Origin: Sphingomicrobium sediminis
Lineage (GTDB): Bacteria > Pseudomonadota > Alphaproteobacteria > Sphingomonadales > Sphingomonadaceae
Assembly (NCBI RefSeq): GCF_023805295.1
Contig: NZ_JAMSHT010000001.1
Location: 1,926,001-1,990,000 of the forward strand
Reading direction: 5' to 3'
Length of the DNA: 64,000 nucleotides
How positions within the stretch are numbered: the stretch's first letter is position 1; every line of letters starts with the position of its first letter. Positions 1 to 64,000 of the stretch are shown here, one piece after another. Under the pieces are notes generated by a model, which made no database searches, was not told the origin of the DNA, and was given only the letters and a program-made list of their open reading frames with translations. Both the position numbers and the translations under genes were made by a program.

Positions 1-2043
1 GCAACCCTGAGGGACATCCATCGTCGGCACCTCACCGAACAGATTGTCTACGACAGCGCGACCAAACTGCGCGAGACCAACCGCCTTCTCGTGCTCGCGG
101 AGGAGCTGGCGCAGGTGGCGCATTGGCGGCTCGACCTGGGCGATGGCAGCCTCGATCATGGCGGGGAGTTCAACCGCATTCTCGGATTGCTCCCCGGAAA
201 AGGCGTGAAGCTCCGTGCTGCACTGCGCCTGCTCGTCCCGGGCGACCGCAAGCGGCTGTTTGCGGCGACCCGCGAAGCGATTGCCCGGTCGGGCTCTGTC
301 GATTGCGCAGTCGACATACGGATCGATCCCGATGAACGCCGGCACTTGCGCATCGCCATCCAGGGCGATCGTGCCCGCTCCGGTGCGCTTAATGGCATTT
401 TCGGCGTCGTCCGCGATGTGACCGAACAGTATGAGGCCAATGCCGAACTCGTGCAGGCGCGCGACCGGGCGCAGCAGGCGGCGCGAACCAAATCGAACTT
501 CCTCGCCACGATGAGCCATGAAATCCGCACGCCGATGACCGGCGTCCTCGGCATGATCGATCTCATGCGCGACAGCGAGGACACGACCCGGCAGCAGCAT
601 TATCTGGAAACGCTCAAGCGCAGCGCGGACCACCTCATGACGGTGCTCGACGACATTCTCGATTTTTCCAAGATCGAAGCCGGGCACCTCGTTTTCGAGC
701 AGCGTGATTTCAGGCTCGAGCGGCTGGTCAATGAGACTGTCGACCTGTTTGCAAGCGCGGTCCGTTCGAAGGGGCTCCAACTCGATATCGAACGAGACAT
801 CGGCGATGCGCGGCCGGTGCAAGGCGATCCGGCTCGCTTGCGCCAGGTCCTATCGAACCTGCTGTCCAACGCGGTGAAATTCACGCCGTCGGGCAAGATC
901 GTCGTGCGCGTCGAGGCAGGTTCGCAGATCGACCATCAGCAATGGCGCATCAGCGTGCGCGATAGCGGAATCGGGATCGCGCCCGACGCGCTCGATCAGT
1001 TGTTCCAGCCATTCACGCAGGCCGATGCGTCGACCTCGCGGCGCTTCGGTGGCACGGGTCTCGGCCTGTCGATCACGCAGGCGCTGGTCGAAGGCATGGG
1101 TGGAAAGCTGCATGTCTCGAGCGAGAAGGGCGTCGGCTCGACATTCACGGTCGAACTGGACCTGCCGGACGGTATCGAGCCCGAACAGCAAGCCGAAAAA
1201 ACGCACGCTAAAGGGATCGAGCAACCGACCCCGCGGCGCGTTCTTGTCGCTGAAGACAATCCGGTGAACCAGATGCTGGTGCGTGCCGTTCTGGCTGGCG
1301 CGGGTCATGCCGTGGAGACTGTCGGGGACGGCCGCGCGGCGGTCCGGCTCGCTAATGAAAGCCGGTTCGATGTCATCGTCATGGATATGCAGATGCCCGA
1401 ACTGGACGGATTGGCCGCGACCCGCGAAATTCGCCGCGCCGAGGGCGATAACCAGGACGTGCCGATCATCGCCTTGACCGCCGATGCCTCGCCCGAACGC
1501 CGGCGCTTCTACGAGGGCGCTGGGCTGACGGCGTTCCTGACCAAACCGATCGACCAAGCGCTCCTGATCGCCACCATCGAAGAACTGACGGCCTCCCCCC
1601 TCGACATGCAAGCAAAGGACAAAGCCGTGGACACCCAGACCAAGCGGCTTGCCGCCGACGATACGCAGGGCTGTTTTGACAAGGAAAGATTGGACGAACT
1701 TGGTGCCGCCCTCGGGGCCGCCCGGTTGGGCGATATGTTGGGGCTCTTGAAGGTGGAGCTGGAATTACGTCCCGAGCTCCTCGCGACGGCGCTCGACCAT
1801 GACGATGTGGACGAGTTGCACGACCTTGCGCACAGCCTCAAGGGCGCGGCATCTAGTGCCGGCGCTATCGCGGTCGCGAAGATTGCAGCCCAGTTGGAGC
1901 GCAGCGACGATCCGGTGGCATTGCGGGCCTTACTCGATGATCTCGATTTGGCGGTCGAGCGCACGCTGGAAGCACTGGTCGACCAAGTGCCGGCGCTCGA
2001 TGGTGACAATCAAACGGCAAGTGTCGCCGGCGGCGCCGCTTGA
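1..2043 (+). CDS. Hybrid sensor histidine kinase with receiver and HPt domains (5' end outside window)
   Basis: The frame is open to the first base, so the true start lies upstream of the window; an internal GTG at 91 is only the first in-window start. The visible part begins with a PAS-like region. It continues with a HisKA dimerisation domain (motif MSHEIRTPM, phospho-acceptor His at 517-519) and a HATPase_c domain with the DSGIGI and GGTGLGLSI boxes near 960-1080. Then come a CheY-like receiver (MDMQMPELDG, acceptor Asp at 1384-1386) and a C-terminal HPt domain (LAHSLKGAA, His at 1831-1833). This is a complete ArcB/BarA-type phosphorelay in one chain. The signal sensed cannot be told because the N-terminus is missing. 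It is followed by dnaN in the same direction after 105 bases, but the DnaA box in the gap suggests separate control. Confidence 0.93.
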   Translation, partial: ATLRDIHRRHLTEQIVYDSATKLRETNRLLVLAEELAQVAHWRLDLGDGSLDHGGEFNRILGLLPGKGVKLRAALRLLVPGDRKRLFAATREAIARSGSVDCAVDIRIDPDERRHLRIAIQGDRARSGALNGIFGVVRDVTEQYEANAELVQARDRAQQAARTKSNFLATMSHEIRTPMTGVLGMIDLMRDSEDTTRQQHYLETLKRSADHLMTVLDDILDFSKIEAGHLVFEQRDFRLERLVNETVDLFASAVRSKGLQLDIERDIGDARPVQGDPARLRQVLSNLLSNAVKFTPSGKIVVRVEAGSQIDHQQWRISVRDSGIGIAPDALDQLFQPFTQADASTSRRFGGTGLGLSITQALVEGMGGKLHVSSEKGVGSTFTVELDLPDGIEPEQQAEKTHAKGIEQPTPRRVLVAEDNPVNQMLVRAVLAGAGHAVETVGDGRAAVRLANESRFDVIVMDMQMPELDGLAATREIRRAEGDNQDVPIIALTADASPERRRFYEGAGLTAFLTKPIDQALLIATIEELTASPLDMQAKDKAVDTQTKRLAADDTQGCFDKERLDELGAALGAARLGDMLGLLKVELELRPELLATALDHDDVDELHDLAHSLKGAASSAGAIAVAKIAAQLERSDDPVALRALLDDLDLAVERTLEALVDQVPALDGDNQTASVAGGAA

Positions 2044-2062
2044 AGCGCTACCCCGCCTCGAC

Positions 2063-2071
2063 TTATCCACA
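2063..2071 (+). promoter_or_regulatory. Perfect DnaA box upstream of dnaN
   Basis: The sequence TTATCCACA matches the DnaA consensus TTATNCACA exactly. It sits 78 bases before the dnaN start in the short gap after the histidine kinase gene. A CGTTATAACG palindrome that could contain a -10 element lies further down at 2101-2110. DnaA control of dnaN is inference; a single box is not an origin. Confidence 0.6.
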
Positions 2072-2113
2072 ATAGAAGGGCTGGCGCACCCGGCGGAGCG
2101 CGTTATAACGATA

Positions 2114-2136
2114 CCTGAAACTTCTCTTTTTTCAGG
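2114..2136 (+). promoter_or_regulatory. Leader hairpin overlapping the dnaN ribosome binding site
   Basis: The arms CCTGAAA (2114-2120) and TTTCAGG (2130-2136) are perfectly complementary with a 9-base loop. The right arm runs into the CAGGGG that serves as the Shine-Dalgarno sequence for the ATG at 2149. It could tune dnaN translation or be a weak terminator of the kinase gene; the pyrimidine-rich loop is no normal U-tail. Confidence 0.4.
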
Positions 2137-2148
2137 GGCGATACAGCA

Positions 2149-3252
2149 ATGAAAGCGACGTTGGAGCGGGCGGTTCTCTTGAAGAGCCTCGGCCATGTGC
2201 AATCGGTGGTGGAGCGGCGCAACACCATCCCCATCCTCTCCAATGTCCTCATCGAAGCGAGCGAAGACGGGTCGCTTCGCCTGATGGCCACCGACCTCGA
2301 TCTGCAGGTCGACGAGAAAGTCTCGGCGGAAGTGAGCCAGGCCGGTGCGACCACCGTGCCGGCGCACACCTTCTTCGATATCGTGCGCAAGCTGCCCGAA
2401 GGCGCGCAGGTCGAACTGACCGCCAGCGACGGCAAGATGCAGGTCGTGGCCGGCCGTGCCCGGTTCAACCTGCAAACACTGCCGCGAGACGATTTCCCGG
2501 TCATCGCCGAGGGCGAGCTGCCGCACCGCTTCGAACTGCCTGCAGCGACGCTCCGCCAGATCATCGACAAGACGCGCTTCGCCATCTCGTCGGAAGAGAC
2601 GCGCTATTATTTGATGGGCATTTTCTTCCACGTTGCCGACGATGCGCTCAAGGCTGCGGCCACCGACGGCCACCGCCTTGCCCGCGTGACGGTCGAAAAG
2701 CCTGATGGCGCGGACGGCATGCCCGACATCATTGTCCCCAAGAAATGCGTCGGCGAACTGCGCAAGTTGCTCGACGAAGTCGACGGGACGGTCGAACTGT
2801 CGCTGTCCGACAGCAAGATCCGCTTCGGCCTCGGTAATGCCGTGCTCACTTCCAAGCTGATCGACGGCAAGTTCCCCGACTATAATCGCGTCATCCCGAC
2901 CGCGAACGACAAGCTGCTGAAGCTCGACCCGAAAAGCTTCATGGCCGGCGTCGATCGCGTCGCGACCATCGCCAGCGAGAAGACCCGCGCGGTCAAGATG
3001 GCGGTCGAAAATGACAAGGTCACGCTCTCGGTCACCAGCCCCGAGAACGGCGTCGCGGTCGAAGAAGTGCCCGCCGACTATCGCAATGACAGCCTCGAGA
3101 TCGGATTCAACGCGCGCTACCTCATGGACATCCTCCACGAGATCGAAGGCGACACGGTCGAAGTGCATCTCGCTGACGATGCAGCGCCCACGCTGCTGCG
3201 CGAGAATGACGACAGCCCGTCGCTCTACGTCCTGATGCCGATGCGCGTCTGA
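2149..3252 (+). CDS. dnaN: DNA polymerase III subunit beta (sliding clamp)
   Basis: The 367-residue product has the length and sequence of the bacterial beta clamp. The N-terminus contains NTIPILSNVLIEA, the middle contains YYLMGIFFH and ATDGHRLA, and the C-terminus ends in YVLMPMRV, all typical of DnaN. The clamp forms a ring dimer around DNA and tethers polymerase III and other replication and repair partners. The ATG at 2149 follows an AGGGG ribosome binding site. The stop codon overlaps the start of the next gene (TGATG), so dnaN, the DUF2059 lipoprotein and recF look like one operon. The usual alphaproteobacterial neighbour dnaA is not in view; upstream is a histidine kinase. Confidence 0.98.
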   Translation: MKATLERAVLLKSLGHVQSVVERRNTIPILSNVLIEASEDGSLRLMATDLDLQVDEKVSAEVSQAGATTVPAHTFFDIVRKLPEGAQVELTASDGKMQVVAGRARFNLQTLPRDDFPVIAEGELPHRFELPAATLRQIIDKTRFAISSEETRYYLMGIFFHVADDALKAAATDGHRLARVTVEKPDGADGMPDIIVPKKCVGELRKLLDEVDGTVELSLSDSKIRFGLGNAVLTSKLIDGKFPDYNRVIPTANDKLLKLDPKSFMAGVDRVATIASEKTRAVKMAVENDKVTLSVTSPENGVAVEEVPADYRNDSLEIGFNARYLMDILHEIEGDTVEVHLADDAAPTLLRENDDSPSLYVLMPMRV

Positions 3253-3962
3253 TGCGTTTCGTTCTAGTTGCGTTTCTCGCTGCACTGACCCTCGGCGGCT
3301 GCGGCAATTCGACGGACACGGCCGAGCCCGGTGCGCTGGAATCCAGCAACGCGTCGGCAGCGGCGCTCGAGCTCGCGCAGGCCGCGCAGCCCGAAGACAT
3401 CTTTCTCGACGGCGCCGAAATCGGCTTCCGCTTGGGGCTCGCCAACGAGTTCGGCCGCGACCCCACCTATGCCCGGCGCGACGATTTTGCCGAGATCATG
3501 GCGGATATCCACGAACGCGCATGGCCCGTTTATCGCGAGTCCCTCGCCGACCGGATGCCCGAACTCTATGCCGGGCTGGCGGAAGTCTATGACGACCAGC
3601 TCAGTGTCGAGGAAATGGATCGCATCCAGACGTTCCTCGAATCCGAGACCGGCGAGAAATTCCTGCGCATGAGCCTTGGCGCCATGGAGGGTTTGTCGCC
3701 CGATGCGATCGACGGCATTGCAACGAGCAGCGACCTTGAGGCTTTCAATGCGCAGACTGGCATGAATGCCGCTGCGCAAATGAGTGCTGCGGAGCAGGCC
3801 GAAATCGTCGAGTTCGAGCGCGAGAATTACGAGGCGCTCACCCGCGTGGCAGGCCCGGCCAACCGGATGATCATGCGCTTCGGCCAGCAGCCTCCGTCAG
3901 CGGAAGTACAGGCCCGTCTCGCCGAGGTCGTGGACGAGATCAAGGCCGAACGGGGCCTCTAG
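3252..3962 (+). CDS. DUF2059-type lipoprotein
   Basis: The 236-residue product starts with a lipoprotein signal peptide; the lipobox LGGC puts the acylated Cys at about residue 17. The body is helical and acidic. It contains the segment EVYDDQLSVEEMDRIQTFLE, which resembles the DUF2059 family of secreted or periplasmic proteins of unknown function. The start overlaps the dnaN stop (TGATG), so it is translationally coupled between dnaN and recF. A function in replication is not implied by its likely envelope location. The name beyond DUF2059 is not known to me. Confidence 0.75.
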   Translation: MRFVLVAFLAALTLGGCGNSTDTAEPGALESSNASAAALELAQAAQPEDIFLDGAEIGFRLGLANEFGRDPTYARRDDFAEIMADIHERAWPVYRESLADRMPELYAGLAEVYDDQLSVEEMDRIQTFLESETGEKFLRMSLGAMEGLSPDAIDGIATSSDLEAFNAQTGMNAAAQMSAAEQAEIVEFERENYEALTRVAGPANRMIMRFGQQPPSAEVQARLAEVVDEIKAERGL

Positions 3963-3978
3963 GTCGGGCGCGCAGGCC

Positions 3979-5031
3979 ATGCTTACCCGCCTGTCCCTGA
4001 CCGATTTTCGCAACCACCGCGACACGCTGATCGAACCAGCCAGCGGCTTCAATATCCTGACCGGTCCCAACGGGGCGGGGAAGACGAACATTCTTGAAGC
4101 CGTCTCGCTCCTCGCGCCCGGACGCGGCCTGCGCCGCGCGCCCTTGCGGCAGATGGCTCGCGAGAAGGGTGCTGGTGGTTTTGCAATCTCCGCCCGCCTG
4201 ACGGATGGCACGAATATCGGCGTCGGCACGCGCGCGTCGACGCCAGATCGCCGTGAAGTCCGGATCAACGAGACGACGGTGCCGGCAGCTTCACTTGCGG
4301 AGCGCCTCGCGATTCTGTGGCTGACACCGGCGATGGATCGCTTGTTTCTCGAGGGGGCGAGCGGACGACGGCAGTTTCTCGACCGGCTGACGTTGGCACT
4401 GGAGCCCGGACACGCCGCGCAGGCGACGCGCTATGAAAAGGCGATGCGCGAGCGCAACCGGTTGCTCGCTGAAGAATTGCGGCCCGACCCCGCATGGCTT
4501 GAGGGTGTCGAGGCGGCAATGGCCGAAGCCGGACATGCCCTGCATGATGCTCGGATGCGGACGGTGGCGGCGTTGAGCGATGCGGCGCCGGACGGCGACG
4601 ACTTTCCCGCCGCGACGCTCGAACTAGAGGGCTATGACGGCGCTGATCTTGGTGCGGCACTCGCGGCGTCCCGACAGCGCGATGCGGCGGCTGGCCGAAC
4701 CTTGGTGGGCCCGCATCGCAGCGACCTCCAAGTGACCTACGCCGCGAAGGGCCAGGCCGCCGCTTTATGTTCGACCGGGGAGCAGAAGGCGTTGCTGCTC
4801 GGCATCATCCTTGCTCATGGCGAATTGGTGGCGCAGCGGCGCGACATGGCGCCGATCCTCTTGCTCGACGAAGTCGCGGCGCATCTCGACCCGGACCGCC
4901 GGGCGGCACTCTTCGTGCGACTGCGCGGCCGCGGGCAAGTTTTCATGACGGGAACGGAGCCGGGTCTGTTCGACGCAGCGGGCGATGCTGCACGCTGGCG
5001 GGTCGAGAATGGCGAGGCGGTTAGCGCCTAG
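3979..5031 (+). CDS. recF: DNA replication and repair protein RecF
   Basis: The 350-residue product is an SMC-like ATPase of recombinational repair that loads RecA at gaps with RecO and RecR. Visible signatures are the Walker A motif GPNGAGKTN near residue 30, the ABC-type signature STGEQKAL near 265 and the Walker B motif ILLLDEVAAHLD near 295. The ATG is 16 bases after the DUF2059 gene, giving the order dnaN-DUF2059-recF. The stop shares a CTAG tetranucleotide with the stop of the converging DUF2254 gene. Confidence 0.97.
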   Translation: MLTRLSLTDFRNHRDTLIEPASGFNILTGPNGAGKTNILEAVSLLAPGRGLRRAPLRQMAREKGAGGFAISARLTDGTNIGVGTRASTPDRREVRINETTVPAASLAERLAILWLTPAMDRLFLEGASGRRQFLDRLTLALEPGHAAQATRYEKAMRERNRLLAEELRPDPAWLEGVEAAMAEAGHALHDARMRTVAALSDAAPDGDDFPAATLELEGYDGADLGAALAASRQRDAAAGRTLVGPHRSDLQVTYAAKGQAAALCSTGEQKALLLGIILAHGELVAQRRDMAPILLLDEVAAHLDPDRRAALFVRLRGRGQVFMTGTEPGLFDAAGDAARWRVENGEAVSA

Positions 5032-6278
5032 GCGAAGGCAGATTTGTGTGCCTGTGCGAGGCGCTCACGATCATGCGACTGGCCCAGCGCGGCATTGGCG
5101 CGTTCGATTGCCTCGCGCGCAATCGCCAGAAACACGCCGCGATCGTCGCCGACGCGCATAGCGATCGATCCCAGCACACGCTGGATGCGGATCCCGACTT
5201 CGACGATTCCCGCGCCGTCTCGTGACAGCGGGTCGATCAGGTCGCGCACCATTTCCTCTAGGCTAAGTCGGGGTTCGGAAAGACCCGGCAAATCGCCATC
5301 GCCCGGAATGTCGCGGTCGAGAAAATCGTCAAAGACCCGCAAGCCTGCCGACAGGACAGCGATAGCCGTGCCGGGGTCGTTGACCGCCGGGGACAAGGCT
5401 CGGCTCGCAATCTCGCCGAGCACGGTCACGCCGAAGCGAGGGTCCTGGTCGAAGTCCCGCGACGGCTCCAGCGCGAAGGCCGCGCGGACCTTGTCGGCGA
5501 TCTCGGCGCAATCCTCCTTGTCGGCCATGCCATCCTTGAACCAGGCGAGCGCACGGGTGCGATCGGCGAACGTGCCTGCTGCGGCGGTCAGGTGGATCTG
5601 CGTCTCGCAATGCTTGGCCAGTTCCGACAGACGATGGCGATCGACATGCGCCACGTAGAGCGCTTCATCCGAATGGACCTGGAACGGGGCGTGACCGGGT
5701 GCGCGTCGGCACCCCTCGCCGGTGATGGTCAGCGGCCCCTCATAATCCTCGAGCGCGTCGCGGGCCTTTCGCTCGACACGGGCAATCGTGTCTGACACCC
5801 GCCCGAAATTGGAAAGCTGGCCGATCCAGCGCAGCAGCACGATGGAGATCCAGACGATGACGCCGACCGTGCCGGCGAGCAGCACAGCGCGCCCTTCTCC
5901 ACCGTAAAGATTGGCCTTGAGCGCAATCAGGCCGACGATCGAGAAAAGGAAAGCGCCGAGGAAGGTCGAAAGGGCGTTCTGCGCGGCGGCATCCTCGACC
6001 AGCAATTCGGTCGCGCGCGGCGTGCCGTTCTGGCTGGCGCCCGAAAAGGCCGTGACCATTGCGGTGAGCGAGAAAGTCGTCACCGCCAGCATCGACGAGG
6101 CGAGCACCGTCAGCACGCTGTCGACCGAGCCAGAGCCAAGTTTGGCGAATTCGTACGGGATGAGAGGCGCGAGCCCGCCCGCGGCGAGTGCGAGCAGCAC
6201 CGACAGAAGGCCGATCAGGGCCGCGCGAAACCAGATCCTGCGGGTGATCTGACCGATGAACCAGCGCCATTTGGGCAT
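5028..6278 (-). CDS. DUF2254 family membrane protein
   Basis: The 416-residue product has several transmembrane segments in its first 150 residues (for example ALIGLLSVLLALAAGGLA and AVLLAGTVGVIVWISIVLL), then a long soluble C-terminal domain. The sequence fits DUF2254, a predicted membrane family of unknown function. The frame is open 18 codons further upstream, but the ATG at 6278 is preceded by AGGGAGAG at good spacing and starts with a plausible MPKWRWF leader, so I chose it. It is monocistronic, converging with recF and divergent from gyrB. Confidence 0.8.
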   Translation of the reverse strand: MPKWRWFIGQITRRIWFRAALIGLLSVLLALAAGGLAPLIPYEFAKLGSGSVDSVLTVLASSMLAVTTFSLTAMVTAFSGASQNGTPRATELLVEDAAAQNALSTFLGAFLFSIVGLIALKANLYGGEGRAVLLAGTVGVIVWISIVLLRWIGQLSNFGRVSDTIARVERKARDALEDYEGPLTITGEGCRRAPGHAPFQVHSDEALYVAHVDRHRLSELAKHCETQIHLTAAAGTFADRTRALAWFKDGMADKEDCAEIADKVRAAFALEPSRDFDQDPRFGVTVLGEIASRALSPAVNDPGTAIAVLSAGLRVFDDFLDRDIPGDGDLPGLSEPRLSLEEMVRDLIDPLSRDGAGIVEVGIRIQRVLGSIAMRVGDDRGVFLAIAREAIERANAALGQSHDRERLAQAHKSAFA

Positions 6279-6406
6279 GGACGAAACTCTCCCTTTTGAT
6301 GCCGAACGCGGCACCTGCCGTTTCGGGCGCAAAACGGGGACTTTTTGATGTATCCGGCCGACCAGGCGGCGAGGTCCGAAAAGCTGTCATTTTTCGGTCA
6401 AGAGCC

Positions 6407-6435
6407 TTGGTTTCAGGGGCAGATTCTGCCATAAA
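6407..6435 (+). promoter_or_regulatory. Candidate gyrB promoter
   Basis: A TTGGTT element (6407-6412) and a CATAAA element (6430-6435) are spaced by 17 bases, giving a leader of about 100 bases before the gyrB ATG. The match to consensus is moderate. The rest of the 268-base gap (6279-6546) holds a CCGAAAA/TTTTCGG hairpin at 6376-6397 and nothing else I can name. Confidence 0.3.
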
Positions 6436-6528
6436 TCGTCTATGGAAAACCTGCCCCCCAATCCCCATATCGGACGGGCATGAGGAGCGCCCCCGCGCTT
6501 CCCCGCCGCATGACGGCTATCTCACTGA

Positions 6529-8967
<2,439 letters not shown>

Positions 8968-8970
8968 TCG

Positions 8971-9372
8971 ATGGCGCACTGGGAAGGAAGCTGTCACTGC
9001 GGATCGGTCACGATGCGCTATGACAGCGACCTCCCGCTGACCCTACGCGCGTGCCAATGCAGCTTCTGCCGCAAGCATGGCTCGACCAATGCGAGCGATC
9101 CGGACGGTCAGCTCGCAATCCGGTCCGACCTCACGTTGCTCCGCTACCGCTTCGGCCTCGGCATCACCGATTTCCTCATCTGTCCGAATTGCGGCGTCTA
9201 TGTCGCTGCGGTGATGGAAGGCGAGAAGGGCCTGATCGGCACCGCCAACATGAACTGTTTCGATGTCGGCAGCGTCGAGGTCTCACCGATCGACTATGCC
9301 GGCGAGAATGCAGGCGACCGCACCTCGCGCCGTGAGGATCACTGGACCCCCACGACTCTGGTCGAAGCCTAG
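8971..9372 (+). CDS. GFA family (CENP-V/GFA domain) zinc protein
   Basis: The 133-residue product shows the Cys pattern of the GFA fold: CHC at residues 8-10, CQCSFC near 29-34 and CPNC near 73-76. These are expected to bind two zinc ions. The family was named for a glutathione-dependent formaldehyde-activating enzyme, but most members have no proven reaction, so no substrate is assigned. It starts 3 bases after gyrB and may be transcribed with it. Its stop shares CTAG with the stop of the converging pullulanase gene. Confidence 0.85.
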   Translation: MAHWEGSCHCGSVTMRYDSDLPLTLRACQCSFCRKHGSTNASDPDGQLAIRSDLTLLRYRFGLGITDFLICPNCGVYVAAVMEGEKGLIGTANMNCFDVGSVEVSPIDYAGENAGDRTSRREDHWTPTTLVEA

Positions 9373-12017
9373 TCGGCGCGTAAGAAGATGGCGGTGGTCA
9401 CCGCCGGCACCTCGATGCTCTCGGCATCGATTGCGACGGTGCCGAGCATTGGATCGTCACTGGCCGCCTGTACCGGATGCAGCGCGAAGCGACGGGCATC
9501 TGCCATGGGCAGGGTGATGCGTTCGCGGGTGGCATTGAAGACCACGATGACCTGTTCATCACCTTCCGATCCCAAGCGCATGACGATGAGCCCCGGCACC
9601 TGGTCGGGACCGGTATTGTCGAAGCGCAACAGCTCCTTCACGCCGGTGCCCGTGCGCATCCGAAAGAGCGGCTCTTGATTCCGAATGGCCAGCAATTCTT
9701 CCATGTGCGCAGCCGCGCGCGCAATCTGTTCGGGTCCCATGGCCAGGCGCTCATCGGCGAGCATCTGGCGCGCGATCGGCCAGTCCACTTCATTGTCGGC
9801 GCGGTGCGCGAGACCGCGGCCCCACCAATGCTCCCGCCCCGAAAAATCGATGCGGTTGAACCAATCGCCCGAATTGTAGCTGTTATGATCGAGGCTCTTG
9901 GTGCGCAGCAATTCCTGCCCGGCATGGATGAAGGGAATGCCCTGTGCCAGGATCACGAGCGAGTTACCCATGTTCTGCCAGCGCACACGCTCTTCTTTCG
10001 ACGTTTCGAGCGGCAGCTTCCATGCATTGCTGTCGAACAGGGTCGGATTGTCGTGCGCCGCGGCGTAGTTGATCGCCTCTTGCGGGTCGCGGACATAGCC
10101 CAATGGCGCGCCATTATAGTCCATATCGTCGAGCGACCGGATCACGCCATCGGCATTTGCGAAGGCGAAACCGGCGATGCTGCCTGCGAGGCCGGCGCGG
10201 ACATGATCGGCAAGGCGCAGCGCCTCGGCGCGGGCCGCCGGATCGGCCGATGTCATGCGATTGGGCGCAGCATAGAGGCCGCTTGCAAAGCCTTGTGTTC
10301 GCACGGCTTGCTCGGCCTTGCTGTTATAGGCGCCGCCGCGCACCGCATCGCGCATCCGGTCGTTGAACGTGCCGATTCCGGTCCCTGCCATATTGGCCTG
10401 CGTCGCCTGGACGAAGCGGGCATCATTGGCGACCTCGCCAAAATTCCAGCCCTCGCCATAGATGAGCAGGTCCTTGCCATCGACGCCATGCTCTTCGAGC
10501 GTCAACTCGGCGAGGCGGTCGCGCACCTTGAGGATGCTTTCGCGTTCATGGTGGCCCATCAGGTCGAAGCGAAAGCCCGACACCTTGTAGTCGCGCGCCC
10601 AGACGATCATCGCATCGATCAGGATGCGCTCCATCATGTGGCGCTCGGTCGCGAGGTTGGAGCAGCAGGTCGAGTTGGTAACCGCGCCGGTCTCGTCGAG
10701 GCGGTGATAGTAACCGGGCACGATCTTATCGAGCACCGACTTGTCGGCCTGCCCACTGGCCGGCGCATGGTTGAAGACGACATCGAGCACGGTGCCGAGG
10801 CCCAAGCGGTCGAGCGACATCACCATGTTGCGGAACTCGCGAATGCGCGCCGGCCCATCGGGGTTGGTGGCATAGGAGCCTTCGGGCGCGAAATAATGGA
10901 GCGGGTCGTAGCACCAGTTGAAGGAGTCGCGGTCGGCAATTTCGCCAATGTGCGCCTGCTGCGCCTCGCTATTGGCGGGCAGGTCGGTGAGGTCGCCCGG
11001 TTCGCGCTGATCTTCCTTCTTTTCCGGGATCGAGGCGCAATCATTTGTGGGCAGGAGGTGGACATCGCTGAGCCCCGCCTCGGCGAGCCGGGCAAGGTGA
11101 CGCGTGCCGGCATTGTCACCGGCAAAGGCGCCATAACCTCCGCGCAGCATGTCGGGCACTTCAGGGTCCGAGGCCGAGAAATCGCGGACATGCAATTCGT
11201 AGATGACGCGATCTTCGGGATGCTCGGGCAGGTCGCGACGGAAGGCGCCCCACCCCGTCGGCATCAGCCGCGGGTTGGCAAGATCGACGAGTTGTCCCGC
11301 AACGCTGTCGGGGCTGAAATTCACGGCATAGGGATCGGTGACGCGATTGGTGACAACTTCCCCGAGCGCGGGAACGTACACCTCTACATCAAATCCGTAG
11401 AAAAGGTCGGTGTAGCTATCGTCGAGCCGGGCCGACCAGATGCCGGTCGCCGCGTCAAAGGCCATGGCATGCCCGCTGCTTGAGCGCATGTCGCCATCCA
11501 TCGACGTGACCAGCCGGACCGAGCGAGCCGTCGGTGCCCACAGCGCGATGTGCCACTCATTATCGATCAGACGTGCGCCCAGCGGTTCGTCATTGGCGTA
11601 CAGCGCATCGAGAACGGGGCCGATCTGCAGCCCCGTCGGGATGTCGCCGACGAGACCGAAATGTTCGATCATGACCGGGCCTTTGAGCCACTCGGCCACC
11701 CGTTCGCGCGACGCGTCTTCGATACGCCAAAGCGGCATGTCGGCAAGATGCGGAAACTCGTCGAACGTATCGCCCACGGTCCCCGCGCGCTGGAGCGGGA
11801 CGATGTCGTTGCCGGCGACGAGCTGGATCGAATGACCCTGGCTGGTCGGGGCCGCGATCAGGTCGGGGGCGAGCCAATGGGCGCGGGCGTCGGCGGGTTG
11901 GACCATGGGGGCCGAAAGCGGGGCATCAATCGGCGTGGCAGTGGCCGTGCATCCGATCGTCGCGATGCCCAGGAAGGCGGCGCTCGCCAGTCGCGCAACG
12001 CGCATCGTCTTCACCAT
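9369..12017 (-). CDS. pulA: Pullulanase-type alpha-1,6-glucosidase, predicted lipoprotein
   Basis: The 882-residue product is a GH13 debranching enzyme that cleaves alpha-1,6 links in pullulan, starch or glycogen fragments. The core shows NWCYDPLHYFAPEGSY, the nucleophile region GFRFDLMGHH, the acid/base region IYGEGWNFGE and the AAHDNPTLFD motif. The N-terminus is a short signal peptide ending in IATIGC, so the mature protein is probably lipid-anchored or secreted. I chose the ATG at 12017, with AGGGGACGG upstream, over an in-frame start 35 codons earlier that would bury the signal peptide. It diverges from the EEP gene. Klebsiella PulA, a lipoprotein, is the classic type II secretion substrate, and a complete type II operon lies about 35 kb away. 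Confidence 0.92.
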   Translation of the reverse strand: MVKTMRVARLASAAFLGIATIGCTATATPIDAPLSAPMVQPADARAHWLAPDLIAAPTSQGHSIQLVAGNDIVPLQRAGTVGDTFDEFPHLADMPLWRIEDASRERVAEWLKGPVMIEHFGLVGDIPTGLQIGPVLDALYANDEPLGARLIDNEWHIALWAPTARSVRLVTSMDGDMRSSSGHAMAFDAATGIWSARLDDSYTDLFYGFDVEVYVPALGEVVTNRVTDPYAVNFSPDSVAGQLVDLANPRLMPTGWGAFRRDLPEHPEDRVIYELHVRDFSASDPEVPDMLRGGYGAFAGDNAGTRHLARLAEAGLSDVHLLPTNDCASIPEKKEDQREPGDLTDLPANSEAQQAHIGEIADRDSFNWCYDPLHYFAPEGSYATNPDGPARIREFRNMVMSLDRLGLGTVLDVVFNHAPASGQADKSVLDKIVPGYYHRLDETGAVTNSTCCSNLATERHMMERILIDAMIVWARDYKVSGFRFDLMGHHERESILKVRDRLAELTLEEHGVDGKDLLIYGEGWNFGEVANDARFVQATQANMAGTGIGTFNDRMRDAVRGGAYNSKAEQAVRTQGFASGLYAAPNRMTSADPAARAEALRLADHVRAGLAGSIAGFAFANADGVIRSLDDMDYNGAPLGYVRDPQEAINYAAAHDNPTLFDSNAWKLPLETSKEERVRWQNMGNSLVILAQGIPFIHAGQELLRTKSLDHNSYNSGDWFNRIDFSGREHWWGRGLAHRADNEVDWPIARQMLADERLAMGPEQIARAAAHMEELLAIRNQEPLFRMRTGTGVKELLRFDNTGPDQVPGLIVMRLGSEGDEQVIVVFNATRERITLPMADARRFALHPVQAASDDPMLGTVAIDAESIEVPAVTTAIFLRAD

Positions 12018-12071
12018 CGTCCGTCCCCTGATCCTCAACCTGAAGGCTCGACTATTCAGGCAGGGCGGTGC

Positions 12072-12096
12072 CTGCACAAGGCTGCATACGTCTGCA
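12072..12096 (+). repeat. Three CTGCA half-sites in 10-bp phase
   Basis: CTGCA occurs at 12072, 12082 and 12092, exactly 10 bases apart, in the 119-base divergent region between the pullulanase and EEP genes. Helical phasing is a common property of regulator binding sites. No regulator can be named. Confidence 0.35.
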
Positions 12097-12136
12097 TGGA
12101 TTGGAGAAAGGCGGGTGCGCACCTACATAAGAAGGG

Positions 12137-12904
12137 ATGCAGTTCAAGCTGGCCTCCTTCAACATCCGCAAGGCGATCGGGACCGATCGCAAGCGCGATC
12201 CGTCGCGGATCCTGCGGGTGCTGGACGAGATCGAGCCCGATATCGTCGTGTTGCAGGAAGCGGACAAACGTGTCGGCACGCGCGGTGCAGCGGTACCGCA
12301 CGACCTCATCGGCACGCATGGCCGCTGGCGTCCGGTGCCGGCGGCGCGCAGCCACGACAAGCTGCTCGACCTGGTGCCCGACCATCGCCTGACGCGGGGC
12401 ATATTGGACGGGCTCGATACGCGTAATCTCGGCTGGCATGGCAATGCGATCCTGGTGCGTGATGATCACGAGGTGAGCGATGCAATGTGCCTCGACCTGC
12501 CGAGCCTCGAGCCGCGCGGCGCGATCATGGCGGACCTTGCGATTGACGGGCATCCGCTGCGGATCATTGGGGCGCACCTCGATCTGTCGGGGCTGTACCG
12601 GCGACGGCAGGTAGCGGCTTTGATCGAGACCGCACAGGTGCTCGACGGCGACCTTCCCGCCATCATCGCCGCCGATACGAACGAATGGCGTCCTTCTCCC
12701 AACAGCCTCGACGGGTTCGATCCGCATTTCCGCCAGGCGCGCCTCGGGCCGACCTATCATACGCGCCGCCCGATGGCCCCGCTCGACCGCATCTTCGTCG
12801 ATCGGCGTCTCGGGATTGCGGCGTCAGGCGTGCACAAAAGCGCCGCAGCACGCGCGGCGAGCGATCATTTCCCGGTCTGGGCGACCATCAACCTGAAACC
12901 CTAG
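12137..12904 (+). CDS. Endonuclease/exonuclease/phosphatase (EEP) family hydrolase
   Basis: The 255-residue product has the EEP fold seen in exonuclease III, DNase I and inositol polyphosphate phosphatases. Catalytic motifs are visible: Asn in ASFNIRK near residue 9, Glu in VVLQEADK near 39, His/Asp in GAHLDLSG near 155, Asp/Asn in AADTNEW near 184 and the C-terminal SDHFPVW. There is no signal peptide, so it is probably cytoplasmic. Substrate (nucleic acid, phospholipid or sugar phosphate) cannot be told. The stop overlaps that of rpoN through a shared CTAG. Confidence 0.85.
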   Translation: MQFKLASFNIRKAIGTDRKRDPSRILRVLDEIEPDIVVLQEADKRVGTRGAAVPHDLIGTHGRWRPVPAARSHDKLLDLVPDHRLTRGILDGLDTRNLGWHGNAILVRDDHEVSDAMCLDLPSLEPRGAIMADLAIDGHPLRIIGAHLDLSGLYRRRQVAALIETAQVLDGDLPAIIAADTNEWRPSPNSLDGFDPHFRQARLGPTYHTRRPMAPLDRIFVDRRLGIAASGVHKSAAARAASDHFPVWATINLKP

Positions 12905-14343
12905 CCGCCGCGTTCCATCTTGCGCTGGCGGCGCCGCTGGACCGACGAGCCGATGCCCATCGCCTCGCGATATTTGGCGACGGTGCGGCGGGCGAGGTCG
13001 AAACCCTGCGCTTTCAATTCCTTCACGAGCGCATCGTCCGAGAGAATCTTGTCCTCCTCGTCGATCAGCTTCTTTATCGCGGCCTTCACCGCCAGCGCGC
13101 TGGCGCCATCCTCGCTGTCGGCCGATCCGACGCCTGAGCCGAAGAAATATTTGAGCTCGAACAGCCCGCGATCGCACATCAGATACTTGTTCGAAGTCAC
13201 GCGGCTCACGGTGGATTCGTGCACCTCGACCTTCTCGGCGACCTGCCCGAGCGTCAGCGGTTTCAATGCGGAGACGCCTTCCTTGAAGAAGCCTTCCTGT
13301 TGGCGGACGATCTCGATCGCGGTTTTGAGAATGGTCTGCGCGCGTTGGTCGAGCGCTTTGACGAGCCAGTTCGCACTTTGCAGGTGATCGGAAAGCCATT
13401 GCCTTGCCGCCTTGTCGTCCGACCCGGCCTTCAGCTCGGCATGATATTCGCGATTGACCAGCACGCGGGGCAGCGCGTCCGAATTGAGCCGAACGTCCCA
13501 GCCCTCAGCGCCTTCCATGACGAGCACGTCCGGCGTAATCTCGGTCGCAGGAGTAGAGCTGAACTGGCAACCCGGCTTGGGATCGTAGGCGCGCAATTCC
13601 GCAACCATGTCGACCAAGTCTTCTTCGTCGACATTGCAGATACGCTTCAAGTCCTTCATCCGACCCTTGGCAAGCAGGTCGAGATTCTCGATGAGCCGCG
13701 CCATGGCGGGGTCATAGCGATCGGCCGCCTTGGCCTGCAGCGCGAGGCATTCGGACAGCGAGCGCGCGCCGACGCCTGCGGGATCGAGGTCCTGCACCAG
13801 CGAAAGGGCCAGTTCCACCTCGTCCGGATGGGCGCCGAGCGATTCGGCGATGTCGTCCAGCGACCGTTCGAGATAGCCCGTCTCGGCGAGGCTGTGGACG
13901 ATCGTCTCAGCGACCACGCCCAATGTGCCCGGCGTACCGGCAAGCTGGTCGAGCAGATGCTCCTTGAGGCTGTGCGGTTTATGTTCGAGGCGATCGAAAT
14001 CGAAGGCTTCCCCGGCCTCGCCCATCGGGAGGTCGGGAATGGAATCGGTATCGCGCGCAGCCGCGCCCTCGTCATAATCGAGCGCGCCGCTCGTCCCGAT
14101 CATCTCGTCGGCGCCGGCAGGGTCGGCGGCATCTTCGAAGCCGTCCACGTCGGGTTCGCTAACCCGTTCCTCGCCGCGATCGTCGCGCTCGACTTCGAGC
14201 AGCGGGTTCTTGGCGAGCTCCTCGGCAACGACCTGTTCGACCTCGAGTGAGGACAGTGCGAGCAACTTGATCGCTTGCTGCAGCTGCTGGGTCATGACCA
14301 GCTGCTGCGATTGCCGGATATCGAGGGAGGGTCCGAGCGCCAT
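12901..14343 (-). CDS. rpoN: RNA polymerase sigma-54 factor
   Basis: The 480-residue product starts with the Gln-rich activator-interacting region (RQSQQLVMTQQLQQAIKLL). A core-binding region follows, and a C-terminal DNA-binding region ends in the RpoN box ARRTVAKYRE near residue 455. Sigma-54 directs transcription from -24/-12 promoters and needs AAA+ activators. It is the last gene of the leftward rnd-lptC-lptA-lptB-rpoN block, 9 bases after lptB. The hpf and ptsN genes that often follow rpoN are absent here; the next gene is a convergent EEP hydrolase. Confidence 0.97.
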   Translation of the reverse strand: MALGPSLDIRQSQQLVMTQQLQQAIKLLALSSLEVEQVVAEELAKNPLLEVERDDRGEERVSEPDVDGFEDAADPAGADEMIGTSGALDYDEGAAARDTDSIPDLPMGEAGEAFDFDRLEHKPHSLKEHLLDQLAGTPGTLGVVAETIVHSLAETGYLERSLDDIAESLGAHPDEVELALSLVQDLDPAGVGARSLSECLALQAKAADRYDPAMARLIENLDLLAKGRMKDLKRICNVDEEDLVDMVAELRAYDPKPGCQFSSTPATEITPDVLVMEGAEGWDVRLNSDALPRVLVNREYHAELKAGSDDKAARQWLSDHLQSANWLVKALDQRAQTILKTAIEIVRQQEGFFKEGVSALKPLTLGQVAEKVEVHESTVSRVTSNKYLMCDRGLFELKYFFGSGVGSADSEDGASALAVKAAIKKLIDEEDKILSDDALVKELKAQGFDLARRTVAKYREAMGIGSSVQRRRQRKMERGG

Positions 14344-14352
14344 CAGCGCATC

Positions 14353-15141
14353 TTACAGGGCGAAGCTTTCGCCCAGATAAAGGCGCCGCACTTCGGGATC
14401 GGCGACGAGCGCTTGCGGCGTCCCCTGGAACAGGACCTGGCCATCATAGATGATGCAGGCGCGGTCGACGATATCGAGCGTTTCGCGTACATTATGGTCG
14501 GTGATGAGGACGCCGATATCGCGCTGTTTTAGGTCGCGGATGAGGTCGCGAATGTCGGCGATCGACAGAGGGTCGATGCCCGCAAAGGGTTCGTCCAGCA
14601 GCATGATCGAAGGATTGGCGGCCAGCGCGCGGGCAATTTCGGCGCGGCGGCGTTCGCCGCCCGACAGCGCCATGGCCGGGCTTTCGCGCAGGCGGGTGAG
14701 GCCGAATTCGTCGAGCAATTGTTCGAGCCGATCGGCGCGGGCCTGCGGCTCCGGCTCGGCGATTTCCAGCACCGAGAGAATATTCTGCTCGACCGTGAGG
14801 CCGCGAAAGATGCTGGTTTCCTGCGGCAGGTAGCCGAGGCCGAGGATGGCGCGGCGATACATGGGCAGGCCGGTAATATCGTTGCCGTCGAGGACGATGC
14901 GCCCTGCATCGGGTTTGACCAGGCCCATGACCGAATAGAAGCTGGTGGTCTTGCCGGCGCCGTTGGGCCCGAGCAATCCCACCACTTCGCCGCGCGCGAC
15001 GGCCATGGACACGTCCTTGAGCACGACATTCTTGTCGTAGCTCTTGGCGATCGAATTGACCTGGAGGCCGCGATACTCGACCTCTTCCGGAATTTCCGAC
15101 AGGTCGGTGCGGGTGAGGGTCTCGGGTTCGGCGTCGGCCAT
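14353..15141 (-). CDS. lptB: LPS export ABC transporter ATP-binding protein LptB
   Basis: The 262-residue product is an ABC ATPase with Walker A GPNGAGKTTS, signature LSGGERRRAEIARAL and Walker B MLLDEPFAGID. These closely match LptB, the motor of the LptB2FG complex that drives lipopolysaccharide to the outer membrane. The first 20 or so residues are an acidic extension before the ABC domain. The gene sits between lptA and rpoN, the standard arrangement. Confidence 0.96.
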   Translation of the reverse strand: MADAEPETLTRTDLSEIPEEVEYRGLQVNSIAKSYDKNVVLKDVSMAVARGEVVGLLGPNGAGKTTSFYSVMGLVKPDAGRIVLDGNDITGLPMYRRAILGLGYLPQETSIFRGLTVEQNILSVLEIAEPEPQARADRLEQLLDEFGLTRLRESPAMALSGGERRRAEIARALAANPSIMLLDEPFAGIDPLSIADIRDLIRDLKQRDIGVLITDHNVRETLDIVDRACIIYDGQVLFQGTPQALVADPEVRRLYLGESFAL

Positions 15142-15153
15142 TAGTCGCGCGCC

Positions 15154-15681
15154 CTAATCATTTTGCGGCACGGTAAAGCGCCCGGTGACGCGTCCGCCCG
15201 ACTGGTCGACCCCGCGCGGGCCGCCGTCGATCACGGCGCGGCCGCTGACCAGGTTGATGGTGAGGCGCGAGCCGTAAATCTCGTTGGCGCCTTGGCGCAG
15301 CTCGACATTGCCGACGAGGGTGATGACCCGCTCGTTGAGGTCGTAGATCGCATAGTCGCCGCTGGCGCGCTCATCGCCCGAGCGAACGGTCACGCCGCCC
15401 GATGCATCGAGGCGGTCAATGTCGACGCCGTCGCCGGTCGAATAGGCAATGCGCAGCCGCGCGGTCGACAGCGTCAGGGCGCCCTGACGCGCGACGACAT
15501 TGCCGATGAAGAGGGCGCGGTCGTTGCGGTCCTGCACTTCGATGCGGTCCGCGGCGATATCGACCGGCGCATTCACGTCATGCCCGCGCAGGATCGAGGT
15601 CGGATCCTGCGCGACCGCTGCACCTGTCAGGCTGGCAAGGCCGATGGCGGCGATGATAATTTTGGCACGCATATTGCTCAT
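15154..15681 (-). CDS. lptA: Periplasmic LPS transport protein LptA (OstA-like)
   Basis: The 175-residue product starts with a signal peptide (IIIAAIGLASLTGAAVAQ). An OstA/LptA beta-jellyroll region follows with the repeated pattern of short strands (IEVQDRNDRALFIGNVVARQ). LptA bridges the periplasm between LptC and LptD for LPS transport. Its start overlaps the lptC stop by 4 bases (ATGA), which implies translational coupling. Length is normal. Confidence 0.92.
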   Translation of the reverse strand: MSNMRAKIIIAAIGLASLTGAAVAQDPTSILRGHDVNAPVDIAADRIEVQDRNDRALFIGNVVARQGALTLSTARLRIAYSTGDGVDIDRLDASGGVTVRSGDERASGDYAIYDLNERVITLVGNVELRQGANEIYGSRLTINLVSGRAVIDGGPRGVDQSGGRVTGRFTVPQND

Positions 15682-16316
15682 CTGACCGCCCCTTGCGCGA
15701 TTTTCAAGCGGGCACGGCCAGAAAGCACGAGGGTTCGTGCGTCCAGATCGGCGGTCAGACCGCTCGCTTCGAACGATCCGAGGCGCATTTCCCCGGTCAC
15801 CCGGCCATCGCTCCGCAGCATGTTGGTATTGAGGTCGAGCGTCACGTCGCTCGTGTCGAGCCGATAGCCATCGGTGCCGGTGACGCGCAGCGTCGAGGGC
15901 ACGTTCACCATCTTCTCTTCGATATCGTAGCGGCCCTGCGGCGCGAGCACGGTCAGCTCGCCTTCGTCGGTCGACAGGCTGGCGGCCATGTCCTCGATCA
16001 TGACGACGGGCACCGCGCTCGATTCCTGTACCGCGCGTTCGGCGATGATCAGGAAGGCGCGGCCTTCTTCATCTTCGCCGCGATAGCGCGCGCGCTCGAC
16101 CCGCATCCGTTCTTCGGCCTGGTCGACCTCGGTCTTGTCGAGAATGAAGCTGTTGTCGCCGCGTTCGGCGAAGGGGAAGAAAGCGAGCGTCAGCAGTGCG
16201 AACAGGAAAATTACGGGCAGCAGCCACTTGCCGATCCGGACCACCTTGTCATGGCGGCTCCCGGGTTCGGCCCAGCGGCGCTTGGCTGCGCGTTCTTCTC
16301 GTGCCGCCTGGCTCAC
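15678..16316 (-). CDS. lptC: LPS export protein LptC
   Basis: The 212-residue product has a basic cytoplasmic head, one N-terminal membrane anchor (WLLPVIFLFALLTLAFFPFA) and a periplasmic beta-rich domain typical of LptC/YrbK. LptC passes LPS from LptB2FG to LptA at the inner membrane. Sequence identity in this family is low, so the call leans on the topology and on the lptC-lptA-lptB order. The gene starts 10 bases after rnd. Confidence 0.88.
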   Translation of the reverse strand: MSQAAREERAAKRRWAEPGSRHDKVVRIGKWLLPVIFLFALLTLAFFPFAERGDNSFILDKTEVDQAEERMRVERARYRGEDEEGRAFLIIAERAVQESSAVPVVMIEDMAASLSTDEGELTVLAPQGRYDIEEKMVNVPSTLRVTGTDGYRLDTSDVTLDLNTNMLRSDGRVTGEMRLGSFEASGLTADLDARTLVLSGRARLKIAQGAVR

Positions 16317-16325
16317 GCGGGCTCC

Positions 16326-16946
16326 CTAGCTATGGGCGAAAATGTCGACTTCGTCCCAACCGGCAAGGTCGAGCCGGGCACGGTCGGGAAGGAAATCGAA
16401 ACAGGCCTGCGCGAGTTCCGTGCGGCCTTCGCGGGCGAGGCGCTTGTCAAACTCTTCCTTGAGGCGATGCAGGAAGCGCACGTCGCTGGCGGCGTAGTCG
16501 CGCTGGGCATCGGACAGTTCCGGACCGCCCCAGTCGCTCGACTGCTGCTGCTTGGAAATGTCGGCGCTCAGCATCTCCTTCACCAGCTCCTTGAGGCCGT
16601 GGCGGTCAGTATAGGTCCGAACGAGGCGGCTGGCGGTGCGGGTGCAGTAGAGCGGCGCGGCCATGATGCCGAGATAATGCTGCATGATGGCGATGTCGAA
16701 GCGCGCGAAATGATAAAGCTTGAGGCGATTTGGGTCGCCGAGCAGCTTCTTGAGGTTGGGCGCGGCATAATCGCTGTCGGGGCCGAATCGGACGAGATGT
16801 TCGTCCTCGCCGCCGTCCGACAATTGCACGAGGCAGAGGCGATCGCGGTGCGGATGGAGGCCCATCGCCTCGGTATCGACCGCAATCGGGCCATCGGCGA
16901 ACGTCACGTCGTCCGGCAGGTCTTCTTCATGAAAATGTACGGCCAT
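16326..16946 (-). CDS. rnd: Ribonuclease D (DEDDy 3'-5' exonuclease), short form
   Basis: The 206-residue product contains the DEDDy exonuclease motifs: AVDTEAMGL (Exo I), YHFARFDIAIM (Exo II) and YAASDVRFLHRL (Exo III with the Tyr). It trims structured RNA 3' ends. It lacks the HRDC domains of E. coli RNase D; short forms of this kind are common in alphaproteobacteria. It heads the leftward block with lptC, lptA, lptB and rpoN. Confidence 0.92.
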   Translation of the reverse strand: MAVHFHEEDLPDDVTFADGPIAVDTEAMGLHPHRDRLCLVQLSDGGEDEHLVRFGPDSDYAAPNLKKLLGDPNRLKLYHFARFDIAIMQHYLGIMAAPLYCTRTASRLVRTYTDRHGLKELVKEMLSADISKQQQSSDWGGPELSDAQRDYAASDVRFLHRLKEEFDKRLAREGRTELAQACFDFLPDRARLDLAGWDEVDIFAHS

Positions 16947-17179
16947 CTGCTTCCTTTACCCTGCAGGATGAATGTCTTGCGAGGCTTCTAGCGCCCGCCG
17001 TCACCATAGGCCAGAGGCCGAAATCGGGAGAATTCGGCAAGAAATATTAGTAGTGTAACATTTTTTGGTATAAAAGGCGGTCGAGGTGCGAGCCCAATTC
17101 GCGCCAGGGGGCCCATGCGACTCGCCCGGTTCGTACGGCCCTTTATGAATTTTACCGGGGTGAAAAAGTTTGGACGGGC
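16947..17179 (+). other. Gap between rnd and the cold-shock gene: long AT-rich leader
   Basis: This divergent gap of about 230 bases has an AT-rich stretch (17040-17080, with TATAAAA at 17071-17077) in an otherwise GC-rich region. The cold-shock start follows GGACGGG. A long 5' leader would fit cold-shock mRNAs, but no cold box or specific fold could be confirmed by eye. Confidence 0.3.
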
Positions 17180-18019
17180 ATGGGTTACGATAGAGGGCGT
17201 AAAGGCGATCGCGGCGGACGCGGACGCGACAAGCGTGACGGCGGATTCTTCGGAGAAGACAATTACCAGGATCGCGGAAGCAGCTACGGCGGCGACCGTG
17301 GTGGTGGTGGCGGCTATCGCGGTGGCGGTGGCGGCGGCTACGGCGGTGACCGCGGCGGCGGAGGTGGCGGTGGCTACCAGGATCGTGGCGGCGGCTATGG
17401 CGGCGGCGGCGGTTACCAGGATCGCGGCGGCGGTGGCGGCGGCTATCGCGGCGGCGGTGGCGGCGGTGGCGGCTATCGTGGCGGCGGCGGTGGCGGCGGC
17501 GGGATGCCCCCCCAGGTCGTCGGCGAAGGCAAAGGCGTCGTCAAATTCTTCAATCCGCAAAAGGGTTTCGGCTTCATCGTCCGTGACGATGGCGGCGAAG
17601 ACGTCTTCGTCCATATCAGCGCGGTCGAGCAGGCCGGTCTCCAAGACCTGGCCGACGGCCAGCCGCTCGAATTCACGCTCGTGGATCGCGGCGGGCGCGT
17701 CTCGGCGACCAACCTCAAGATTGACGGCGAACCGATGGCCGTCGAGCGTGGCGGCGGTGCAGGCGCTGGTGGCAACACCCGCGAGCTGACCGGCGAAAGC
17801 TCGACCGGCACGGTCAAGTTCTTCAATGCCATGAAGGGCTTCGGCTTCATCCAGCGCGATGATGGCCAGCCCGATGCCTTCGTGCATATCAGCGCAGTCG
17901 AACGCGCCGGCCTAGCCTCGATCCACGAGGGCGACCGGTTCGAATTCGACCTCGAGGTCGACCGTCGCGGCAAATATGCTGCGGTGAACCTCAAGCCTGC
18001 GCCTGCGCAGGAAGGCTAA
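17180..18019 (+). CDS. Two-domain cold-shock protein with an RGG/glycine-rich N-terminal region
   Basis: The 279-residue product has two cold-shock domains, each with the RNP motifs KGFGFI and VFVHIS/AFVHIS. Domain 1 starts at about residue 115 (GVVKFFNPQKGFGFI) and domain 2 at about 210 (GTVKFFNAMKGFGFI). Before them lie about 110 residues made almost entirely of Gly, Arg, Tyr and Asp in repeats such as GGYRGGGGG and YQDRGGG. Such a head is likely disordered and RNA-binding. Double cold-shock proteins act as RNA chaperones or transcription antiterminators in alphaproteobacteria. The ATG at 17180 follows GGACGGG. The next small gene begins 5 bases after the stop. Confidence 0.92.
   Translation: MGYDRGRKGDRGGRGRDKRDGGFFGEDNYQDRGSSYGGDRGGGGGYRGGGGGGYGGDRGGGGGGGYQDRGGGYGGGGGYQDRGGGGGGYRGGGGGGGGYRGGGGGGGGMPPQVVGEGKGVVKFFNPQKGFGFIVRDDGGEDVFVHISAVEQAGLQDLADGQPLEFTLVDRGGRVSATNLKIDGEPMAVERGGGAGAGGNTRELTGESSTGTVKFFNAMKGFGFIQRDDGQPDAFVHISAVERAGLASIHEGDRFEFDLEVDRRGKYAAVNLKPAPAQEG
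17190..17510 (+). repeat. GC-rich GGC/GGT repeat encoding the RGG region
   Basis: Runs of ggcggcggtggc-type units, interrupted by codons for Tyr-Arg and Tyr-Gln-Asp-Arg, encode the disordered head of the cold-shock protein. Such degenerate repeats can change length between strains by slippage or recombination. Confidence 0.7.
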
Positions 18020-18024
18020 TTCGG

Positions 18025-18354
18025 ATGTGGGCGCTGGTTGCAGCCGGTCTGCTCGGCATGGCCGCGCAACCGGCGTCCAATTCGGGCCTCGAGCCCGGCA
18101 CGGCCGAGTTCGACCTGGCATGTTTTCACGCTGTTCCCTTTTTCATCGATGAAAATCCGCGGTTCCGGAACGACCTTGCCGTGGTCGTCGGATTCTATAC
18201 GGGGCGTATCGATGCGACCTGGGATATCCTGTCGCTCGATGCCGACTGGGAAGTCATGGCCAAACGGTTCGAGGACGGCGAACTGGATTACGATACGGTC
18301 GTGCCCGTGTGCGCGGCCTATATGAGCGTCAAAACCGAATCGATGGTCGAGTAG
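18025..18354 (+). CDS. Small exported protein of unknown function
   Basis: The 109-residue product has a short hydrophobic start (MWALVAAGLLGMAAQPA) that looks like a signal peptide. The mature acidic domain of about 90 residues contains two Cys residues that could form a disulfide. I do not recognise the family. GGAAGG, its likely ribosome binding site, lies inside the end of the cold-shock gene 5 bases upstream, so the two are probably cotranscribed. Its stop lies 1 base from the stop of the converging DNA ligase. Confidence 0.65.
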   Translation: MWALVAAGLLGMAAQPASNSGLEPGTAEFDLACFHAVPFFIDENPRFRNDLAVVVGFYTGRIDATWDILSLDADWEVMAKRFEDGELDYDTVVPVCAAYMSVKTESMVE

Positions 18355-18355
18355 G

Positions 18356-19942
18356 CTATCCCGTCACCATCGCCTGCAGTGTTTCGATCCGGTCCGCCTC
18401 GTGCGCGGGCTTGTCTTTGCGGATGCGGCTGATCCTGGGGAAGCGCATCGCGAGCCCCGATTTGTGACGCTTGCTCAAATGGATCGAATCGAAAGCCACT
18501 TCGAGGACGAGTGACTTCTCCACTTCGCGCACCGGTCCGAATCGATTCAGCGTATTGCGCCGCACGAAGCGGTCGAGCCATTTCAATTCCTCGTCGGTGA
18601 ATCCGAAATAGGCCTTTCCGACCGGGAGCAGGCTGCCATCTTCGGCCCAGCAGCCGAACGTATAGTCCGAATAGATACTGGAGCGCTTGCCCGAGCCGCG
18701 CTGCGCATACATGAGCACGCAATCGGCATTGAGCGGATCGCGTTTCCATTTGTACCACAGGCCGACCTTGCGGCCGGGCACGTAGGGCGAATCCTTGCGC
18801 TTGAGCATCAGCCCTTCGACGCCCGTGTCGCGTGCTTCCTCGCGTAGTGCCTCGAGCTGGTCGAACGTGTCGGCCTCGACCAGTTGCGACAGGTCGAAGC
18901 GGTCGGTGTCGAGCCGTGGCATGAGCTGCTCCAGCCGCTCGCGGCGGACCTGCCACGCCATCGGTCGTACATCATCGCTGCCTTCGATCAGCACGTCGTA
19001 CAGCCGCACGAAGGCGGGCGCCTCGGCGAGCATCTTCTTGCTGACCGTCTTGCGACCGAGGCGCTGCTGGAGCGCGTTGAAGCTGCCGGCCTCGCCGCCC
19101 TGATGGTCGCCGCGCACGAGCAATTCGCCATCGACCACTCCGGCCATGTCGAAGGCTTCGCACACGTCGGGAAAGCTCTGTCCGATATCGTCGCCTGTGC
19201 GGCTGTAGAGGCGGGTCTCGCCGCCTGCGCGCACGAGCTGGACGCGGATGCCGTCCCATTTCCATTCGGCGGCATAGTCGGTGAGGTCGATCCGCTCCTC
19301 ATCCTCGAGCGGATGGGCAAGCATGAAGGGACGGAAGAGCGGGAGGCTGGAGAGGTCGGGCAGGTCGGCGCGTCCCTCGGCCCAGGCGAACAAGGTCTCG
19401 AATGGTGGCTCGAAGGCGTGCCAGACTTCTTCGACTTTCTCGACATCGCGTTCCCACGCCTCGGCCAGCGCAACCTTCGCGAGCCGCGCCGAAATACCGA
19501 CGCGCAGCGCGCCGGTCGCGATCTTGATCAGCGCATAGCGCCCCGACGGGTCGAGCCGGTCGAGCATGGCGGCGAGGAGTAAAGGCGCGTCGGTTTTCTT
19601 GGCGGACTGGAGAGTCTCGACCGCATCCTTGAGGCGGATGTCGTTGGCCGGCGCGTCGTCATAGTCGCGATCCTGATCCCATAGCAGCGCGATCGTCTCG
19701 GCGCTGTCGCCGACATAATCGCGGCTCATCTTGTATAAGACGGGGTCAATCTTCTCCTCCGCCATGGCTCGGATGGCGGCAGGTTTGACGTGCGGAATGT
19801 CCAGCGTGCCCGTCAGCGCGCCCAACGCATAGCCGCGATCGGGATCGGGCGTACTCTTGAGATAGTCGCCGATCCGCCGCAGCTTGGCGTTACGCGACCG
19901 CGTATAAGTGAGGTCGTCCAAGAGTTGGGAGAAAGCGCGCAT
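18356..19942 (-). CDS. ATP-dependent DNA ligase, bacterial ligase-associated damage-response type
   Basis: The 528-residue product has an N-terminal ligase domain, then the adenylation domain with the nucleotidyl-Lys motif EWKWDGIRVQL near residue 230. Later motifs are DGELLVRG and LMLKRKDSPY, and an OB-fold region follows. It seals nicks using ATP and is distinct from the essential NAD+-dependent LigA. It resembles the family usually found with a DEXH helicase, an exonuclease and a phosphoesterase, none of which is present here. The gene follows dps by 38 bases on the same strand. Its start codon lies inside a perfect 10-bp hairpin arm. Confidence 0.9.
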   Translation of the reverse strand: MRAFSQLLDDLTYTRSRNAKLRRIGDYLKSTPDPDRGYALGALTGTLDIPHVKPAAIRAMAEEKIDPVLYKMSRDYVGDSAETIALLWDQDRDYDDAPANDIRLKDAVETLQSAKKTDAPLLLAAMLDRLDPSGRYALIKIATGALRVGISARLAKVALAEAWERDVEKVEEVWHAFEPPFETLFAWAEGRADLPDLSSLPLFRPFMLAHPLEDEERIDLTDYAAEWKWDGIRVQLVRAGGETRLYSRTGDDIGQSFPDVCEAFDMAGVVDGELLVRGDHQGGEAGSFNALQQRLGRKTVSKKMLAEAPAFVRLYDVLIEGSDDVRPMAWQVRRERLEQLMPRLDTDRFDLSQLVEADTFDQLEALREEARDTGVEGLMLKRKDSPYVPGRKVGLWYKWKRDPLNADCVLMYAQRGSGKRSSIYSDYTFGCWAEDGSLLPVGKAYFGFTDEELKWLDRFVRRNTLNRFGPVREVEKSLVLEVAFDSIHLSKRHKSGLAMRFPRISRIRKDKPAHEADRIETLQAMVTG

Positions 19943-19966
19943 GGTGCCTCAACCTTCCATGCGCGC
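19935..19966 (-). promoter_or_regulatory. Hairpin burying the start codon of the DNA ligase gene
   Basis: The arms 19935-19944 and 19957-19966 form a perfect 10-bp inverted repeat (GCGCGCATGG / CCATGCGCGC on the coding strand) with a 12-base loop. The ligase ATG (19942-19940) is in the second arm and the purine-rich ribosome binding site AAGG...GAGG is in the loop. TTTC follows. It can be read as a translational control element or as an attenuator after dps. Confidence 0.6.
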
Positions 19967-19980
19967 CTTTCGCTCCCGGC

Positions 19981-20478
19981 TTAGCCTTTTTGCGCGGCTT
20001 CGAAGAGGAACCAGGCGCGTTCTTCGGCTGCATCGATCCATTCGTCGACCAGCGCGCTGGTGGCATGGTCCTTGGCTTCGTCAGCGACGTCCTTGAGGCT
20101 GCGCAGCGTCTCGACCACGGCGAGATTGTCGTCGCGCAATTCCTTGAGCATGTCGGCGGCCGAGACGAAGTCGGCATCATTGTCGTCGAGCGTCTGGTGA
20201 CGCGAAATGTCGCCGATCGAGCGCAGGGTCGTGTTGCCGGTCTTGCGCACGCGTTCGGCGATCGCATCGGTGACGCCGAGAATGGCGGCCGCCTGCTCGT
20301 CGAACATCAGGTGATAGTCGCGAAAATGCGGGCCCGACACGTGCCAATGGAAATTCTTGGTCTTGAGATAGAGCGCATAGCTGTCGGCCAGCACGCGGTT
20401 CAGCCCAGTTGCCACATCCTCGATCTCGTTCGATTTGAGGTCGGTCGGGGTGGCCAGCTTGTCTACAACATCGTTCAT
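19981..20478 (-). CDS. dps: Dps-family DNA-protecting ferritin-like protein
   Basis: The 165-residue product contains the Dps ferroxidase signature: KTKNFHWHVSGPHF near residue 40, followed by HLMFDEQ about 10 residues later. Dps forms a 12-mer that oxidises and stores iron and coats DNA in stress or stationary phase. The ATG at 20478 has GGAGGG upstream. The open frame extends much further upstream, but that part overlaps the divergent acyltransferase and is not Dps-like. The DNA ligase gene follows, so two DNA-protection functions are adjacent. The 186-base gap upstream holds no clear OxyR or Fur site I could identify. Confidence 0.95.
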   Translation of the reverse strand: MNDVVDKLATPTDLKSNEIEDVATGLNRVLADSYALYLKTKNFHWHVSGPHFRDYHLMFDEQAAAILGVTDAIAERVRKTGNTTLRSIGDISRHQTLDDNDADFVSAADMLKELRDDNLAVVETLRSLKDVADEAKDHATSALVDEWIDAAEERAWFLFEAAQKG

Positions 20479-20664
20479 GTCTTTTCCCTCCAAAATTGGT
20501 TTCACCTCCTCAACGGACGAGGCAGCAGAGGGTTCGACGCAGATTTTCGATTGCTGTAATCGGGCGTACTGTTTGGCGAGGGATTTGCCGCAACATGTAG
20601 GGACGTTGTAGGCTGGCGACATCGAGTGCCGCGTATCGTGAAGCGATCGAGGGGGGCACGGGAA

Positions 20665-21765
20665 ATGGCCGAGGAAAACGGTCCAACCAAGGCAGGGTTC
20701 ATCACCCACCTGCACGCTTTCCGCGGGGTGGCCATCATCTTGATCGTCGGAGCCCATGCGCCGACCATGACGATCTGGGACCTGGGCATGCAGGGCCCGC
20801 TCGACCCCAATCTCGCTTTGGCCGCCGGCGTCGAGGTGATCGGGCACAATTCCACCCTGTTCTTTGCGTTCATCTCGGGCTTGCTGTTTTCGACCATCCT
20901 TGCGGGGCGGGGTTGGGGCCGGTTCTACAAGAGCAAGATCCTCAACGTCCTCTTTCCCTATGCGTTCTTCACGCTGCTGTTCACGCTCTTCCATTGGAAG
21001 TTCGGCCAGAGCCTCCAAGTCTTCTCCGGTGACGTCGGCGCCTATGCCCGCGAAGTCTGGGACAATCTCCTCACCGGCCAAGCCTCGTTCCAGTTCTGGT
21101 ACATTCCGGTGCTCGCCATCCTGTTCGTCCTGACCCCGATCACGGCCTGGACGATGCGGCAGCGATGGGCACCCTTCATTCTCGTCCCTTTGCTGGCCGC
21201 GCCATTGGTCCTGTCGCGCACCTTTCCCGACAATAGTGTCGAGAATGTCGTGGTCTTCCTCGCGCCCTATGCGTTCGGGGTCTGGCTCGGCCTCGATTAC
21301 GAGAAGCGCGTGCGTCACGTGGAGCGCCTGTTCTGGCCGTGCGTCGTGCTGGCCATCGTGGCGAGCATCGCCGCCTATATTCTGTTCTTCAATCACTATG
21401 GGCCGCTGCTGGTACGCGACGAGGATCCGGCCGGGCCGGTCAACTGGTACGAGACAGCGAGCTACGTCCAGAAAATGGCGCTGCTTTGCCTCGTCCTCTT
21501 GTGGCTTCGGGCGCACAGCGACTGGTTGCCGCGTTGGCTGGACCTGTTAGCCATCAACGCGTTCGCCATCTACTTCATGCACGCTTTCCTGCTCTTCAGC
21601 TTTTTCGAATGGGTGAATCTTTTTCTCGATGCGCAGCCGCCCGCCACGGTCCAGATTGCCGTCGGCCTGTTGGCATGGATCGGGGTGCTGGCGGTCTCGC
21701 TGGCCATCAGCGAGGGATTGCGGCGGCTATTGGGCCCGAGATCGAAGATGCTGATCGGGGCCTAA
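20665..21765 (+). CDS. Acyltransferase family 3 membrane protein
   Basis: The 366-residue product begins with THLHAFRGVAIILIVGAHA, which carries the His-X-X-X-Arg-Gly-type start of acyltransferase 3 (OafA/NodX) proteins. About ten hydrophobic segments follow. Such enzymes acylate sugars of surface polysaccharides or other extracellular acceptors; the acceptor is unknown. I chose the ATG at 20665 after GAGGGGGG over an in-frame GTG 13 codons upstream. It stands alone between divergent dps and rpmG. Confidence 0.85.
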   Translation: MAEENGPTKAGFITHLHAFRGVAIILIVGAHAPTMTIWDLGMQGPLDPNLALAAGVEVIGHNSTLFFAFISGLLFSTILAGRGWGRFYKSKILNVLFPYAFFTLLFTLFHWKFGQSLQVFSGDVGAYAREVWDNLLTGQASFQFWYIPVLAILFVLTPITAWTMRQRWAPFILVPLLAAPLVLSRTFPDNSVENVVVFLAPYAFGVWLGLDYEKRVRHVERLFWPCVVLAIVASIAAYILFFNHYGPLLVRDEDPAGPVNWYETASYVQKMALLCLVLLWLRAHSDWLPRWLDLLAINAFAIYFMHAFLLFSFFEWVNLFLDAQPPATVQIAVGLLAWIGVLAVSLAISEGLRRLLGPRSKMLIGA

Positions 21766-21779
21766 GCGCGGCGGATCAC

Positions 21780-21808
21780 TTGACAAAAAGCCGATGCTGC
21801 GACAAAGA
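21780..21808 (+). promoter_or_regulatory. Candidate rpmG promoter
   Basis: A perfect TTGACA (21780-21785) lies about 90 bases before rpmG. A weak -10-like CAAAGA follows 17 bases on. The position directly after the acyltransferase gene fits a separate promoter for the ribosomal protein. Confidence 0.4.
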
Positions 21809-21821
21809 GCCGCTCGATCCG

Positions 21822-21842
21822 GGGCGGCCTCGATTGCCGCCC
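21822..21842 (+). terminator. GC hairpin between acyltransferase and rpmG
   Basis: The arms GGGCGGC (21822-21828) and GCCGCCC (21836-21842) are perfect with a 7-base loop, followed by the T-rich TTATTCTATTCATCTTTT. It could end acyltransferase transcription, or it could be a leader structure of rpmG if transcription starts at the TTGACA promoter upstream. Confidence 0.4.
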
Positions 21843-21876
21843 TTATTCTATTCATCTTTTGATTCGGGAATGACCC

Positions 21877-22044
21877 ATGGCCAAGCCGGCAACCGTCAAG
21901 ATCAAGCTCGTCAGCACCGCTGACACTGGTTTCTTCTACGTGACGAAGAAGAATCCGCGCAATATCACGGAAAAGATGACCTTCCGGAAGTATGATCCGG
22001 TTGCGCGCAAGCATGTCGAATTCAAGGAAGCCAAGATCAAGTAA
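21877..22044 (+). CDS. rpmG: 50S ribosomal protein L33
   Basis: The 55-residue product starts [13 protein letters not shown] and contains [12 protein letters not shown] and [12 protein letters not shown], the signature of bacterial L33. It lacks the zinc-binding Cys pairs, so it is the Cys-minus form. It is a single gene with its own likely promoter. Confidence 0.96.
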
Positions 22045-22054
22045 TTGATCTGGC

Positions 22055-22074
22055 GCGCCGCCAGGCTGCGGCGC
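22055..22074 (+). terminator. Hairpin after rpmG
   Basis: A 7-bp GC stem (GCGCCGC/GCGGCGC, 6-base loop) begins 10 bases after the rpmG stop. The following CCCTTCC is a poor U-tail, so termination would be weak or factor-assisted. It also lies between the converging ends of rpmG and the response regulator. Confidence 0.45.
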
Positions 22075-22103
22075 CCTTCCTAGCGAATCGCGATTTCAAG
22101 CGA

Positions 22104-22553
22104 TCATGCAGCGGGGTCGATTTCGGCCCCGTTTTGCGTATCCGCGTCCGGCGTGACGTCGTCGGCGCCTTTTTCCGGGTCGACCGGGCCCGCTTCCAGC
22201 AACTTGTCCACGGTTTCGGCAAACCGCGCGACCGAAATGGGCTTGGAGACATAGGCCTGCGCACCGGCACTACGGATGCGTTCGTCGTCGCCCTCCCCGG
22301 CGTAAGCGGTCACCGCCATGATCGGGACGCGGCACAGCTCCTCGTCCGCGCGCAGACGGCGCATCAACTCCATGCCGTCAATATAGGGCAGTTGGATATC
22401 GGTGATGACAAGATCGGGGTGGAGGTCGCGCGCGACCGCCATTGCATCGCGGCTGTCGCTGACGCCGCGCGTCTCGTGGCCGTGCGCAGTGAGGAGGTCG
22501 CAGAACAGCTTGATGTTCAGCGCATTGTCCTCGACAACCATGATCTTGGCCAC
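22104..22553 (-). CDS. Single-domain response regulator, DivK-like
   Basis: The 149-residue product is a stand-alone receiver domain (MVVEDNALN with the acidic pair, acceptor Asp in VITDIQLPYIDG near residue 53, conserved Lys in YVSKPI near 104). About 25 acidic residues follow. The sequence resembles DivK/CpdR-type regulators that control the alphaproteobacterial cell cycle through protein contacts. The start is a GTG at 22553 with GGGGGAAG upstream. It is divergent from the DUF3572 gene. The DivK assignment is by resemblance; the partner kinases are not in view. Confidence 0.8.
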   Translation of the reverse strand: MAKIMVVEDNALNIKLFCDLLTAHGHETRGVSDSRDAMAVARDLHPDLVITDIQLPYIDGMELMRRLRADEELCRVPIMAVTAYAGEGDDERIRSAGAQAYVSKPISVARFAETVDKLLEAGPVDPEKGADDVTPDADTQNGAEIDPAA

Positions 22554-22596
22554 GTCTTCCCCCTGGAAGCGACTTCACTTGGACCGGCAATAGGCG

Positions 22597-22863
22597 ATGA
22601 CGTCAGAAAATCCAAACGATCCGCACATTTTGGCGCTTCAGGCGCTGGCCGTGACGTTGGGCGAGCAGAAACGGGCTGATCGGCTATTGGCGACAACCGG
22701 GCTCGATCCCGACGACTTGCGGCACCGCGCGAGCGCGCCCGAAGTGCTGTCGGCAACCCTCGCGTTTCTCGAGGCCCACGAGCCCGATCTCGTCGACGTG
22801 GCGGGTGAATTGGGCGTCAAACCGGAACAATTGGTCGCCGCCCACGCTGCCCTCGAGAGATGA
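22597..22863 (+). CDS. DUF3572 family protein
   Basis: The 88-residue helical product matches the small alphaproteobacterial DUF3572 family (ALAVTLGEQKRADRLLATTGL). The function is unknown. It starts a rightward chain; its stop overlaps the start of the HAD gene by 4 bases (ATGA). Confidence 0.75.
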   Translation: MTSENPNDPHILALQALAVTLGEQKRADRLLATTGLDPDDLRHRASAPEVLSATLAFLEAHEPDLVDVAGELGVKPEQLVAAHAALER

Positions 22864-23471
22864 CCAAACCCCTTCTGATCTGCGACTGCGACGAAGTGCT
22901 GCTGCACATGGTCAGCCATTTCCAGGACTGGCTGTCGGCCGACCAGTCGATCCATTTCGACTTCGAGAGCGGCAAGTTCGCCGATGCGCTCATCCGCAAG
23001 GATGGCAGCGTCGTGCCCGAGGCGGAGGTCTGGCCGCTCCTGGAAACCTTTTTCCGCCACGAAATGCATCGCCAGACGCTCGTCCCCGGCGCGCGAGAAG
23101 CGCTCAAGGAGCTGGAGCGGCATGGCGAGATCGTCATCCTCACCAATATCGGTGACGAGGCACACGGCTTTCGCGTCGACCAGCTTGCCAATCTCGGGCT
23201 CCACCATGACGTCGTCACCAATCGTGGCGGGAAGGGGCGTCCGGTACGCGCCTTGCTCGAGAAGCACGTGCCGAGCCATGCCGTCTTCGTCGACGACCTC
23301 GAAGTCCAACACAGCTCGGTCGCCAAGCATGCGCCCGAGGTCAAACGCCTCCACATGGTCGCCGAACCGCGACTGGCCCCTGTCATCCCGCCCGCCGACA
23401 AAGCGCATGCACGGATCGACGATTGGGAGACCGCGACCGGCTGGATCCTCGAACAATGGGAAATCTCATGA
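22860..23471 (+). CDS. HAD-superfamily hydrolase
   Basis: The 203-residue product has the HAD motifs: CDCDEVL (motif I, nucleophile Asp near residue 9), VILTNIG (motif II), a Lys in NRGGKGRP (motif III) and VFVDDLEV (motif IV). It is probably a small phosphatase; the substrate is unknown. It is coupled to DUF3572 upstream (ATGA) and to the SDR gene downstream (ATGA). Confidence 0.82.
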   Translation: MTKPLLICDCDEVLLHMVSHFQDWLSADQSIHFDFESGKFADALIRKDGSVVPEAEVWPLLETFFRHEMHRQTLVPGAREALKELERHGEIVILTNIGDEAHGFRVDQLANLGLHHDVVTNRGGKGRPVRALLEKHVPSHAVFVDDLEVQHSSVAKHAPEVKRLHMVAEPRLAPVIPPADKAHARIDDWETATGWILEQWEIS

Positions 23472-24217
23472 CCAAGACCGCCTTCATCACCGGCGCCACT
23501 AGCGGGATTGGCGAGGCCACCGCGCGCATTCTCGTGAACGATGGATGGAACGTGATCGGGATGGGGCGCCGCAAGGACCGACTCATCGCGCTGGGCAACG
23601 ATCTGGGCGGGGCTTTCCATCCGATCGTCGGCGACATGCGCGATATCGACGACCTGCAGCGCATCGTGCGCCAGCTTCCGGGCAGCTGGGCCGAAGTCGA
23701 CCTGCTCGTCAACAATGCCGGGCTCGCACCGCCGATGGACGATTTCCAGGATGCCGATCTCGAGGCGAATCTGAATGCGATGCACACGAACATGGACGGC
23801 CTCGTCGCGCTGACGCGGGCGCTGCTGCCGACATTGAAGGAGCGGCGCGGGGCGATCATCAACCTGTCCAGCGTGGCGGGCAGCTACCCTTATCGTGGCG
23901 GCGCGGTCTATGGCGCGACCAAGGCCTTCCTGACGCAATTCGGCCTCAGCCTCCGGAGCGACCTTTCGGGAACCGGCGTACGCGTCACCTCGATCGAGCC
24001 GGGCATGGTCGAAACCGAATTCACACTCGTACGAAATGGCGGCGACAAGGCCGCGTCGGATGCGCTCTATGCCGATATGGACCCGATGACCGCCGAGGAT
24101 ATTGCCGCCACGATCCATTGGGTGGCGAGCCTGCCACCGCATCTCAACATCAACCGGCTCGAGCTGATGCCGACCAACCAGAGCTTTGCCGGCTTTGCGG
24201 TGCACCGCGACTCTTGA
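23468..24217 (+). CDS. Short-chain dehydrogenase/reductase (YdfG-like)
   Basis: The 249-residue product has the Rossmann motif TGATSGIG near residue 8, NNAG near 88 and the catalytic YGATK near 150, and ends without a signal. It resembles YdfG-type NADP-dependent 3-hydroxy acid dehydrogenases (Leu-Met-Pro-Thr-Asn-Gln near the C-terminus). The ATG at 23468 overlaps the HAD stop. An earlier in-frame start would overlap the HAD gene and lacks support. Confidence 0.88.
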   Translation: MTKTAFITGATSGIGEATARILVNDGWNVIGMGRRKDRLIALGNDLGGAFHPIVGDMRDIDDLQRIVRQLPGSWAEVDLLVNNAGLAPPMDDFQDADLEANLNAMHTNMDGLVALTRALLPTLKERRGAIINLSSVAGSYPYRGGAVYGATKAFLTQFGLSLRSDLSGTGVRVTSIEPGMVETEFTLVRNGGDKAASDALYADMDPMTAEDIAATIHWVASLPPHLNINRLELMPTNQSFAGFAVHRDS

Positions 24218-24249
24218 CCGCGTCGCGCCGCCGCGCCAAGCCAACGTGC

Positions 24250-24711
24250 ATGAGCATTTCCAAGCGCCTTGAAGAGCTGAGCATCAAGCTGCCGGCTCCC
24301 GCCAAACCCGTCGCCTCCTACCTTCCTGCCGTGGAAGCGGGCGGTTTCCTCCATATTTCGGGCCAGATCTCGATGAACGAGGATGGCTCGCTGATCGTCG
24401 GTCGGCTGGGCGAGGATTATAATGTCGAGCGCGGGCAGGCCGCGGCGCGGCGCTGCGGCATCATGCTGATCGCGCAGATGCAGGCAGCGCTTGGCGACCT
24501 CGACCGGGTCGAGCGCATCGTCAAGCTGGGCGGCTTCGTCAATTGCACAGAGGATTTCGTCGACCAGCCAAAGGTGGTGAACGGCGCGAGCGACCTCATG
24601 CAGGAAGTGTTCGGCGAGGCCGGGCGCCATGCGCGCAGCGCGGTCGGCGTCAATACGCTGCCGCTGGGCGTTGCGGTCGAGGTCGATGCGATCGTCAAGA
24701 TCCGCGACTGA
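24250..24711 (+). CDS. RidA family protein (long YjgF form)
   Basis: The 153-residue product belongs to the RidA/YjgF/UK114 fold (LHISGQISMNEDGS, YNVERGQAAARRC, RSAVGVNTLPLGVAVEVDAI). RidA proteins hydrolyse reactive enamines and imines such as 2-aminoacrylate. This longer subgroup often lacks a proven activity. It begins 32 bases after the SDR gene and belongs to the same rightward string. Confidence 0.9.
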   Translation: MSISKRLEELSIKLPAPAKPVASYLPAVEAGGFLHISGQISMNEDGSLIVGRLGEDYNVERGQAAARRCGIMLIAQMQAALGDLDRVERIVKLGGFVNCTEDFVDQPKVVNGASDLMQEVFGEAGRHARSAVGVNTLPLGVAVEVDAIVKIRD

Positions 24712-24730
24712 TCCACTCGATCCGGGGCCG

Positions 24731-25408
24731 ATGGGGTTTGCCCATCGCGGCCTGCACGATTCCGAAATTCCCGAAAACAGTCTTGCTGCAGCGCGCGCTG
24801 CCATGGAGATTGGGGCGGGCATCGAGTGCGATGTCCAGCTGTCGGGCTGCGGCACGGCAATGTTGTTTCACGATGCCGACGGCAAACGACTGTGCGGCGA
24901 GCCTCGATCGGTCGGCGACACGAGCGCCGAGGCGATGCGCGGCTGGCGATTGCTGGACACCGACGAACCGGTCGTGCCGCTCGCCGAGCTTCTCGACCTG
25001 ATCGACGGACGCGTGCCGTTACTGGTCGAGATGAAGCGCGTGCACGGCAATGCCGAGCGGATCGCCGCAGCCACGGTGCGCGCGCTGGGCGACTATGCGG
25101 GACCGATCGGGCTGATGAGCTTTTCCTCGCGCGCGATGCGGATGGTCCGGCGGCTTGCCCCTGATGTCCGGCGCGGGCTGGTCCTTTCGGGTCGCGAAAC
25201 CCCGATCCTGCGTTGGGACAAGATGCGCCGAGCCCGGCCAGACTTCCTCGCCGTCAAAGTGTCTATCCTGCACCAGCCCTGGGTGGCGGCAGCGCGCGCG
25301 GACGTGCCCGTCTACAGCTGGACGGCCCGCACGCCTGAGGACATCGGACAGGTTGCGCAATTTTCCGATGCCCCCATTTGGGAAGGTGATGGACACCCCC
25401 GCATCTGA
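24731..25408 (+). CDS. Glycerophosphodiester phosphodiesterase family protein
   Basis: The 225-residue product has the GDPD signature AHRG...PENS (residues 4-20) with the acidic GIECDVQ near 38 and the second His in LFHDADG. These coordinate the metal and cleave glycerophosphodiesters to glycerol 3-phosphate and an alcohol. There is no signal peptide, so it probably acts inside the cell. I chose the ATG at 24731 just before the catalytic motif; the frame extends upstream into ridA without family resemblance. The 3' end overlaps the next gene by 20 bases. Confidence 0.9.
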   Translation: MGFAHRGLHDSEIPENSLAAARAAMEIGAGIECDVQLSGCGTAMLFHDADGKRLCGEPRSVGDTSAEAMRGWRLLDTDEPVVPLAELLDLIDGRVPLLVEMKRVHGNAERIAAATVRALGDYAGPIGLMSFSSRAMRMVRRLAPDVRRGLVLSGRETPILRWDKMRRARPDFLAVKVSILHQPWVAAARADVPVYSWTARTPEDIGQVAQFSDAPIWEGDGHPRI

Positions 25409-26540
25409 TCCCGTCGCCCGGCTCGTGCCGGCGATCGACATGATCGAGGCAGCGCGCTGGGACGCGCTGGCGGGCGGCAGCGACCCCTGCGTCAGCCACG
25501 CTTTCCTGTCGCTGCTCGAACGCTCGGGCAGTGTGGGTGATGGCAGCGGCTGGTCACCGCTCCATGTCGCGGTCGAGCGCGATGGCGAGACACTCGCAGT
25601 CGCGCCGGCCTATCTCAAGAGCCACAGCCAGGGCGAATATGTGTTCGATCATGGCTGGGCCGATGCCTACCAGCGCGCCGGTGGCGACTATTATCCAAAG
25701 CTGCAGGTCGCCGCGCCTTTCACCCCCTGTCCGGGACCAAGATTGCTGGGGGAGGAAAAGGCGACGCTGATCGCGGCGCTGGAAACGATCGCGCGGCAGA
25801 ATGGCCTGTCGGGCGCCCATGCCACTTTCATCGACGAGGCAGATCGCGCCGCTTTCGAAGCGCGCGGCTGGCTGATCCGCGAGGGGCTGCAATTTCACTG
25901 GTTCAATCGCGATTATGCGAGCTTCGACGAGTTCCTTGGCACCTTGGCCAGTCGCAAGCGCAAGTCGATCCGTAAGGAGCGGGCGCGTTCGGTCGAGGGG
26001 TTGGAGATCGAAACGCTCCGCGGTGCCGAGATCGGCGCCGAAGCGGTGCAGGCCATGTGGATGTTCTACCAGGACACCGGCGCGCGAAAGTGGGGCCGCC
26101 CCTATCTCACCTACGACTTTTTCGCCGGGATGGTGGAGGCGATGGGCGACGACTTGCTTCTCTTCCTTGCGCGCGAGGACGGGCTGCCGGTCGCAGGTGC
26201 GCTCAACCTAGTCGGCGAGGATACGCTTTATGGGCGTTATTGGGGCACGATCATCGACAAGCCCGGCCTGCATTTCGAGCTGTCCTACTATCGCGCCATG
26301 GACTGGGCGATCCAGAACGGATTGAAGGTCGTGCAGGCCGGCGCACAGGGCGAGCACAAGTTGCTGCGCGGCTACGAGCCGGTGCGCACCTATTCGGCGC
26401 ATTACCTCCCCGATCCGGGCTTTAGGGCTGCAGTGGCGCAATTCCTCGAGGGCGAGAAGCAGGCGGTGGCGCAGGAACTGGAATGGGCGCGAGACGCGCT
26501 GCCCTACCGCTCGTCGGACGCGTCGAACACCGCGACCTGA
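25389..26540 (+). CDS. FemAB-like N-acyltransferase (PF04339-type)
   Basis: The 383-residue product matches the GNAT/FemAB-like proteins once called DUF482, with the conserved segments FDHGWADAYQRAGG, KLQVAAPFTPCPGPRL and LASRKRKSIRKERA. A role in aminoacyl or acyl transfer to cell-wall or small-molecule acceptors is inferred from the fold only. The ATG at 25389 has GGGAAGG upstream and lies inside the end of the GDPD gene, so the two are coupled. The 3' end overlaps the converging isoaspartyl peptidase by 37 bases. Confidence 0.85.
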   Translation: MDTPASDPVARLVPAIDMIEAARWDALAGGSDPCVSHAFLSLLERSGSVGDGSGWSPLHVAVERDGETLAVAPAYLKSHSQGEYVFDHGWADAYQRAGGDYYPKLQVAAPFTPCPGPRLLGEEKATLIAALETIARQNGLSGAHATFIDEADRAAFEARGWLIREGLQFHWFNRDYASFDEFLGTLASRKRKSIRKERARSVEGLEIETLRGAEIGAEAVQAMWMFYQDTGARKWGRPYLTYDFFAGMVEAMGDDLLLFLAREDGLPVAGALNLVGEDTLYGRYWGTIIDKPGLHFELSYYRAMDWAIQNGLKVVQAGAQGEHKLLRGYEPVRTYSAHYLPDPGFRAAVAQFLEGEKQAVAQELEWARDALPYRSSDASNTAT

Positions 26541-27427
26541 CGGCCGCCATCGCTGCCGACGCGGCCGCGATACATGCCGGGCGTGGTGAAGCTCCATGCG
26601 GCCTGGCCTTCGGGCGTGACCGCGATGAGCCCGCCCGCGCCGCCCATGTCGCCAATCTCCGCAAGCACATCGTCCAACGCCTTTTGCAGGTCATGGCCGC
26701 AAAAGCGCATGCGCGCGCAGATTTCGTGAGCAGCGGCGGTGCGAATGAAGATTTCGCCAAGGCCCGTCGCGCTGACCGCGGCGGCGCGGTCGTCGGCATA
26801 GGTGCCCGCGCCGATCAGCGGGGAATCGCCGATGCGGCCCCAGCGTTTTGCAGTAAGCCCCCCGGTCGAGGTGGCGGCAGCGACATGGCCGTCGCTATCC
26901 ACCGCAACTGCACCGATCGTGCCATATTTGATCTCTGCATCGAAGGCGTCGTGCCCCTTGGCGAGCAGCTCGTCCAGTTGGCGGCGACGCTCGGGCGTGA
27001 CGAACCAGCTATTGGCGACCTGCTCGAGCCCGGCTTCGCGTGCAAATTCGTCGGCACCTTCCTTGGCGATGAGGACGTGGGGGCTGTCTTCCATCACCTT
27101 GCGTGCGGCGCTGATCGGCGCGCGGGTCGAGCGCAGGCCCGCAACCGCACCGGCGCGGCGCTCCGCACCTTCCATGATTGCCGCATCGCATTCGACATGG
27201 CCATCGGCGGCAAGCACGCTGCCATGACCGGCGTTGAAGGCGGCATCTTCTTCAAGCACGCGGGCGGCGGCTTCGACGGCGTCGACTGCGCTACCGCCTG
27301 CAGCGAGGATGGCCTCACCGGCATCCAGTGCGTTGGAGAGCCCGGCGCGCGCCGCCTTTTCCTGGGCTTCGTCGAGCTTGCCGGGGCGCATCGATCCGGC
27401 GCCTCCATGGATCATCAATTGCCACAT
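26504..27427 (-). CDS. Isoaspartyl peptidase/L-asparaginase, cytosolic paralogue
   Basis: The 307-residue product is a plant-type (type III) Ntn asparaginase: IHGGAGS at the N-terminus, NAGHGSVL, and the autocleavage site YGTIGAVAVD near residue 170 whose Thr becomes the nucleophile, then GDSPLIGAGTYAD. It removes isoaspartyl residues from dipeptides or hydrolyses asparagine. It has no signal peptide. A second, exported member lies at 30931-32007. Confidence 0.93.
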   Translation of the reverse strand: MWQLMIHGGAGSMRPGKLDEAQEKAARAGLSNALDAGEAILAAGGSAVDAVEAAARVLEEDAAFNAGHGSVLAADGHVECDAAIMEGAERRAGAVAGLRSTRAPISAARKVMEDSPHVLIAKEGADEFAREAGLEQVANSWFVTPERRRQLDELLAKGHDAFDAEIKYGTIGAVAVDSDGHVAAATSTGGLTAKRWGRIGDSPLIGAGTYADDRAAAVSATGLGEIFIRTAAAHEICARMRFCGHDLQKALDDVLAEIGDMGGAGGLIAVTPEGQAAWSFTTPGMYRGRVGSDGGRQVAVFDASDER

Positions 27428-27469
27428 GGCTCCCCACTAGCCTTTCGACGAACGGCGGACCAGTTCCGA

Positions 27470-27506
27470 TTGACTCCCCTATCACAACGATATAAAAGTG
27501 ATATCA
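27470..27506 (+). promoter_or_regulatory. Promoter with operator-like inverted repeat before the SPFH operon
   Basis: TTGACT (27470-27475) and TATAAA (27491-27496) form a promoter-like pair with a short 15-base spacer. An inverted repeat TATCAC-N12-GTGATA (27480-27485 and 27498-27503) straddles the -10 region, and TGATATCA (27499-27506) is itself a palindrome. This arrangement suits a repressor. The regulator is unknown. Confidence 0.45.
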
Positions 27507-27526
27507 ATTAAAGAAAGGGACTCGAC

Positions 27527-28426
27527 ATGAACGCCATCCAAGAAGGCCTGCTCCGCGCCAGCGACGAGCGCGCCGCAACCACCAATTCGGGCTACCCCGT
27601 CCTCTTGGTCCTCGTCGCGATCATCGCGGCCGAGGCCTGGACGGTCTGGCAGCTGGCCGAAGGGTTCAAGCATTGGACCATGATCGTCAGCATGATTTTC
27701 TGGCCGCTCGCCTTTGTCTTCGTTGCGGTCGGCTTCTACATGCTGCAGCCCAACCAGGCGGCGGTCATCACCTTGTTCGGTACCTATAAGGGCACCGACC
27801 GGACCGATGGCCTGCGCTGGGTCTGGCCGTGGCTCGGCAAGCACAAGGTGTCGGTGCGCGCCAACAACTTCATCTCCGACAAGATTAAGGTGAACGATTC
27901 GCGCGGTAACCCGATCGAGATGGCGGCACAGATCGTGTGGCGCGTGGTCGATACCGCGCAGGCCGTGTTCGACGTCGACGATTACAAGGAATTCGTCCGC
28001 GTCCAGGTCGAGGTCGCCATTCGTACCGTCGCTTCGCGGCACCCGTATGATGACTTTGACAATGACGACATCACCCTTCGCGGGCATCTGGAGGAAGTGG
28101 GCGTCGAATTGCTCAAGGAAGTGCGCGAGCGCCTGAAGGTCGCCGGTATCACCGTCGACGAGTGCGGCTTTACCCACCTTGCCTATGCGCAGGAAATCGC
28201 CTCGGCGATGCTCCGCCGCCAGCAGGCACAGGCCGTCGTCGCTGCCCGCCAGACCCTCGTCGAGGGCGCGGTCGGGATGGTCGAACAGGCTCTCGCCGAC
28301 CTAAGCAAGCGTGACGTGGTCGAACTCGACGACGAGCGCCGCGCGGCGATGGTATCCAACCTGATGGTCGTCCTGTGCGGCGAGCGCGACACCCAGCCCG
28401 TCGTCAACGCTGGCAGCCTCTACTAG
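27527..28426 (+). CDS. SPFH/Band 7 domain membrane protein
   Basis: The 299-residue product has two N-terminal membrane segments ([20 protein letters not shown] and a second near residues 45-70). An SPFH/Band 7 domain follows ([35 protein letters not shown]), then a helical tail. SPFH proteins form oligomeric membrane platforms, often with proteases. The ATG at 27527 follows AAAGGGACT. It opens an operon with an Arc-type regulator, two tiny membrane proteins, an 89-residue membrane protein and an alpha/beta hydrolase. Confidence 0.92.
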
Positions 28427-28451
28427 GGGCTGCCGCCAGCGGCGAACCACC

Positions 28452-28643
28452 ATGGCCAAGCGCAAAGCCTTCCCCCTCCGCATCGATCCTGCCTTGTTCG
28501 CAGCGATCGAGCGGCTCGCCGCGGCCGAACTGCGCTCGGCCAATGCGGAGGTGGAGATCCTGCTGCGCGAAGCGCTGAAAGCGCGCGGTATCAAGCTCGA
28601 CCCGCCCAAGCCCGTGCGGCGCGGGCGTCCCCCGAAGGAGTAG
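28452..28643 (+). CDS. Arc-type ribbon-helix-helix DNA-binding protein
   Basis: The 63-residue product shows the ribbon-helix-helix pattern: a beta strand FPLRIDPALF followed by helices IERLAAAELRSANAEVEILLREAL, then a basic tail. Such proteins dimerise and bind operator DNA. It may autoregulate this operon, perhaps at the inverted repeat upstream of the SPFH gene. No toxin gene sits beside it. Confidence 0.8.
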   Translation: MAKRKAFPLRIDPALFAAIERLAAAELRSANAEVEILLREALKARGIKLDPPKPVRRGRPPKE

Positions 28644-28644
28644 A

Positions 28645-28761
28645 ATGATGATGCATTGGGCTCTCGAACATGCCTCCCCGCAAAAGAAGCGCCTGCTCGC
28701 CGGCATTTTCGGCACCGCGCTGATGATCGGGATGGCGCTGTACGGCGCTTCTGTCCTGTGA
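28645..28761 (+). CDS. Tiny single-span membrane protein (38 aa)
   Basis: Three ATG codons in a row (28645, 28648, 28651) open a 38-codon frame. It encodes a charged head (HASPQKKR) and one hydrophobic helix (LLAGIFGTALMIGMALYGA). GAAGGAG upstream is a good ribosome binding site at the end of the Arc gene. The stop overlaps the next start (GTGA). I do not recognise a family; the coding call rests on the ribosome binding site, spacing and overlaps. Confidence 0.6.
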   Translation: MMMHWALEHASPQKKRLLAGIFGTALMIGMALYGASVL

Positions 28762-28853
28762 CCGGCAAGCGCCTCCTGCCCGCCATGAGCGTGTCGGCCT
28801 GCCTGTCGGCAATCGTCATCGCGCTTCTCTATCTGACGAAGGCAATTCCATGA
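28758..28853 (+). CDS. Tiny single-span membrane protein (31 aa)
   Basis: The GTG at 28758 overlaps the previous stop by 4 bases and the stop at 28851-28853 overlaps the next ATG by 4 bases. The product has a basic start (TGKRLLPAMS) and one hydrophobic segment (SACLSAIVIALLYL). Its reality rests on the exact coupling at both ends; no family is known to me. Confidence 0.5.
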   Translation: MTGKRLLPAMSVSACLSAIVIALLYLTKAIP

Positions 28854-29119
28854 CCGAACGAAAAGAAGATGGCTGGTTCTACGCCAAGCGCTACGGCTAT
28901 GGCACGGGCCTGCCGCGGACCTGGCAGGGCTGGCTGGTGACGGCACTTTTCATTGCGTTGATCCTCATCGGCGCCGCCTTCATCGCGCCGCTGAGCCAGC
29001 TCGCCTTTATCGCCTACGTCATCCCCCTCACACTCGCTTTCCTGGTTATTGCGGCCAAGACGACGAGCGGCGGCTGGAAATGGCGCTGGGGCAAGGATCG
29101 CGAAGGAGGGACCTGGTAG
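28850..29119 (+). CDS. Small two-span membrane protein of unknown function
   Basis: The 89-residue product has a soluble start with YAKRYGYGTGLPRTWQGW, two membrane helices (LVTALFIALILIGAAFIA and LAFIAYVIPLTLAFLVIAA) and a Trp/Lys-rich tail. I do not recognise the family. It is coupled to the 31-residue gene upstream by ATGA and followed after 1 base by the hydrolase start. Confidence 0.7.
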   Translation: MTERKEDGWFYAKRYGYGTGLPRTWQGWLVTALFIALILIGAAFIAPLSQLAFIAYVIPLTLAFLVIAAKTTSGGWKWRWGKDREGGTW

Positions 29120-29120
29120 A

Positions 29121-30050
29121 ATGTTGATGAGCGTACTGGCCGCGCTGGCGGCGATCACCATGCACCCCGAAGACGTCGAGATTTCTGGCCCCGAAGGTCC
29201 GGTTCGCGGGACGCTGACGCAACCGGTTGCGGGCGCGCCGAGCATCCTGCTGATCGCCGGATCGGGCCCGACCGATCGTGATGGCAATAGCCCGATGGGC
29301 GTCACCGGAAGCGCCTACAAGCAGCTCGCCAATGGTCTCGCGGACGAGGGGGTCGCCACTCTGCGCTTCGACAAGCGCGGCATGTTCGGCAGCAGCGAAG
29401 CGGTGCCCAACGCCAATGCCGTCACCTTCGACGATTATGTCGAGGACGTGCGCGGCTGGGTGGGGTTGCTTGGCGAGCGGGGCAGCGCGTGCACCTGGCT
29501 TGCCGGGCATAGCGAGGGCAGCACCGTCGCGCTGCTGGCGGCGCAGGAGAGCGAAAATCTTTGCGGTCTGATCCTGATTGCCGGGGGTGGTCGTCCGATC
29601 CTCGACCTCATGGTCGACCAGTTCCGGCCCCAGCTGCCGCCCGAAATGCTGACCCAGGTCGAAGCCGCCTTTGCCAGCCTCAAGGCGGGCCAGGAGGTCG
29701 ATATTGCCGACGTGCCCGCCCCGCTGCGGAGCCTGTTCGGACCCGACCTCCAGCGCTTCATGATGTCCGGCTATACGCTCGATCCGGTCGAGCTGCTGGC
29801 AGGCATCGACCTGCCCATCCTGATAATCCAGCCTGCCGAGGACATTCAGGTCCCGGTTGCGGAGGGCGAGATGCTGGCCGCGGCGGTGCCGGAGGCAACC
29901 TACCTGCTGCTCGACGGGGTCAATCATACGTTGAAGCCGGTGCCCGCAGGCGACCGTGCGGCGAATCTTGCCAGCTATAGCGATCCCGATCTCGCCATCG
30001 ATCCGCGTGTCGTGGCGGCGATTGCCGACTTCGTGAAGGCCGAGCGCTAG
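29121..30050 (+). CDS. Alpha/beta hydrolase (serine aminopeptidase S33-like)
   Basis: The 309-residue product has the oxyanion segment LLIAGSGPTDRDGNSP, the nucleophile elbow AGHSEGSTVALL near residue 130, an Asp in IIQPAEDIQVP and a His in DGVNHTLKP, which complete a Ser-Asp-His triad. A short hydrophobic start (MLMSVLAALAAITM) could be a signal sequence. GGAGGG lies upstream of the ATG at 29121. It is the last gene of the SPFH operon and its stop shares CTAG with the converging S1/P1 nuclease gene. The substrate is unknown. Confidence 0.87.
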   Translation: MLMSVLAALAAITMHPEDVEISGPEGPVRGTLTQPVAGAPSILLIAGSGPTDRDGNSPMGVTGSAYKQLANGLADEGVATLRFDKRGMFGSSEAVPNANAVTFDDYVEDVRGWVGLLGERGSACTWLAGHSEGSTVALLAAQESENLCGLILIAGGGRPILDLMVDQFRPQLPPEMLTQVEAAFASLKAGQEVDIADVPAPLRSLFGPDLQRFMMSGYTLDPVELLAGIDLPILIIQPAEDIQVPVAEGEMLAAAVPEATYLLLDGVNHTLKPVPAGDRAANLASYSDPDLAIDPRVVAAIADFVKAER

Positions 30051-30934
30051 AGGCGGCGGAAGCGCGGGGCTTTGCCCTCGCTCAACGCATCGTCGAGTAA
30101 GCGGGCAAGGCGCATGCCGCCCTTCACCGCGGCCTCGCGCATGATCGGGATGAGCACCTGCACATCCTCCTCGGTCAGCGTCTTGCGCGTCACCTCGGTG
30201 TCGCACGGAATGGTGTCGAGGAGCAGCGGGTAGGCATAGTCTTTCGAGACGATCCACATCTCGCGGCTCCATTGCACGACGTCGCCGCCTTTGTACGCCT
30301 CAAGCGTCGCGCGGTCGTAGGTCGATACCAGTCCGCGCGCGCCGCCGGGTGACGTCGTGAAGGCACGCTCGGCGAGATAGCCGTCGAAGATAGCGTGGAG
30401 ATTGAGGCGGCGCCCTTTGAGCAGGCCGTAATTGGCGGGCACGTCATTGCCGCCGCGATCGGCCATGTCGCCGGCATGCATGGGCTGGTGCAAATCGCCG
30501 ACGAAATGGGTGAGGAAGGCGAGCGCCTCGATCCGCTCGTGCATCGGCAAGTCGATGTCCGCGAGCAGGCGGGCGTGGCGTTCGATCTGCGCAGCGACGC
30601 AATTGCCGTTGGCACACGGCTCGCTAAGCGAGAATGTCTCGCAGATGTTCACATTCTGATAGTGCCAGGGAAAGGCCGGCGCATAACGGTCGCCGAGCGG
30701 CTTCACGCAGTCGGCCCAGTAAGCGACATCCTCGATCGTATCGAACGGGCAGGTGGGCGTGTCGACCGCATCGTAGCGCGCCATCAGCGCATCAATCTTG
30801 GCCCGGGTTTCGGGGCGGACCTCTTCATAGGCGATGCGCGCGACGACACCGTGGCCATATTCCCAATAGGCGGATGCGGGCGACGCAATGAGGGTGGTGA
30901 GTGCAACAGCCAGTGCGGCCAGCCAGCGGATCAT
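30047..30934 (-). CDS. Exported S1/P1-type nuclease
   Basis: The 295-residue product has a signal peptide (WLAALAVALTTLIASPASA) and then YWEYGHGVVARIAY. The zinc-binding His pattern continues with FPWHYQNVN, FLTHFVGDLHQPMHAGD and GGNDV. S1/P1 nucleases use an N-terminal Trp as a zinc ligand; here a Tyr precedes that Trp after the predicted ASA cleavage site, so the exact cleavage site matters. The enzyme cleaves single-stranded nucleic acids and 3'-nucleotides in the periplasm or medium. The ATG overlaps the stop of the exported asparaginase (ATGA), so the two are coupled. Confidence 0.9.
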   Translation of the reverse strand: MIRWLAALAVALTTLIASPASAYWEYGHGVVARIAYEEVRPETRAKIDALMARYDAVDTPTCPFDTIEDVAYWADCVKPLGDRYAPAFPWHYQNVNICETFSLSEPCANGNCVAAQIERHARLLADIDLPMHERIEALAFLTHFVGDLHQPMHAGDMADRGGNDVPANYGLLKGRRLNLHAIFDGYLAERAFTTSPGGARGLVSTYDRATLEAYKGGDVVQWSREMWIVSKDYAYPLLLDTIPCDTEVTRKTLTEEDVQVLIPIMREAAVKGGMRLARLLDDALSEGKAPRFRRL

Positions 30935-32007
30935 TCTTCGTCGTCTCCGTAAATGCCGATATAGCGCTCGCCCGAGGAGCGGGCATGGCCGCGATACATG
31001 CCGGGCGTGTCGAAGGCGTAGACGGGCGTGCCGTCGCGCCACAGGGCAATGACGCCGCCCGAGCCACCCAAATCGCCGACATCGTCGATGGCGTCATTGG
31101 CGATCTTGTTAATTTCCAGCTTTTTCCAAGCGGCCCATTCAGCGGCAATCTGACCGTCCTGTCCACTATCCGACGACATCCGCAGAAGTGTCGTCGGAAC
31201 TCTGCGATATCTGTCGCAGATCCGATAGGCGACCGCGAGGCGGATGAACTTCTCGCCCGTCCCAGTCGCCGAGACCCCGCAATCTTCGTTTGCATAGGTG
31301 CCCGCGCCGATGATCGGGCTGTCGCCGATCCGGCCCCAGCGCTTGCCGGTCATGCCGCCGGTCGAGGTTGCGGCGGCAATCACGCCATCCTGGTCCATCG
31401 CCACCGCGCCGACCGTGCCGAATTTGTAGTCGACCGGCAGGTCTGCCTCGCTGGTCTGTCCCTCGGCACGCGCCTTGAAGCGTTGCAGTGCCTGAAACCG
31501 GCCTTCGGTGAAGAAATAGATGGGGTCGACCTGCGCGATGCCGCGCTCGCTGGCAAATTCGTCGGCGCCAGCGCCCGACAGCAGGACGTGGGGGCTGTCT
31601 TCCATGACCGCGCGCGCGGCGAGGATGGGGTTCTTGGTGGTCGACAGGCCCGCCACAGCGCCCGCCTCCAACGTGTCTCCGCGCATGATCGAGGCGTCGA
31701 GGCTGTTGGTGCCTTCCCACGTGAAGACCGCACCTTTGCCCGCATTGAAGTTGGGATCATCCTCGAGGATCATGATCGCGGCCGTCACCGCATCGAGCGA
31801 GGAGCCGCCCGCCGCCAACACTTCCTCGCCTGCATCGAGCGCGGCGTTCAATGCGGCGCTGATCTCCGCTTCCTTCTCTGGCGTCATATTCTCGCGCAGG
31901 ATCGTGCCCGCTCCGCCATGGATGACGATCGACCAGTCGCCGTCCTGCGCGATCGATGGTGCAGGCAAGGCGAAGAGCGCGGCAAGCGCGAGGAAGAGAC
32001 GGGTCAT
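30931..32007 (-). CDS. Exported isoaspartyl peptidase/L-asparaginase
   Basis: The 358-residue product has a signal peptide (LFLALAALFALPAPSIAQ) and the same Ntn fold as the cytosolic paralogue: IHGGAGT, NAGKGAVF, the autocleavage site FGTVGAVAMD and GDSPIIGAGTYAN. An extra stretch near residues 270-300 (DSGQDGQIAAEWAAWKK) is absent from the shorter paralogue. It probably degrades isoaspartyl peptides in the periplasm. The S1/P1 nuclease gene follows with a 4-base overlap, suggesting a periplasmic scavenging pair. Confidence 0.92.
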   Translation of the reverse strand: MTRLFLALAALFALPAPSIAQDGDWSIVIHGGAGTILRENMTPEKEAEISAALNAALDAGEEVLAAGGSSLDAVTAAIMILEDDPNFNAGKGAVFTWEGTNSLDASIMRGDTLEAGAVAGLSTTKNPILAARAVMEDSPHVLLSGAGADEFASERGIAQVDPIYFFTEGRFQALQRFKARAEGQTSEADLPVDYKFGTVGAVAMDQDGVIAAATSTGGMTGKRWGRIGDSPIIGAGTYANEDCGVSATGTGEKFIRLAVAYRICDRYRRVPTTLLRMSSDSGQDGQIAAEWAAWKKLEINKIANDAIDDVGDLGGSGGVIALWRDGTPVYAFDTPGMYRGHARSSGERYIGIYGDDEE

Positions 32008-32024
32008 GACGGCCTTTCGGTTGG

Positions 32025-32690
32025 CTACCAGGGGATTTCTTGGCCGTCATAGGCCATGAAACGACCCGAATTGTCCACACTCGTCTCGTCGATCACCTTA
32101 CGCATGCCGCTCACGCTGGTCTCGGTATCGATCAGCGCGTTGGGGCCGCCCATGTCGGTCTGCACCCAGCCAGGATGGAGCATGACGACGCCAATCCCGT
32201 CGGGGCGGTAATCGTTGGCAAGGCTCTTCCACGCCGCATTCACGGCAGCTTTCGAGCTGCGATAGGGGATCGACCCGCCCGAGCCATTGTCGGCGATCGA
32301 GCCCATCTTGCTGGTCAGCACCGCCATCTTTTTCTGTTCCGACGCGGCGACGTTGGACTTGAGTTTCTGCGCCAGCAGGGTCGGCGCGATGACGTTGATG
32401 TCCATGAGTTCGAGCCAGCCGTTGCGCTCGGGCTCGCGCGGCCCGTAGATGCCGGCATTGTTCAAGAAGACATCGATCGGCTCGTCGCCAATCTCGCCGA
32501 CGAAGCGGTCGATCTCTGCCGGGTCGCTGACATCGAGCCGATGCGCGCGGACATTGTTGATTTGGCCAAGGTCGGCAATGTCGCCTTGGCTGCGCGCAGT
32601 GGTGATGACGTTCCATCCGTCTGCTGCATATTGTTCGACAAATTCGCGCCCGATGCCGCGATTGCCGCCAGTGATGAGGATGTTGGGCAT
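32025..32690 (-). CDS. Short-chain dehydrogenase/reductase
   Basis: The 221-residue product has TGGNRGIG near residue 7, NNAG near 81 and the catalytic YRSSK near 143. It resembles the sniffer/CsgA-like SDRs. The substrate is unknown. It starts 85 bases from the divergent ispG and is followed after 17 bases by the exported asparaginase gene. Confidence 0.88.
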   Translation of the reverse strand: MPNILITGGNRGIGREFVEQYAADGWNVITTARSQGDIADLGQINNVRAHRLDVSDPAEIDRFVGEIGDEPIDVFLNNAGIYGPREPERNGWLELMDINVIAPTLLAQKLKSNVAASEQKKMAVLTSKMGSIADNGSGGSIPYRSSKAAVNAAWKSLANDYRPDGIGVVMLHPGWVQTDMGGPNALIDTETSVSGMRKVIDETSVDNSGRFMAYDGQEIPW

Positions 32691-32752
32691 GTCTGGTTTC
32701 TCCCTTTTGCCTTTACCCCCTCAATGATCGAGGCCATGCCTTGGGTTCGTCT

Positions 32753-32767
32753 TATAGGCATCCTATA
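32753..32767 (+). promoter_or_regulatory. TATAGG-CAT-CCTATA palindrome before ispG
   Basis: A perfect 6-bp inverted repeat with a 3-base centre lies 8 bases before the ispG ATG. It could overlap a -10 element or form an operator between ispG and the divergent SDR gene. No regulator can be named from the sequence. Confidence 0.45.
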
Positions 32768-32775
32768 GAGAGCGT

Positions 32776-33903
32776 ATGTCCGAGATCAGACCCTGGCGCA
32801 CCATCGAGCGCCGCCAATCGAAGCAGATCATGGTCGGCAATGTGCCGGTCGGGGGCGATGCGCCCATCACCGTGCAGACGATGACCAATACGCCGACGTC
32901 AGATGCGAAGGCGACGATCGACCAGATTCGCCGCTGCGAGGAGGCGGGCGCCGACATCATCCGCGTGTCCTGTCCGGATACGGATTCGACCGCGGCGATG
33001 CCCGAAATCGTCAAGGCGGCGAACATCCCGATCGTTGCGGACATCCACTTTCACTACAAGCGCGCGCTCGAAGCCGCCGATGCCGGCGCCGCGTGCCTGC
33101 GCATCAATCCCGGCAATATCGGGTCTGACGAGCGGGTGAAGGAAGTCATTCGCGCCGCGAAGGCCAATGGCTGTGCGATCCGCATCGGCGTCAATGCCGG
33201 CAGCCTCGAAAAGCACCTTCTCGAGAAATATGGGGAGCCCTGTCCCGACGCGCTGGTCGAAAGCGCAATGGATCATATCAAGATCCTGCAGGACCATGAT
33301 TTTCACGAGTACAAGGTCGCGGTGAAGGCCTCCGACCTGATGCTTGCGGTCGCGGCCTATACCGACCTTGCATACCAGGTCGATTGCCCGCTCCATCTCG
33401 GTATTACCGAGGCGGGCGGCCTGATTGGCGGGACGGTGAAATCGGCGCTGGGCATCGGTTCGCTGCTCTGGGCCGGTATCGGCGACACGATCCGCGTCAG
33501 CCTGTCGGCCGAGCCCGAAGAGGAAGTACGGGTAGGGTTCGAGATCCTGAAGTCGCTCGGCCTGCGATCGCGCGGTGTCCGCGTCGTCTCCTGTCCAAGC
33601 TGCGCGCGGCAGGGTTTCGATGTCATTCGCACCGTCCAGACGCTCGAGGAACGCCTCCAGCATATCAAGACGCCGATGAGCCTGTCGGTTCTCGGCTGCG
33701 TCGTGAACGGCCCCGGCGAAGCGCGCGAGACCGATATCGGCGTGACCGGCGGCGGCAATGGCAGCCACATGGTCTATCTCTCGGGGGTGAAGGATCACCA
33801 TATCGAGAATGAGAGCATGGTCGATCACATCGTGAAGCTGGTCGAGGAAAAAGCCGCCAAGATCGAAGCGGGCGAGGCCGAGGCCTTCGTCCCTGCGCAT
33901 TGA
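32776..33903 (+). CDS. ispG: 4-hydroxy-3-methylbut-2-en-1-yl diphosphate synthase (flavodoxin)
   Basis: The 375-residue product contains the IspG/GcpE signatures [20 protein letters not shown] and GITEAGG. The iron-sulfur ligands are in [10 protein letters not shown] near residue 275 and [11 protein letters not shown] near 312. It converts MEcPP to HMBPP in the MEP isoprenoid pathway. Sphingomonads need this pathway for carotenoids, quinones and hopanoids. The gene appears to stand alone. Confidence 0.97.
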
Positions 33904-34020
33904 CGCCGCGCTTCACATATTTGTCTGAGATCAAAGACGTTTTTCAGTCGAAGGAGGAAAGTGTGAGGGTGCAGCACAGCAATTAGGTCTGCAGTTGCAC
34001 CACTCGGAAAGGACTGGGAA

Positions 34021-34269
34021 ATGAGCAAGAAATCGAAACCCTCCGCAGGTCGCAATGGCATCGTCAAACGCAATCGCGCGGCGCTCGGCGCCGGCTCCGT
34101 GGGCGCGATTGCCGCTGGCGCATTCGCGCTTGGCGCAGTTGCCATGGGTGCGGTCGCGATCGGTATCCTCAAGGTCGGCAAACTGTCGATCGGTCGCCTC
34201 CAGTTGCGTAAAGGTGAAATCGATCACCTCAAGGTCCGCAAGCTCGAGATCGAAGAGCAGCCTGCATAG
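34021..34269 (+). CDS. Small protein with short hydrophobic repeats
   Basis: The 82-residue product has a basic head (KKSKPSAGRNGIVKRNRAA), a repeat of Gly-Ala-x-Ala/Val units (GAIAAGAFALGAVAMGAVAIG), and then alternating Leu/Ile-charged units (LKVGKLSIGRLQLRKGEI). The 5- to 6-residue periodicity suggests a small beta-helix-like or membrane-associated fold. I do not recognise a named family. GGAAAGGACT precedes the ATG. The next gene starts at the base after its stop. Confidence 0.65.
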   Translation: MSKKSKPSAGRNGIVKRNRAALGAGSVGAIAAGAFALGAVAMGAVAIGILKVGKLSIGRLQLRKGEIDHLKVRKLEIEEQPA

Positions 34270-35673
34270 GTGAAGGTCGATTATCTCGTCGTCGGCGCGG
34301 GTGCGGTTGGACTGGCCTTCGTCGACACGCTGATCGCCGAAGACCCCGACGCGACTGTCCTGATCGTCGATCGCCATGCCGCGCCTGGCGGCCACTGGAA
34401 CGACGCTTACCCCTTCGTTCGCCTGCACCAGCCGAGCGCCTTTTACGGTGTCGAGAGCATGGAGCTGGGGCAAGACAGGATCGATGAAAGCGGGCCCAAT
34501 GCGGGCTTCTACGAGCTGGCCTCTGCGCCCGAAATCCTCGCCTATTTCGAGCGCTGCATGGCAAAGCTCGTCGGGTCGGGTCGGGTACAATACGCGCCGC
34601 TGAGCGAGTATCGCGGCGATGGCAAATATGTCGGTCTCTTCTCGGGGGAGGAGCAGCAGGTCGAGGTCACACGCAAGGTAGTCGACACGACCTATTTCAA
34701 GACGTCGGTGCCGGCCACGCACACACCCAAATTCGAGATTGCTGAAGGTACGCTCTTCATGCCGCCGGGCGAACTGCCCTGCATGATCAGGGGCGATTGC
34801 GCGATCCCGTCGCATTTCGTCATCCTCGGCGGCGGAAAGACGGCAATGGATACCGGCGTCTGGCTGCTGACGCAGGGCGTCGCGCCGGAGCGCATCACGT
34901 GGGTCTGTCCGCGCGACAGCTGGCTCATCAACCGCCGCTTCACCCAGCCTGGTCTCGATTTCTTCGAAGGCACGATCGACTTCCAGGCCGCGCTGATGCG
35001 CGCCGCCATTGAGGCCGACGATGTCGACCACTTTTTCCTCGAACTCGAAAAGGGCGGGCAGATGCTGCGGATCGACCGCGACGTCCTGCCGACCAAATAT
35101 TTCTTCGCGACCTTGTCCGAGGGTGAGGTCGAGACGCTGCGCCAGATCGGGAATGTCGTGCGGGCGGGTCATGTGACGCATATCGCACCGGGACGGTTCG
35201 AAACGGTCGAGGGCTCGTTCGACGTCCCCGAAGACAGCCTCTTCATCGATTGCACGGCGAGCGCGGTGGCGGACAAGGAGACGGTGCCGGTCTTCCAGGA
35301 GGGGCTTGTCACGGTGCAGGCCCTGTTCGCGCCCCTGGTCGTCTTCGGGGCAGCGCTGACCGCCTGGCTGGAAGTACATCGGGACGATGATGCGACCCGC
35401 AATGCGCTCGCCCAGCCGATTGCGGTCCGGCAGGGGCCGGCGGCCTATCTCACCGCGACGCTGGGCAATGTCATGAACCGGATGCGCTGGATGCGCGAAC
35501 CGGATCTGGCGGCATGGTTGGCCAAGTCGCGCCTCGACCCGATGTCGCGCACGATCGCCGAGGTCCAGCGCACGCGCCCCGAGTTGCTGAACACGCTCAA
35601 CGATTATCGCGACTTGGCGAAACGGGGCATGCCGGAGCTGATGCAGCTCATCCAGAAAAGCCGGGAAAGCTGA
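34270..35673 (+). CDS. FAD/NAD(P)-binding oxidoreductase of unknown substrate
   Basis: The 467-residue product starts at a GTG directly after the previous stop and opens with the dinucleotide fold DYLVVGAGAVGLAF. It then has GGHWNDAYPFVRLHQPSAFYGV, and a second nucleotide fold ILGGGKTAMDT near residue 190. This layout resembles flavin monooxygenase-like proteins. The reaction is unknown. The immediate junction suggests tight coupling to the small repeat protein. A hairpin enclosing its stop codon may end transcription. Confidence 0.8.
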   Translation: MKVDYLVVGAGAVGLAFVDTLIAEDPDATVLIVDRHAAPGGHWNDAYPFVRLHQPSAFYGVESMELGQDRIDESGPNAGFYELASAPEILAYFERCMAKLVGSGRVQYAPLSEYRGDGKYVGLFSGEEQQVEVTRKVVDTTYFKTSVPATHTPKFEIAEGTLFMPPGELPCMIRGDCAIPSHFVILGGGKTAMDTGVWLLTQGVAPERITWVCPRDSWLINRRFTQPGLDFFEGTIDFQAALMRAAIEADDVDHFFLELEKGGQMLRIDRDVLPTKYFFATLSEGEVETLRQIGNVVRAGHVTHIAPGRFETVEGSFDVPEDSLFIDCTASAVADKETVPVFQEGLVTVQALFAPLVVFGAALTAWLEVHRDDDATRNALAQPIAVRQGPAAYLTATLGNVMNRMRWMREPDLAAWLAKSRLDPMSRTIAEVQRTRPELLNTLNDYRDLAKRGMPELMQLIQKSRES

Positions 35674-35685
35674 CTTTTCCGGCTT
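35658..35685 (+). terminator. Hairpin terminator with the stop codon in its loop
   Basis: The arms 35658-35669 and 35674-35685 pair over 12 bases (one G-T pair) with the loop CTGA, which carries the flavoprotein TGA stop. The downstream tail is weak in T, so strength is uncertain. Confidence 0.5.
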
Positions 35686-35725
35686 CCTAAGCGAATCTTT
35701 ACGCCTCCGCGCCTAGAGGGGTGGC

Positions 35726-36355
35726 ATGCGTAACCTCGTCATCATCATGATCGGCTTTGCCGTGATGGGCACCATGTTCGCCGCGCGGCATGATATGGAA
35801 AATGTCGACGGTGCGGTATCGTTCGAGGAGCATGACGCCTCGCTCGAGACCGAGGGCAAGGATGCCTGGGCGGTCGCGCGGGCCGAAGCCAAGCAGAAGA
35901 AGAGCGGTGGCAGCTGGAGCAATGGCGACACGTTCGGTCATCGCAGCGGTGACAGTGCGAGCCGGCCCAGCGCGCGCAATGCCTCCATGTCCTCCGGCCC
36001 GGTCAAGTTCGACCGCGGCGCCGGTGGCCACTTCTACGCCAATGCCAATATTCGCGGCTCGACCATCCGCTTCCTCGTCGATACCGGCGCAACCGGCGTT
36101 GCGCTCACCGAAGCCGATGCGCGCAAGATCGGGCTGCATTTCTCGCCCAGCGAGTATCGCGTCGTCGGACGCCAGGTCTCAGGTCTCGTTCGTGGCAAGA
36201 ACGTTACCCTGGATTCCATCACGGTCGGGTCGAAGACCGTACGCAATGTCGATGCCGTCATCATCCAAGGCGGGACGATGAGCCTGCTCGGCCAGTCCTT
36301 CCTGACCCGCGCGGGCAAGCTGGAGATGGATGGCGATACGATGATCCTGCACTAG
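35726..36355 (+). CDS. Retropepsin-like aspartic protease (TIGR02281-type)
   Basis: The 209-residue product has an N-terminal membrane anchor (LVIIMIGFAVMGTMFA) and a linker. A clan AA retropepsin-like domain follows with the catalytic motif FLVDTGATGVALTE near residue 115 and a C-terminal LLGQSFLTR. Such single-domain proteases are active as dimers and face the periplasm. The substrate is unknown. Its stop shares CTAG with the converging EreA/ChaN-like gene. Confidence 0.88.
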   Translation: MRNLVIIMIGFAVMGTMFAARHDMENVDGAVSFEEHDASLETEGKDAWAVARAEAKQKKSGGSWSNGDTFGHRSGDSASRPSARNASMSSGPVKFDRGAGGHFYANANIRGSTIRFLVDTGATGVALTEADARKIGLHFSPSEYRVVGRQVSGLVRGKNVTLDSITVGSKTVRNVDAVIIQGGTMSLLGQSFLTRAGKLEMDGDTMILH

Positions 36356-37569
36356 AAATTGGCCAGGGGTGTCGACGCGCTGGCCGCCCGGGTCGTGATC
36401 AGATAGTCGAAGCCAAGGATGATGAAGCGCGTGTCCTGGTCGAGCGCTTCGAGACCTGTGTTTCGAAGCGCGCGTCGGACCGGATCGAGCGGAATGATGA
36501 CATGGCCGCCATCCGCCGCGATCGCATCCATGTCGACTCCTGCTTGCTCCAGTGCTGCGGCCAGCTCCTCGTTCGAGGCCGGGCGCACGCTGAAAATCCC
36601 CTCGGGGCTCGGCATGATTGCCGTCGCTTCGCCGCCCAGCGGAAGGTAGGCGATCTGCAAGGCTTCGCGCCCTTCGGCAGCGGCCATGCCTTCGATCAGC
36701 GAACCGATGTCGAACGTGTTCATGCTCGAGGTCGCCGCGCCGGCATGGATGGCGCCCATCTTCATGATGACGCGCGGTGCCTCGCCAGTCGCCTCGCGCT
36801 CGGCGGCATATCGCGCGGTGAACTGCTCTTTCATCAGCGCGATCCGGTCCAGATTGTTGTCGAGCCCGCGCCCGAGGCGATAATATTGGTAGATACCGGC
36901 CGAGCGCGCGAGCAGGACCAATCGCGCCGTCGCTTCGGCATCCTCACCATATGCCGCCCGCAGCGCCAGGAAATCGGCTGGCGGGACGGTCATGATTGTC
37001 ACCATGCCTTGATTGCCGGTGCGCATTGCTTCCTGGTCGGTGTCGAGCCAGCCCTGAACCACTGCGCGCGTGTCGTCATCGGGAGCGCGGTCGATCAGCC
37101 AGGGGTAATGGATCAGTGTCGACAGGATAAACTCCTGGTCGATCCCCCACATTTTGCCGGAAGTCGCGAACGGCAATGCCGCCTCGGCCTCCTCGCGCAT
37201 CCCGAGGAAGGGAATGGACAGCGCCTTGCCGGCAAGCGCCGCGCCGTAACCGTCGACGCCCTCGTCGCGCAGGAAGGCCATCACCCATTCCGCACTATTG
37301 GGGCCCATCTCGACCGCATAATGATCGAAGCCGTGGGGCTTGGCCTCCGCCGCCAGCGCAGCGAGCAGCAAGGGTGCATCGGCATGGCCATGTGCCTCGC
37401 CGACCGCGATGAACTGCTGGTCGGCCAGTTCGTCCTCGATCATCGCAGCGCCTGGTTCGGACAGTCCGCTTGCATCGAAACTGATCGGCTGGGGGATAAT
37501 CGTCGGTTCGGGCGGGGTCTCGGCCGGTTGCATGGCGAGCGCGGCTGCGACGGCATAGGAAATGAACAT
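36352..37569 (-). CDS. Exported EreA/ChaN-like protein
   Basis: The 405-residue product has a short hydrophobic start (MFISYAVAAALAMQPA). The core segment FIAVGEAHGHADAPLLL and DHYAVEMGPNSAEWV resembles the Glu/His active-site region of the erythromycin esterase, ChaN and Tiki superfamily. A later KMGAIHAGA supplies another conserved His. The fold is hydrolytic or haem-binding in known members; neither can be chosen here. The ATG at 37569 follows AGGGGG. The function as an antibiotic esterase is not implied. Confidence 0.6.
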   Translation of the reverse strand: MFISYAVAAALAMQPAETPPEPTIIPQPISFDASGLSEPGAAMIEDELADQQFIAVGEAHGHADAPLLLAALAAEAKPHGFDHYAVEMGPNSAEWVMAFLRDEGVDGYGAALAGKALSIPFLGMREEAEAALPFATSGKMWGIDQEFILSTLIHYPWLIDRAPDDDTRAVVQGWLDTDQEAMRTGNQGMVTIMTVPPADFLALRAAYGEDAEATARLVLLARSAGIYQYYRLGRGLDNNLDRIALMKEQFTARYAAEREATGEAPRVIMKMGAIHAGAATSSMNTFDIGSLIEGMAAAEGREALQIAYLPLGGEATAIMPSPEGIFSVRPASNEELAAALEQAGVDMDAIAADGGHVIIPLDPVRRALRNTGLEALDQDTRFIILGFDYLITTRAASASTPLANF

Positions 37570-37596
37570 TGAAACCCCCTCGTGCTGACTTACACG

Positions 37597-37625
37597 AGTA
37601 ACACACTAGGCGCGACAATTGTCAA
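37597..37625 (-). promoter_or_regulatory. Candidate promoter of the EreA/ChaN-like gene
   Basis: On the minus strand a perfect TTGACA (37625-37620) and GTTACT (37602-37597) are 17 bases apart, about 28 bases before the ATG at 37569. The -35 element is part of the 10-bp palindrome GACAATTGTC (37614-37623). Confidence 0.45.
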
Positions 37626-37642
37626 CGGCAAGCCTTTGCGCC

Positions 37643-38551
37643 ATGGCGCTCAATATGTCTGCCCAGCGCTCTTCCCTGATCGCCTTTGCCGTCGCCGTGC
37701 TCGGCGTGGGCTGTCTGTCGGCGATGGACGGGGCGGTGAAGATGCTGAGCCTCGAGGTCGGGGTGTTCGCGGCCTTGTGCTGGCGCCTTGGGGCATCGGT
37801 GCTGGTCGGCGGCGGTATCTATGCGATCGGGCGCAAGCGGGCACCTTCGCGCAAGGCGATGAAGCTCCACCTCATGCGCGGCGTGCTGGTGGTGCCGATG
37901 GCCTATCTCTTCTTCTTCGGTTTGGCGCGGGTGCCGATGGCGCAGGCCATCGCGCTGGCCTTCCTCGCCCCGCTCTTCGCGCTCTATCTGGCGGCGATAC
38001 TGCTCAAGGAGAAGGTGGCGCGCGCCAGCATCGGCGGCTCGCTGCTCGCCTTTGCCGGGACTTTGGTCATTTTCGCGGGCCAGGCGCAGGCCGATGTGGG
38101 ACGCGAGGCCTGGCTCGGGAGTTTCGCGATCCTCGGCTCGGCGATGATGTATGCCTTCAACATCATCCTCATCCGCCAGCAGAGCCAGGCCGCCGACCCC
38201 GCAGAAGTCGCCTTCTTCTCGCACCTTTTTCCGGCGATCATCTTCTGGCTGATTGCAATCCTGTTCGTCGGCGTGCCCGACTTCCCGCAAGGTCTGGACC
38301 TGGTCATTTGGGCGAGCGCGATCACCGGCATCTTCGGCGCCATCGGTCTGGCCTGGGCCTATGCGCGCGCCGATGCGGGCTACCTCGCGGCGACCGAATA
38401 TTCGGGCTTCCTGTGGGCTGCGATGTTCGGCTTCATCCTGTTTGCCGAAATTCCGTCACCTTGGACAGTCGCGGGCGCGGTCGCGATCGTCGCAGGCTGC
38501 TGGATCGCGGCGCGCCCCGATCCGCCGGGGCATGAGATGATCGAGGCCTAG
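37643..38551 (+). CDS. EamA/DMT family transporter
   Basis: The 302-residue product has about ten hydrophobic helices in two EamA repeats (for example AYLFFFGLARVPMAQAIALA and TEYSGFLWAAMFGFILFAE). It belongs to the drug/metabolite transporter superfamily, exporters of amino acids or other metabolites. The substrate is unknown. Start choice between ATG 37643 and ATG 37655 is uncertain because the ribosome binding site is weak. The stop shares CTAG with the converging amidase. Confidence 0.87.
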   Translation: MALNMSAQRSSLIAFAVAVLGVGCLSAMDGAVKMLSLEVGVFAALCWRLGASVLVGGGIYAIGRKRAPSRKAMKLHLMRGVLVVPMAYLFFFGLARVPMAQAIALAFLAPLFALYLAAILLKEKVARASIGGSLLAFAGTLVIFAGQAQADVGREAWLGSFAILGSAMMYAFNIILIRQQSQAADPAEVAFFSHLFPAIIFWLIAILFVGVPDFPQGLDLVIWASAITGIFGAIGLAWAYARADAGYLAATEYSGFLWAAMFGFILFAEIPSPWTVAGAVAIVAGCWIAARPDPPGHEMIEA

Positions 38552-40062
38552 TCGACCGGGTCGAGCAGGCCCTCGAACTCGGCAAGGTCGCTGGTCGTCG
38601 GGGCGAAAGTCGGGCCGGGCAGCGGTCCGCGTAGTTCCTCCCAAGCCTCGCCAAGGTCGAGCAGGTCCCAATCGTCCCCGGCCGTCCCGACGAAGCTGAT
38701 CCCGACGGGCAGGCCATCGACATGGCCCATCGGCACGGTGAGGTGCGGATAGCCCGAACGGGCGGGCAAATAGCCTGCGCCGCCACCCGGCCAGCGATCG
38801 CCCAGAACGTGATCGATGAGGAAGGCGGGCGCTGCGGTCGGGAAGATGAGCGCTTCGACCTGATGCTCGTCGAGCAGGCCGTCGATAATCTCGCGGGAAC
38901 CGTCACGGCTCAGTGCGAGGGCGTCGCGATAGGCCTGGTCATCCAGACTGCCTTTGGCCTCTGCCAACTCGAAGATCGACTGGTCGAAGACGGCCAGCTC
39001 TCGGTCATTGGCTTCGTTGAAGGCGATAAGGTCGGCCAGCGTCCGGCTAGGCACGCGGGCGGCGTCGGTGGTGGCGAGGTAGCGGTTGAGGCCGTCCTTG
39101 AACTCGTAGAGCAGCACTTCATATTCCGCGCCGCCTGCCTCGGGCGGGACGCCGAGATCGTCGATTTCGACGAGGATCGCCCCCGCGGCCCCAAGCTTGG
39201 CGAGCGTCTCGGCAAAGGCTTCGTCGGCGCGAAAGCCGCGCACGCTGGTCAGCACGCCAAGGCGAGTGCCTGCCAACTGCATCGGCTCGCGCGGCTCTTC
39301 CCTCATTTCCGGCATCATCGCGACCAGCAGGTGGCGGGCCTGCTCCACCGTGCGGGTCATCGGTCCGGCCGTATCCTGCGTCGCGCTGATGGGGACGATG
39401 CCTTCCTGACTGACCCATCCGACGGTGGGCTTGAGCCCGACAATGCCGTTCATCGCGGCGGGGCATGTGACCGAGCCGTCGGTCTCGGTCCCGACGGCAA
39501 GGTCGACATAGCCTGCCGCGACAGCGACGCCCGAGCCCGAAGAGGAACCGCAGGGGGTGCGATCGAGCGCATAGGGATTGCGCGCCTGCCCGCCGACTGC
39601 GCTCCATCCCGAATTGCTGCTTTGCGACCGGAAGTTGGCCCATTCGCTGAGGTTCGTCTTGCCGAGGATGACGAGCCCGTAATTGCGCATGTTGGCGACG
39701 AGCGGCGCATCGCGGCCGGTGACATTGTCGGCGAGCGCGAGGCTGCCTGCCGTGGTCGGCAGCGCGCCGGCGCTCTCGATATTGTCTTTGATCAGCACCG
39801 GCATGCCCGCAATCGGGCTTGAGGAGGAGCGGTCGTCCAACGCCCGAGCCTGCTCGATGGCGGTGGGATCGAGGGCGATGACCGCGTTGAGGTCGCCGTC
39901 GCGTGCTTCGATGGCGGAAATGGCCTCGCGGACCATGGCTTCCGAAGCGCCGATTTCGGCGGATTGCGCTGCGACATTGGAGGCGCTCGCGGGTCGTTCG
40001 TCGCCGCTGCAGGCCGCTAGTAGAATGCCGCCCGTCAAAATCCCCAGAAAACGCGCATTCAT
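38548..40062 (-). CDS. Exported amidase, predicted lipoprotein
   Basis: The 504-residue product is an amidase-signature enzyme with a lipobox (GGILLAAC). The catalytic Lys is in MPVLIKDNIE, and the Gly/Ser-rich signature CGSSSGSGVAVAAG supplies the Ser-cisSer-Lys triad. It hydrolyses amides or peptides outside the cytoplasm. The ATG at 40062 has GGAGG 5 bases upstream and was preferred to a GTG two codons earlier. It diverges from the TonB receptor over 84 bases. Confidence 0.92.
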   Translation of the reverse strand: MNARFLGILTGGILLAACSGDERPASASNVAAQSAEIGASEAMVREAISAIEARDGDLNAVIALDPTAIEQARALDDRSSSSPIAGMPVLIKDNIESAGALPTTAGSLALADNVTGRDAPLVANMRNYGLVILGKTNLSEWANFRSQSSNSGWSAVGGQARNPYALDRTPCGSSSGSGVAVAAGYVDLAVGTETDGSVTCPAAMNGIVGLKPTVGWVSQEGIVPISATQDTAGPMTRTVEQARHLLVAMMPEMREEPREPMQLAGTRLGVLTSVRGFRADEAFAETLAKLGAAGAILVEIDDLGVPPEAGGAEYEVLLYEFKDGLNRYLATTDAARVPSRTLADLIAFNEANDRELAVFDQSIFELAEAKGSLDDQAYRDALALSRDGSREIIDGLLDEHQVEALIFPTAAPAFLIDHVLGDRWPGGGAGYLPARSGYPHLTVPMGHVDGLPVGISFVGTAGDDWDLLDLGEAWEELRGPLPGPTFAPTTSDLAEFEGLLDPVD

Positions 40063-40146
40063 TGGCACCTCCGCTGCGATGATTAGTTACAAAGGCGTCA
40101 TTGCAGGAAAGCCGGCGGTGCGCCAGTGCAGGCCCAGGGGCGGTGG

Positions 40147-42864
40147 ATGCAAGTTGGAAAGGTTCGTTACGCCGTGAAGCTTCTTTCGCAGACTGCGAGC
40201 TGCGCGATCGCAGCCGCCCTGATGGCCGTGCCGCAGCAGGTGGCGGCGCAGGACAATGCGCCCGCACCCGCCCCGGAACAGCCGCAACCGGCCGAACCCG
40301 AGGTCCCCGACGATGCCATTGTCATCACCGGGAACAGCCGCTCGGTCGTCGGCGATGTGCCCGCCGAAGACGTGCTCGACGCGCGCGATATCCGCGCCAC
40401 CGGCGCGACCAGCGTCGCCGAATTGCTAGAGGCGCTGGCGCCGCAGCTCGGTTCCGCGCAGGGCCGCGGCGGCGGACGTCCCGTGCTGCTGGTCGACGGC
40501 AAGCGGATCTCGGGCTTCCGCGAATTGCGCGACCTTCCCGCCGAAGCGATCGAGCGGGTCGAGATCTTTCCCGAGGAAGTCGCGCTCAAATATGGCTATC
40601 GCGCCGACCAGCGCGTCGTGAACTTCGTCCTGCGCGAAAACTTCTTCTCGACCACGATCGAGACCGAAGGCCGTTTCGCCACCGATGGCGGTCGCGCCGG
40701 CGGCGAGTTCGAGGTCGACCGGCTGATCCTGTCGCCCGGCAAGCGCACCACATTCAATTTCCAGTATGAGGTCGACGGCGCGCTCACCGAAGACGAACGC
40801 GATATCGCGCTCGACCCGGTCGAGACGTTCGACGGCGATATCGATCCGCGTCCCTTCCGCACGCTGACCGGCAGCTCCGAGGAATTGACCCTCGGTTCGG
40901 TCATCAAGCGCCCGCTCGGCGAAGCGACCGGCACGATCAATCTCGAATTCCGCGAAAACACCGGCCAGTCCTTGCTGGGCCCCTCGGTGGCGACGTTGGG
41001 CGTGCCGGCAGACAGCCCATTTGCGGACGGCGCAGCCTTCGACCTGGTGCGCGATGCTGGTCTCGGCCCCTTAGCGCGTGATCGCCGCACCCGCACCGGC
41101 TCGGCAGCCTTCGTCGTCAACAGCGCGCCGGGCGACTGGCGCTGGTCGACGACGGGTTCGCTCGAATATGTCGACAGCCGAACGCGGACCGACCGCGGGC
41201 CCGATACGGCTGCGATTCAGGCGGACCTCGACACGCTCGATGCCGGCACCGATCCGTTCGGCAGCTTTACCTTTGCCGAGCTGACGCCGCGCGACGAAGC
41301 CGTGTCGCAGACGCTGGACGCCTCGTTCGACGGCCTGTTCGGCGGCACATTGTTCGAATTACCGGCTGGCGACGTTGCAGCGACCTTCCGCGGCGGGCTC
41401 AACCATCTCACCATCGACAGCCGCGATTTCATCGCCGGGATCGAGGATGAAGTGGGGCTCGAGCGGACGCGTTTGTTCGCCACCGCCAATCTCGATTTCC
41501 CGCTGCTCGACAATGACAGCCCGATCGGCGCCTTGTCGGTGAGCTTCAACGGCGAGGTCGAAGAATATTCGGACTTCGGCACGCTGACCCTAGTCGGCAC
41601 CAACGTGAACTGGCGCCCGACCGGTCGCCTGCGCTTCCTCGGCTCCTATACGCGCGAAGAGGGCGCGCCCTCGCTTAGTGCACTGGGAAGCCCGGTAACG
41701 GTCGACCCGCAGGCGCGTCTGTTCGACTTCGTGACCGGCGAAACGGTGATCGCCGAAACGCGCACGGGCGGGAATCCCGATTTGCTCGCCGACACGCGTG
41801 AAGTCTGGAAGCTGGGGTTCAATTACGAACTTCCGATCGAAAGCGAGGATTGGGATGTCAGCCTGCGCGCCGACTATGTCTCAAGCCGCATCGACAATCC
41901 GGTCAGCAGCTTCCCTGCCCTGACCGCGGAGATCGAGAATGCCTTCCCCGACCGCTTCGAGCGCGATCTCGAGGGCAATCTGCTCTCGGTCGACCTGACG
42001 CCGGTCAACTTTGCCGAGCGCAATAATGACGTACTTCGCTGGGGCTTCAATTTCTCCAAGGCGATCCGGCCCAAGCCGCCGAGCGCCGAGACGATCCAGG
42101 CTTTCCGCGAACGCGCGCAGCGGATGCGGGCGCAAGCCGGCAATACGCAACCCCTCCCGGACGGCCAGCAGGGTCCGCCGGGTGCCGGTCGCCCACAACA
42201 GCAGCAGGTGCAGGGTGAGGGCCAGCAGCAGGGCGGCGAACAGCAAGCCAATGCGCAGCAGTCGCAGCAGCAGGGACCGCCCCAGGCACGTGGCGGCGGT
42301 GGTGGCTTTGGGCGCTTCGGCAGTTCGCGCGGCCCGCGTGGCGGGCGTCTCTATGCGTCGATCACGCATGAAGTTACCTTCAGCGACGAATTGCTCATCG
42401 CCCCCGGCCTGCCGCCGCTCGATTATCTCGACGGACAGGCGACCAGCCGTTTCGGCGGGACCTCACGCCACCGTGTCGAGGGTCGCTTCGGCCTATTCAA
42501 CAACGGCTTCGGTGCGCGCGTCAGTGTCGACTGGCGCTCGGCTACCGAGGTCGATAGCGGCATCGGCCCGCTCCAGTTCGACGATTATGGGACGGTCGAC
42601 CTGCGGCTCTATGCCAACCTCACCGAAAGGCTCGACGTGATGGCGCGCCATCCTTGGCTGCGCGGGACCTCGCTACGGCTCGGCATCGACAATGTGCTCA
42701 ACGAGCGGCCGCGCGTGACCAACGGTTTTGGCGACATCCCGGTCGGCTACGAGCCCGATCTGCTCGCGCCCGAAGGCCGCGTCATCAGTTTCGAGATCCG
42801 AAAGCTCTTCATCCCGCGGCAGTTCATGCAGCAGGAAATGCGACGACGCGGTTTCGGAGGCTAA
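40147..42864 (+). CDS. TonB-dependent receptor-like outer membrane protein with a Q/P/G-rich insert
   Basis: The 905-residue product has a signal peptide ending near VPQQVAAQ. A plug region follows (IVITGNSR, VAELLEALAPQLGS, GRPVLLVDGKRISGF), then a beta-barrel with repeated aromatic strands and a C-terminal receptor domain. Near 42130-42345 the barrel is interrupted by about 70 residues of Gln, Pro, Gly and Arg. The ATG at 40147 follows AGGGG; a GTG at 40174 is an alternative that gives a shorter leader. The substrate is unknown. It diverges from the exported amidase. Confidence 0.85.
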   Translation: MQVGKVRYAVKLLSQTASCAIAAALMAVPQQVAAQDNAPAPAPEQPQPAEPEVPDDAIVITGNSRSVVGDVPAEDVLDARDIRATGATSVAELLEALAPQLGSAQGRGGGRPVLLVDGKRISGFRELRDLPAEAIERVEIFPEEVALKYGYRADQRVVNFVLRENFFSTTIETEGRFATDGGRAGGEFEVDRLILSPGKRTTFNFQYEVDGALTEDERDIALDPVETFDGDIDPRPFRTLTGSSEELTLGSVIKRPLGEATGTINLEFRENTGQSLLGPSVATLGVPADSPFADGAAFDLVRDAGLGPLARDRRTRTGSAAFVVNSAPGDWRWSTTGSLEYVDSRTRTDRGPDTAAIQADLDTLDAGTDPFGSFTFAELTPRDEAVSQTLDASFDGLFGGTLFELPAGDVAATFRGGLNHLTIDSRDFIAGIEDEVGLERTRLFATANLDFPLLDNDSPIGALSVSFNGEVEEYSDFGTLTLVGTNVNWRPTGRLRFLGSYTREEGAPSLSALGSPVTVDPQARLFDFVTGETVIAETRTGGNPDLLADTREVWKLGFNYELPIESEDWDVSLRADYVSSRIDNPVSSFPALTAEIENAFPDRFERDLEGNLLSVDLTPVNFAERNNDVLRWGFNFSKAIRPKPPSAETIQAFRERAQRMRAQAGNTQPLPDGQQGPPGAGRPQQQQVQGEGQQQGGEQQANAQQSQQQGPPQARGGGGGFGRFGSSRGPRGGRLYASITHEVTFSDELLIAPGLPPLDYLDGQATSRFGGTSRHRVEGRFGLFNNGFGARVSVDWRSATEVDSGIGPLQFDDYGTVDLRLYANLTERLDVMARHPWLRGTSLRLGIDNVLNERPRVTNGFGDIPVGYEPDLLAPEGRVISFEIRKLFIPRQFMQQEMRRRGFGG
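42130..42345 (+). repeat. Low-complexity cag/ggc-rich segment inside the TonB receptor
   Basis: This stretch encodes GAGRPQQQQVQGEGQQQGGE and related Gln/Gly/Arg runs. Codon repetition (cagcagcag) makes it prone to length change. It probably forms a surface loop or periplasmic linker of the barrel. Confidence 0.6.
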
Positions 42865-42870
42865 GCCGGT

Positions 42871-43398
42871 TTATTTTGCAGCGCGGGCGATCGAATCGCG
42901 GACGACCTGAAGCGCGTCCTCGCGGTCGCCCCAGCGGCCGATGCGGACCCATTTCTGCTTTTCCAGGTCCTTATAGTGCGTGAAGAAGTGATTGATCTGC
43001 TCGACCACGATGGGCGGCAGGTCGGTATAATTCTCCACGCTCTCATAATAAGGCGAGACCTTGGTGATCGGCACGGCGAGCAGCTTTTCATCGCCGCCGG
43101 CTTCGTCCTCGAGATGCAGGACGCCGACAGGGCGTGCGCGGATGACCGTACCCGGCAGCAGCGACCAGCGCGTCATGACGAGGCAGTCCAGCGGATCGCC
43201 ATCGTCGCACAGGGTCTGCGGGATGAAGCCGTAATTGGTCGGGTAGCGCATCGGCGTGTGCAGGATGCGGTCGACGAACATCGCGCCCGATTTCTTGTCG
43301 AACTCATATTTGACCGGCTCGCCGCCGATCGGGACTTCGATGAAGACATTCAGCTCTTCGGGCGCATTGTCGCCCACGGGAATCAGGTCGATATTCAT
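42871..43398 (-). CDS. ppa: Inorganic pyrophosphatase
   Basis: The 175-residue product is a family I soluble pyrophosphatase with the signature DGDPLDCLVM near residue 65 and the active-site segments FVDRILHTPMRYPTNYGFIPQTL and HFFTHYKDLE. It hydrolyses pyrophosphate and so drives biosynthesis. It converges with the TonB receptor and diverges from hisS. Confidence 0.97.
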   Translation of the reverse strand: MNIDLIPVGDNAPEELNVFIEVPIGGEPVKYEFDKKSGAMFVDRILHTPMRYPTNYGFIPQTLCDDGDPLDCLVMTRWSLLPGTVIRARPVGVLHLEDEAGGDEKLLAVPITKVSPYYESVENYTDLPPIVVEQINHFFTHYKDLEKQKWVRIGRWGDREDALQVVRDSIARAAK

Positions 43399-43493
43399 GA
43401 TGCGCGCTCATACGCCTTTGAAATCGCCTGACAAGGGTGTCAGGACCTAAAAGCGGTGGAAAGCAGGGGCTTTAGCGGCTAATCGCCGTGCCC

Positions 43494-44773
43494 ATGGAAA
43501 AATTCCGACCGATCAAGGGCACGCAGAGCCTCTTTGGCGAAGAGGCCGAGCGCTTCAACCATGTCGTCCAGACCTTCGACCAGGTGCGTCGCCTCTACGG
43601 CTTTTCGCGCGTCGAAGTACCGATGTTCGAGGCCACCGGCGTGTTCGCCCGCTCGATGGGCGAGACCAGCGACGTGGTGTCGAAGGAAATGTGGAGTTTC
43701 GAAAGCCGCAGTGAAGGCTCGGTAACGCTGCGCCCCGAATTCACCGCGGGTATCTCGCGCGCCTTCATTTCCGAAGGCTGGCAGCAGCATGCCCCGATGA
43801 AGGTCGCGACGCACGGTGCGGCGTTCCGCTACGAGCGTCCGCAAAAGGGCCGCTATCGTCAGTTCCACCAGCTCGACGCCGAGGTAATCGGCAGCGACGA
43901 TCCGCTGGTCGACGTCGAACTGCTGGCGTTCGGGTCGCAACTGTTGAGCCAACTGGGCATTGGGGGCGTGACCCTGAAGCTCAACACGCTCGGCGACGCG
44001 GAAAGCCGCGACAATTGGCGCGCCGCATTGGTCGAGCATTTTGCGAGTCATCGGGGCGACCTGAGCGAAGACAGCCAGGAGCGGCTCGAGAAGAACCCGC
44101 TGCGTATCCTCGACAGCAAGGACCCGCGCGACCGGCCCTTTGCCGACAGCGCGCCGACCATGGAATTGACCGCAGAAGCAGAGGACTTTTTCGGCAAGGT
44201 GAAGGCCGGGCTCGACGCGGCAGGCGTCGCCTACACGCTCGACCCGCACCTCGTGCGCGGGCTCGATTATTATCGCCATACGGCGTTCGAATTCGTCACC
44301 GACCAGCTGGGTGCGCAGGGCACGGTGCTGGCGGGTGGGCGCTATGACGGTCTCATCGAAGCGCTGGGTGGTCCGTCCACGCCGGCGGTCGGTTGGGCCG
44401 CCGGGATCGAACGGCTGGCGATGCTCTTGGATGGCGATTTCACACAGCAGATCGATGCCGCCGTATTACCCATGGGCGATGCAGCGCGCGGGCTTGGCAT
44501 CGCGGTGCTGACGGCATTGCGCAAGGCGGGCCTGTCGGGAGAACTGTTTGCCAGCGGCAAGATGGGCAAGCGCATGTCGCGGGCGAGTAATGCAGGCGCA
44601 CTGGCGGCAGTGATCATCGGCGATGACGAGATCGAGGCCGGCGAATTGCAGGTGAAGATCCTCGAGACCGGCGAGCAGAAGGCGCTGGCGCCGGCTGCTG
44701 CGGTCGAGACGATTACCGAGCTGGCCGTCGAACGCCAGATGCGTGCCGTGCTCGGCCAGGACGAGGAAGAATA

Positions 44774-44774
<1 letters not shown>
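43494..44774 (+). CDS. hisS: Histidine-tRNA ligase
   Basis: The 426-residue product is a class II synthetase: GTQSLFG at the start, motif 2 [23 protein letters not shown] near residue 110, the histidine-binding motif [15 protein letters not shown] near 255 and a C-terminal anticodon-binding domain ([11 protein letters not shown]). It charges tRNA-His. The ATG at 43494 gives the typical N-terminus MEKFRPIKG; a GTG two codons earlier is also in frame. It is directly joined to prfA (TAATG overlap). Confidence 0.96.
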
Positions 44775-45846
<1,072 letters not shown>

Positions 45847-45850
<4 letters not shown>

Positions 45851-46668
45851 TTGCCGCGACGTTGATGGCGGCCGAAAAAAGGCTGCGCGATGTCAGCGAT
45901 ACGCCGATGCTCGATGCAGAATTGCTGCTGGCCGAAGCGTTGGGCGTGACGCGTGAGCGGCTCATTCTCGGCTCTGGCCTGTCCGCCATTCCTGCCAGCT
46001 TCGAAGGACTGCTCGAACGCCGCGAGGCGGGCGAGCCGCTGGCCTACATCCTCGGGATGCGCGCCTTTTGGACGATCGAACTGGAAGTCGGTCCCGGCGT
46101 CCTTATCCCGCGCCCCGACACGGAAACGTTGCTCGACGCGGCGGTGGCGCATTTCAAGGGCGGTGACGGGCCCAAGACCATCCTCGACCTGGGGACCGGA
46201 CCGGGCAGCCTGCTGCTCGCCGCGCTCGACGAATGGCCCGACGCCAAGGGCGTCGGCGTCGATGCGTCACCCACTGCACTGGACTATGCCCGCCGCAATG
46301 CGGATCGGCTCGACATGAGCGACCGCGTCGTCCTCAAGCAGGGCGATTGGGGCGCGGGGCTGTCGGTGCGGTTCGACCTCATCCTGTGCAATCCGCCCTA
46401 TATCGCTGATGAGGACGACGAGGTCGCCGCCGATGTGCGCGCGCATGAGCCGACCGAGGCCTTGTTCGCCGGGGCAGATGGCCTCGACGACTATCGCCGG
46501 ATCGTCCCGCAATTACCCGCTCTGATGGCCGAAGATGGATTGGCAGTGATCGAGATCGGGTACCGCCAAGCGGATGCGGTTTTCGCGCTTATCGAGCAAG
46601 CAGGGCTGAAAGCGAGCCTGCACCGCGATCTGGCGGGACGCGACCGCGCATTGGCCGTTCGTCGATAA
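45847..46668 (+). CDS. prmC: Release factor glutamine methyltransferase
   Basis: The 273-residue product has an N-terminal helical domain ([18 protein letters not shown]). The SAM-binding domain follows with [13 protein letters not shown] near residue 117 and the NPPY motif [10 protein letters not shown] near 180. It methylates the GGQ glutamine of RF1 and RF2. It is coupled to prfA upstream and is followed by a DUF4167 gene, a frequent order in alphaproteobacteria. Confidence 0.95.
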
Positions 46669-46767
46669 GTCCATAAAAAGCTTGGAATCACCCCTGCGAA
46701 TCGCTACATCCAAGGGTGAAACGGGGCGAAATTGCGACCGTTGGTTGCCAAAACCCCCGCTTCATAC

Positions 46768-46847
46768 TCCCGACCCATCGGTGCTCTCCATGCCTTTTCC
46801 GGCATGCACGACTGCCACAGGATCGGGACTGAGCCTCGGTCGGAGGC
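46768..46847 (+). promoter_or_regulatory. Structured leader before the DUF4167 gene
   Basis: Within the 244-base gap after prmC, three helices can be drawn by eye. An outer TCCCGA/TCGGGA stem (46768-46773 with 46823-46828) encloses a CATGCC/GGCATG hairpin (46789-46806). A GCCTC/GAGGC hairpin follows (46833-46847). The fold is compatible with an mRNA leader or small RNA; nothing confirms it. Confidence 0.35.
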
Positions 46848-46912
46848 CCCCTTGCCCCGGCCGTTTCGGGCGTTCGCGCGTGGCGCAACGTCGCTAAGCA
46901 AGGGACGAGATT

Positions 46913-47413
46913 TTGATCAGTAATCGTCAGAACCGGCGCCGCGGTCGCGGTGGCCAGCGGGGCGGTAACAACAACCGCAACACCAACCGCAACAGCGGGA
47001 ATGCAGCACAGCTGCTCGACAAATATAAGGGCCTTGCCCGCGACGCGCAGATGAGCGGCGACCGCGTCCAAGCCGAATATTACCTTCAGTTTGCGGACCA
47101 TTATTTCCGCGTCCTCGAAGAGGTCCGCGCGGCGCAGGAAGAGCGCCAGCAGCAACAGCAGGCCAAGCAGCAGAAGAAGCAGGGCCAGCAGGACGACAAT
47201 TCGGACGAGGAACAGGCGCAGGACAAGCCCAAGCGCCAGCTGCGTCGCAAGAAGTCGGACGACAACCAGGATAGTGAGCAGCAGCAGGACAAGGCCGAAA
47301 AGCCGAAGCGCCAGCCGCGCCGCAAGAAGTCGGACGACAGCGATGGCGGCATGCCGATCGACGCGCTGCCGCCGGCCATTTCCTCGGATGATGACGAGGC
47401 CGACGCCGCCTAG
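46913..47413 (+). CDS. DUF4167 family protein, TTG start
   Basis: The 166-residue product has an Arg/Gly/Asn-rich head (NRRRGRGGQRGGNNNRN) and the conserved DUF4167 core (LDKYKGLARDAQMSGDRVQAE, YYLQFADHYFRVL). A disordered Gln/Lys/Asp tail with repeated RRKKSDD units follows. The head and tail suggest RNA binding. The start is a TTG at 46913 after AGGGACGAG. The function is unknown. It follows prmC. Its stop shares CTAG with the converging gspO. Confidence 0.88.
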   Translation: MISNRQNRRRGRGGQRGGNNNRNTNRNSGNAAQLLDKYKGLARDAQMSGDRVQAEYYLQFADHYFRVLEEVRAAQEERQQQQQAKQQKKQGQQDDNSDEEQAQDKPKRQLRRKKSDDNQDSEQQQDKAEKPKRQPRRKKSDDSDGGMPIDALPPAISSDDDEADAA

Positions 47414-48165
47414 GCGGCGCGCACGGCCAGCAGGATCATCATCACCGCACCGGCGGCGGCGAGCCCGCTGCCGAGCGGATATTCATAGCCCTCTTCGCGA
47501 TGCCGACCGGTCAGTACGGCGAGCGCGACGAGCCCCGAACTGCCAACCAGCAGCACTGGCGCTAGTCCGGCCCAGCCGGTCCAGAGGCCAATGGCGCCCA
47601 TCAGCTTTGGATCGCCCGCGCCCATGCCCTCATGGCCCTTGGCGCGGGCATAGGCGCTGCGAATGAAGGCGAGTACGGCAAAGCCGATCGCCCCGCCGAG
47701 CAGGCGATCCGCCAACGGGACAAAGGTGATGCCCTCCGCGGCGATAATGCCTAGGATAGCGACTGCCGCGGTCATGCTGTCGGGGAGCCAGCGATAGCGC
47801 ACATCGAGCCAACCCAATCCAAGCAGTAGCCAGCCCGTCAGTGCGAGCGTCGCTCCGCGCAGGTCCGGGAACAGCGCCATCGCGCCGCCGCCGATGGCCA
47901 AGGCGGCAAGTTCGACGGCAAGATGCTCGCGCGAGATGCGTGCGCTACAACCCCGGCAGCGACCGCGCTGGACGAGGTGACTGAGGACAGGAATGAGTTC
48001 GAGGATCTCGAGTTTTCGTCCGCAGGCTTCGCAGGCGGACCGGCCTTTCAGCGCGCTTTCGTCATGTTCTGCGCGGCGGATGACGGTGGCAAGGAAGCTG
48101 CCAACGATCGCGCCCAGCAATAGCCCGAGCGCAATCGCAAGCGTCGGGTCGATCGGCAAGGTCAA
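47410..48165 (-). CDS. gspO: Prepilin peptidase of the type II secretion system
   Basis: The 251-residue polytopic membrane protein has two zinc-type pairs (CEACG and CRGC near residues 45-75) and the two catalytic aspartates in LDVRYRWLPD and GMGAGDPKLMGA. It cleaves and N-methylates prepilin-like subunits after the Gly of G-FTLVE motifs. Five such substrates or their relatives (GspG, H, I, J, K) are encoded in the same operon. It is the last gene and overlaps gspN by 4 bases. Confidence 0.95.
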   Translation of the reverse strand: MTLPIDPTLAIALGLLLGAIVGSFLATVIRRAEHDESALKGRSACEACGRKLEILELIPVLSHLVQRGRCRGCSARISREHLAVELAALAIGGGAMALFPDLRGATLALTGWLLLGLGWLDVRYRWLPDSMTAAVAILGIIAAEGITFVPLADRLLGGAIGFAVLAFIRSAYARAKGHEGMGAGDPKLMGAIGLWTGWAGLAPVLLVGSSGLVALAVLTGRHREEGYEYPLGSGLAAAGAVMMILLAVRAA

Positions 48166-48863
48166 AGCAGTCTTCCGCCCCCGACCAGCCGAACACCATT
48201 GCCTTGCGAGATGAAACCCGCACTGCCGAGCGGGACGGCTAGTGCCGGTGGGACATTGGCGATGTCGAGGATGCTTTCGGCCTCGCCGTTCGCATTGATA
48301 AAGATGTCGAGCGTCGCCTCGCCGCCCAGGAGCGAGAGCTGGAGACGGCCATCCTCTGCGCAGCTGAGCGGACCGGTGAGGCTCGGCACCAAGGGACGGA
48401 TTGCGCCTGCGGGCACGGCAGTCATGGTGCCACTCGCACCGGCGCAGCTGCCATTCTCGAACCGGGCGGTCGCATTGTCGAAGATGAGCGAATCGATGGG
48501 CAGCGGGTCGAGCAGGCGTGACGCGCCAAGCTGGCCGCTGAGGCCGATGACGCCCGGATTGTCGGGATCGGGAAGCAAGGTGCCGCTGAGCGGGCCGTCG
48601 GGATCGTTGAGGCGCTCGAACATGGCATGCTGCTGCCCGGTGAGGATCGGCAATGGCTTGAGGCCCACATCGAAGGTGCCGAGCCGTTCGGGGCCGATCA
48701 TCGCATCGCCGACGCGGCCGGCCCAGATCGATCCGGCGACTTGCCGCGCAGAGAGCGGGGACTCGCTACCGAGCGCGCCGCCAAGGGCGAGGCGCAGCGG
48801 AAACAGCACCGCCAGCGCCAACGCGAAGACGCCGAGGCTCACGATGAGGATGCGGCGGTTCAT
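48162..48863 (-). CDS. gspN: Type II secretion system protein N
   Basis: The 233-residue product has an N-terminal membrane anchor (ILIVSLGVFALALAVLFPL) and a periplasmic domain (SARQVAGSIWAGRVGDAMIGP) that fits GspN. The assignment is supported by its position between gspM and gspO. GspN is an accessory subunit present in only some T2SS. It overlaps gspM and gspO by 4 bases each. Confidence 0.85.
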   Translation of the reverse strand: MNRRILIVSLGVFALALAVLFPLRLALGGALGSESPLSARQVAGSIWAGRVGDAMIGPERLGTFDVGLKPLPILTGQQHAMFERLNDPDGPLSGTLLPDPDNPGVIGLSGQLGASRLLDPLPIDSLIFDNATARFENGSCAGASGTMTAVPAGAIRPLVPSLTGPLSCAEDGRLQLSLLGGEATLDIFINANGEAESILDIANVPPALAVPLGSAGFISQGNGVRLVGGGRLL

Positions 48864-49339
48864 TGGCGCCCCCGTGCGACGATCAGGTCGACGGCGACGC
48901 CGCCTTCGCCATTGTCGGTGAGCCGCACGCTCTCGATGCGCAGACCCGATGCGCGGAGCTGGTCGATCCAGGTCAGCGCGGCCTGCGCCTGTGCCTGGGC
49001 GATGCCGATATCGGTGCGGTCGGGGCCTGCTTCGACATTGCGCGTGAGCGCGAACCCAGCCTGCGCCGCGCTTACCGAGACATAATCGGACACGGTGCCG
49101 GCAAAGGCGGCGACCGGCGCGTCATCCTCGCCCTGTTCGAGGGCCAGCGCGAGTGCACGAACATTGCCATAGCGCTCGCTCGCGACGACGAACTCGTCGC
49201 GTGCGCTGTCGTGCCAGGCGTTGACCGGGCGAATGACGGCGAGCCAGAGCAGGACGGGTGCGGCGATCGCCAACATGGCGAGGACCATGACCTGCTCGCG
49301 GCGCGACAATGCGAGATACCAGTTGCGCAAGCCTTCCAT
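48860..49339 (-). CDS. gspM: Type II secretion system protein M
   Basis: The 159-residue product has a short cytoplasmic start with RRE, one membrane helix (QVMVLAMLAIAAPVLLWLAVI) and a small periplasmic ferredoxin-like domain. This is the GspM layout; GspM stabilises GspL and the inner-membrane platform. Sequence conservation in the family is low, so gene order supports the call. Overlaps gspL (TGATG) and gspN (ATGA). Confidence 0.88.
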   Translation of the reverse strand: MEGLRNWYLALSRREQVMVLAMLAIAAPVLLWLAVIRPVNAWHDSARDEFVVASERYGNVRALALALEQGEDDAPVAAFAGTVSDYVSVSAAQAGFALTRNVEAGPDRTDIGIAQAQAQAALTWIDQLRASGLRIESVRLTDNGEGGVAVDLIVARGRQ

Positions 49340-50436
49340 CAGCCAGCCCCCTGCATCGTCAGGTCGACCGTCGCGCGCCCGTCGGCTGCGTCGATCGGGT
49401 TGGCGATCACATTCCAGCCGCGGCGCTGCAGCGCCACGAGCAGGCGATTGATCGAGTCCATATCGGGCGAACTGAGGCGTGCGGTCAGGATACCGGCCGG
49501 TTCGACGCCGATCAGCGTCGCACCGATCATCGGCTCCTGTTCGATTTCGGCCAGCAGGCTGGCGATCAGCTGCGCCGCTCCGGGCCCAAGCGCGCGGTCG
49601 GCGAGCGCGACTTCCAGCCGTGCCTGCGCCGCATCCGCAGTGACCGGCTGGCCGAGCGCTGCGGTTGCGATGGCGGCGCTGTCGCGATCGAGCCGGTCCG
49701 CCTCGGCCTCCCAGCGTAGGGCCTTGCCGACGGGGATGAGGACGGCGACGAGGATGATGGCGGCGGTGAGCCAGGCCAGTTGCTTGACGATCCGGCGGTC
49801 GGGTTTCCAGCGGCGACGCATGGCGAAGCGCCCGCTGCGCAAGTCGACCGGCGGGTTTGCAGCGCCGGCAACCAGCAGGTTCGCCAATTGGTGATGGTCG
49901 ATCGTGTCGACGAAGTCCTCGCCCACCAGGGCTTCAACCAAGGCAGGATCCTCGCCGATGGCCATGCCGTCGCGGGCAAGAATGGTGCGACCGGCAATGC
50001 GCGCTTCGTGCCAGTCACCGTCGAGCGGCATCAGGGATGCAAAGGGAACGATCATGTCGAGCGCAGCGCCATGCGCCTCGCCCCACGCGATCCAGCCATT
50101 CATGTCGCTAGCGTCGGTCACCGCTTTCCAGGCCGGGTCGGCCTCGCTCGGCGGTGCGCTGATGACGACATGCGGATCGGGGCCGAGGGCAGCAGCTTCG
50201 GCTTTCAGACGTGCGGCCGTGCGCAACTGGGCGCTGGCGACGTCGCAGCCTGGAATGAGGTCGAGGCGGACCGCTTCCGGACCGGCGAGCCCGATCGTGC
50301 GATCGACATTTTCGAGGCGTGCGATCCAGTCGGCATCGACGCCGTGGGCGATGACGCCTTCCTCGCTGACGTCCCACCATGCGGCGGTGCCGTCGCTACC
50401 CGGATCGTCGGGAAGGAAGAGGATGAGGCTGCGCAT
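49339..50436 (-). CDS. gspL: Type II secretion system protein L
   Basis: The 365-residue product has an actin-like cytoplasmic domain (about residues 1-210), a membrane helix near 220 (LAWLTAAIILVAVLIPVG) and a periplasmic domain. GspL links the GspE ATPase to the platform. It lies 2 bases after gspK and overlaps gspM by one base. Confidence 0.9.
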   Translation of the reverse strand: MRSLILFLPDDPGSDGTAAWWDVSEEGVIAHGVDADWIARLENVDRTIGLAGPEAVRLDLIPGCDVASAQLRTAARLKAEAAALGPDPHVVISAPPSEADPAWKAVTDASDMNGWIAWGEAHGAALDMIVPFASLMPLDGDWHEARIAGRTILARDGMAIGEDPALVEALVGEDFVDTIDHHQLANLLVAGAANPPVDLRSGRFAMRRRWKPDRRIVKQLAWLTAAIILVAVLIPVGKALRWEAEADRLDRDSAAIATAALGQPVTADAAQARLEVALADRALGPGAAQLIASLLAEIEQEPMIGATLIGVEPAGILTARLSSPDMDSINRLLVALQRRGWNVIANPIDAADGRATVDLTMQGAG

Positions 50437-50438
50437 GA

Positions 50439-51395
50439 CTAGAGCGCCTCCGCCCAGCGCCTCGCATGGAGCTGTGCGACCCCGTTTTCGACGGTGAAGA
50501 GCGACACTTGCTGCAACTCGCTATCCCCTTCCCCCACGCGGGTGATCAATCGGAACGTCCCGGTCTCGACCGTCACCTGCTGGGACCGCTGGCGCGGCAG
50601 GTCAACCCCGGAGAGCGGGCCCGTATTCCAGAAGTCGACCACCGAGCCGAAGCCGGCGCGCGGTCGCGAGGCGATCTGGGCGCGCGCTGCGCTGAGGCTG
50701 ATCTGCTCGGGCGCGAGCATCGCCAGCAAGGCAGCCTGTTCGGGCCGCAGCGTTTCGACGTTCACGCTATTCGCCTCGTGCGAGGGAAGGGCGCAGAGCC
50801 ACGGGCGGACGATTTCCCAGGTCGCGACGTCCATGCCCTCGATACCGGCCAGCTCATCGGGGCTGGCGACGGCGCGATTGGGCACCAGGCTGCCATCCGC
50901 CATGCGCTCGCTGCCGAGCGGGCGGGGATTGTCATTGCTGTCGAGCGCGTCGCCCGCTGCATCGGCGAGTTGCTGGGCGCGGCTCTCGGGAAGGCCGATC
51001 AGCTGAAGGAAATCGCGAAACTGGAAGACGCGGCGCGCGGTCGCCCTCAAGGTCCCGTCGCGGCGCTGGCGCACCAGGCTGTTCACGTTGAAGCAATTGC
51101 TGCCGTCCTCGATGCGCGCGGTCACGGTCTGGCCGTCCGGTAGTTCGATACTGCGTTCGACCCCGAGGACTTGCGCCTGCTGCGCGCCGGTTAGCGAGGC
51201 GGCATCGACCAGCCGCGCCTGTGCAAGCTGCTCGGCCATGACGAGCCATTGGCGGCCCTGCATGGCGACGCCGGCATTGCCCGCCAGCCGTGTCGAGAGG
51301 CTCAGCCGGTCGAGCGCGGTTGCGGCGATGGCGGCCATCACGGCGACGATCAGCAAGACGGAAAGTAGCGCGGTGCCGCGTTCGCTGGTCTTCAT
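50439..51395 (-). CDS. gspK: Type II secretion system minor pseudopilin K
   Basis: The 318-residue product starts with a class III signal RGTALLSVLLIVAVMAAIAA. It lacks the +5 Glu, as expected for GspK, and a large globular domain follows (FNVNSLVRQ). GspK forms the tip of the pseudopilus with GspI and GspJ. It overlaps gspJ by 4 bases. Confidence 0.93.
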   Translation of the reverse strand: MKTSERGTALLSVLLIVAVMAAIAATALDRLSLSTRLAGNAGVAMQGRQWLVMAEQLAQARLVDAASLTGAQQAQVLGVERSIELPDGQTVTARIEDGSNCFNVNSLVRQRRDGTLRATARRVFQFRDFLQLIGLPESRAQQLADAAGDALDSNDNPRPLGSERMADGSLVPNRAVASPDELAGIEGMDVATWEIVRPWLCALPSHEANSVNVETLRPEQAALLAMLAPEQISLSAARAQIASRPRAGFGSVVDFWNTGPLSGVDLPRQRSQQVTVETGTFRLITRVGEGDSELQQVSLFTVENGVAQLHARRWAEAL

Positions 51396-52012
51396 TCGGC
51401 CGCCTCCACTTCGCTATCCGTGTCGCGGTCGAAGCCGACGAGCGGGGGCAGGGCGACGATGAACTCGGTCTGCGGCTGGCGCGTGCTTGCGAGGGTCAGG
51501 CGGACAGCGCGTGGCAGCGCTTCGCCGCTTCCGTCGGGCCAGGTTGCCGACCAGCCGCCGGACAGGTTGCGATAGGCGAGCGAGAAGCCCGATACGTCTT
51601 CCATCAACACGGCCTCGGGCAGGCGGTCGGCAGGCCCGTCGACCGCATCGAAGGTCAGGCGAACGAGGCGCCCATTCTCGACCGTCCAGCCGATGCGCCT
51701 GAGGTCGCTCGTGGGGGCGGCATCAAGTGCGACGACACCGGCGCGGACGAAATCCATGCCGTTCGGATCGCCGGTAAATGCAGGGCGATCGCCGCCATTG
51801 GCATCGCGGCGCGGACGCAGCGCGACTTGCGACAGATCGGCGTCGAGCAGGAGGGCGATGCGCTCCACTTCCGCCTGTTCGGCGAGCGAACGATCGACCA
51901 CGGCCTGCGTATCGGCGCTGGCGCGCAGCAGCCCAACCCCGGCGCTGGCGAGCAGCGCAAAGATGGAGAGCCCGACGAGCATCTCGATGAGGGTGAAGCC
52001 GTTTTTCCTCAC
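51392..52012 (-). CDS. gspJ: Type II secretion system minor pseudopilin J
   Basis: The 206-residue product begins with the prepilin motif RKNGFTLIEMLVGLSIFALL, including the +5 Glu, and a C-terminal globular domain typical of GspJ. Overlaps gspI and gspK by 4 bases each. Confidence 0.93.
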   Translation of the reverse strand: MRKNGFTLIEMLVGLSIFALLASAGVGLLRASADTQAVVDRSLAEQAEVERIALLLDADLSQVALRPRRDANGGDRPAFTGDPNGMDFVRAGVVALDAAPTSDLRRIGWTVENGRLVRLTFDAVDGPADRLPEAVLMEDVSGFSLAYRNLSGGWSATWPDGSGEALPRAVRLTLASTRQPQTEFIVALPPLVGFDRDTDSEVEAAE

Positions 52013-52374
52013 GCGTCGATCCTCTTGACCGTGACGAGACGCTGCGAGGGGCCGCCGGCCAGCGGACGCACGGTGATGGTGACGGTGACGAAACGCGGGT
52101 CGGCCGTATTGGCGACATTGGTGAGGACGGCGAATTGCTGGCCGCCATTGACGAGCGTGCGGCTCGTATCTTCCGGGCGTCCCGGCTCGGACGCGACGAG
52201 CGCCGCTTCGTTGCGCGCGACCAATCGCGCCATGCCATTCTCGGTGAGATTGGCGGCGGTGCCGACCGCATAGGCATCGATGCGCAGCAAGGCGAGCGCG
52301 GCAATCGAGAAGACGCTCAAGGCCACGAGCATCTCGATGAGCGTGAAGCCCTTCTGGTCGGCGGGCACGCGCAT
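52009..52374 (-). CDS. gspI: Type II secretion system minor pseudopilin I
   Basis: The 121-residue product begins with the prepilin motif QKGFTLIEMLVALSVFSIAA and has the short globular domain of GspI (NLTENGMARLVARNEAALV). The ATG at 52374 overlaps the gspH stop by one base (TGATG). The open frame continues upstream inside gspH, but that part has no prepilin sense. Confidence 0.93.
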   Translation of the reverse strand: MRVPADQKGFTLIEMLVALSVFSIAALALLRIDAYAVGTAANLTENGMARLVARNEAALVASEPGRPEDTSRTLVNGGQQFAVLTNVANTADPRFVTVTITVRPLAGGPSQRLVTVKRIDA

Positions 52375-52838
52375 CAATTGGCCTCCACCCGCCCGTTGGC
52401 GGCGACGGAGACGGTGGCGATGCGGCCCTCGGGACCGGTCAGCTGAACGATGCTCGGGGCGCTCGGCATGCCAAGATTGTCGAAGCGGATGCCGACGCGC
52501 CCGGCTTCCCCTGTGCTGGCAGTGACCCCGCCGCGAAAGGCCTGGCGACCATCGAAGCGGCGCGCCTCGAGCACTTCCCATTCGCGATTGCGATATTGTT
52601 CGAACCCGAAACCGGAGGTCGTCACCCAAATGCCGGTCGGCCGGCCGCGCAGGACGGCCTCGTCGCGCACCGCGGCAATGCGGCCGGCGAGCATGACGGC
52701 TTCGTCGCGCGCCACATCGCTCGGGCGCAGCGTCAACACGACTGCGCTCGCGGCAAGCCCGATGAGGACGAGCACCACCATCAGCTCCACCAGGGTGAAG
52801 CCGTTGCGGGTCGGTTTAGGGGGCGTAGATGTCCGCAT
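52374..52838 (-). CDS. gspH: Type II secretion system minor pseudopilin H
   Basis: The 154-residue product begins MRTSTPPKPTRN followed by the prepilin motif GFTLVELMVVLVLIGLAAS and then the GspH/FimT-like domain. The start at 52838 lies inside the end of gspG (22-base overlap) and was chosen because it gives a normal short leader. Confidence 0.9.
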   Translation of the reverse strand: MRTSTPPKPTRNGFTLVELMVVLVLIGLAASAVVLTLRPSDVARDEAVMLAGRIAAVRDEAVLRGRPTGIWVTTSGFGFEQYRNREWEVLEARRFDGRQAFRGGVTASTGEAGRVGIRFDNLGMPSAPSIVQLTGPEGRIATVSVAANGRVEAN

Positions 52839-53250
52839 TCTCGTTTTCGCCGCCCGGCTGGCCATCGGCGCCGAGGCTGTAAATGTCGAAGGGACGACCA
52901 TCGCGGCCCGGCACCTGGATCTGGAACGGGCGACCCCACGGATCTTCCGGAATGTCGCGGACATAGCCGCCCGGGCGGTAGCGGTCGGGCTGGGCCAGGT
53001 CGGCGGGCGGGGTTTTCAGCGCCTCGATGCTGGTCGGATAGGTGAAATTGTCGATGCGATACTGCTCCATCGCATTTTCAAGCTGGCTGATATTGGCCTG
53101 CGCGGCAGTGCGCTGGGCTTGGTCCTGCGCGGGCAGGACGTTGAGCATGACGACGGTGCCGAGCAGGCCGATGATGACGATGACGACCATCAGTTCGACG
53201 AGGGTGAAGCCGTTTTTCTTGCGGCGTTTGGGCTGGGTCTTGGACGTCAT
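52816..53250 (-). CDS. gspG: Type II secretion system major pseudopilin G
   Basis: The 144-residue product has the prepilin motif KKNGFTLVELMVVIVIIGLL, the GspG body (MEQYRIDNFTYPTSIEAL) and a C-terminal PWGRPFQ...DIYSLGADGQPGGE segment that binds calcium in known GspG. It builds the pseudopilus piston. Confidence 0.96.
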   Translation of the reverse strand: MTSKTQPKRRKKNGFTLVELMVVIVIIGLLGTVVMLNVLPAQDQAQRTAAQANISQLENAMEQYRIDNFTYPTSIEALKTPPADLAQPDRYRPGGYVRDIPEDPWGRPFQIQVPGRDGRPFDIYSLGADGQPGGENENADIYAP

Positions 53251-53254
53251 GAAA

Positions 53255-54475
53255 CTAGCTTCCGATCAGGGTCTGGAGTTGCAGGATGGGCATGAGGATC
53301 GCGAGCACGATGGCGGCGACGACGGCGCCCATGATGATGATGATCAGCGGCTCGAGCAAGGCGAGCGCAGAACTGGTGAAGGTATCGAATTCGCGTTCGA
53401 GATAGTCGGCGGCCTGGCCGAGCATGGGGCCCAGTTGGCCGGCGCTCTCGCCGCTGGCGGTGAGGTGGACCAGCAAAGGCGGGAACATGCCGGTACGGCG
53501 AAGCGCGCCCGACAGGCTGCCGCCACCGCGAATTTCTTCCTCCATCTGCCGCGTTGCTTGGGCGAGGCGACGATTGGAGATGGTGCGGGCAGTCAGGCGC
53601 AGACCCTCGACCAGCGGCAGGCGCGCCTCGACCATCGTGGCGAGCGTCCGCGCCATGCGGGCGGCATTGAGGTCGCGCAGCAGGCGACCGAAAAAGGGCA
53701 GTTTCAACAGGGCGGTGTCGAAGCGCAGGCGAAAGGCCTCGTTGCGCATCGCGGTTGCAGTGCCGATCACGGACAGCGCAATTGCGCCGAGCAGCACCCA
53801 CCAATAGCCTGCGAGGAAGTCGCTGATAGCGATGACGATGCGGGTGAGGAGCGGCAGTTGCTGGCCGACATCCTCGAACTGTTCGACTACCTTGGGCACG
53901 ACCGCGATCATGAGCGCGGCGACGACGCCGATGGCGACGAGGGTGAGAACGGCAGGATAAGCGAGCGCGCTGACCAGCTTGGAACGCATTTCGGCCTGGC
54001 GCTCCTGCAGCGCGGCGAGACGGTTCAATTGTTCGGGCAGCGTGCCCGAACTTTCGCCCGCCGCGATCATGGCGCGGTAGAGCGGGTCGAAACTCTTGGG
54101 TTCGGATGAGAGTGCATCGGCGAGGCGCCGCCCTTCGACGACGCGATCGGCGACGCGGGTGACGATGCCGCGCATGGCGGGCTTGTCGGTCTGCCGCGCG
54201 ATGGTGCGCAGTGCCTCCTCGATCGGCGAGACCTTGATGAGGGTCGCCAGCTGGCGGGTGAACAGCACGCGTTGCTTGGCGTTGAACTTGGCCTCGCGCG
54301 ACAGGCTGAGGCCACCGCCCGACACGGCTTTTTCCTCGGCCACCGCGACGCGCACGGGGACAAGGCGGCGCTGCTCCAATGCAGCGCGCGCTTCGCCGTC
54401 ATTGGCGGCGCGGATCATGCCGCGCTTCTCGCGCCCGCGCGCATCGACGGCGAGATAGGCGTAGAGCCCGGCCAT
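53255..54475 (-). CDS. gspF: Type II secretion system inner-membrane protein F
   Basis: The 406-residue polytopic protein has two GspF/PilC repeats (FTRQLATLIKVS, GESSGTLPEQLNRLA, MARTLATMVEARLPLVEGL) and three membrane helices. It is the platform core. Its start overlaps the gspE stop by one base; gspG begins 4 bases after its stop. Confidence 0.96.
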   Translation of the reverse strand: MAGLYAYLAVDARGREKRGMIRAANDGEARAALEQRRLVPVRVAVAEEKAVSGGGLSLSREAKFNAKQRVLFTRQLATLIKVSPIEEALRTIARQTDKPAMRGIVTRVADRVVEGRRLADALSSEPKSFDPLYRAMIAAGESSGTLPEQLNRLAALQERQAEMRSKLVSALAYPAVLTLVAIGVVAALMIAVVPKVVEQFEDVGQQLPLLTRIVIAISDFLAGYWWVLLGAIALSVIGTATAMRNEAFRLRFDTALLKLPFFGRLLRDLNAARMARTLATMVEARLPLVEGLRLTARTISNRRLAQATRQMEEEIRGGGSLSGALRRTGMFPPLLVHLTASGESAGQLGPMLGQAADYLEREFDTFTSSALALLEPLIIIIMGAVVAAIVLAILMPILQLQTLIGS

Positions 54476-56082
54476 CAGCCTTGTTCTGCCTCGCCTTCAT
54501 CCTCGTGACGCGAGATGCGGATGGCTTCCTCGGGCGTGGTTTCGCCCGAGCGCACCAGCTTGCGTGCTGCCGAGCCGAGATTGGGCGAATTGAGGAAGGC
54601 ATGACGCGCAATCACCGCTTCGTCGCCGCCATCGGCGATGAGGCGGCGGATGGTGCTGTCGACCTTGACCGCCTCGAACACGCCGATGCGGCCCTTGAAG
54701 CCGGTATTGGAGCATTCCGCGCAGCCCTGCGCGCGATAGACGGTCTCGCCCTCGTCGAAGCCAAGCAACGCAGCGACGCTGCGGTCCGCCGGGACGGCTT
54801 CGCGGCAATTCATGCATAGGCGGCGCACGAGGCGTTGGGCGACCACGGCGCGGAGCGTCGAGGCGATGAGGAAGGGCTCGATCCGCATGTCGCGCAAGCG
54901 CGTGATCGCGCCGACCGCGTCGTTGGTATGGACGGTCGAGAGGACGAGGTGGCCGGTCAGCGAGGCCTGCACCGCAATATCGGCGGTTTCCTTGTCGCGG
55001 ATTTCGCCGACCATGACGATGTCGGGATCCTGGCGGAGAATGGCGCGAAGGCCCGCGGCAAAGCTCATGCCGACCTTCGAATCCACCTGCGTCTGGCCGA
55101 TGCCATCGATCGAATATTCGACCGGATCCTCGACGGTGAGGATGTTGCGTTGGCCATCGTTCAAATGCTGGAGCGCGGCGTAAAGCGTCGTCGTCTTGCC
55201 CGAGCCGGTGGGGCCGGTAACGAGGATGATGCCGTTGGGCTCGCCCAGCGCTTCGCGGAGGATCTCGTCGGCAGTGCCGTGGATACCGAGCAGGTCGATC
55301 GACAGGCCGGCATTCTCCTTGTCGAGAATACGCATGACGACACGTTCGCCGGCGCGGCTGGGCAGGGTCGAGACGCGTACATCGAGCTGGCGACCGCCAA
55401 GCTTCAGCGCGATACGGCCATCCTGCGGCACGCGGCGCTCGGCAATGTCGAGGCGCGCCATGACCTTGATGCGGCTCACCACCACGGGGGCGGCGTGCGC
55501 GGGCATGCGCAAATGCTCCTTGAGCACGCCGTCGCGGCGCAGGCGGACCACGAGGCCGCTTTCATAGGGCTCGATATGGATGTCGGAGACACCGAGACGG
55601 ACGGCTTCGGCGATGATGCCGTTGATAAGGCGGATGGCGGGTGCGTCATCGCTCGAATCGAGCAGGTCTTCGGCGCTCGGGATGCCGCTGGCCAGTTCGT
55701 CCAGCTCGTCACCGCCGCCGCTCATTTCGGCGAGCCCTTCGGCAGCGCCACCGGCATAGCGGCCGTGGAGCAGGCGGTTGAATTCGCCTTCGTCGACAAA
55801 GTCGATGGCGAAGGGTTGGGCAAGATAGCGGCGAACCTCGATGAGGATCGACGGATCGGCGCCTTCCTTCACGGCCAGAGTGAGGCCGTTCTCACTGTCG
55901 GGGCGGATCACCACGCTATGTTCGCGCGCGAAGGCATAAGGAATGTCGATCACTGCCGACATCGGCACTTCGGCGCGCGGTTCGTCGAGCGCCATCGTGC
56001 CGGGCGTGGGCTTCTGCTCCTCGATGACGAAATCGCCCGGCTCGTCGATCGGGTCGCGGTTGCGGCGTCGGATGATCATCAT
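54475..56082 (-). CDS. gspE: Type II secretion ATPase E
   Basis: The 535-residue product has Walker A GPTGSGKTTTLYAAL near residue 290, the Asp and His boxes of secretion ATPases (LRAILRQDPDIVMVGEIRD, GHLVLSTVHTNDAVG) and the zinc-binding tetra-Cys CMNC...CAEC near 445-475. It powers pseudopilus assembly. It overlaps gspD by 4 bases and gspF by one. Confidence 0.97.
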   Translation of the reverse strand: MMIIRRRNRDPIDEPGDFVIEEQKPTPGTMALDEPRAEVPMSAVIDIPYAFAREHSVVIRPDSENGLTLAVKEGADPSILIEVRRYLAQPFAIDFVDEGEFNRLLHGRYAGGAAEGLAEMSGGGDELDELASGIPSAEDLLDSSDDAPAIRLINGIIAEAVRLGVSDIHIEPYESGLVVRLRRDGVLKEHLRMPAHAAPVVVSRIKVMARLDIAERRVPQDGRIALKLGGRQLDVRVSTLPSRAGERVVMRILDKENAGLSIDLLGIHGTADEILREALGEPNGIILVTGPTGSGKTTTLYAALQHLNDGQRNILTVEDPVEYSIDGIGQTQVDSKVGMSFAAGLRAILRQDPDIVMVGEIRDKETADIAVQASLTGHLVLSTVHTNDAVGAITRLRDMRIEPFLIASTLRAVVAQRLVRRLCMNCREAVPADRSVAALLGFDEGETVYRAQGCAECSNTGFKGRIGVFEAVKVDSTIRRLIADGGDEAVIARHAFLNSPNLGSAARKLVRSGETTPEEAIRISRHEDEGEAEQG

Positions 56083-58283
56083 TGGATGGTCTCCTCGTCT
56101 GCAGGATCGGTCAGGATATTTTCGCCCATCGGCTCGGCCGGCGGGACGTCAACGTCCTGCACGGTCGAGGGCCGCACGACGACATCGCCCGGAGCGAGCG
56201 GCGCGGCGACCGGCGGAACGGCGCCGAGATAATCGCGGACCAGCGTATCGAGCGCGGGCTCGACATCGGGATCGTTATAATATTGAGCGTTGCGCATGTA
56301 GCCGTAGCGGCGCGCGGTCATGGCTCGGGCATCGTCGCTGTCGCGGATGATGGTCGGGCGGATGAAGACCATGAGATTGGTCTTCGACTTCGACCGCGAG
56401 CGCGATTTGAACAATTCGCCGATGAGCGGGATGTCGCCCAGCAGCGGGATCTTCTCGATCGTGTTGCGCTCGGCTTCGTCAAGCAGGCCGCCGATCGCGA
56501 GGATCTCGCCATCGTCGACCGTGACGACCGTCTTGAACTCGCGCTTGTTGATGACGAGGTCCGAGGATCCGCTGGCAACCGGGCCGGCGACGCTCGAAAC
56601 TTCCTGGCGGATGAAGAGCTTGACCGAGCCCGACGAATTGACCTGCGGTTTGACGTCGAGCTGGATGCCGACATTCTGGCGCTCGACGGTGCGGAAGGCA
56701 TTGTCGAAATTGGTCGAGAGCGCTTCCCCGGTGGTGATCGGCACTTCCTGGCCGACGAGCAGGCTCGACTCCTGATTGTCGAGCACGACGGTCGAGGGCG
56801 TCGAGAGAATGTTGCTCTCGGTATCGGATTCGACCGCATTGATGATCGCGCCGAACAAGGCATTGCCCGCAAGATTGACGACCCCGCCGGCAAGACCGCC
56901 CGTGGAGCTCAGCGCGGACTGGACCGCGGCCTCGGTCACGCCGTCGCCGAGCGGGCTGTCGATCGTGGTGGTGACGACGCCTTCGTCGGAGACGCTCGTC
57001 TCGCGGCCAAGTTCGTAATTGGCGATGGCGCCGCCGATGGCGAGGATGTTGGGCTGCGCGTTGGAATAGTTGGCGGCGAGGAACGGGCTGTCCTCGCCTG
57101 CAAGCAGGAACTGGACGCCCAGCTGGCGCGCGGCATTGTCGCCGATTTCGACGATGATCGCCTCGACCAGTACCTGTTCGCGGCGCGTGTCGAGCTGGCG
57201 GATGACCTCGCCGACCTGGCGCTGCACTTCGGGATTGGCGGCGATGATGATCGCGTTGGTGCCGGTGTAGCGGGTGACGACGGCCGGCCCGTATTGGACA
57301 ATGCCGTTATTGCTGGTGCTGGTCGTTACGGTCGATGCGGTTTGCGGTGCGGGCTGGCTGCGCGGACCGGCGCCCGTACTCTCGCCATCCTGCGAGGTGA
57401 GGAAGGCGGGCGCTTCGGAAGTGGTCGTGATCGGCTGGCCGAGCAATTGCTGGAGCACCGGCAGCATCGCCTCGGCATCGGCATGTTCGAGCCAGTAGAC
57501 GCGGATCTGCGAGCCGCCCGCGGCGCGCATGTCGAGCTCGCGGGCAAGGTCCGCGTAGCGCTCGACGGCTTCGGAGGGCCCACGCAGCGCCAGTGCATTG
57601 GCGCTGTCGATGGCGCTCACACCGACCGGTGCGGCGAGGTCGCCGCCCTGCTCGTTAAGGGCGGCCAGAGCCTCGGCAATCTCGCGCGCGCCGGCATTCT
57701 GGAGATAGACGACATCGCTCGAGCTGGTGTCGGTATCTAGACGCTGCAGCAGCGCGCGGATGCGGCGCACATTGTCGGCATAATCTGCAATGACGAGGCT
57801 GTTGGCGTTGCGATTGGCGGTGATCGACCCTTCGCTCGAGACGAGCGGGCGCAGCGTTTCGATCGCTGCTGCCGCCTCGACCGTGCGCAGGCGGAAAATC
57901 TCCGTCACGAACTGGTTCTGTGCGCTTCCGGCAAGGCCGGTGCGGCTCGGCTGCGTCGCGGCGCCTTGGGCGGGCTGGATGCGATAGCCGCCGGGAATGG
58001 GAATGGCGACGAGGCCGTTGGCGCGCAACGTGGCCAGGAACACCTCGAAATATTCCGAGCGCGACAGCGAGCGGTTGGTCACCACGCTGATATTCTGGTT
58101 CACCCGACTGTCGACCACGAAGGTGAGGCCCGTCACGCGCGCGGCATCGTCGACGAAGGCGCGCACGTCGGCATCGCGCATGTTGAGCATATATTGCGCG
58201 TAGGCCGGCACCGGGGCCGCCGCGATCATCAAAGCGGCTGTGGCGAGGGCGATTTTCTTGGTCAGCATAAGGTGCGTCTTCAT
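56079..58283 (-). CDS. gspD: Type II secretion system secretin D
   Basis: The 734-residue product has a signal peptide (ALMIAAAPVPAYAQ), the N0 domain (RDADVRAFVDDAARVTGLTFVVD), N1-N3 repeats (NSLVIADYADNVRRIRALLQRLD) and the C-terminal secretin domain (LLVGQEVPITTGE, VDDGEILAIGGLLDE). It forms the outer-membrane channel. A Ser/Thr-rich insertion near residues 295-325 lies in the N3 region. It begins 8 bases after gspC. Confidence 0.97.
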   Translation of the reverse strand: MKTHLMLTKKIALATAALMIAAAPVPAYAQYMLNMRDADVRAFVDDAARVTGLTFVVDSRVNQNISVVTNRSLSRSEYFEVFLATLRANGLVAIPIPGGYRIQPAQGAATQPSRTGLAGSAQNQFVTEIFRLRTVEAAAAIETLRPLVSSEGSITANRNANSLVIADYADNVRRIRALLQRLDTDTSSSDVVYLQNAGAREIAEALAALNEQGGDLAAPVGVSAIDSANALALRGPSEAVERYADLARELDMRAAGGSQIRVYWLEHADAEAMLPVLQQLLGQPITTTSEAPAFLTSQDGESTGAGPRSQPAPQTASTVTTSTSNNGIVQYGPAVVTRYTGTNAIIIAANPEVQRQVGEVIRQLDTRREQVLVEAIIVEIGDNAARQLGVQFLLAGEDSPFLAANYSNAQPNILAIGGAIANYELGRETSVSDEGVVTTTIDSPLGDGVTEAAVQSALSSTGGLAGGVVNLAGNALFGAIINAVESDTESNILSTPSTVVLDNQESSLLVGQEVPITTGEALSTNFDNAFRTVERQNVGIQLDVKPQVNSSGSVKLFIRQEVSSVAGPVASGSSDLVINKREFKTVVTVDDGEILAIGGLLDEAERNTIEKIPLLGDIPLIGELFKSRSRSKSKTNLMVFIRPTIIRDSDDARAMTARRYGYMRNAQYYNDPDVEPALDTLVRDYLGAVPPVAAPLAPGDVVVRPSTVQDVDVPPAEPMGENILTDPADEETIQ

Positions 58284-58291
58284 CTCGAGGT

Positions 58292-59092
58292 CTAGAGGTT
58301 GACCGAAACGGTCACGACGCCGTCGCCGCGCTCGACATCGAGCGCGAGGCGGGCGGCAGGTTTGAGGCTGGCTTTGAGTTCATCGATGTCCGACTGGCTG
58401 TTGATCGGCGCGCCATTGACGCCGACGATCACGTCGCCCTGCTGGAAACGAAAGAAGCTGAGCATTTGCGGCTCGACATCGAGCGGCAGGCGCGCGCCGG
58501 TAATGCGATTGCCGGTGGTGCGCGGCAGCAGGCGAAGGTTGGGAATGGCCGCAGCGACGGCGGCTTCGGTGCCGGCGGGCGGGCCGCCGACAACGCTCAC
58601 CGTCTCGGCCGGGATGCTGTTGTCGATATAGAGCCGCTCTCGCACCCCGCCGCGGTCGAGCACGACATGGTCGAAGGCGACGGCGGCGAGCGTGACGCCG
58701 GGGGCGACTTCCTCGCCGACCGCGTAGCTGACCTGTTCGCCGTCCGATCCGGCGATGATGGCGCTGCCAGTACCGGCGCCGCGATTCTCGCGAATGCCGA
58801 ACAGTTCGAGTTCGAGATCGGTCACGCCTTCGCCGGCCTGCGCGCTGGCGGCGCTTTGCGGGAAGGGGTCGACGCGCAAGAGCAAGGCGGATTGTTCGGC
58901 CTCGGACAGCAGGCGCGGCGTCGGCGCGCGCCAGTCGCCGACCGGGCCAACGGGGGTGACGATGACCCAGAACAAACGGGCGAGCAGGGCTGCGAGAATG
59001 GCGATGAGTACGAGCCGGACAAGCCGCGGCACGCCCGCAAGAAGGGCGCCTTGGCGACGCTTGGCGCGCCAATTCAGAATCGGGTTCGGCAT
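58292..59092 (-). CDS. gspC: Type II secretion system protein C
   Basis: The 266-residue product has one membrane helix (LVRLVLIAILAALLARLFWVI), a homology region with the segment FGIRENRGAGTGSAIIAG, and a C-terminal PDZ-like domain (FRFQQGDVIVGVNGAPINSQ). GspC links the platform to the secretin and contributes to substrate choice. The ATG at 59092 follows GGGGAG; an in-frame start 18 codons upstream is less likely. It is the first gene of the operon, and a Pho-box-like array lies 38 bases upstream. Confidence 0.93.
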   Translation of the reverse strand: MPNPILNWRAKRRQGALLAGVPRLVRLVLIAILAALLARLFWVIVTPVGPVGDWRAPTPRLLSEAEQSALLLRVDPFPQSAASAQAGEGVTDLELELFGIRENRGAGTGSAIIAGSDGEQVSYAVGEEVAPGVTLAAVAFDHVVLDRGGVRERLYIDNSIPAETVSVVGGPPAGTEAAVAAAIPNLRLLPRTTGNRITGARLPLDVEPQMLSFFRFQQGDVIVGVNGAPINSQSDIDELKASLKPAARLALDVERGDGVVTVSVNL

Positions 59093-59129
59093 TCGTGAAC
59101 TCCCCGGGCTCCGTTTAGGTCTGAGGTAA

Positions 59130-59173
59130 AGGAAAGACTCTTTCAAGACTTGTTTTTTACAGATTTTAGACAG
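59130..59173 (-). promoter_or_regulatory. Pho-box-like 11-bp repeat array before gspC
   Basis: Read on the minus strand, four consecutive 11-base units start with CTGTC, CTGTA, AAGTC and GAGTC, so GT stands at the same place in each. The first two (CTGTCTAAAAT, CTGTAAAAAAC) share CTGT and an A/T-rich linker, the layout of PhoB sites (CTGTCAT-N4-CTGTCAT). The array reads toward gspC. PhoB control is inference. Confidence 0.5.
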
Positions 59174-59211
59174 AAAGAAAGGCCGGCTCCCTTTTCAGGA
59201 AACCGGCCTCT
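59165..59211 (-). terminator. Terminator after the TonB receptor
   Basis: The arms AGGCCGG/CCGGCCT (59180-59186 and 59203-59209) have a 16-base loop. On the minus strand they are followed by TTTCTTTCTGTCT, a reasonable U-rich tail. It lies between the receptor stop and gspC; the tail merges into the first 11-bp repeat before gspC. A T-run also follows on the plus strand. Confidence 0.65.
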
Positions 59212-59265
59212 TTTCAACACCTTGTGTCGGCTACCCGACAGCGGGGACCGATCGATGTGCGTCGA

Positions 59266-62031
59266 TCAGAAGGTCATCGTCGCCGAAAGCGAGAAGGTGC
59301 GGCCACGATCATAATTCTGGATGATCAGTTCGCTTCCATTGAGCGTCTGCACTTCCTCATAATCGGTGCCGAGCAGGTTGCGGCCTTCGGCCTTCAACTC
59401 GACCAACGTGCCGCCAAGGTCGACTGCTTCGCGCAGCACGACATCGAGCTGGATGCCGGGCTTTTCGATGAAGTCGGGCGTCCGGTTCGGACCGCGATTG
59501 GTCGAACGATCCGACGCGTAGGTCAGGATCACCGTCTGCTGCGACAGGCGATCTTCATGCTCGAAGCCGAACTGCAGGTTGACGAGATGCTCCGACTGAC
59601 CGGTGAGTCCGAGGGTCTGGGTCGTGTCGAACACCTGGTCGACCGCAATTTCGGTCGGGCTCGAGAAAAGGATCGAGGTTTCGCCGTCCGGGAAGAACAG
59701 CTCCGAGTCCGTATAGGTGTAGTTGGTGATCAGCGTGATGCGACGATCCGACAGGAAGCCTTCTTCGAACCCGAGGTCGTAGAAGGGGAGATATTTCCGG
59801 AACTCGACTTCGGCGCCGTACAATTCGGCCTTCGGCGCATTGGCGAAGGTCGACAGGAGCGACGAGCCGACATTGGCCGCGATCGTTTCGATCGGATTGT
59901 CGATTTCCTTGTAGAAGGCAGCGAGGCTGAAAATCTGGTCGCGTGGGAAATAATATTCGTAGCGCGCATCGATATTCAGGATCTCGCTGTCCTGCAAATA
60001 CTGGTTGCCGAAGAAGGTGCGCTGCGTCTCGAAGTCGACATAAGGCTGCGGCGCCAGTTCGCGGAACTGCGGGCGAGCGATCGTCTTCGAAGCGCCGACA
60101 CGCACCTGCATGTCGTCGGCGAAGTTCCAGGTGATCGTCCCAGCCGGGAGCCAATAATCATTGGCGATCAGCGTTGGGTCGGCTGCAGGCTGGCCGAACA
60201 GGATCTGCGGCGTGACCGTCTGAGTGCCATCCTCATAGCGAACGCCGAGGTTCACGAGGATGTCGCTGGTCGGTTCGATCTCGACCATGCCGTAGGCACC
60301 CTGCACTTCGAGGCCCGCATCATAGGCCGCCGAGCCGAGGCCGCCGGTCGTTTCACGAAGCAGGATGTCGAACGTCTGGATGTTGAAGTCGCTCAGCAGA
60401 TAGTCGATGCGCTGCTGCGCCACCGTATCGGGAAGCGAAGCGACCGGACGGAAGTCGAAATCTCGGCGGATCGCCGAACGGGTGTTGTCGGTATAGGCAT
60501 AGCCCGCCGACAGGGTGATCGGCATGGCCGTGGGCAGGAAATAGGCCACGTCGACCGCGCCGAACCACAGCTCGTCATCCAGCTCCGAGAAGGACAGGGT
60601 CGCATTCTGGGCCGGCGAACGAAGGTCGTTCACATAGTCGCCAATCTCGTCGTCGAAGAGATAGGAATAGCGACGCTCATAGGGCGAATCGCGACGGGTC
60701 TTCGCGTAGGAGCCGCGAAGGTCGATGTTGAAATCGCCGAACTGGAATTCGCCGACAACCTGCGCGTCATACAGCTCGCGCTCGAAATAGTTGGTGGCGC
60801 CGGTCTGGATCGTCTCGTCGGGACGTTCCGCCGAGGGCTGGACAGAATCGAAGGCGTTACCGATCGAAGCGCGCGCTTCCTTGAGCACGTCGCGGATATA
60901 GACGCCGGTCAGGCGGACCTTCTGGTCGCCGACATTGAGCGCAGCGCTGGTCATGCCGTTCACGACGACGCGGTTCTGGGTCGACAGATAGTCGAAGTCA
61001 GACGAGGCGACGAGTTCGTCATTGCCGCCGCGCGTGCCGGCCTGCTGGACACCACCACGCGTACGCCAGCTGTTCGAAATGCCACCGACCGCGATGAGGC
61101 CGAGATCGGCGCCGCCGATGTCGAAGGTCTCACCCGCGGCGATATCGCCCGACCAATTGACGGGCACGTCGTAGGTCTTCTGGATCAGCGAGGTCGACGC
61201 ATTGTCGAGGCTGGTCGCGATATTCTTGATGTCCTGCTGCGAGAAATCGGCACCCGAGATGATGCGATTGCCGCTGTCGAAGGCGTTCTGGACGACGCTG
61301 GGAAGCGTGCGGTTGCCATCGTCATAGCCGAGAAAATCGGTCGAGCTGCCGAAATAGGTATAGCCCAAATTGAGCGAGGTTTCGGTGTCGTAGCCGATGC
61401 CGCCGCCTACCGAGAGGAAGCCTTCTTCAGGGGCCGACCGGGTAGTGAGGTTGATGACGCCGCCACCAAATTCGCCGGGATAGTTGGCTGAATAGCTCTT
61501 CTGGACGACCGTCGAAGCGATGATCGAGGTGGGGAAGAGATCGAGCGGGACCACGCGGCGCAGCGGTTCGGGGCTGGGCAGCGGTGCGCCATTGAGAAGC
61601 GCTGAGGAATAGCGTTCGCCAAGACCGCGGACATAGACGAAGCGACCACCAACGACCGACAGGCCGGTGACGCGCTGGAGCGCGCCGGCAATGTCGCCGT
61701 CACCGGTACGGGCAATGTCTTCGGCCGACAGGACCGAGACGACTTCGGGCGTCGCACGGACGGGCGAAGGAATATAGGTGCCGCGGATGATGATCTCGCC
61801 CTCGTCGCGATTGGCGCCGGGGCCGGAGATCTCGACCGGCTGGCCTGCAGGCTGGTCGTCGGCGCCGGGATTGGCGGCCTCGAGCGTGTCCTGCTGCTGG
61901 TTTGGATCCTGCGGATCGCCGACATCGCTGGCCGATGCGGACGAGGGCGGGGTCGCCTGCGCGAGCGCCGGGGCCGGGCCGAGAAGCGCGGTCGTCGCGA
62001 GCAAAGCGGTGATCAGTTGGGGATTGGTCAT
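59266..62031 (-). CDS. TonB-dependent receptor
   Basis: The 921-residue product has a signal peptide (LLATTALLGPAPALAQ) and a Gln/Asp/Pro-rich linker. A plug domain follows (EVVSVLSAEDIARTGDGDIAGAL, FVYVRGLGERYSSALLNGA), then a large beta-barrel ending in FSLSATMTF with the terminal Phe of outer-membrane proteins. It imports an unknown ligand using TonB energy. It lies 92 bases after the Pro-Thr lipoprotein gene on the same strand and before the type II secretion operon. Confidence 0.95.
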   Translation of the reverse strand: MTNPQLITALLATTALLGPAPALAQATPPSSASASDVGDPQDPNQQQDTLEAANPGADDQPAGQPVEISGPGANRDEGEIIIRGTYIPSPVRATPEVVSVLSAEDIARTGDGDIAGALQRVTGLSVVGGRFVYVRGLGERYSSALLNGAPLPSPEPLRRVVPLDLFPTSIIASTVVQKSYSANYPGEFGGGVINLTTRSAPEEGFLSVGGGIGYDTETSLNLGYTYFGSSTDFLGYDDGNRTLPSVVQNAFDSGNRIISGADFSQQDIKNIATSLDNASTSLIQKTYDVPVNWSGDIAAGETFDIGGADLGLIAVGGISNSWRTRGGVQQAGTRGGNDELVASSDFDYLSTQNRVVVNGMTSAALNVGDQKVRLTGVYIRDVLKEARASIGNAFDSVQPSAERPDETIQTGATNYFERELYDAQVVGEFQFGDFNIDLRGSYAKTRRDSPYERRYSYLFDDEIGDYVNDLRSPAQNATLSFSELDDELWFGAVDVAYFLPTAMPITLSAGYAYTDNTRSAIRRDFDFRPVASLPDTVAQQRIDYLLSDFNIQTFDILLRETTGGLGSAAYDAGLEVQGAYGMVEIEPTSDILVNLGVRYEDGTQTVTPQILFGQPAADPTLIANDYWLPAGTITWNFADDMQVRVGASKTIARPQFRELAPQPYVDFETQRTFFGNQYLQDSEILNIDARYEYYFPRDQIFSLAAFYKEIDNPIETIAANVGSSLLSTFANAPKAELYGAEVEFRKYLPFYDLGFEEGFLSDRRITLITNYTYTDSELFFPDGETSILFSSPTEIAVDQVFDTTQTLGLTGQSEHLVNLQFGFEHEDRLSQQTVILTYASDRSTNRGPNRTPDFIEKPGIQLDVVLREAVDLGGTLVELKAEGRNLLGTDYEEVQTLNGSELIIQNYDRGRTFSLSATMTF

Positions 62032-62069
62032 GACATGTCTTCCATGCGCTTCATATTAAGTAGCGAAGA

Positions 62070-62097
62070 GGGAGCGACAGCTGACGCCGCCGCTCCC
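62070..62097 (-). terminator. Hairpin between the lipoprotein and receptor genes
   Basis: A perfect 7-bp stem GGGAGCG/CGCTCCC with a 14-base loop sits in the 92-base gap. There is no U-tail, so it may be a partial terminator or an mRNA-stabilising structure that makes lipoprotein expression exceed receptor expression. Confidence 0.4.
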
Positions 62098-62123
62098 CAT
62101 CCTTCAGTTTGCGGACCGGCGGA

Positions 62124-63662
62124 TCAGTTGCCGGCAGCCGGGATATCCAGGCAGCTGGCCTGGCCCGGAAGGTCGCAGGTCCAACCCTGCCACCACGTGT
62201 CCGCCGCACCGTTCACGGCACCGACATAGGCAGCGGCCTGGACGGCGGCGCTATTCTCGAGCGCGCTGAAGTCGGCAGCCGCAGTGGCCGCAGCTTCCGT
62301 GCCGCCATTGACGAAGGTGTCGGTCAGCGAGTTGGTGTAGTCGGCGTTGCTGTTGGCATCGAACAGCGCAGCGATGGTCGCTGCCGAGACGCCGCCATTG
62401 CCGTCGTCATAAGCGGGCGTGCCGCAGTCGAGCAGGACCGAGCGAAGCGGGGTGGCTTCCTCGTCGGTCATGTTGGTGACCGTCTCGCTATTGTCGATGT
62501 CGAGGCAGAAGCCGCCGCCCGTGACGACGACCGAGTTGTAGATCGACAGGTCGGTGCCGGCGCGGGCGTTGATGACCTTGCCGGTTTCGCTGGTGACGGC
62601 GGTCATGTTGAGGATCTCGACGTCGGTCGACGGGATGTTGTCGAACGGCTTGTCCGAGCTGTCGATCTCGATCAGCTTGTCGCCGCGGCCCGACGTATTG
62701 TCGATGATCACGAACTGGGTGAGACCCTGATAGCCCGAATCATAGTCGATGGCTTCGTCTTCGTTGCCGGTCAGGACCAGGTTGTAGTTGTTCACGCGGC
62801 CACCGAACCACTCGATGCCATCGTCCGAATTGTTGTGGACCTGGACGTGGTTGAAGATGGTGCCGGCGCCAACACCTGCCAGCGTGATGCCGTTCAGCTC
62901 GTTGTTGAGGTCGACCTGGAAGCCGGCATAGCGAACCTGCAGATATTCGATGCGGCCCGACGTGTCGTTGGCGGCGTTACCACCGTAGAGCGAACCCGAC
63001 GTGCCTTCGACCGGCGATTCACAGCTTTCCGGCGTGGCGGGCGTGCCCGAGAGGCAGTCGCCGATCGGGGCGCGGCCCAGCAGGACGAGGCCGCCCCAGT
63101 CACCGGTCGAGCTTTCGACGGCATCGCCGACGACGTTGGCGCGGCTGGTCATGACGACCGGATTGTCGGCACGGCCATCGACGATGAGCTGCGAGCCGCG
63201 GTTCACGGCGAGGAAGTCGGCGCCCGAGGCACCGAAGATGGTCACGCCTTCTTCGATCGTCAGCGTGGCCTGCATACCGGTCGGGTTGTTGGCGTCGCCG
63301 CCGGCATCGGTGCCGACCTGGACCTTGCCCGAGAGCGAGTAGATCGTGCCGGCATTGTTCGGCAGGAACAGGTCGCTCGTGATGGTGCCCGAAATCTGGC
63401 AGACGCGGCGCTCGTCGGCGCTGTTGCCAAGGACGTCGACAGTGCCGGCATTGGTGGTGCCCGTCGGGCAGTCGGCGGCCGGGCCACCCGTCGGGGTGGG
63501 GGTCGGCGTGGGCGTCGGCGTGGGCGTCGGCGTCGGGGTGGGCGTCGGGACGACGATCACACCTTCGCCGGGCGAGGCGACATCGTCGGCACCGCAAGCA
63601 GCCAGCGCACCGGCAGCCACGGTCAGCATCAGGACGTTACGAACATTCTTGAAGTTGGTCAT
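62124..63662 (-). CDS. Large beta-helix-like lipoprotein with a (Pro-Thr)10 stalk, candidate type II secretion substrate
   Basis: The 512-residue product has a lipobox (VAAGALAAC, Cys near residue 22), a short acidic segment and ten Pro-Thr pairs. A repetitive beta-rich domain follows (GISGTITSDLF-like opening, LTIEEGVTIFG, FNHVQVHNNSDDGIEWFGG, VNNYNLVLTGNEDEAIDYDSG). That domain resembles right-handed beta-helix or pectate-lyase-like folds. The C-terminus has paired Cys residues. I see no catalytic motif. The ATG at 63662 follows GGAGA; the upstream extension of the frame is not signal-like. Its TonB receptor and the type II operon follow on the same strand. A similar trio, with the secreted lipoprotein ElpS, is known to me from Caulobacter. 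Confidence 0.8.
   Translation of the reverse strand: MTNFKNVRNVLMLTVAAGALAACGADDVASPGEGVIVVPTPTPTPTPTPTPTPTPTPTGGPAADCPTGTTNAGTVDVLGNSADERRVCQISGTITSDLFLPNNAGTIYSLSGKVQVGTDAGGDANNPTGMQATLTIEEGVTIFGASGADFLAVNRGSQLIVDGRADNPVVMTSRANVVGDAVESSTGDWGGLVLLGRAPIGDCLSGTPATPESCESPVEGTSGSLYGGNAANDTSGRIEYLQVRYAGFQVDLNNELNGITLAGVGAGTIFNHVQVHNNSDDGIEWFGGRVNNYNLVLTGNEDEAIDYDSGYQGLTQFVIIDNTSGRGDKLIEIDSSDKPFDNIPSTDVEILNMTAVTSETGKVINARAGTDLSIYNSVVVTGGGFCLDIDNSETVTNMTDEEATPLRSVLLDCGTPAYDDGNGGVSAATIAALFDANSNADYTNSLTDTFVNGGTEAAATAAADFSALENSAAVQAAAYVGAVNGAADTWWQGWTCDLPGQASCLDIPAAGN
63489..63548 (-). repeat. Tandem repeat encoding ten Pro-Thr pairs
   Basis: Sixty bases of ccg/ccc-acg/acc codons encode an unbroken (Pro-Thr)10 linker. 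The near-perfect hexamer and 12-mer repetition makes the tract a candidate for length variation. Each unit is 6 bases, so gain or loss keeps the frame. Confidence 0.9.
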
Positions 63663-63763
63663 CTTTGTCTCCGCTCTCGGGCGAGTGATTGGATTTCGCT
63701 GAAACGGGCGCAAAGGAACCCCCTGCGGCGCCCGGTCTCGAGAAGCGGAGTAGGATGTGGGTT

Positions 63764-63873
63764 TGACGCTATCGTGCAGTGCAGGTGACGCGAACATGCC
63801 GACGGCATGACGGCTTCGTGCCGTCAGCTTGACGCGAGAATCTCGATTTCATGACGGAGCTGTGACGCCCCCG
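63764..63873 (-). promoter_or_regulatory. Tandem TGACG/CGTCA array in 11-bp register (Pho-box-like)
   Basis: On the plus strand TGACG begins at 63764, 63786, 63808, 63830, 63852 and 63863, that is at steps of 22, 22, 22, 22 and 11. At three of the four intermediate 11-bp positions (63775, 63797, 63819) the sequence is TGC; at 63841 it is TCTC. On the minus strand this is a direct CGTCA repeat reading toward the lipoprotein gene about 100 bases downstream. PhoB binds direct 11-bp repeats of this form. The pair at 63852-63867 reads GCGTCAC-N4-CCGTCAT. Confidence 0.6.
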
Positions 63874-63890
63874 CCGCTAGCGCGCGGAAA

Positions 63891-64000
63891 TCAGGCGATA
63901 TCCTGCCCGACCGGCGGGTCGACCGGACGCGGGCGGGCATTCTCGTCGATGGCGACGAAGGTGAAGACGGCTTCGGTGACCTTCACTTCCTGCGCGCCGG
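63891..64000 (-). CDS. Acyl-CoA thioesterase, C-terminal fragment
   Basis: Only the last 35 codons lie in the window; the gene continues beyond the right edge. The readable end, QEVKVTEAVFTFVAIDENAR followed by PRPVDPPV and a short tail, matches the C-terminal strand and tail of YciA-type hotdog-fold acyl-CoA thioesterases. It is followed by the 228-base gap that contains the TGACG array. Confidence 0.75.
   Translation of the reverse strand, partial: GAQEVKVTEAVFTFVAIDENARPRPVDPPVGQDIA

Follow-up and report, generated by a model that had tools for sequence, protein, structure and literature searches.

A row of GTCA cores held in an 11-bp register stands upstream of an ElpS-type lipoprotein gene in the window (the whole stretch of 64,000 nucleotides analysed here). 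We propose that it is a PhoB operator, on which dimers would be set in phase upstream of elpS and would fill cooperatively at low phosphate. We place the probability of this reading, which is drawn from sequence comparisons, at about 0.87. The array would then be a PhoB-type operator of unusual length, restricted to this lineage and serving a locus whose phosphate response is known from Caulobacter. PhoB-type control had already been suggested in the initial annotation of this DNA and is supported by a register kept in relatives, by likeness to pst promoters, by a match to PhoB, by the gene neighbourhood and by the phosphate response in Caulobacter.

Direct reading finds TGACG at positions 63764, 63786, 63808, 63830, 63852 and 63863, all exactly as annotated. 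The registers between these motifs hold TGCAG (63775), TGCCG (63797 and 63819) and TCTCG (63841); the claim that TG stands at three of the four intermediate 11-bp positions is therefore correct. As the lipoprotein is encoded on the minus strand, with the ATG of its gene at 63662-63660, GTCA in the array points toward that gene. On that strand the first bases of GTCA are 63866, 63855, 63833, 63811, 63789 and 63767, giving steps of 11, 22, 22, 22 and 22 toward elpS, and the poor cores at 63844, 63822, 63800 and 63778 belong to registers reading CGAGA, CGGCA, CGGCA and CTGCA. The direct-repeat unit is the 11 nt of a PHO box, with a GTCA core in 6/10 registers; all six cores read CGTCA, and T precedes GTCA in none of them (0/6). 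The estimate of about ten half-sites holds for the registers, only six of which carry good cores while four are poor. Coordinates of all features are collected in the table.

Table. Features of the elpS region, in window positions.
Feature	Position	Strand	Basis
Array: ten 11-bp registers, six CGTCA cores	63764..63867	-	direct reading, shuffles, pst-matrix scan
Best PhoB-like 18-mer of array, CCGTCATGAAATCGAGAT	63840..63857	-	pst matrix, rank 4 of 127,966
Candidate -10, TACTCC	63747..63752	-	11 nt past last GTCA; poor consensus match
ElpS-type lipoprotein gene, 512 aa	62124..63662	-	lipobox LAAC by eye; relatives; predicted fold
TonB-dependent receptor gene, 921 aa	59266..62031	-	family scan
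PhoB-like site upstream of gspC	59132..59173	-	pst-matrix scan, 11-bp register
gspC, first type II secretion gene	58292..59092	-	family scan
gspD	56079-58283	-	best NCBIfam model
gspE	54475-56082	-	best NCBIfam model, just below curated cut-off
gspF	53255-54475	-	best NCBIfam model
gspH	52374-52964	-	best NCBIfam model, just below curated cut-off
gspJ	51392-52012	-	best NCBIfam model
gspK	50439-51395	-	best NCBIfam model
gspL	49339-50436	-	best NCBIfam model

Shuffles and genome counts rule out a chance origin of the register. When the 228 nt preceding the elpS ATG were dinucleotide-shuffled 20,000 times, a single 11-bp register never held more than three GTCA (three in 11 shuffles), compared with the six observed. 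GTCA-N18-GTCA-N18-GTCA occurs at three places in the 2.33-Mb genome, all inside the array, and a genome search with the reversed control pattern returned none. TGACG-N17-TGACG occurs at nine places, four of them being successive steps of the array. Tandem duplication is ruled out as well, since Tandem Repeats Finder (minimum score 30) reports no tandem array at 63764..63867; the cores recur, and the spacers between them differ.

Across the order, four GTCA at exact 22-bp steps are found in 20/396 genomes, against 2/396 for the reversed control (7 places in G053 and 3 in G142). Among the 30 loci fetched, an elpS relative lies within 1.5 kb on either side in the window's own genome and in G002 only. 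Fourteen of the 20 genomes, all of the family, carry another 22-bp repeat type, GTCAGG...CCCCC (loci L166-L170, L172, L173, L175, L176, L180-L182, L185 and L188). These repeats are probably plasmid iterons, and in the one locus examined (L182) a Rep3 replication initiator gene adjoins them. On their account we considered whether the window repeats might themselves be iterons or the end of a mobile element and not a promoter operator, an explanation to which we give next to no credence: spacers in the window array are not repeated, elpS, a receptor gene and type II secretion genes follow it, and other genomes retain the register before elpS. Plasmid iterons at 63764..63867 were rejected, as repeated spacers were not found there and the neighbours on the downstream side belong to the secretion locus, the gene on the upstream side being cut off by the end of the window. 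Another genus has a phased TGAC array seen by eye (four at 22 bp, near 1500-1570 of L174), which precedes a small-protein gene with a signal-like start and is perhaps the site of another 11-bp regulator.

The gene order in the window is lipoprotein, TonB-dependent receptor, then gspC, D, E, F, H, J, K and L; the type II genes tested after gspC span 49339..58283 on the minus strand. We assign the lipoprotein to ElpS through two related Caulobacter MAGs (L068 and L081), in which a homologue with 42% identity is followed by TonB receptor and gsp genes in identical order. A receptor relative lies beside elpS in 65 of the 67 relatives' loci (not deduplicated) with at least 7 kb downstream, a gspD relative follows in 44, and both are present in 42. 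In Caulobacter crescentus the reported order is cc0170 (elpS), cc0171 and gspC onward (gspC..N), and the order of elpS, receptor and gsp genes is said to be common to Sphingomonas alaskensis (PMC2996285). The same source reports that cells starved of phosphate produce ElpS, that its release depends on the type II system, and that poor medium raises elpS 3.5-fold by qRT-PCR and also induces a fusion of the elpS promoter to lacZ (PMC2996285). The type II system is described as part of a Caulobacter PhoB regulon of 47 genes (PMC11208175). Since cc0171 is reported as constitutive and the type II genes as expressed in both media (PMC2996285), genes downstream of elpS may not follow elpS.

A contig search for relatives of elpS matched 562 stretches, of which the best 80 were kept. 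Of the 107 elpS loci (L009-L115), we left out the second halves of tandem frames (L028-L035) and four loci with too little upstream sequence (L023, L027, L048 and L109); the 95 kept were collapsed by shared 12-mers to 70, window included. Within the genus, elpS is present in 10/37 genomes, own included (E 1e-10). Loss of the 11-bp register in relatives had been named as evidence that would count against a PhoB-type operator; the register proved to be kept. In the 69 deduplicated upstreams of relatives, 57 of the 95 GTCA pairs less than 70 nt apart are spaced at multiples of 11 bp, where an even spread gives about 9 and shuffles a mean of 1.5 (largest 7 in 300). The spacings are 22 bp (24 pairs, from 18 loci), 44 (10), 11 and 33 (7 each), 66 (5) and 55 (4). 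An exact chain of two or more GTCA is present in 25/70 elpS upstreams, with three or more in 9/70 and none in 45/70. Six of the nine same-genus relatives with elpS have an in-register chain; the three without one, and the 45 upstreams lacking an exact chain, count against the PhoB reading. The nearest in form to the window array are L015 (steps 11, 22, 22 and 22) and L010 (11, 22 and 22).

Within the PhoB reading, the array could also be largely an unused leftover, with one or two promoter-near sites doing the work. This version fits the number of in-register cores, which varies from two to six among chains, the three same-genus relatives without an in-register GTCA pair (L011, L016 and L018) and the poor scores of most window cores. 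Yet L010 with four cores and L015 with five retain the same 11-22-22 pattern despite different spacers, which suggests that the cores are kept, and we consider the leftover version unlikely. It is compatible with our best explanation, so that the odds we assign to the two do not sum to one. The relatives also bear on the TGACGGC-N5-GCCGTCA palindrome, which is indeed present at 63808-63826, as annotated, and which had been taken as a hint of a different regulator. A regulator binding this dyad is very improbable, because the palindrome is made of one array core and one extra arm and was not seen in those elpS upstreams of relatives that were inspected by eye; it is probably incidental.

We next compared the elpS upstreams with pst promoters. 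In the window's own genome, pstS is preceded by GTCA-N7-GTCA-N7-GTCA; TGTCA-N6-TGTCA occurs there at three places, one of which is pst, and the neighbouring reading frames were listed for the other two. Upstreams of pstS were taken from the 30 best matches with loci, out of 48 genomes with a match. In these 30 same-genus genomes, own included, GTCA pairs before pstS peak at 22 bp (26 pairs) and 11 bp (14), the next spacing being 69 (6). The common pst form is GTCAY-NN-AACTGTAAY-...-GTCAC, whose middle half-site recurs in relatives' elpS units, and T precedes GTCA in 21/25 pst units. We measured likeness as the correlation of the non-anchor columns of 22-bp units, with 5000 column permutations. 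Relatives' elpS units (24) correlate with the pst units (25) at r = 0.70, and 0/5000 permutations reach this value. Relatives' units from upstream of gspC give r = 0.73 (5 units, 0/5000), control units elsewhere in the loci r = 0.29 (9 units, 112/5000) and reverse-strand control units r = 0.16 (17 units, 651/5000). An earlier control with r = 0.69 was replaced because its 14 units included 5 from gspC upstreams.

Scoring with a PhoB matrix, one of the checks put forward in the initial annotation, gave a divided result. The matrix, built from 25 units of 24 of the 29 pst upstreams that are not the window's own, places one 18-mer of the array among the best positions of the window (see the table), and the remaining nine registers rank from 35 to 18,240 of 127,966 window positions. 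Ranks 2 and 3 belong to other parts of the window, so that rank 4 carries little weight by itself. As most sites of the array are weak against this matrix, the annotated prediction of strong control is not supported. The best forward match reaches a shuffle p <= 0.01 in 32/70 elpS upstreams, compared with 9/70 reverse strands; for the window's best site, shuffling of the window's own elpS upstream gives p = 0.015. These per-sequence shuffles replaced a threshold on window scores that was useless for AT-richer relatives (61/70 forward, 38/70 reverse). An excess at multiples of 11 is seen for the reverse motif TGAC as well (13/32 pairs, where an even spread would give about 3), perhaps through sites facing divergent genes; given this excess and the nine reverse strands, the reverse-strand controls are not clean.

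A candidate regulator is encoded in the same genome, in a cluster that reads, in a row, PhoR, PstS, PstC, PstA, PstB, PhoU and PhoB. PhoR (288 of 334 bits) and PstS (163 of 207) score below their curated cut-offs, yet lie inside the pst-PhoU-PhoB cluster, and the genome thus holds the cognate PhoR-PhoB pair expected of a PHO box. The solved structure nearest to the DNA-binding domain of this PhoB is that of E. coli PhoB (1gxp, 93 bits), presumably the complex with the pho box; the next other protein is MtrA (66 bits). The stretch RTVDVHIRRLR, which we take to be the recognition helix, is identical in the alignment of the two PhoB proteins. Another response regulator of the OmpR family that uses 11-bp direct repeats could bind the array in place of PhoB. 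The genome offers candidates, with 28 stretches showing some match to the PhoB model and, besides PhoB, five near full-length proteins with both domains, and the window sites are without the T of the pst consensus. We nevertheless regard such a regulator as improbable, since relatives' elpS units match pst units, one protein alone passes the PhoB cut-off, and the Caulobacter counterparts are reported to follow phosphate (PMC2996285) and, for the type II system, PhoB (PMC11208175).

The geometry of the promoter is consistent with activation by PhoB. TA stands 11 nt past the last in-register GTCA in 13 of the 25 elpS upstreams with a chain, window included, whereas the largest TA count at any position in 5000 shuffles is 7; the figure rises to 18/25 when a shift by one or two additional 11-bp registers is accepted. 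The corresponding arrangement at E. coli phoA is GTCA-N11-TATAGT. PhoB effector domains are arranged head-to-tail when bound to a pair of 11-nt units (PMC4415409). When phosphate is scarce, head-to-tail PhoB dimers would occupy the array, one per 22 bp and on one face of the DNA, with room for five dimers in phase. The final half-site would lie 11 nt ahead of the -10, as at phoA, and with this spacing the nearest dimer could hold RNA polymerase at the promoter. That dimer would contact the polymerase, and the farther weak sites would add cooperative occupancy. Being mostly weak, the sites would fill cooperatively and turn elpS on at a given level of phosphorylated PhoB; activation might extend by read-through into the TonB receptor gene.

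More tentatively, and holding it less likely than not, we hypothesize that in this lineage one or two strong PHO boxes before elpS may have given way to a long, phased series of weak sites. Such a cooperative operator would respond later or more sharply than that of pst to a rising level of phosphorylated PhoB, and the costly genes for surface and secretion functions would then come on only in deep starvation. The trend of array length with weakness of the best site, by which such a replacement was judged, is not significant (Spearman -0.25, p = 0.22; 25 upstreams, kinship ignored). Array length rises with GC (Spearman 0.47, p = 0.02) in the same 25 upstreams, again with kinship ignored.

A second PhoB-like site, upstream of gspC, came to light solely through the pst-matrix scan. 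Its half-sites begin at 59171 (GTCT), 59160 (GTAA), 59149 (GTCT) and 59138 (GTCT), and its first 18-mer (at 59173) is the best pst-matrix match in the window, a score helped by AT content because the site overlaps the T-rich tail of a hairpin. In 46 gspC upstreams, not deduplicated, pairs of GTCA or GTCT number 16 at 11 and 9 at 22; there are also 19 pairs at 41, 9 at 19 and 8 at 8, and with these further peaks the spacing count is no evidence on its own. The hairpin, GGCCGG...CCGGCC followed by T-rich DNA, lies at about 59180-59210 on the minus strand, between the TonB receptor gene and gspC, and by eye resembles a terminator. If the terminator is real, gspC requires a promoter of its own.

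The lipoprotein has no family in Pfam or NCBIfam at E 0.001 and no relative among PDB sequences at E 0.01; a lipobox, LAAC, was recognised by eye in its translation. Its predicted structure, from 22 sequences, is mostly beta with a mean pLDDT of 81.6; the 22-row alignment left out L050 and L084 (stop codon within the coordinates) and L047, L063, L110 and L112. A fold search of the model against the PDB gave no match at E <= 0.001. Among the weak matches listed, polysaccharide enzymes and phage tailspikes, presumably beta-helix proteins, make up the larger part. A model of the SslE lipoprotein matches weakly in 4/22 members (best E 1.4e-4), the window member not among them. No phosphatase signature was seen in the family, fold and PDB sequence searches, and ElpS itself is reported not to be a phosphatase (PMC2996285). 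Shortly past the lipobox, a low-complexity Pro-Thr run encoded by a 6/12/18-bp tandem repeat (63489-63548) is likely to be a surface spacer. Eight genomes from five further families of the order (L020-L035) have their elpS relative in a longer open frame, of 911-1006 codons, within which two matching halves follow each other in tandem.

The array offers a DNA-level reason for the elpS phosphate response reported in Caulobacter and, through the conserved 22-bp spacing rule, would extend that response to Sphingomonadales. Natural elpS promoters in which the number of phased PhoB-like cores ranges from two to six would also form a series for relating site number and strength to response threshold. 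A search of titles and abstract starts among the matches listed in open-licence literature found no PhoB array before elpS, which is weak evidence of absence.

Compared with known systems, the window resembles the Caulobacter elpS locus in the order of lipoprotein, TonB-dependent receptor and type II genes; the main text of that paper has 'PhoB' once and 'pho box' 0 times (PMC2996285). Like pst promoters of the same genus, relatives' elpS units have GTCA-N18-GTCA with a CTG(T/C)AA half-site between; the pst promoters differ in having typically two or three cores, a T before GTCA and an A-rich spacer, whereas the window array has six weaker cores. The PHO box of E. coli phoA and other Pho promoters is alike in its 11-nt direct repeats, GTCA core and gene-ward orientation (PMC4415409), and phoA also in GTCA-N11-TA. 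As defined, however, it has two units against the ten registers of the window array, which reads CGTCA and not CTGTCA, with good cores mostly every 22 bp; the PHO-box consensus is reported to differ between species (PMC4415409). Longer Pho-type operators are known from Streptomyces, where complex PhoP operators likewise contain several 11-nt units of unequal conservation (PMC4415409, PMC7866108), four in the case of pitH2 (PMC7866108), but serve another regulator with the core GTTCACC (PMC4415409).
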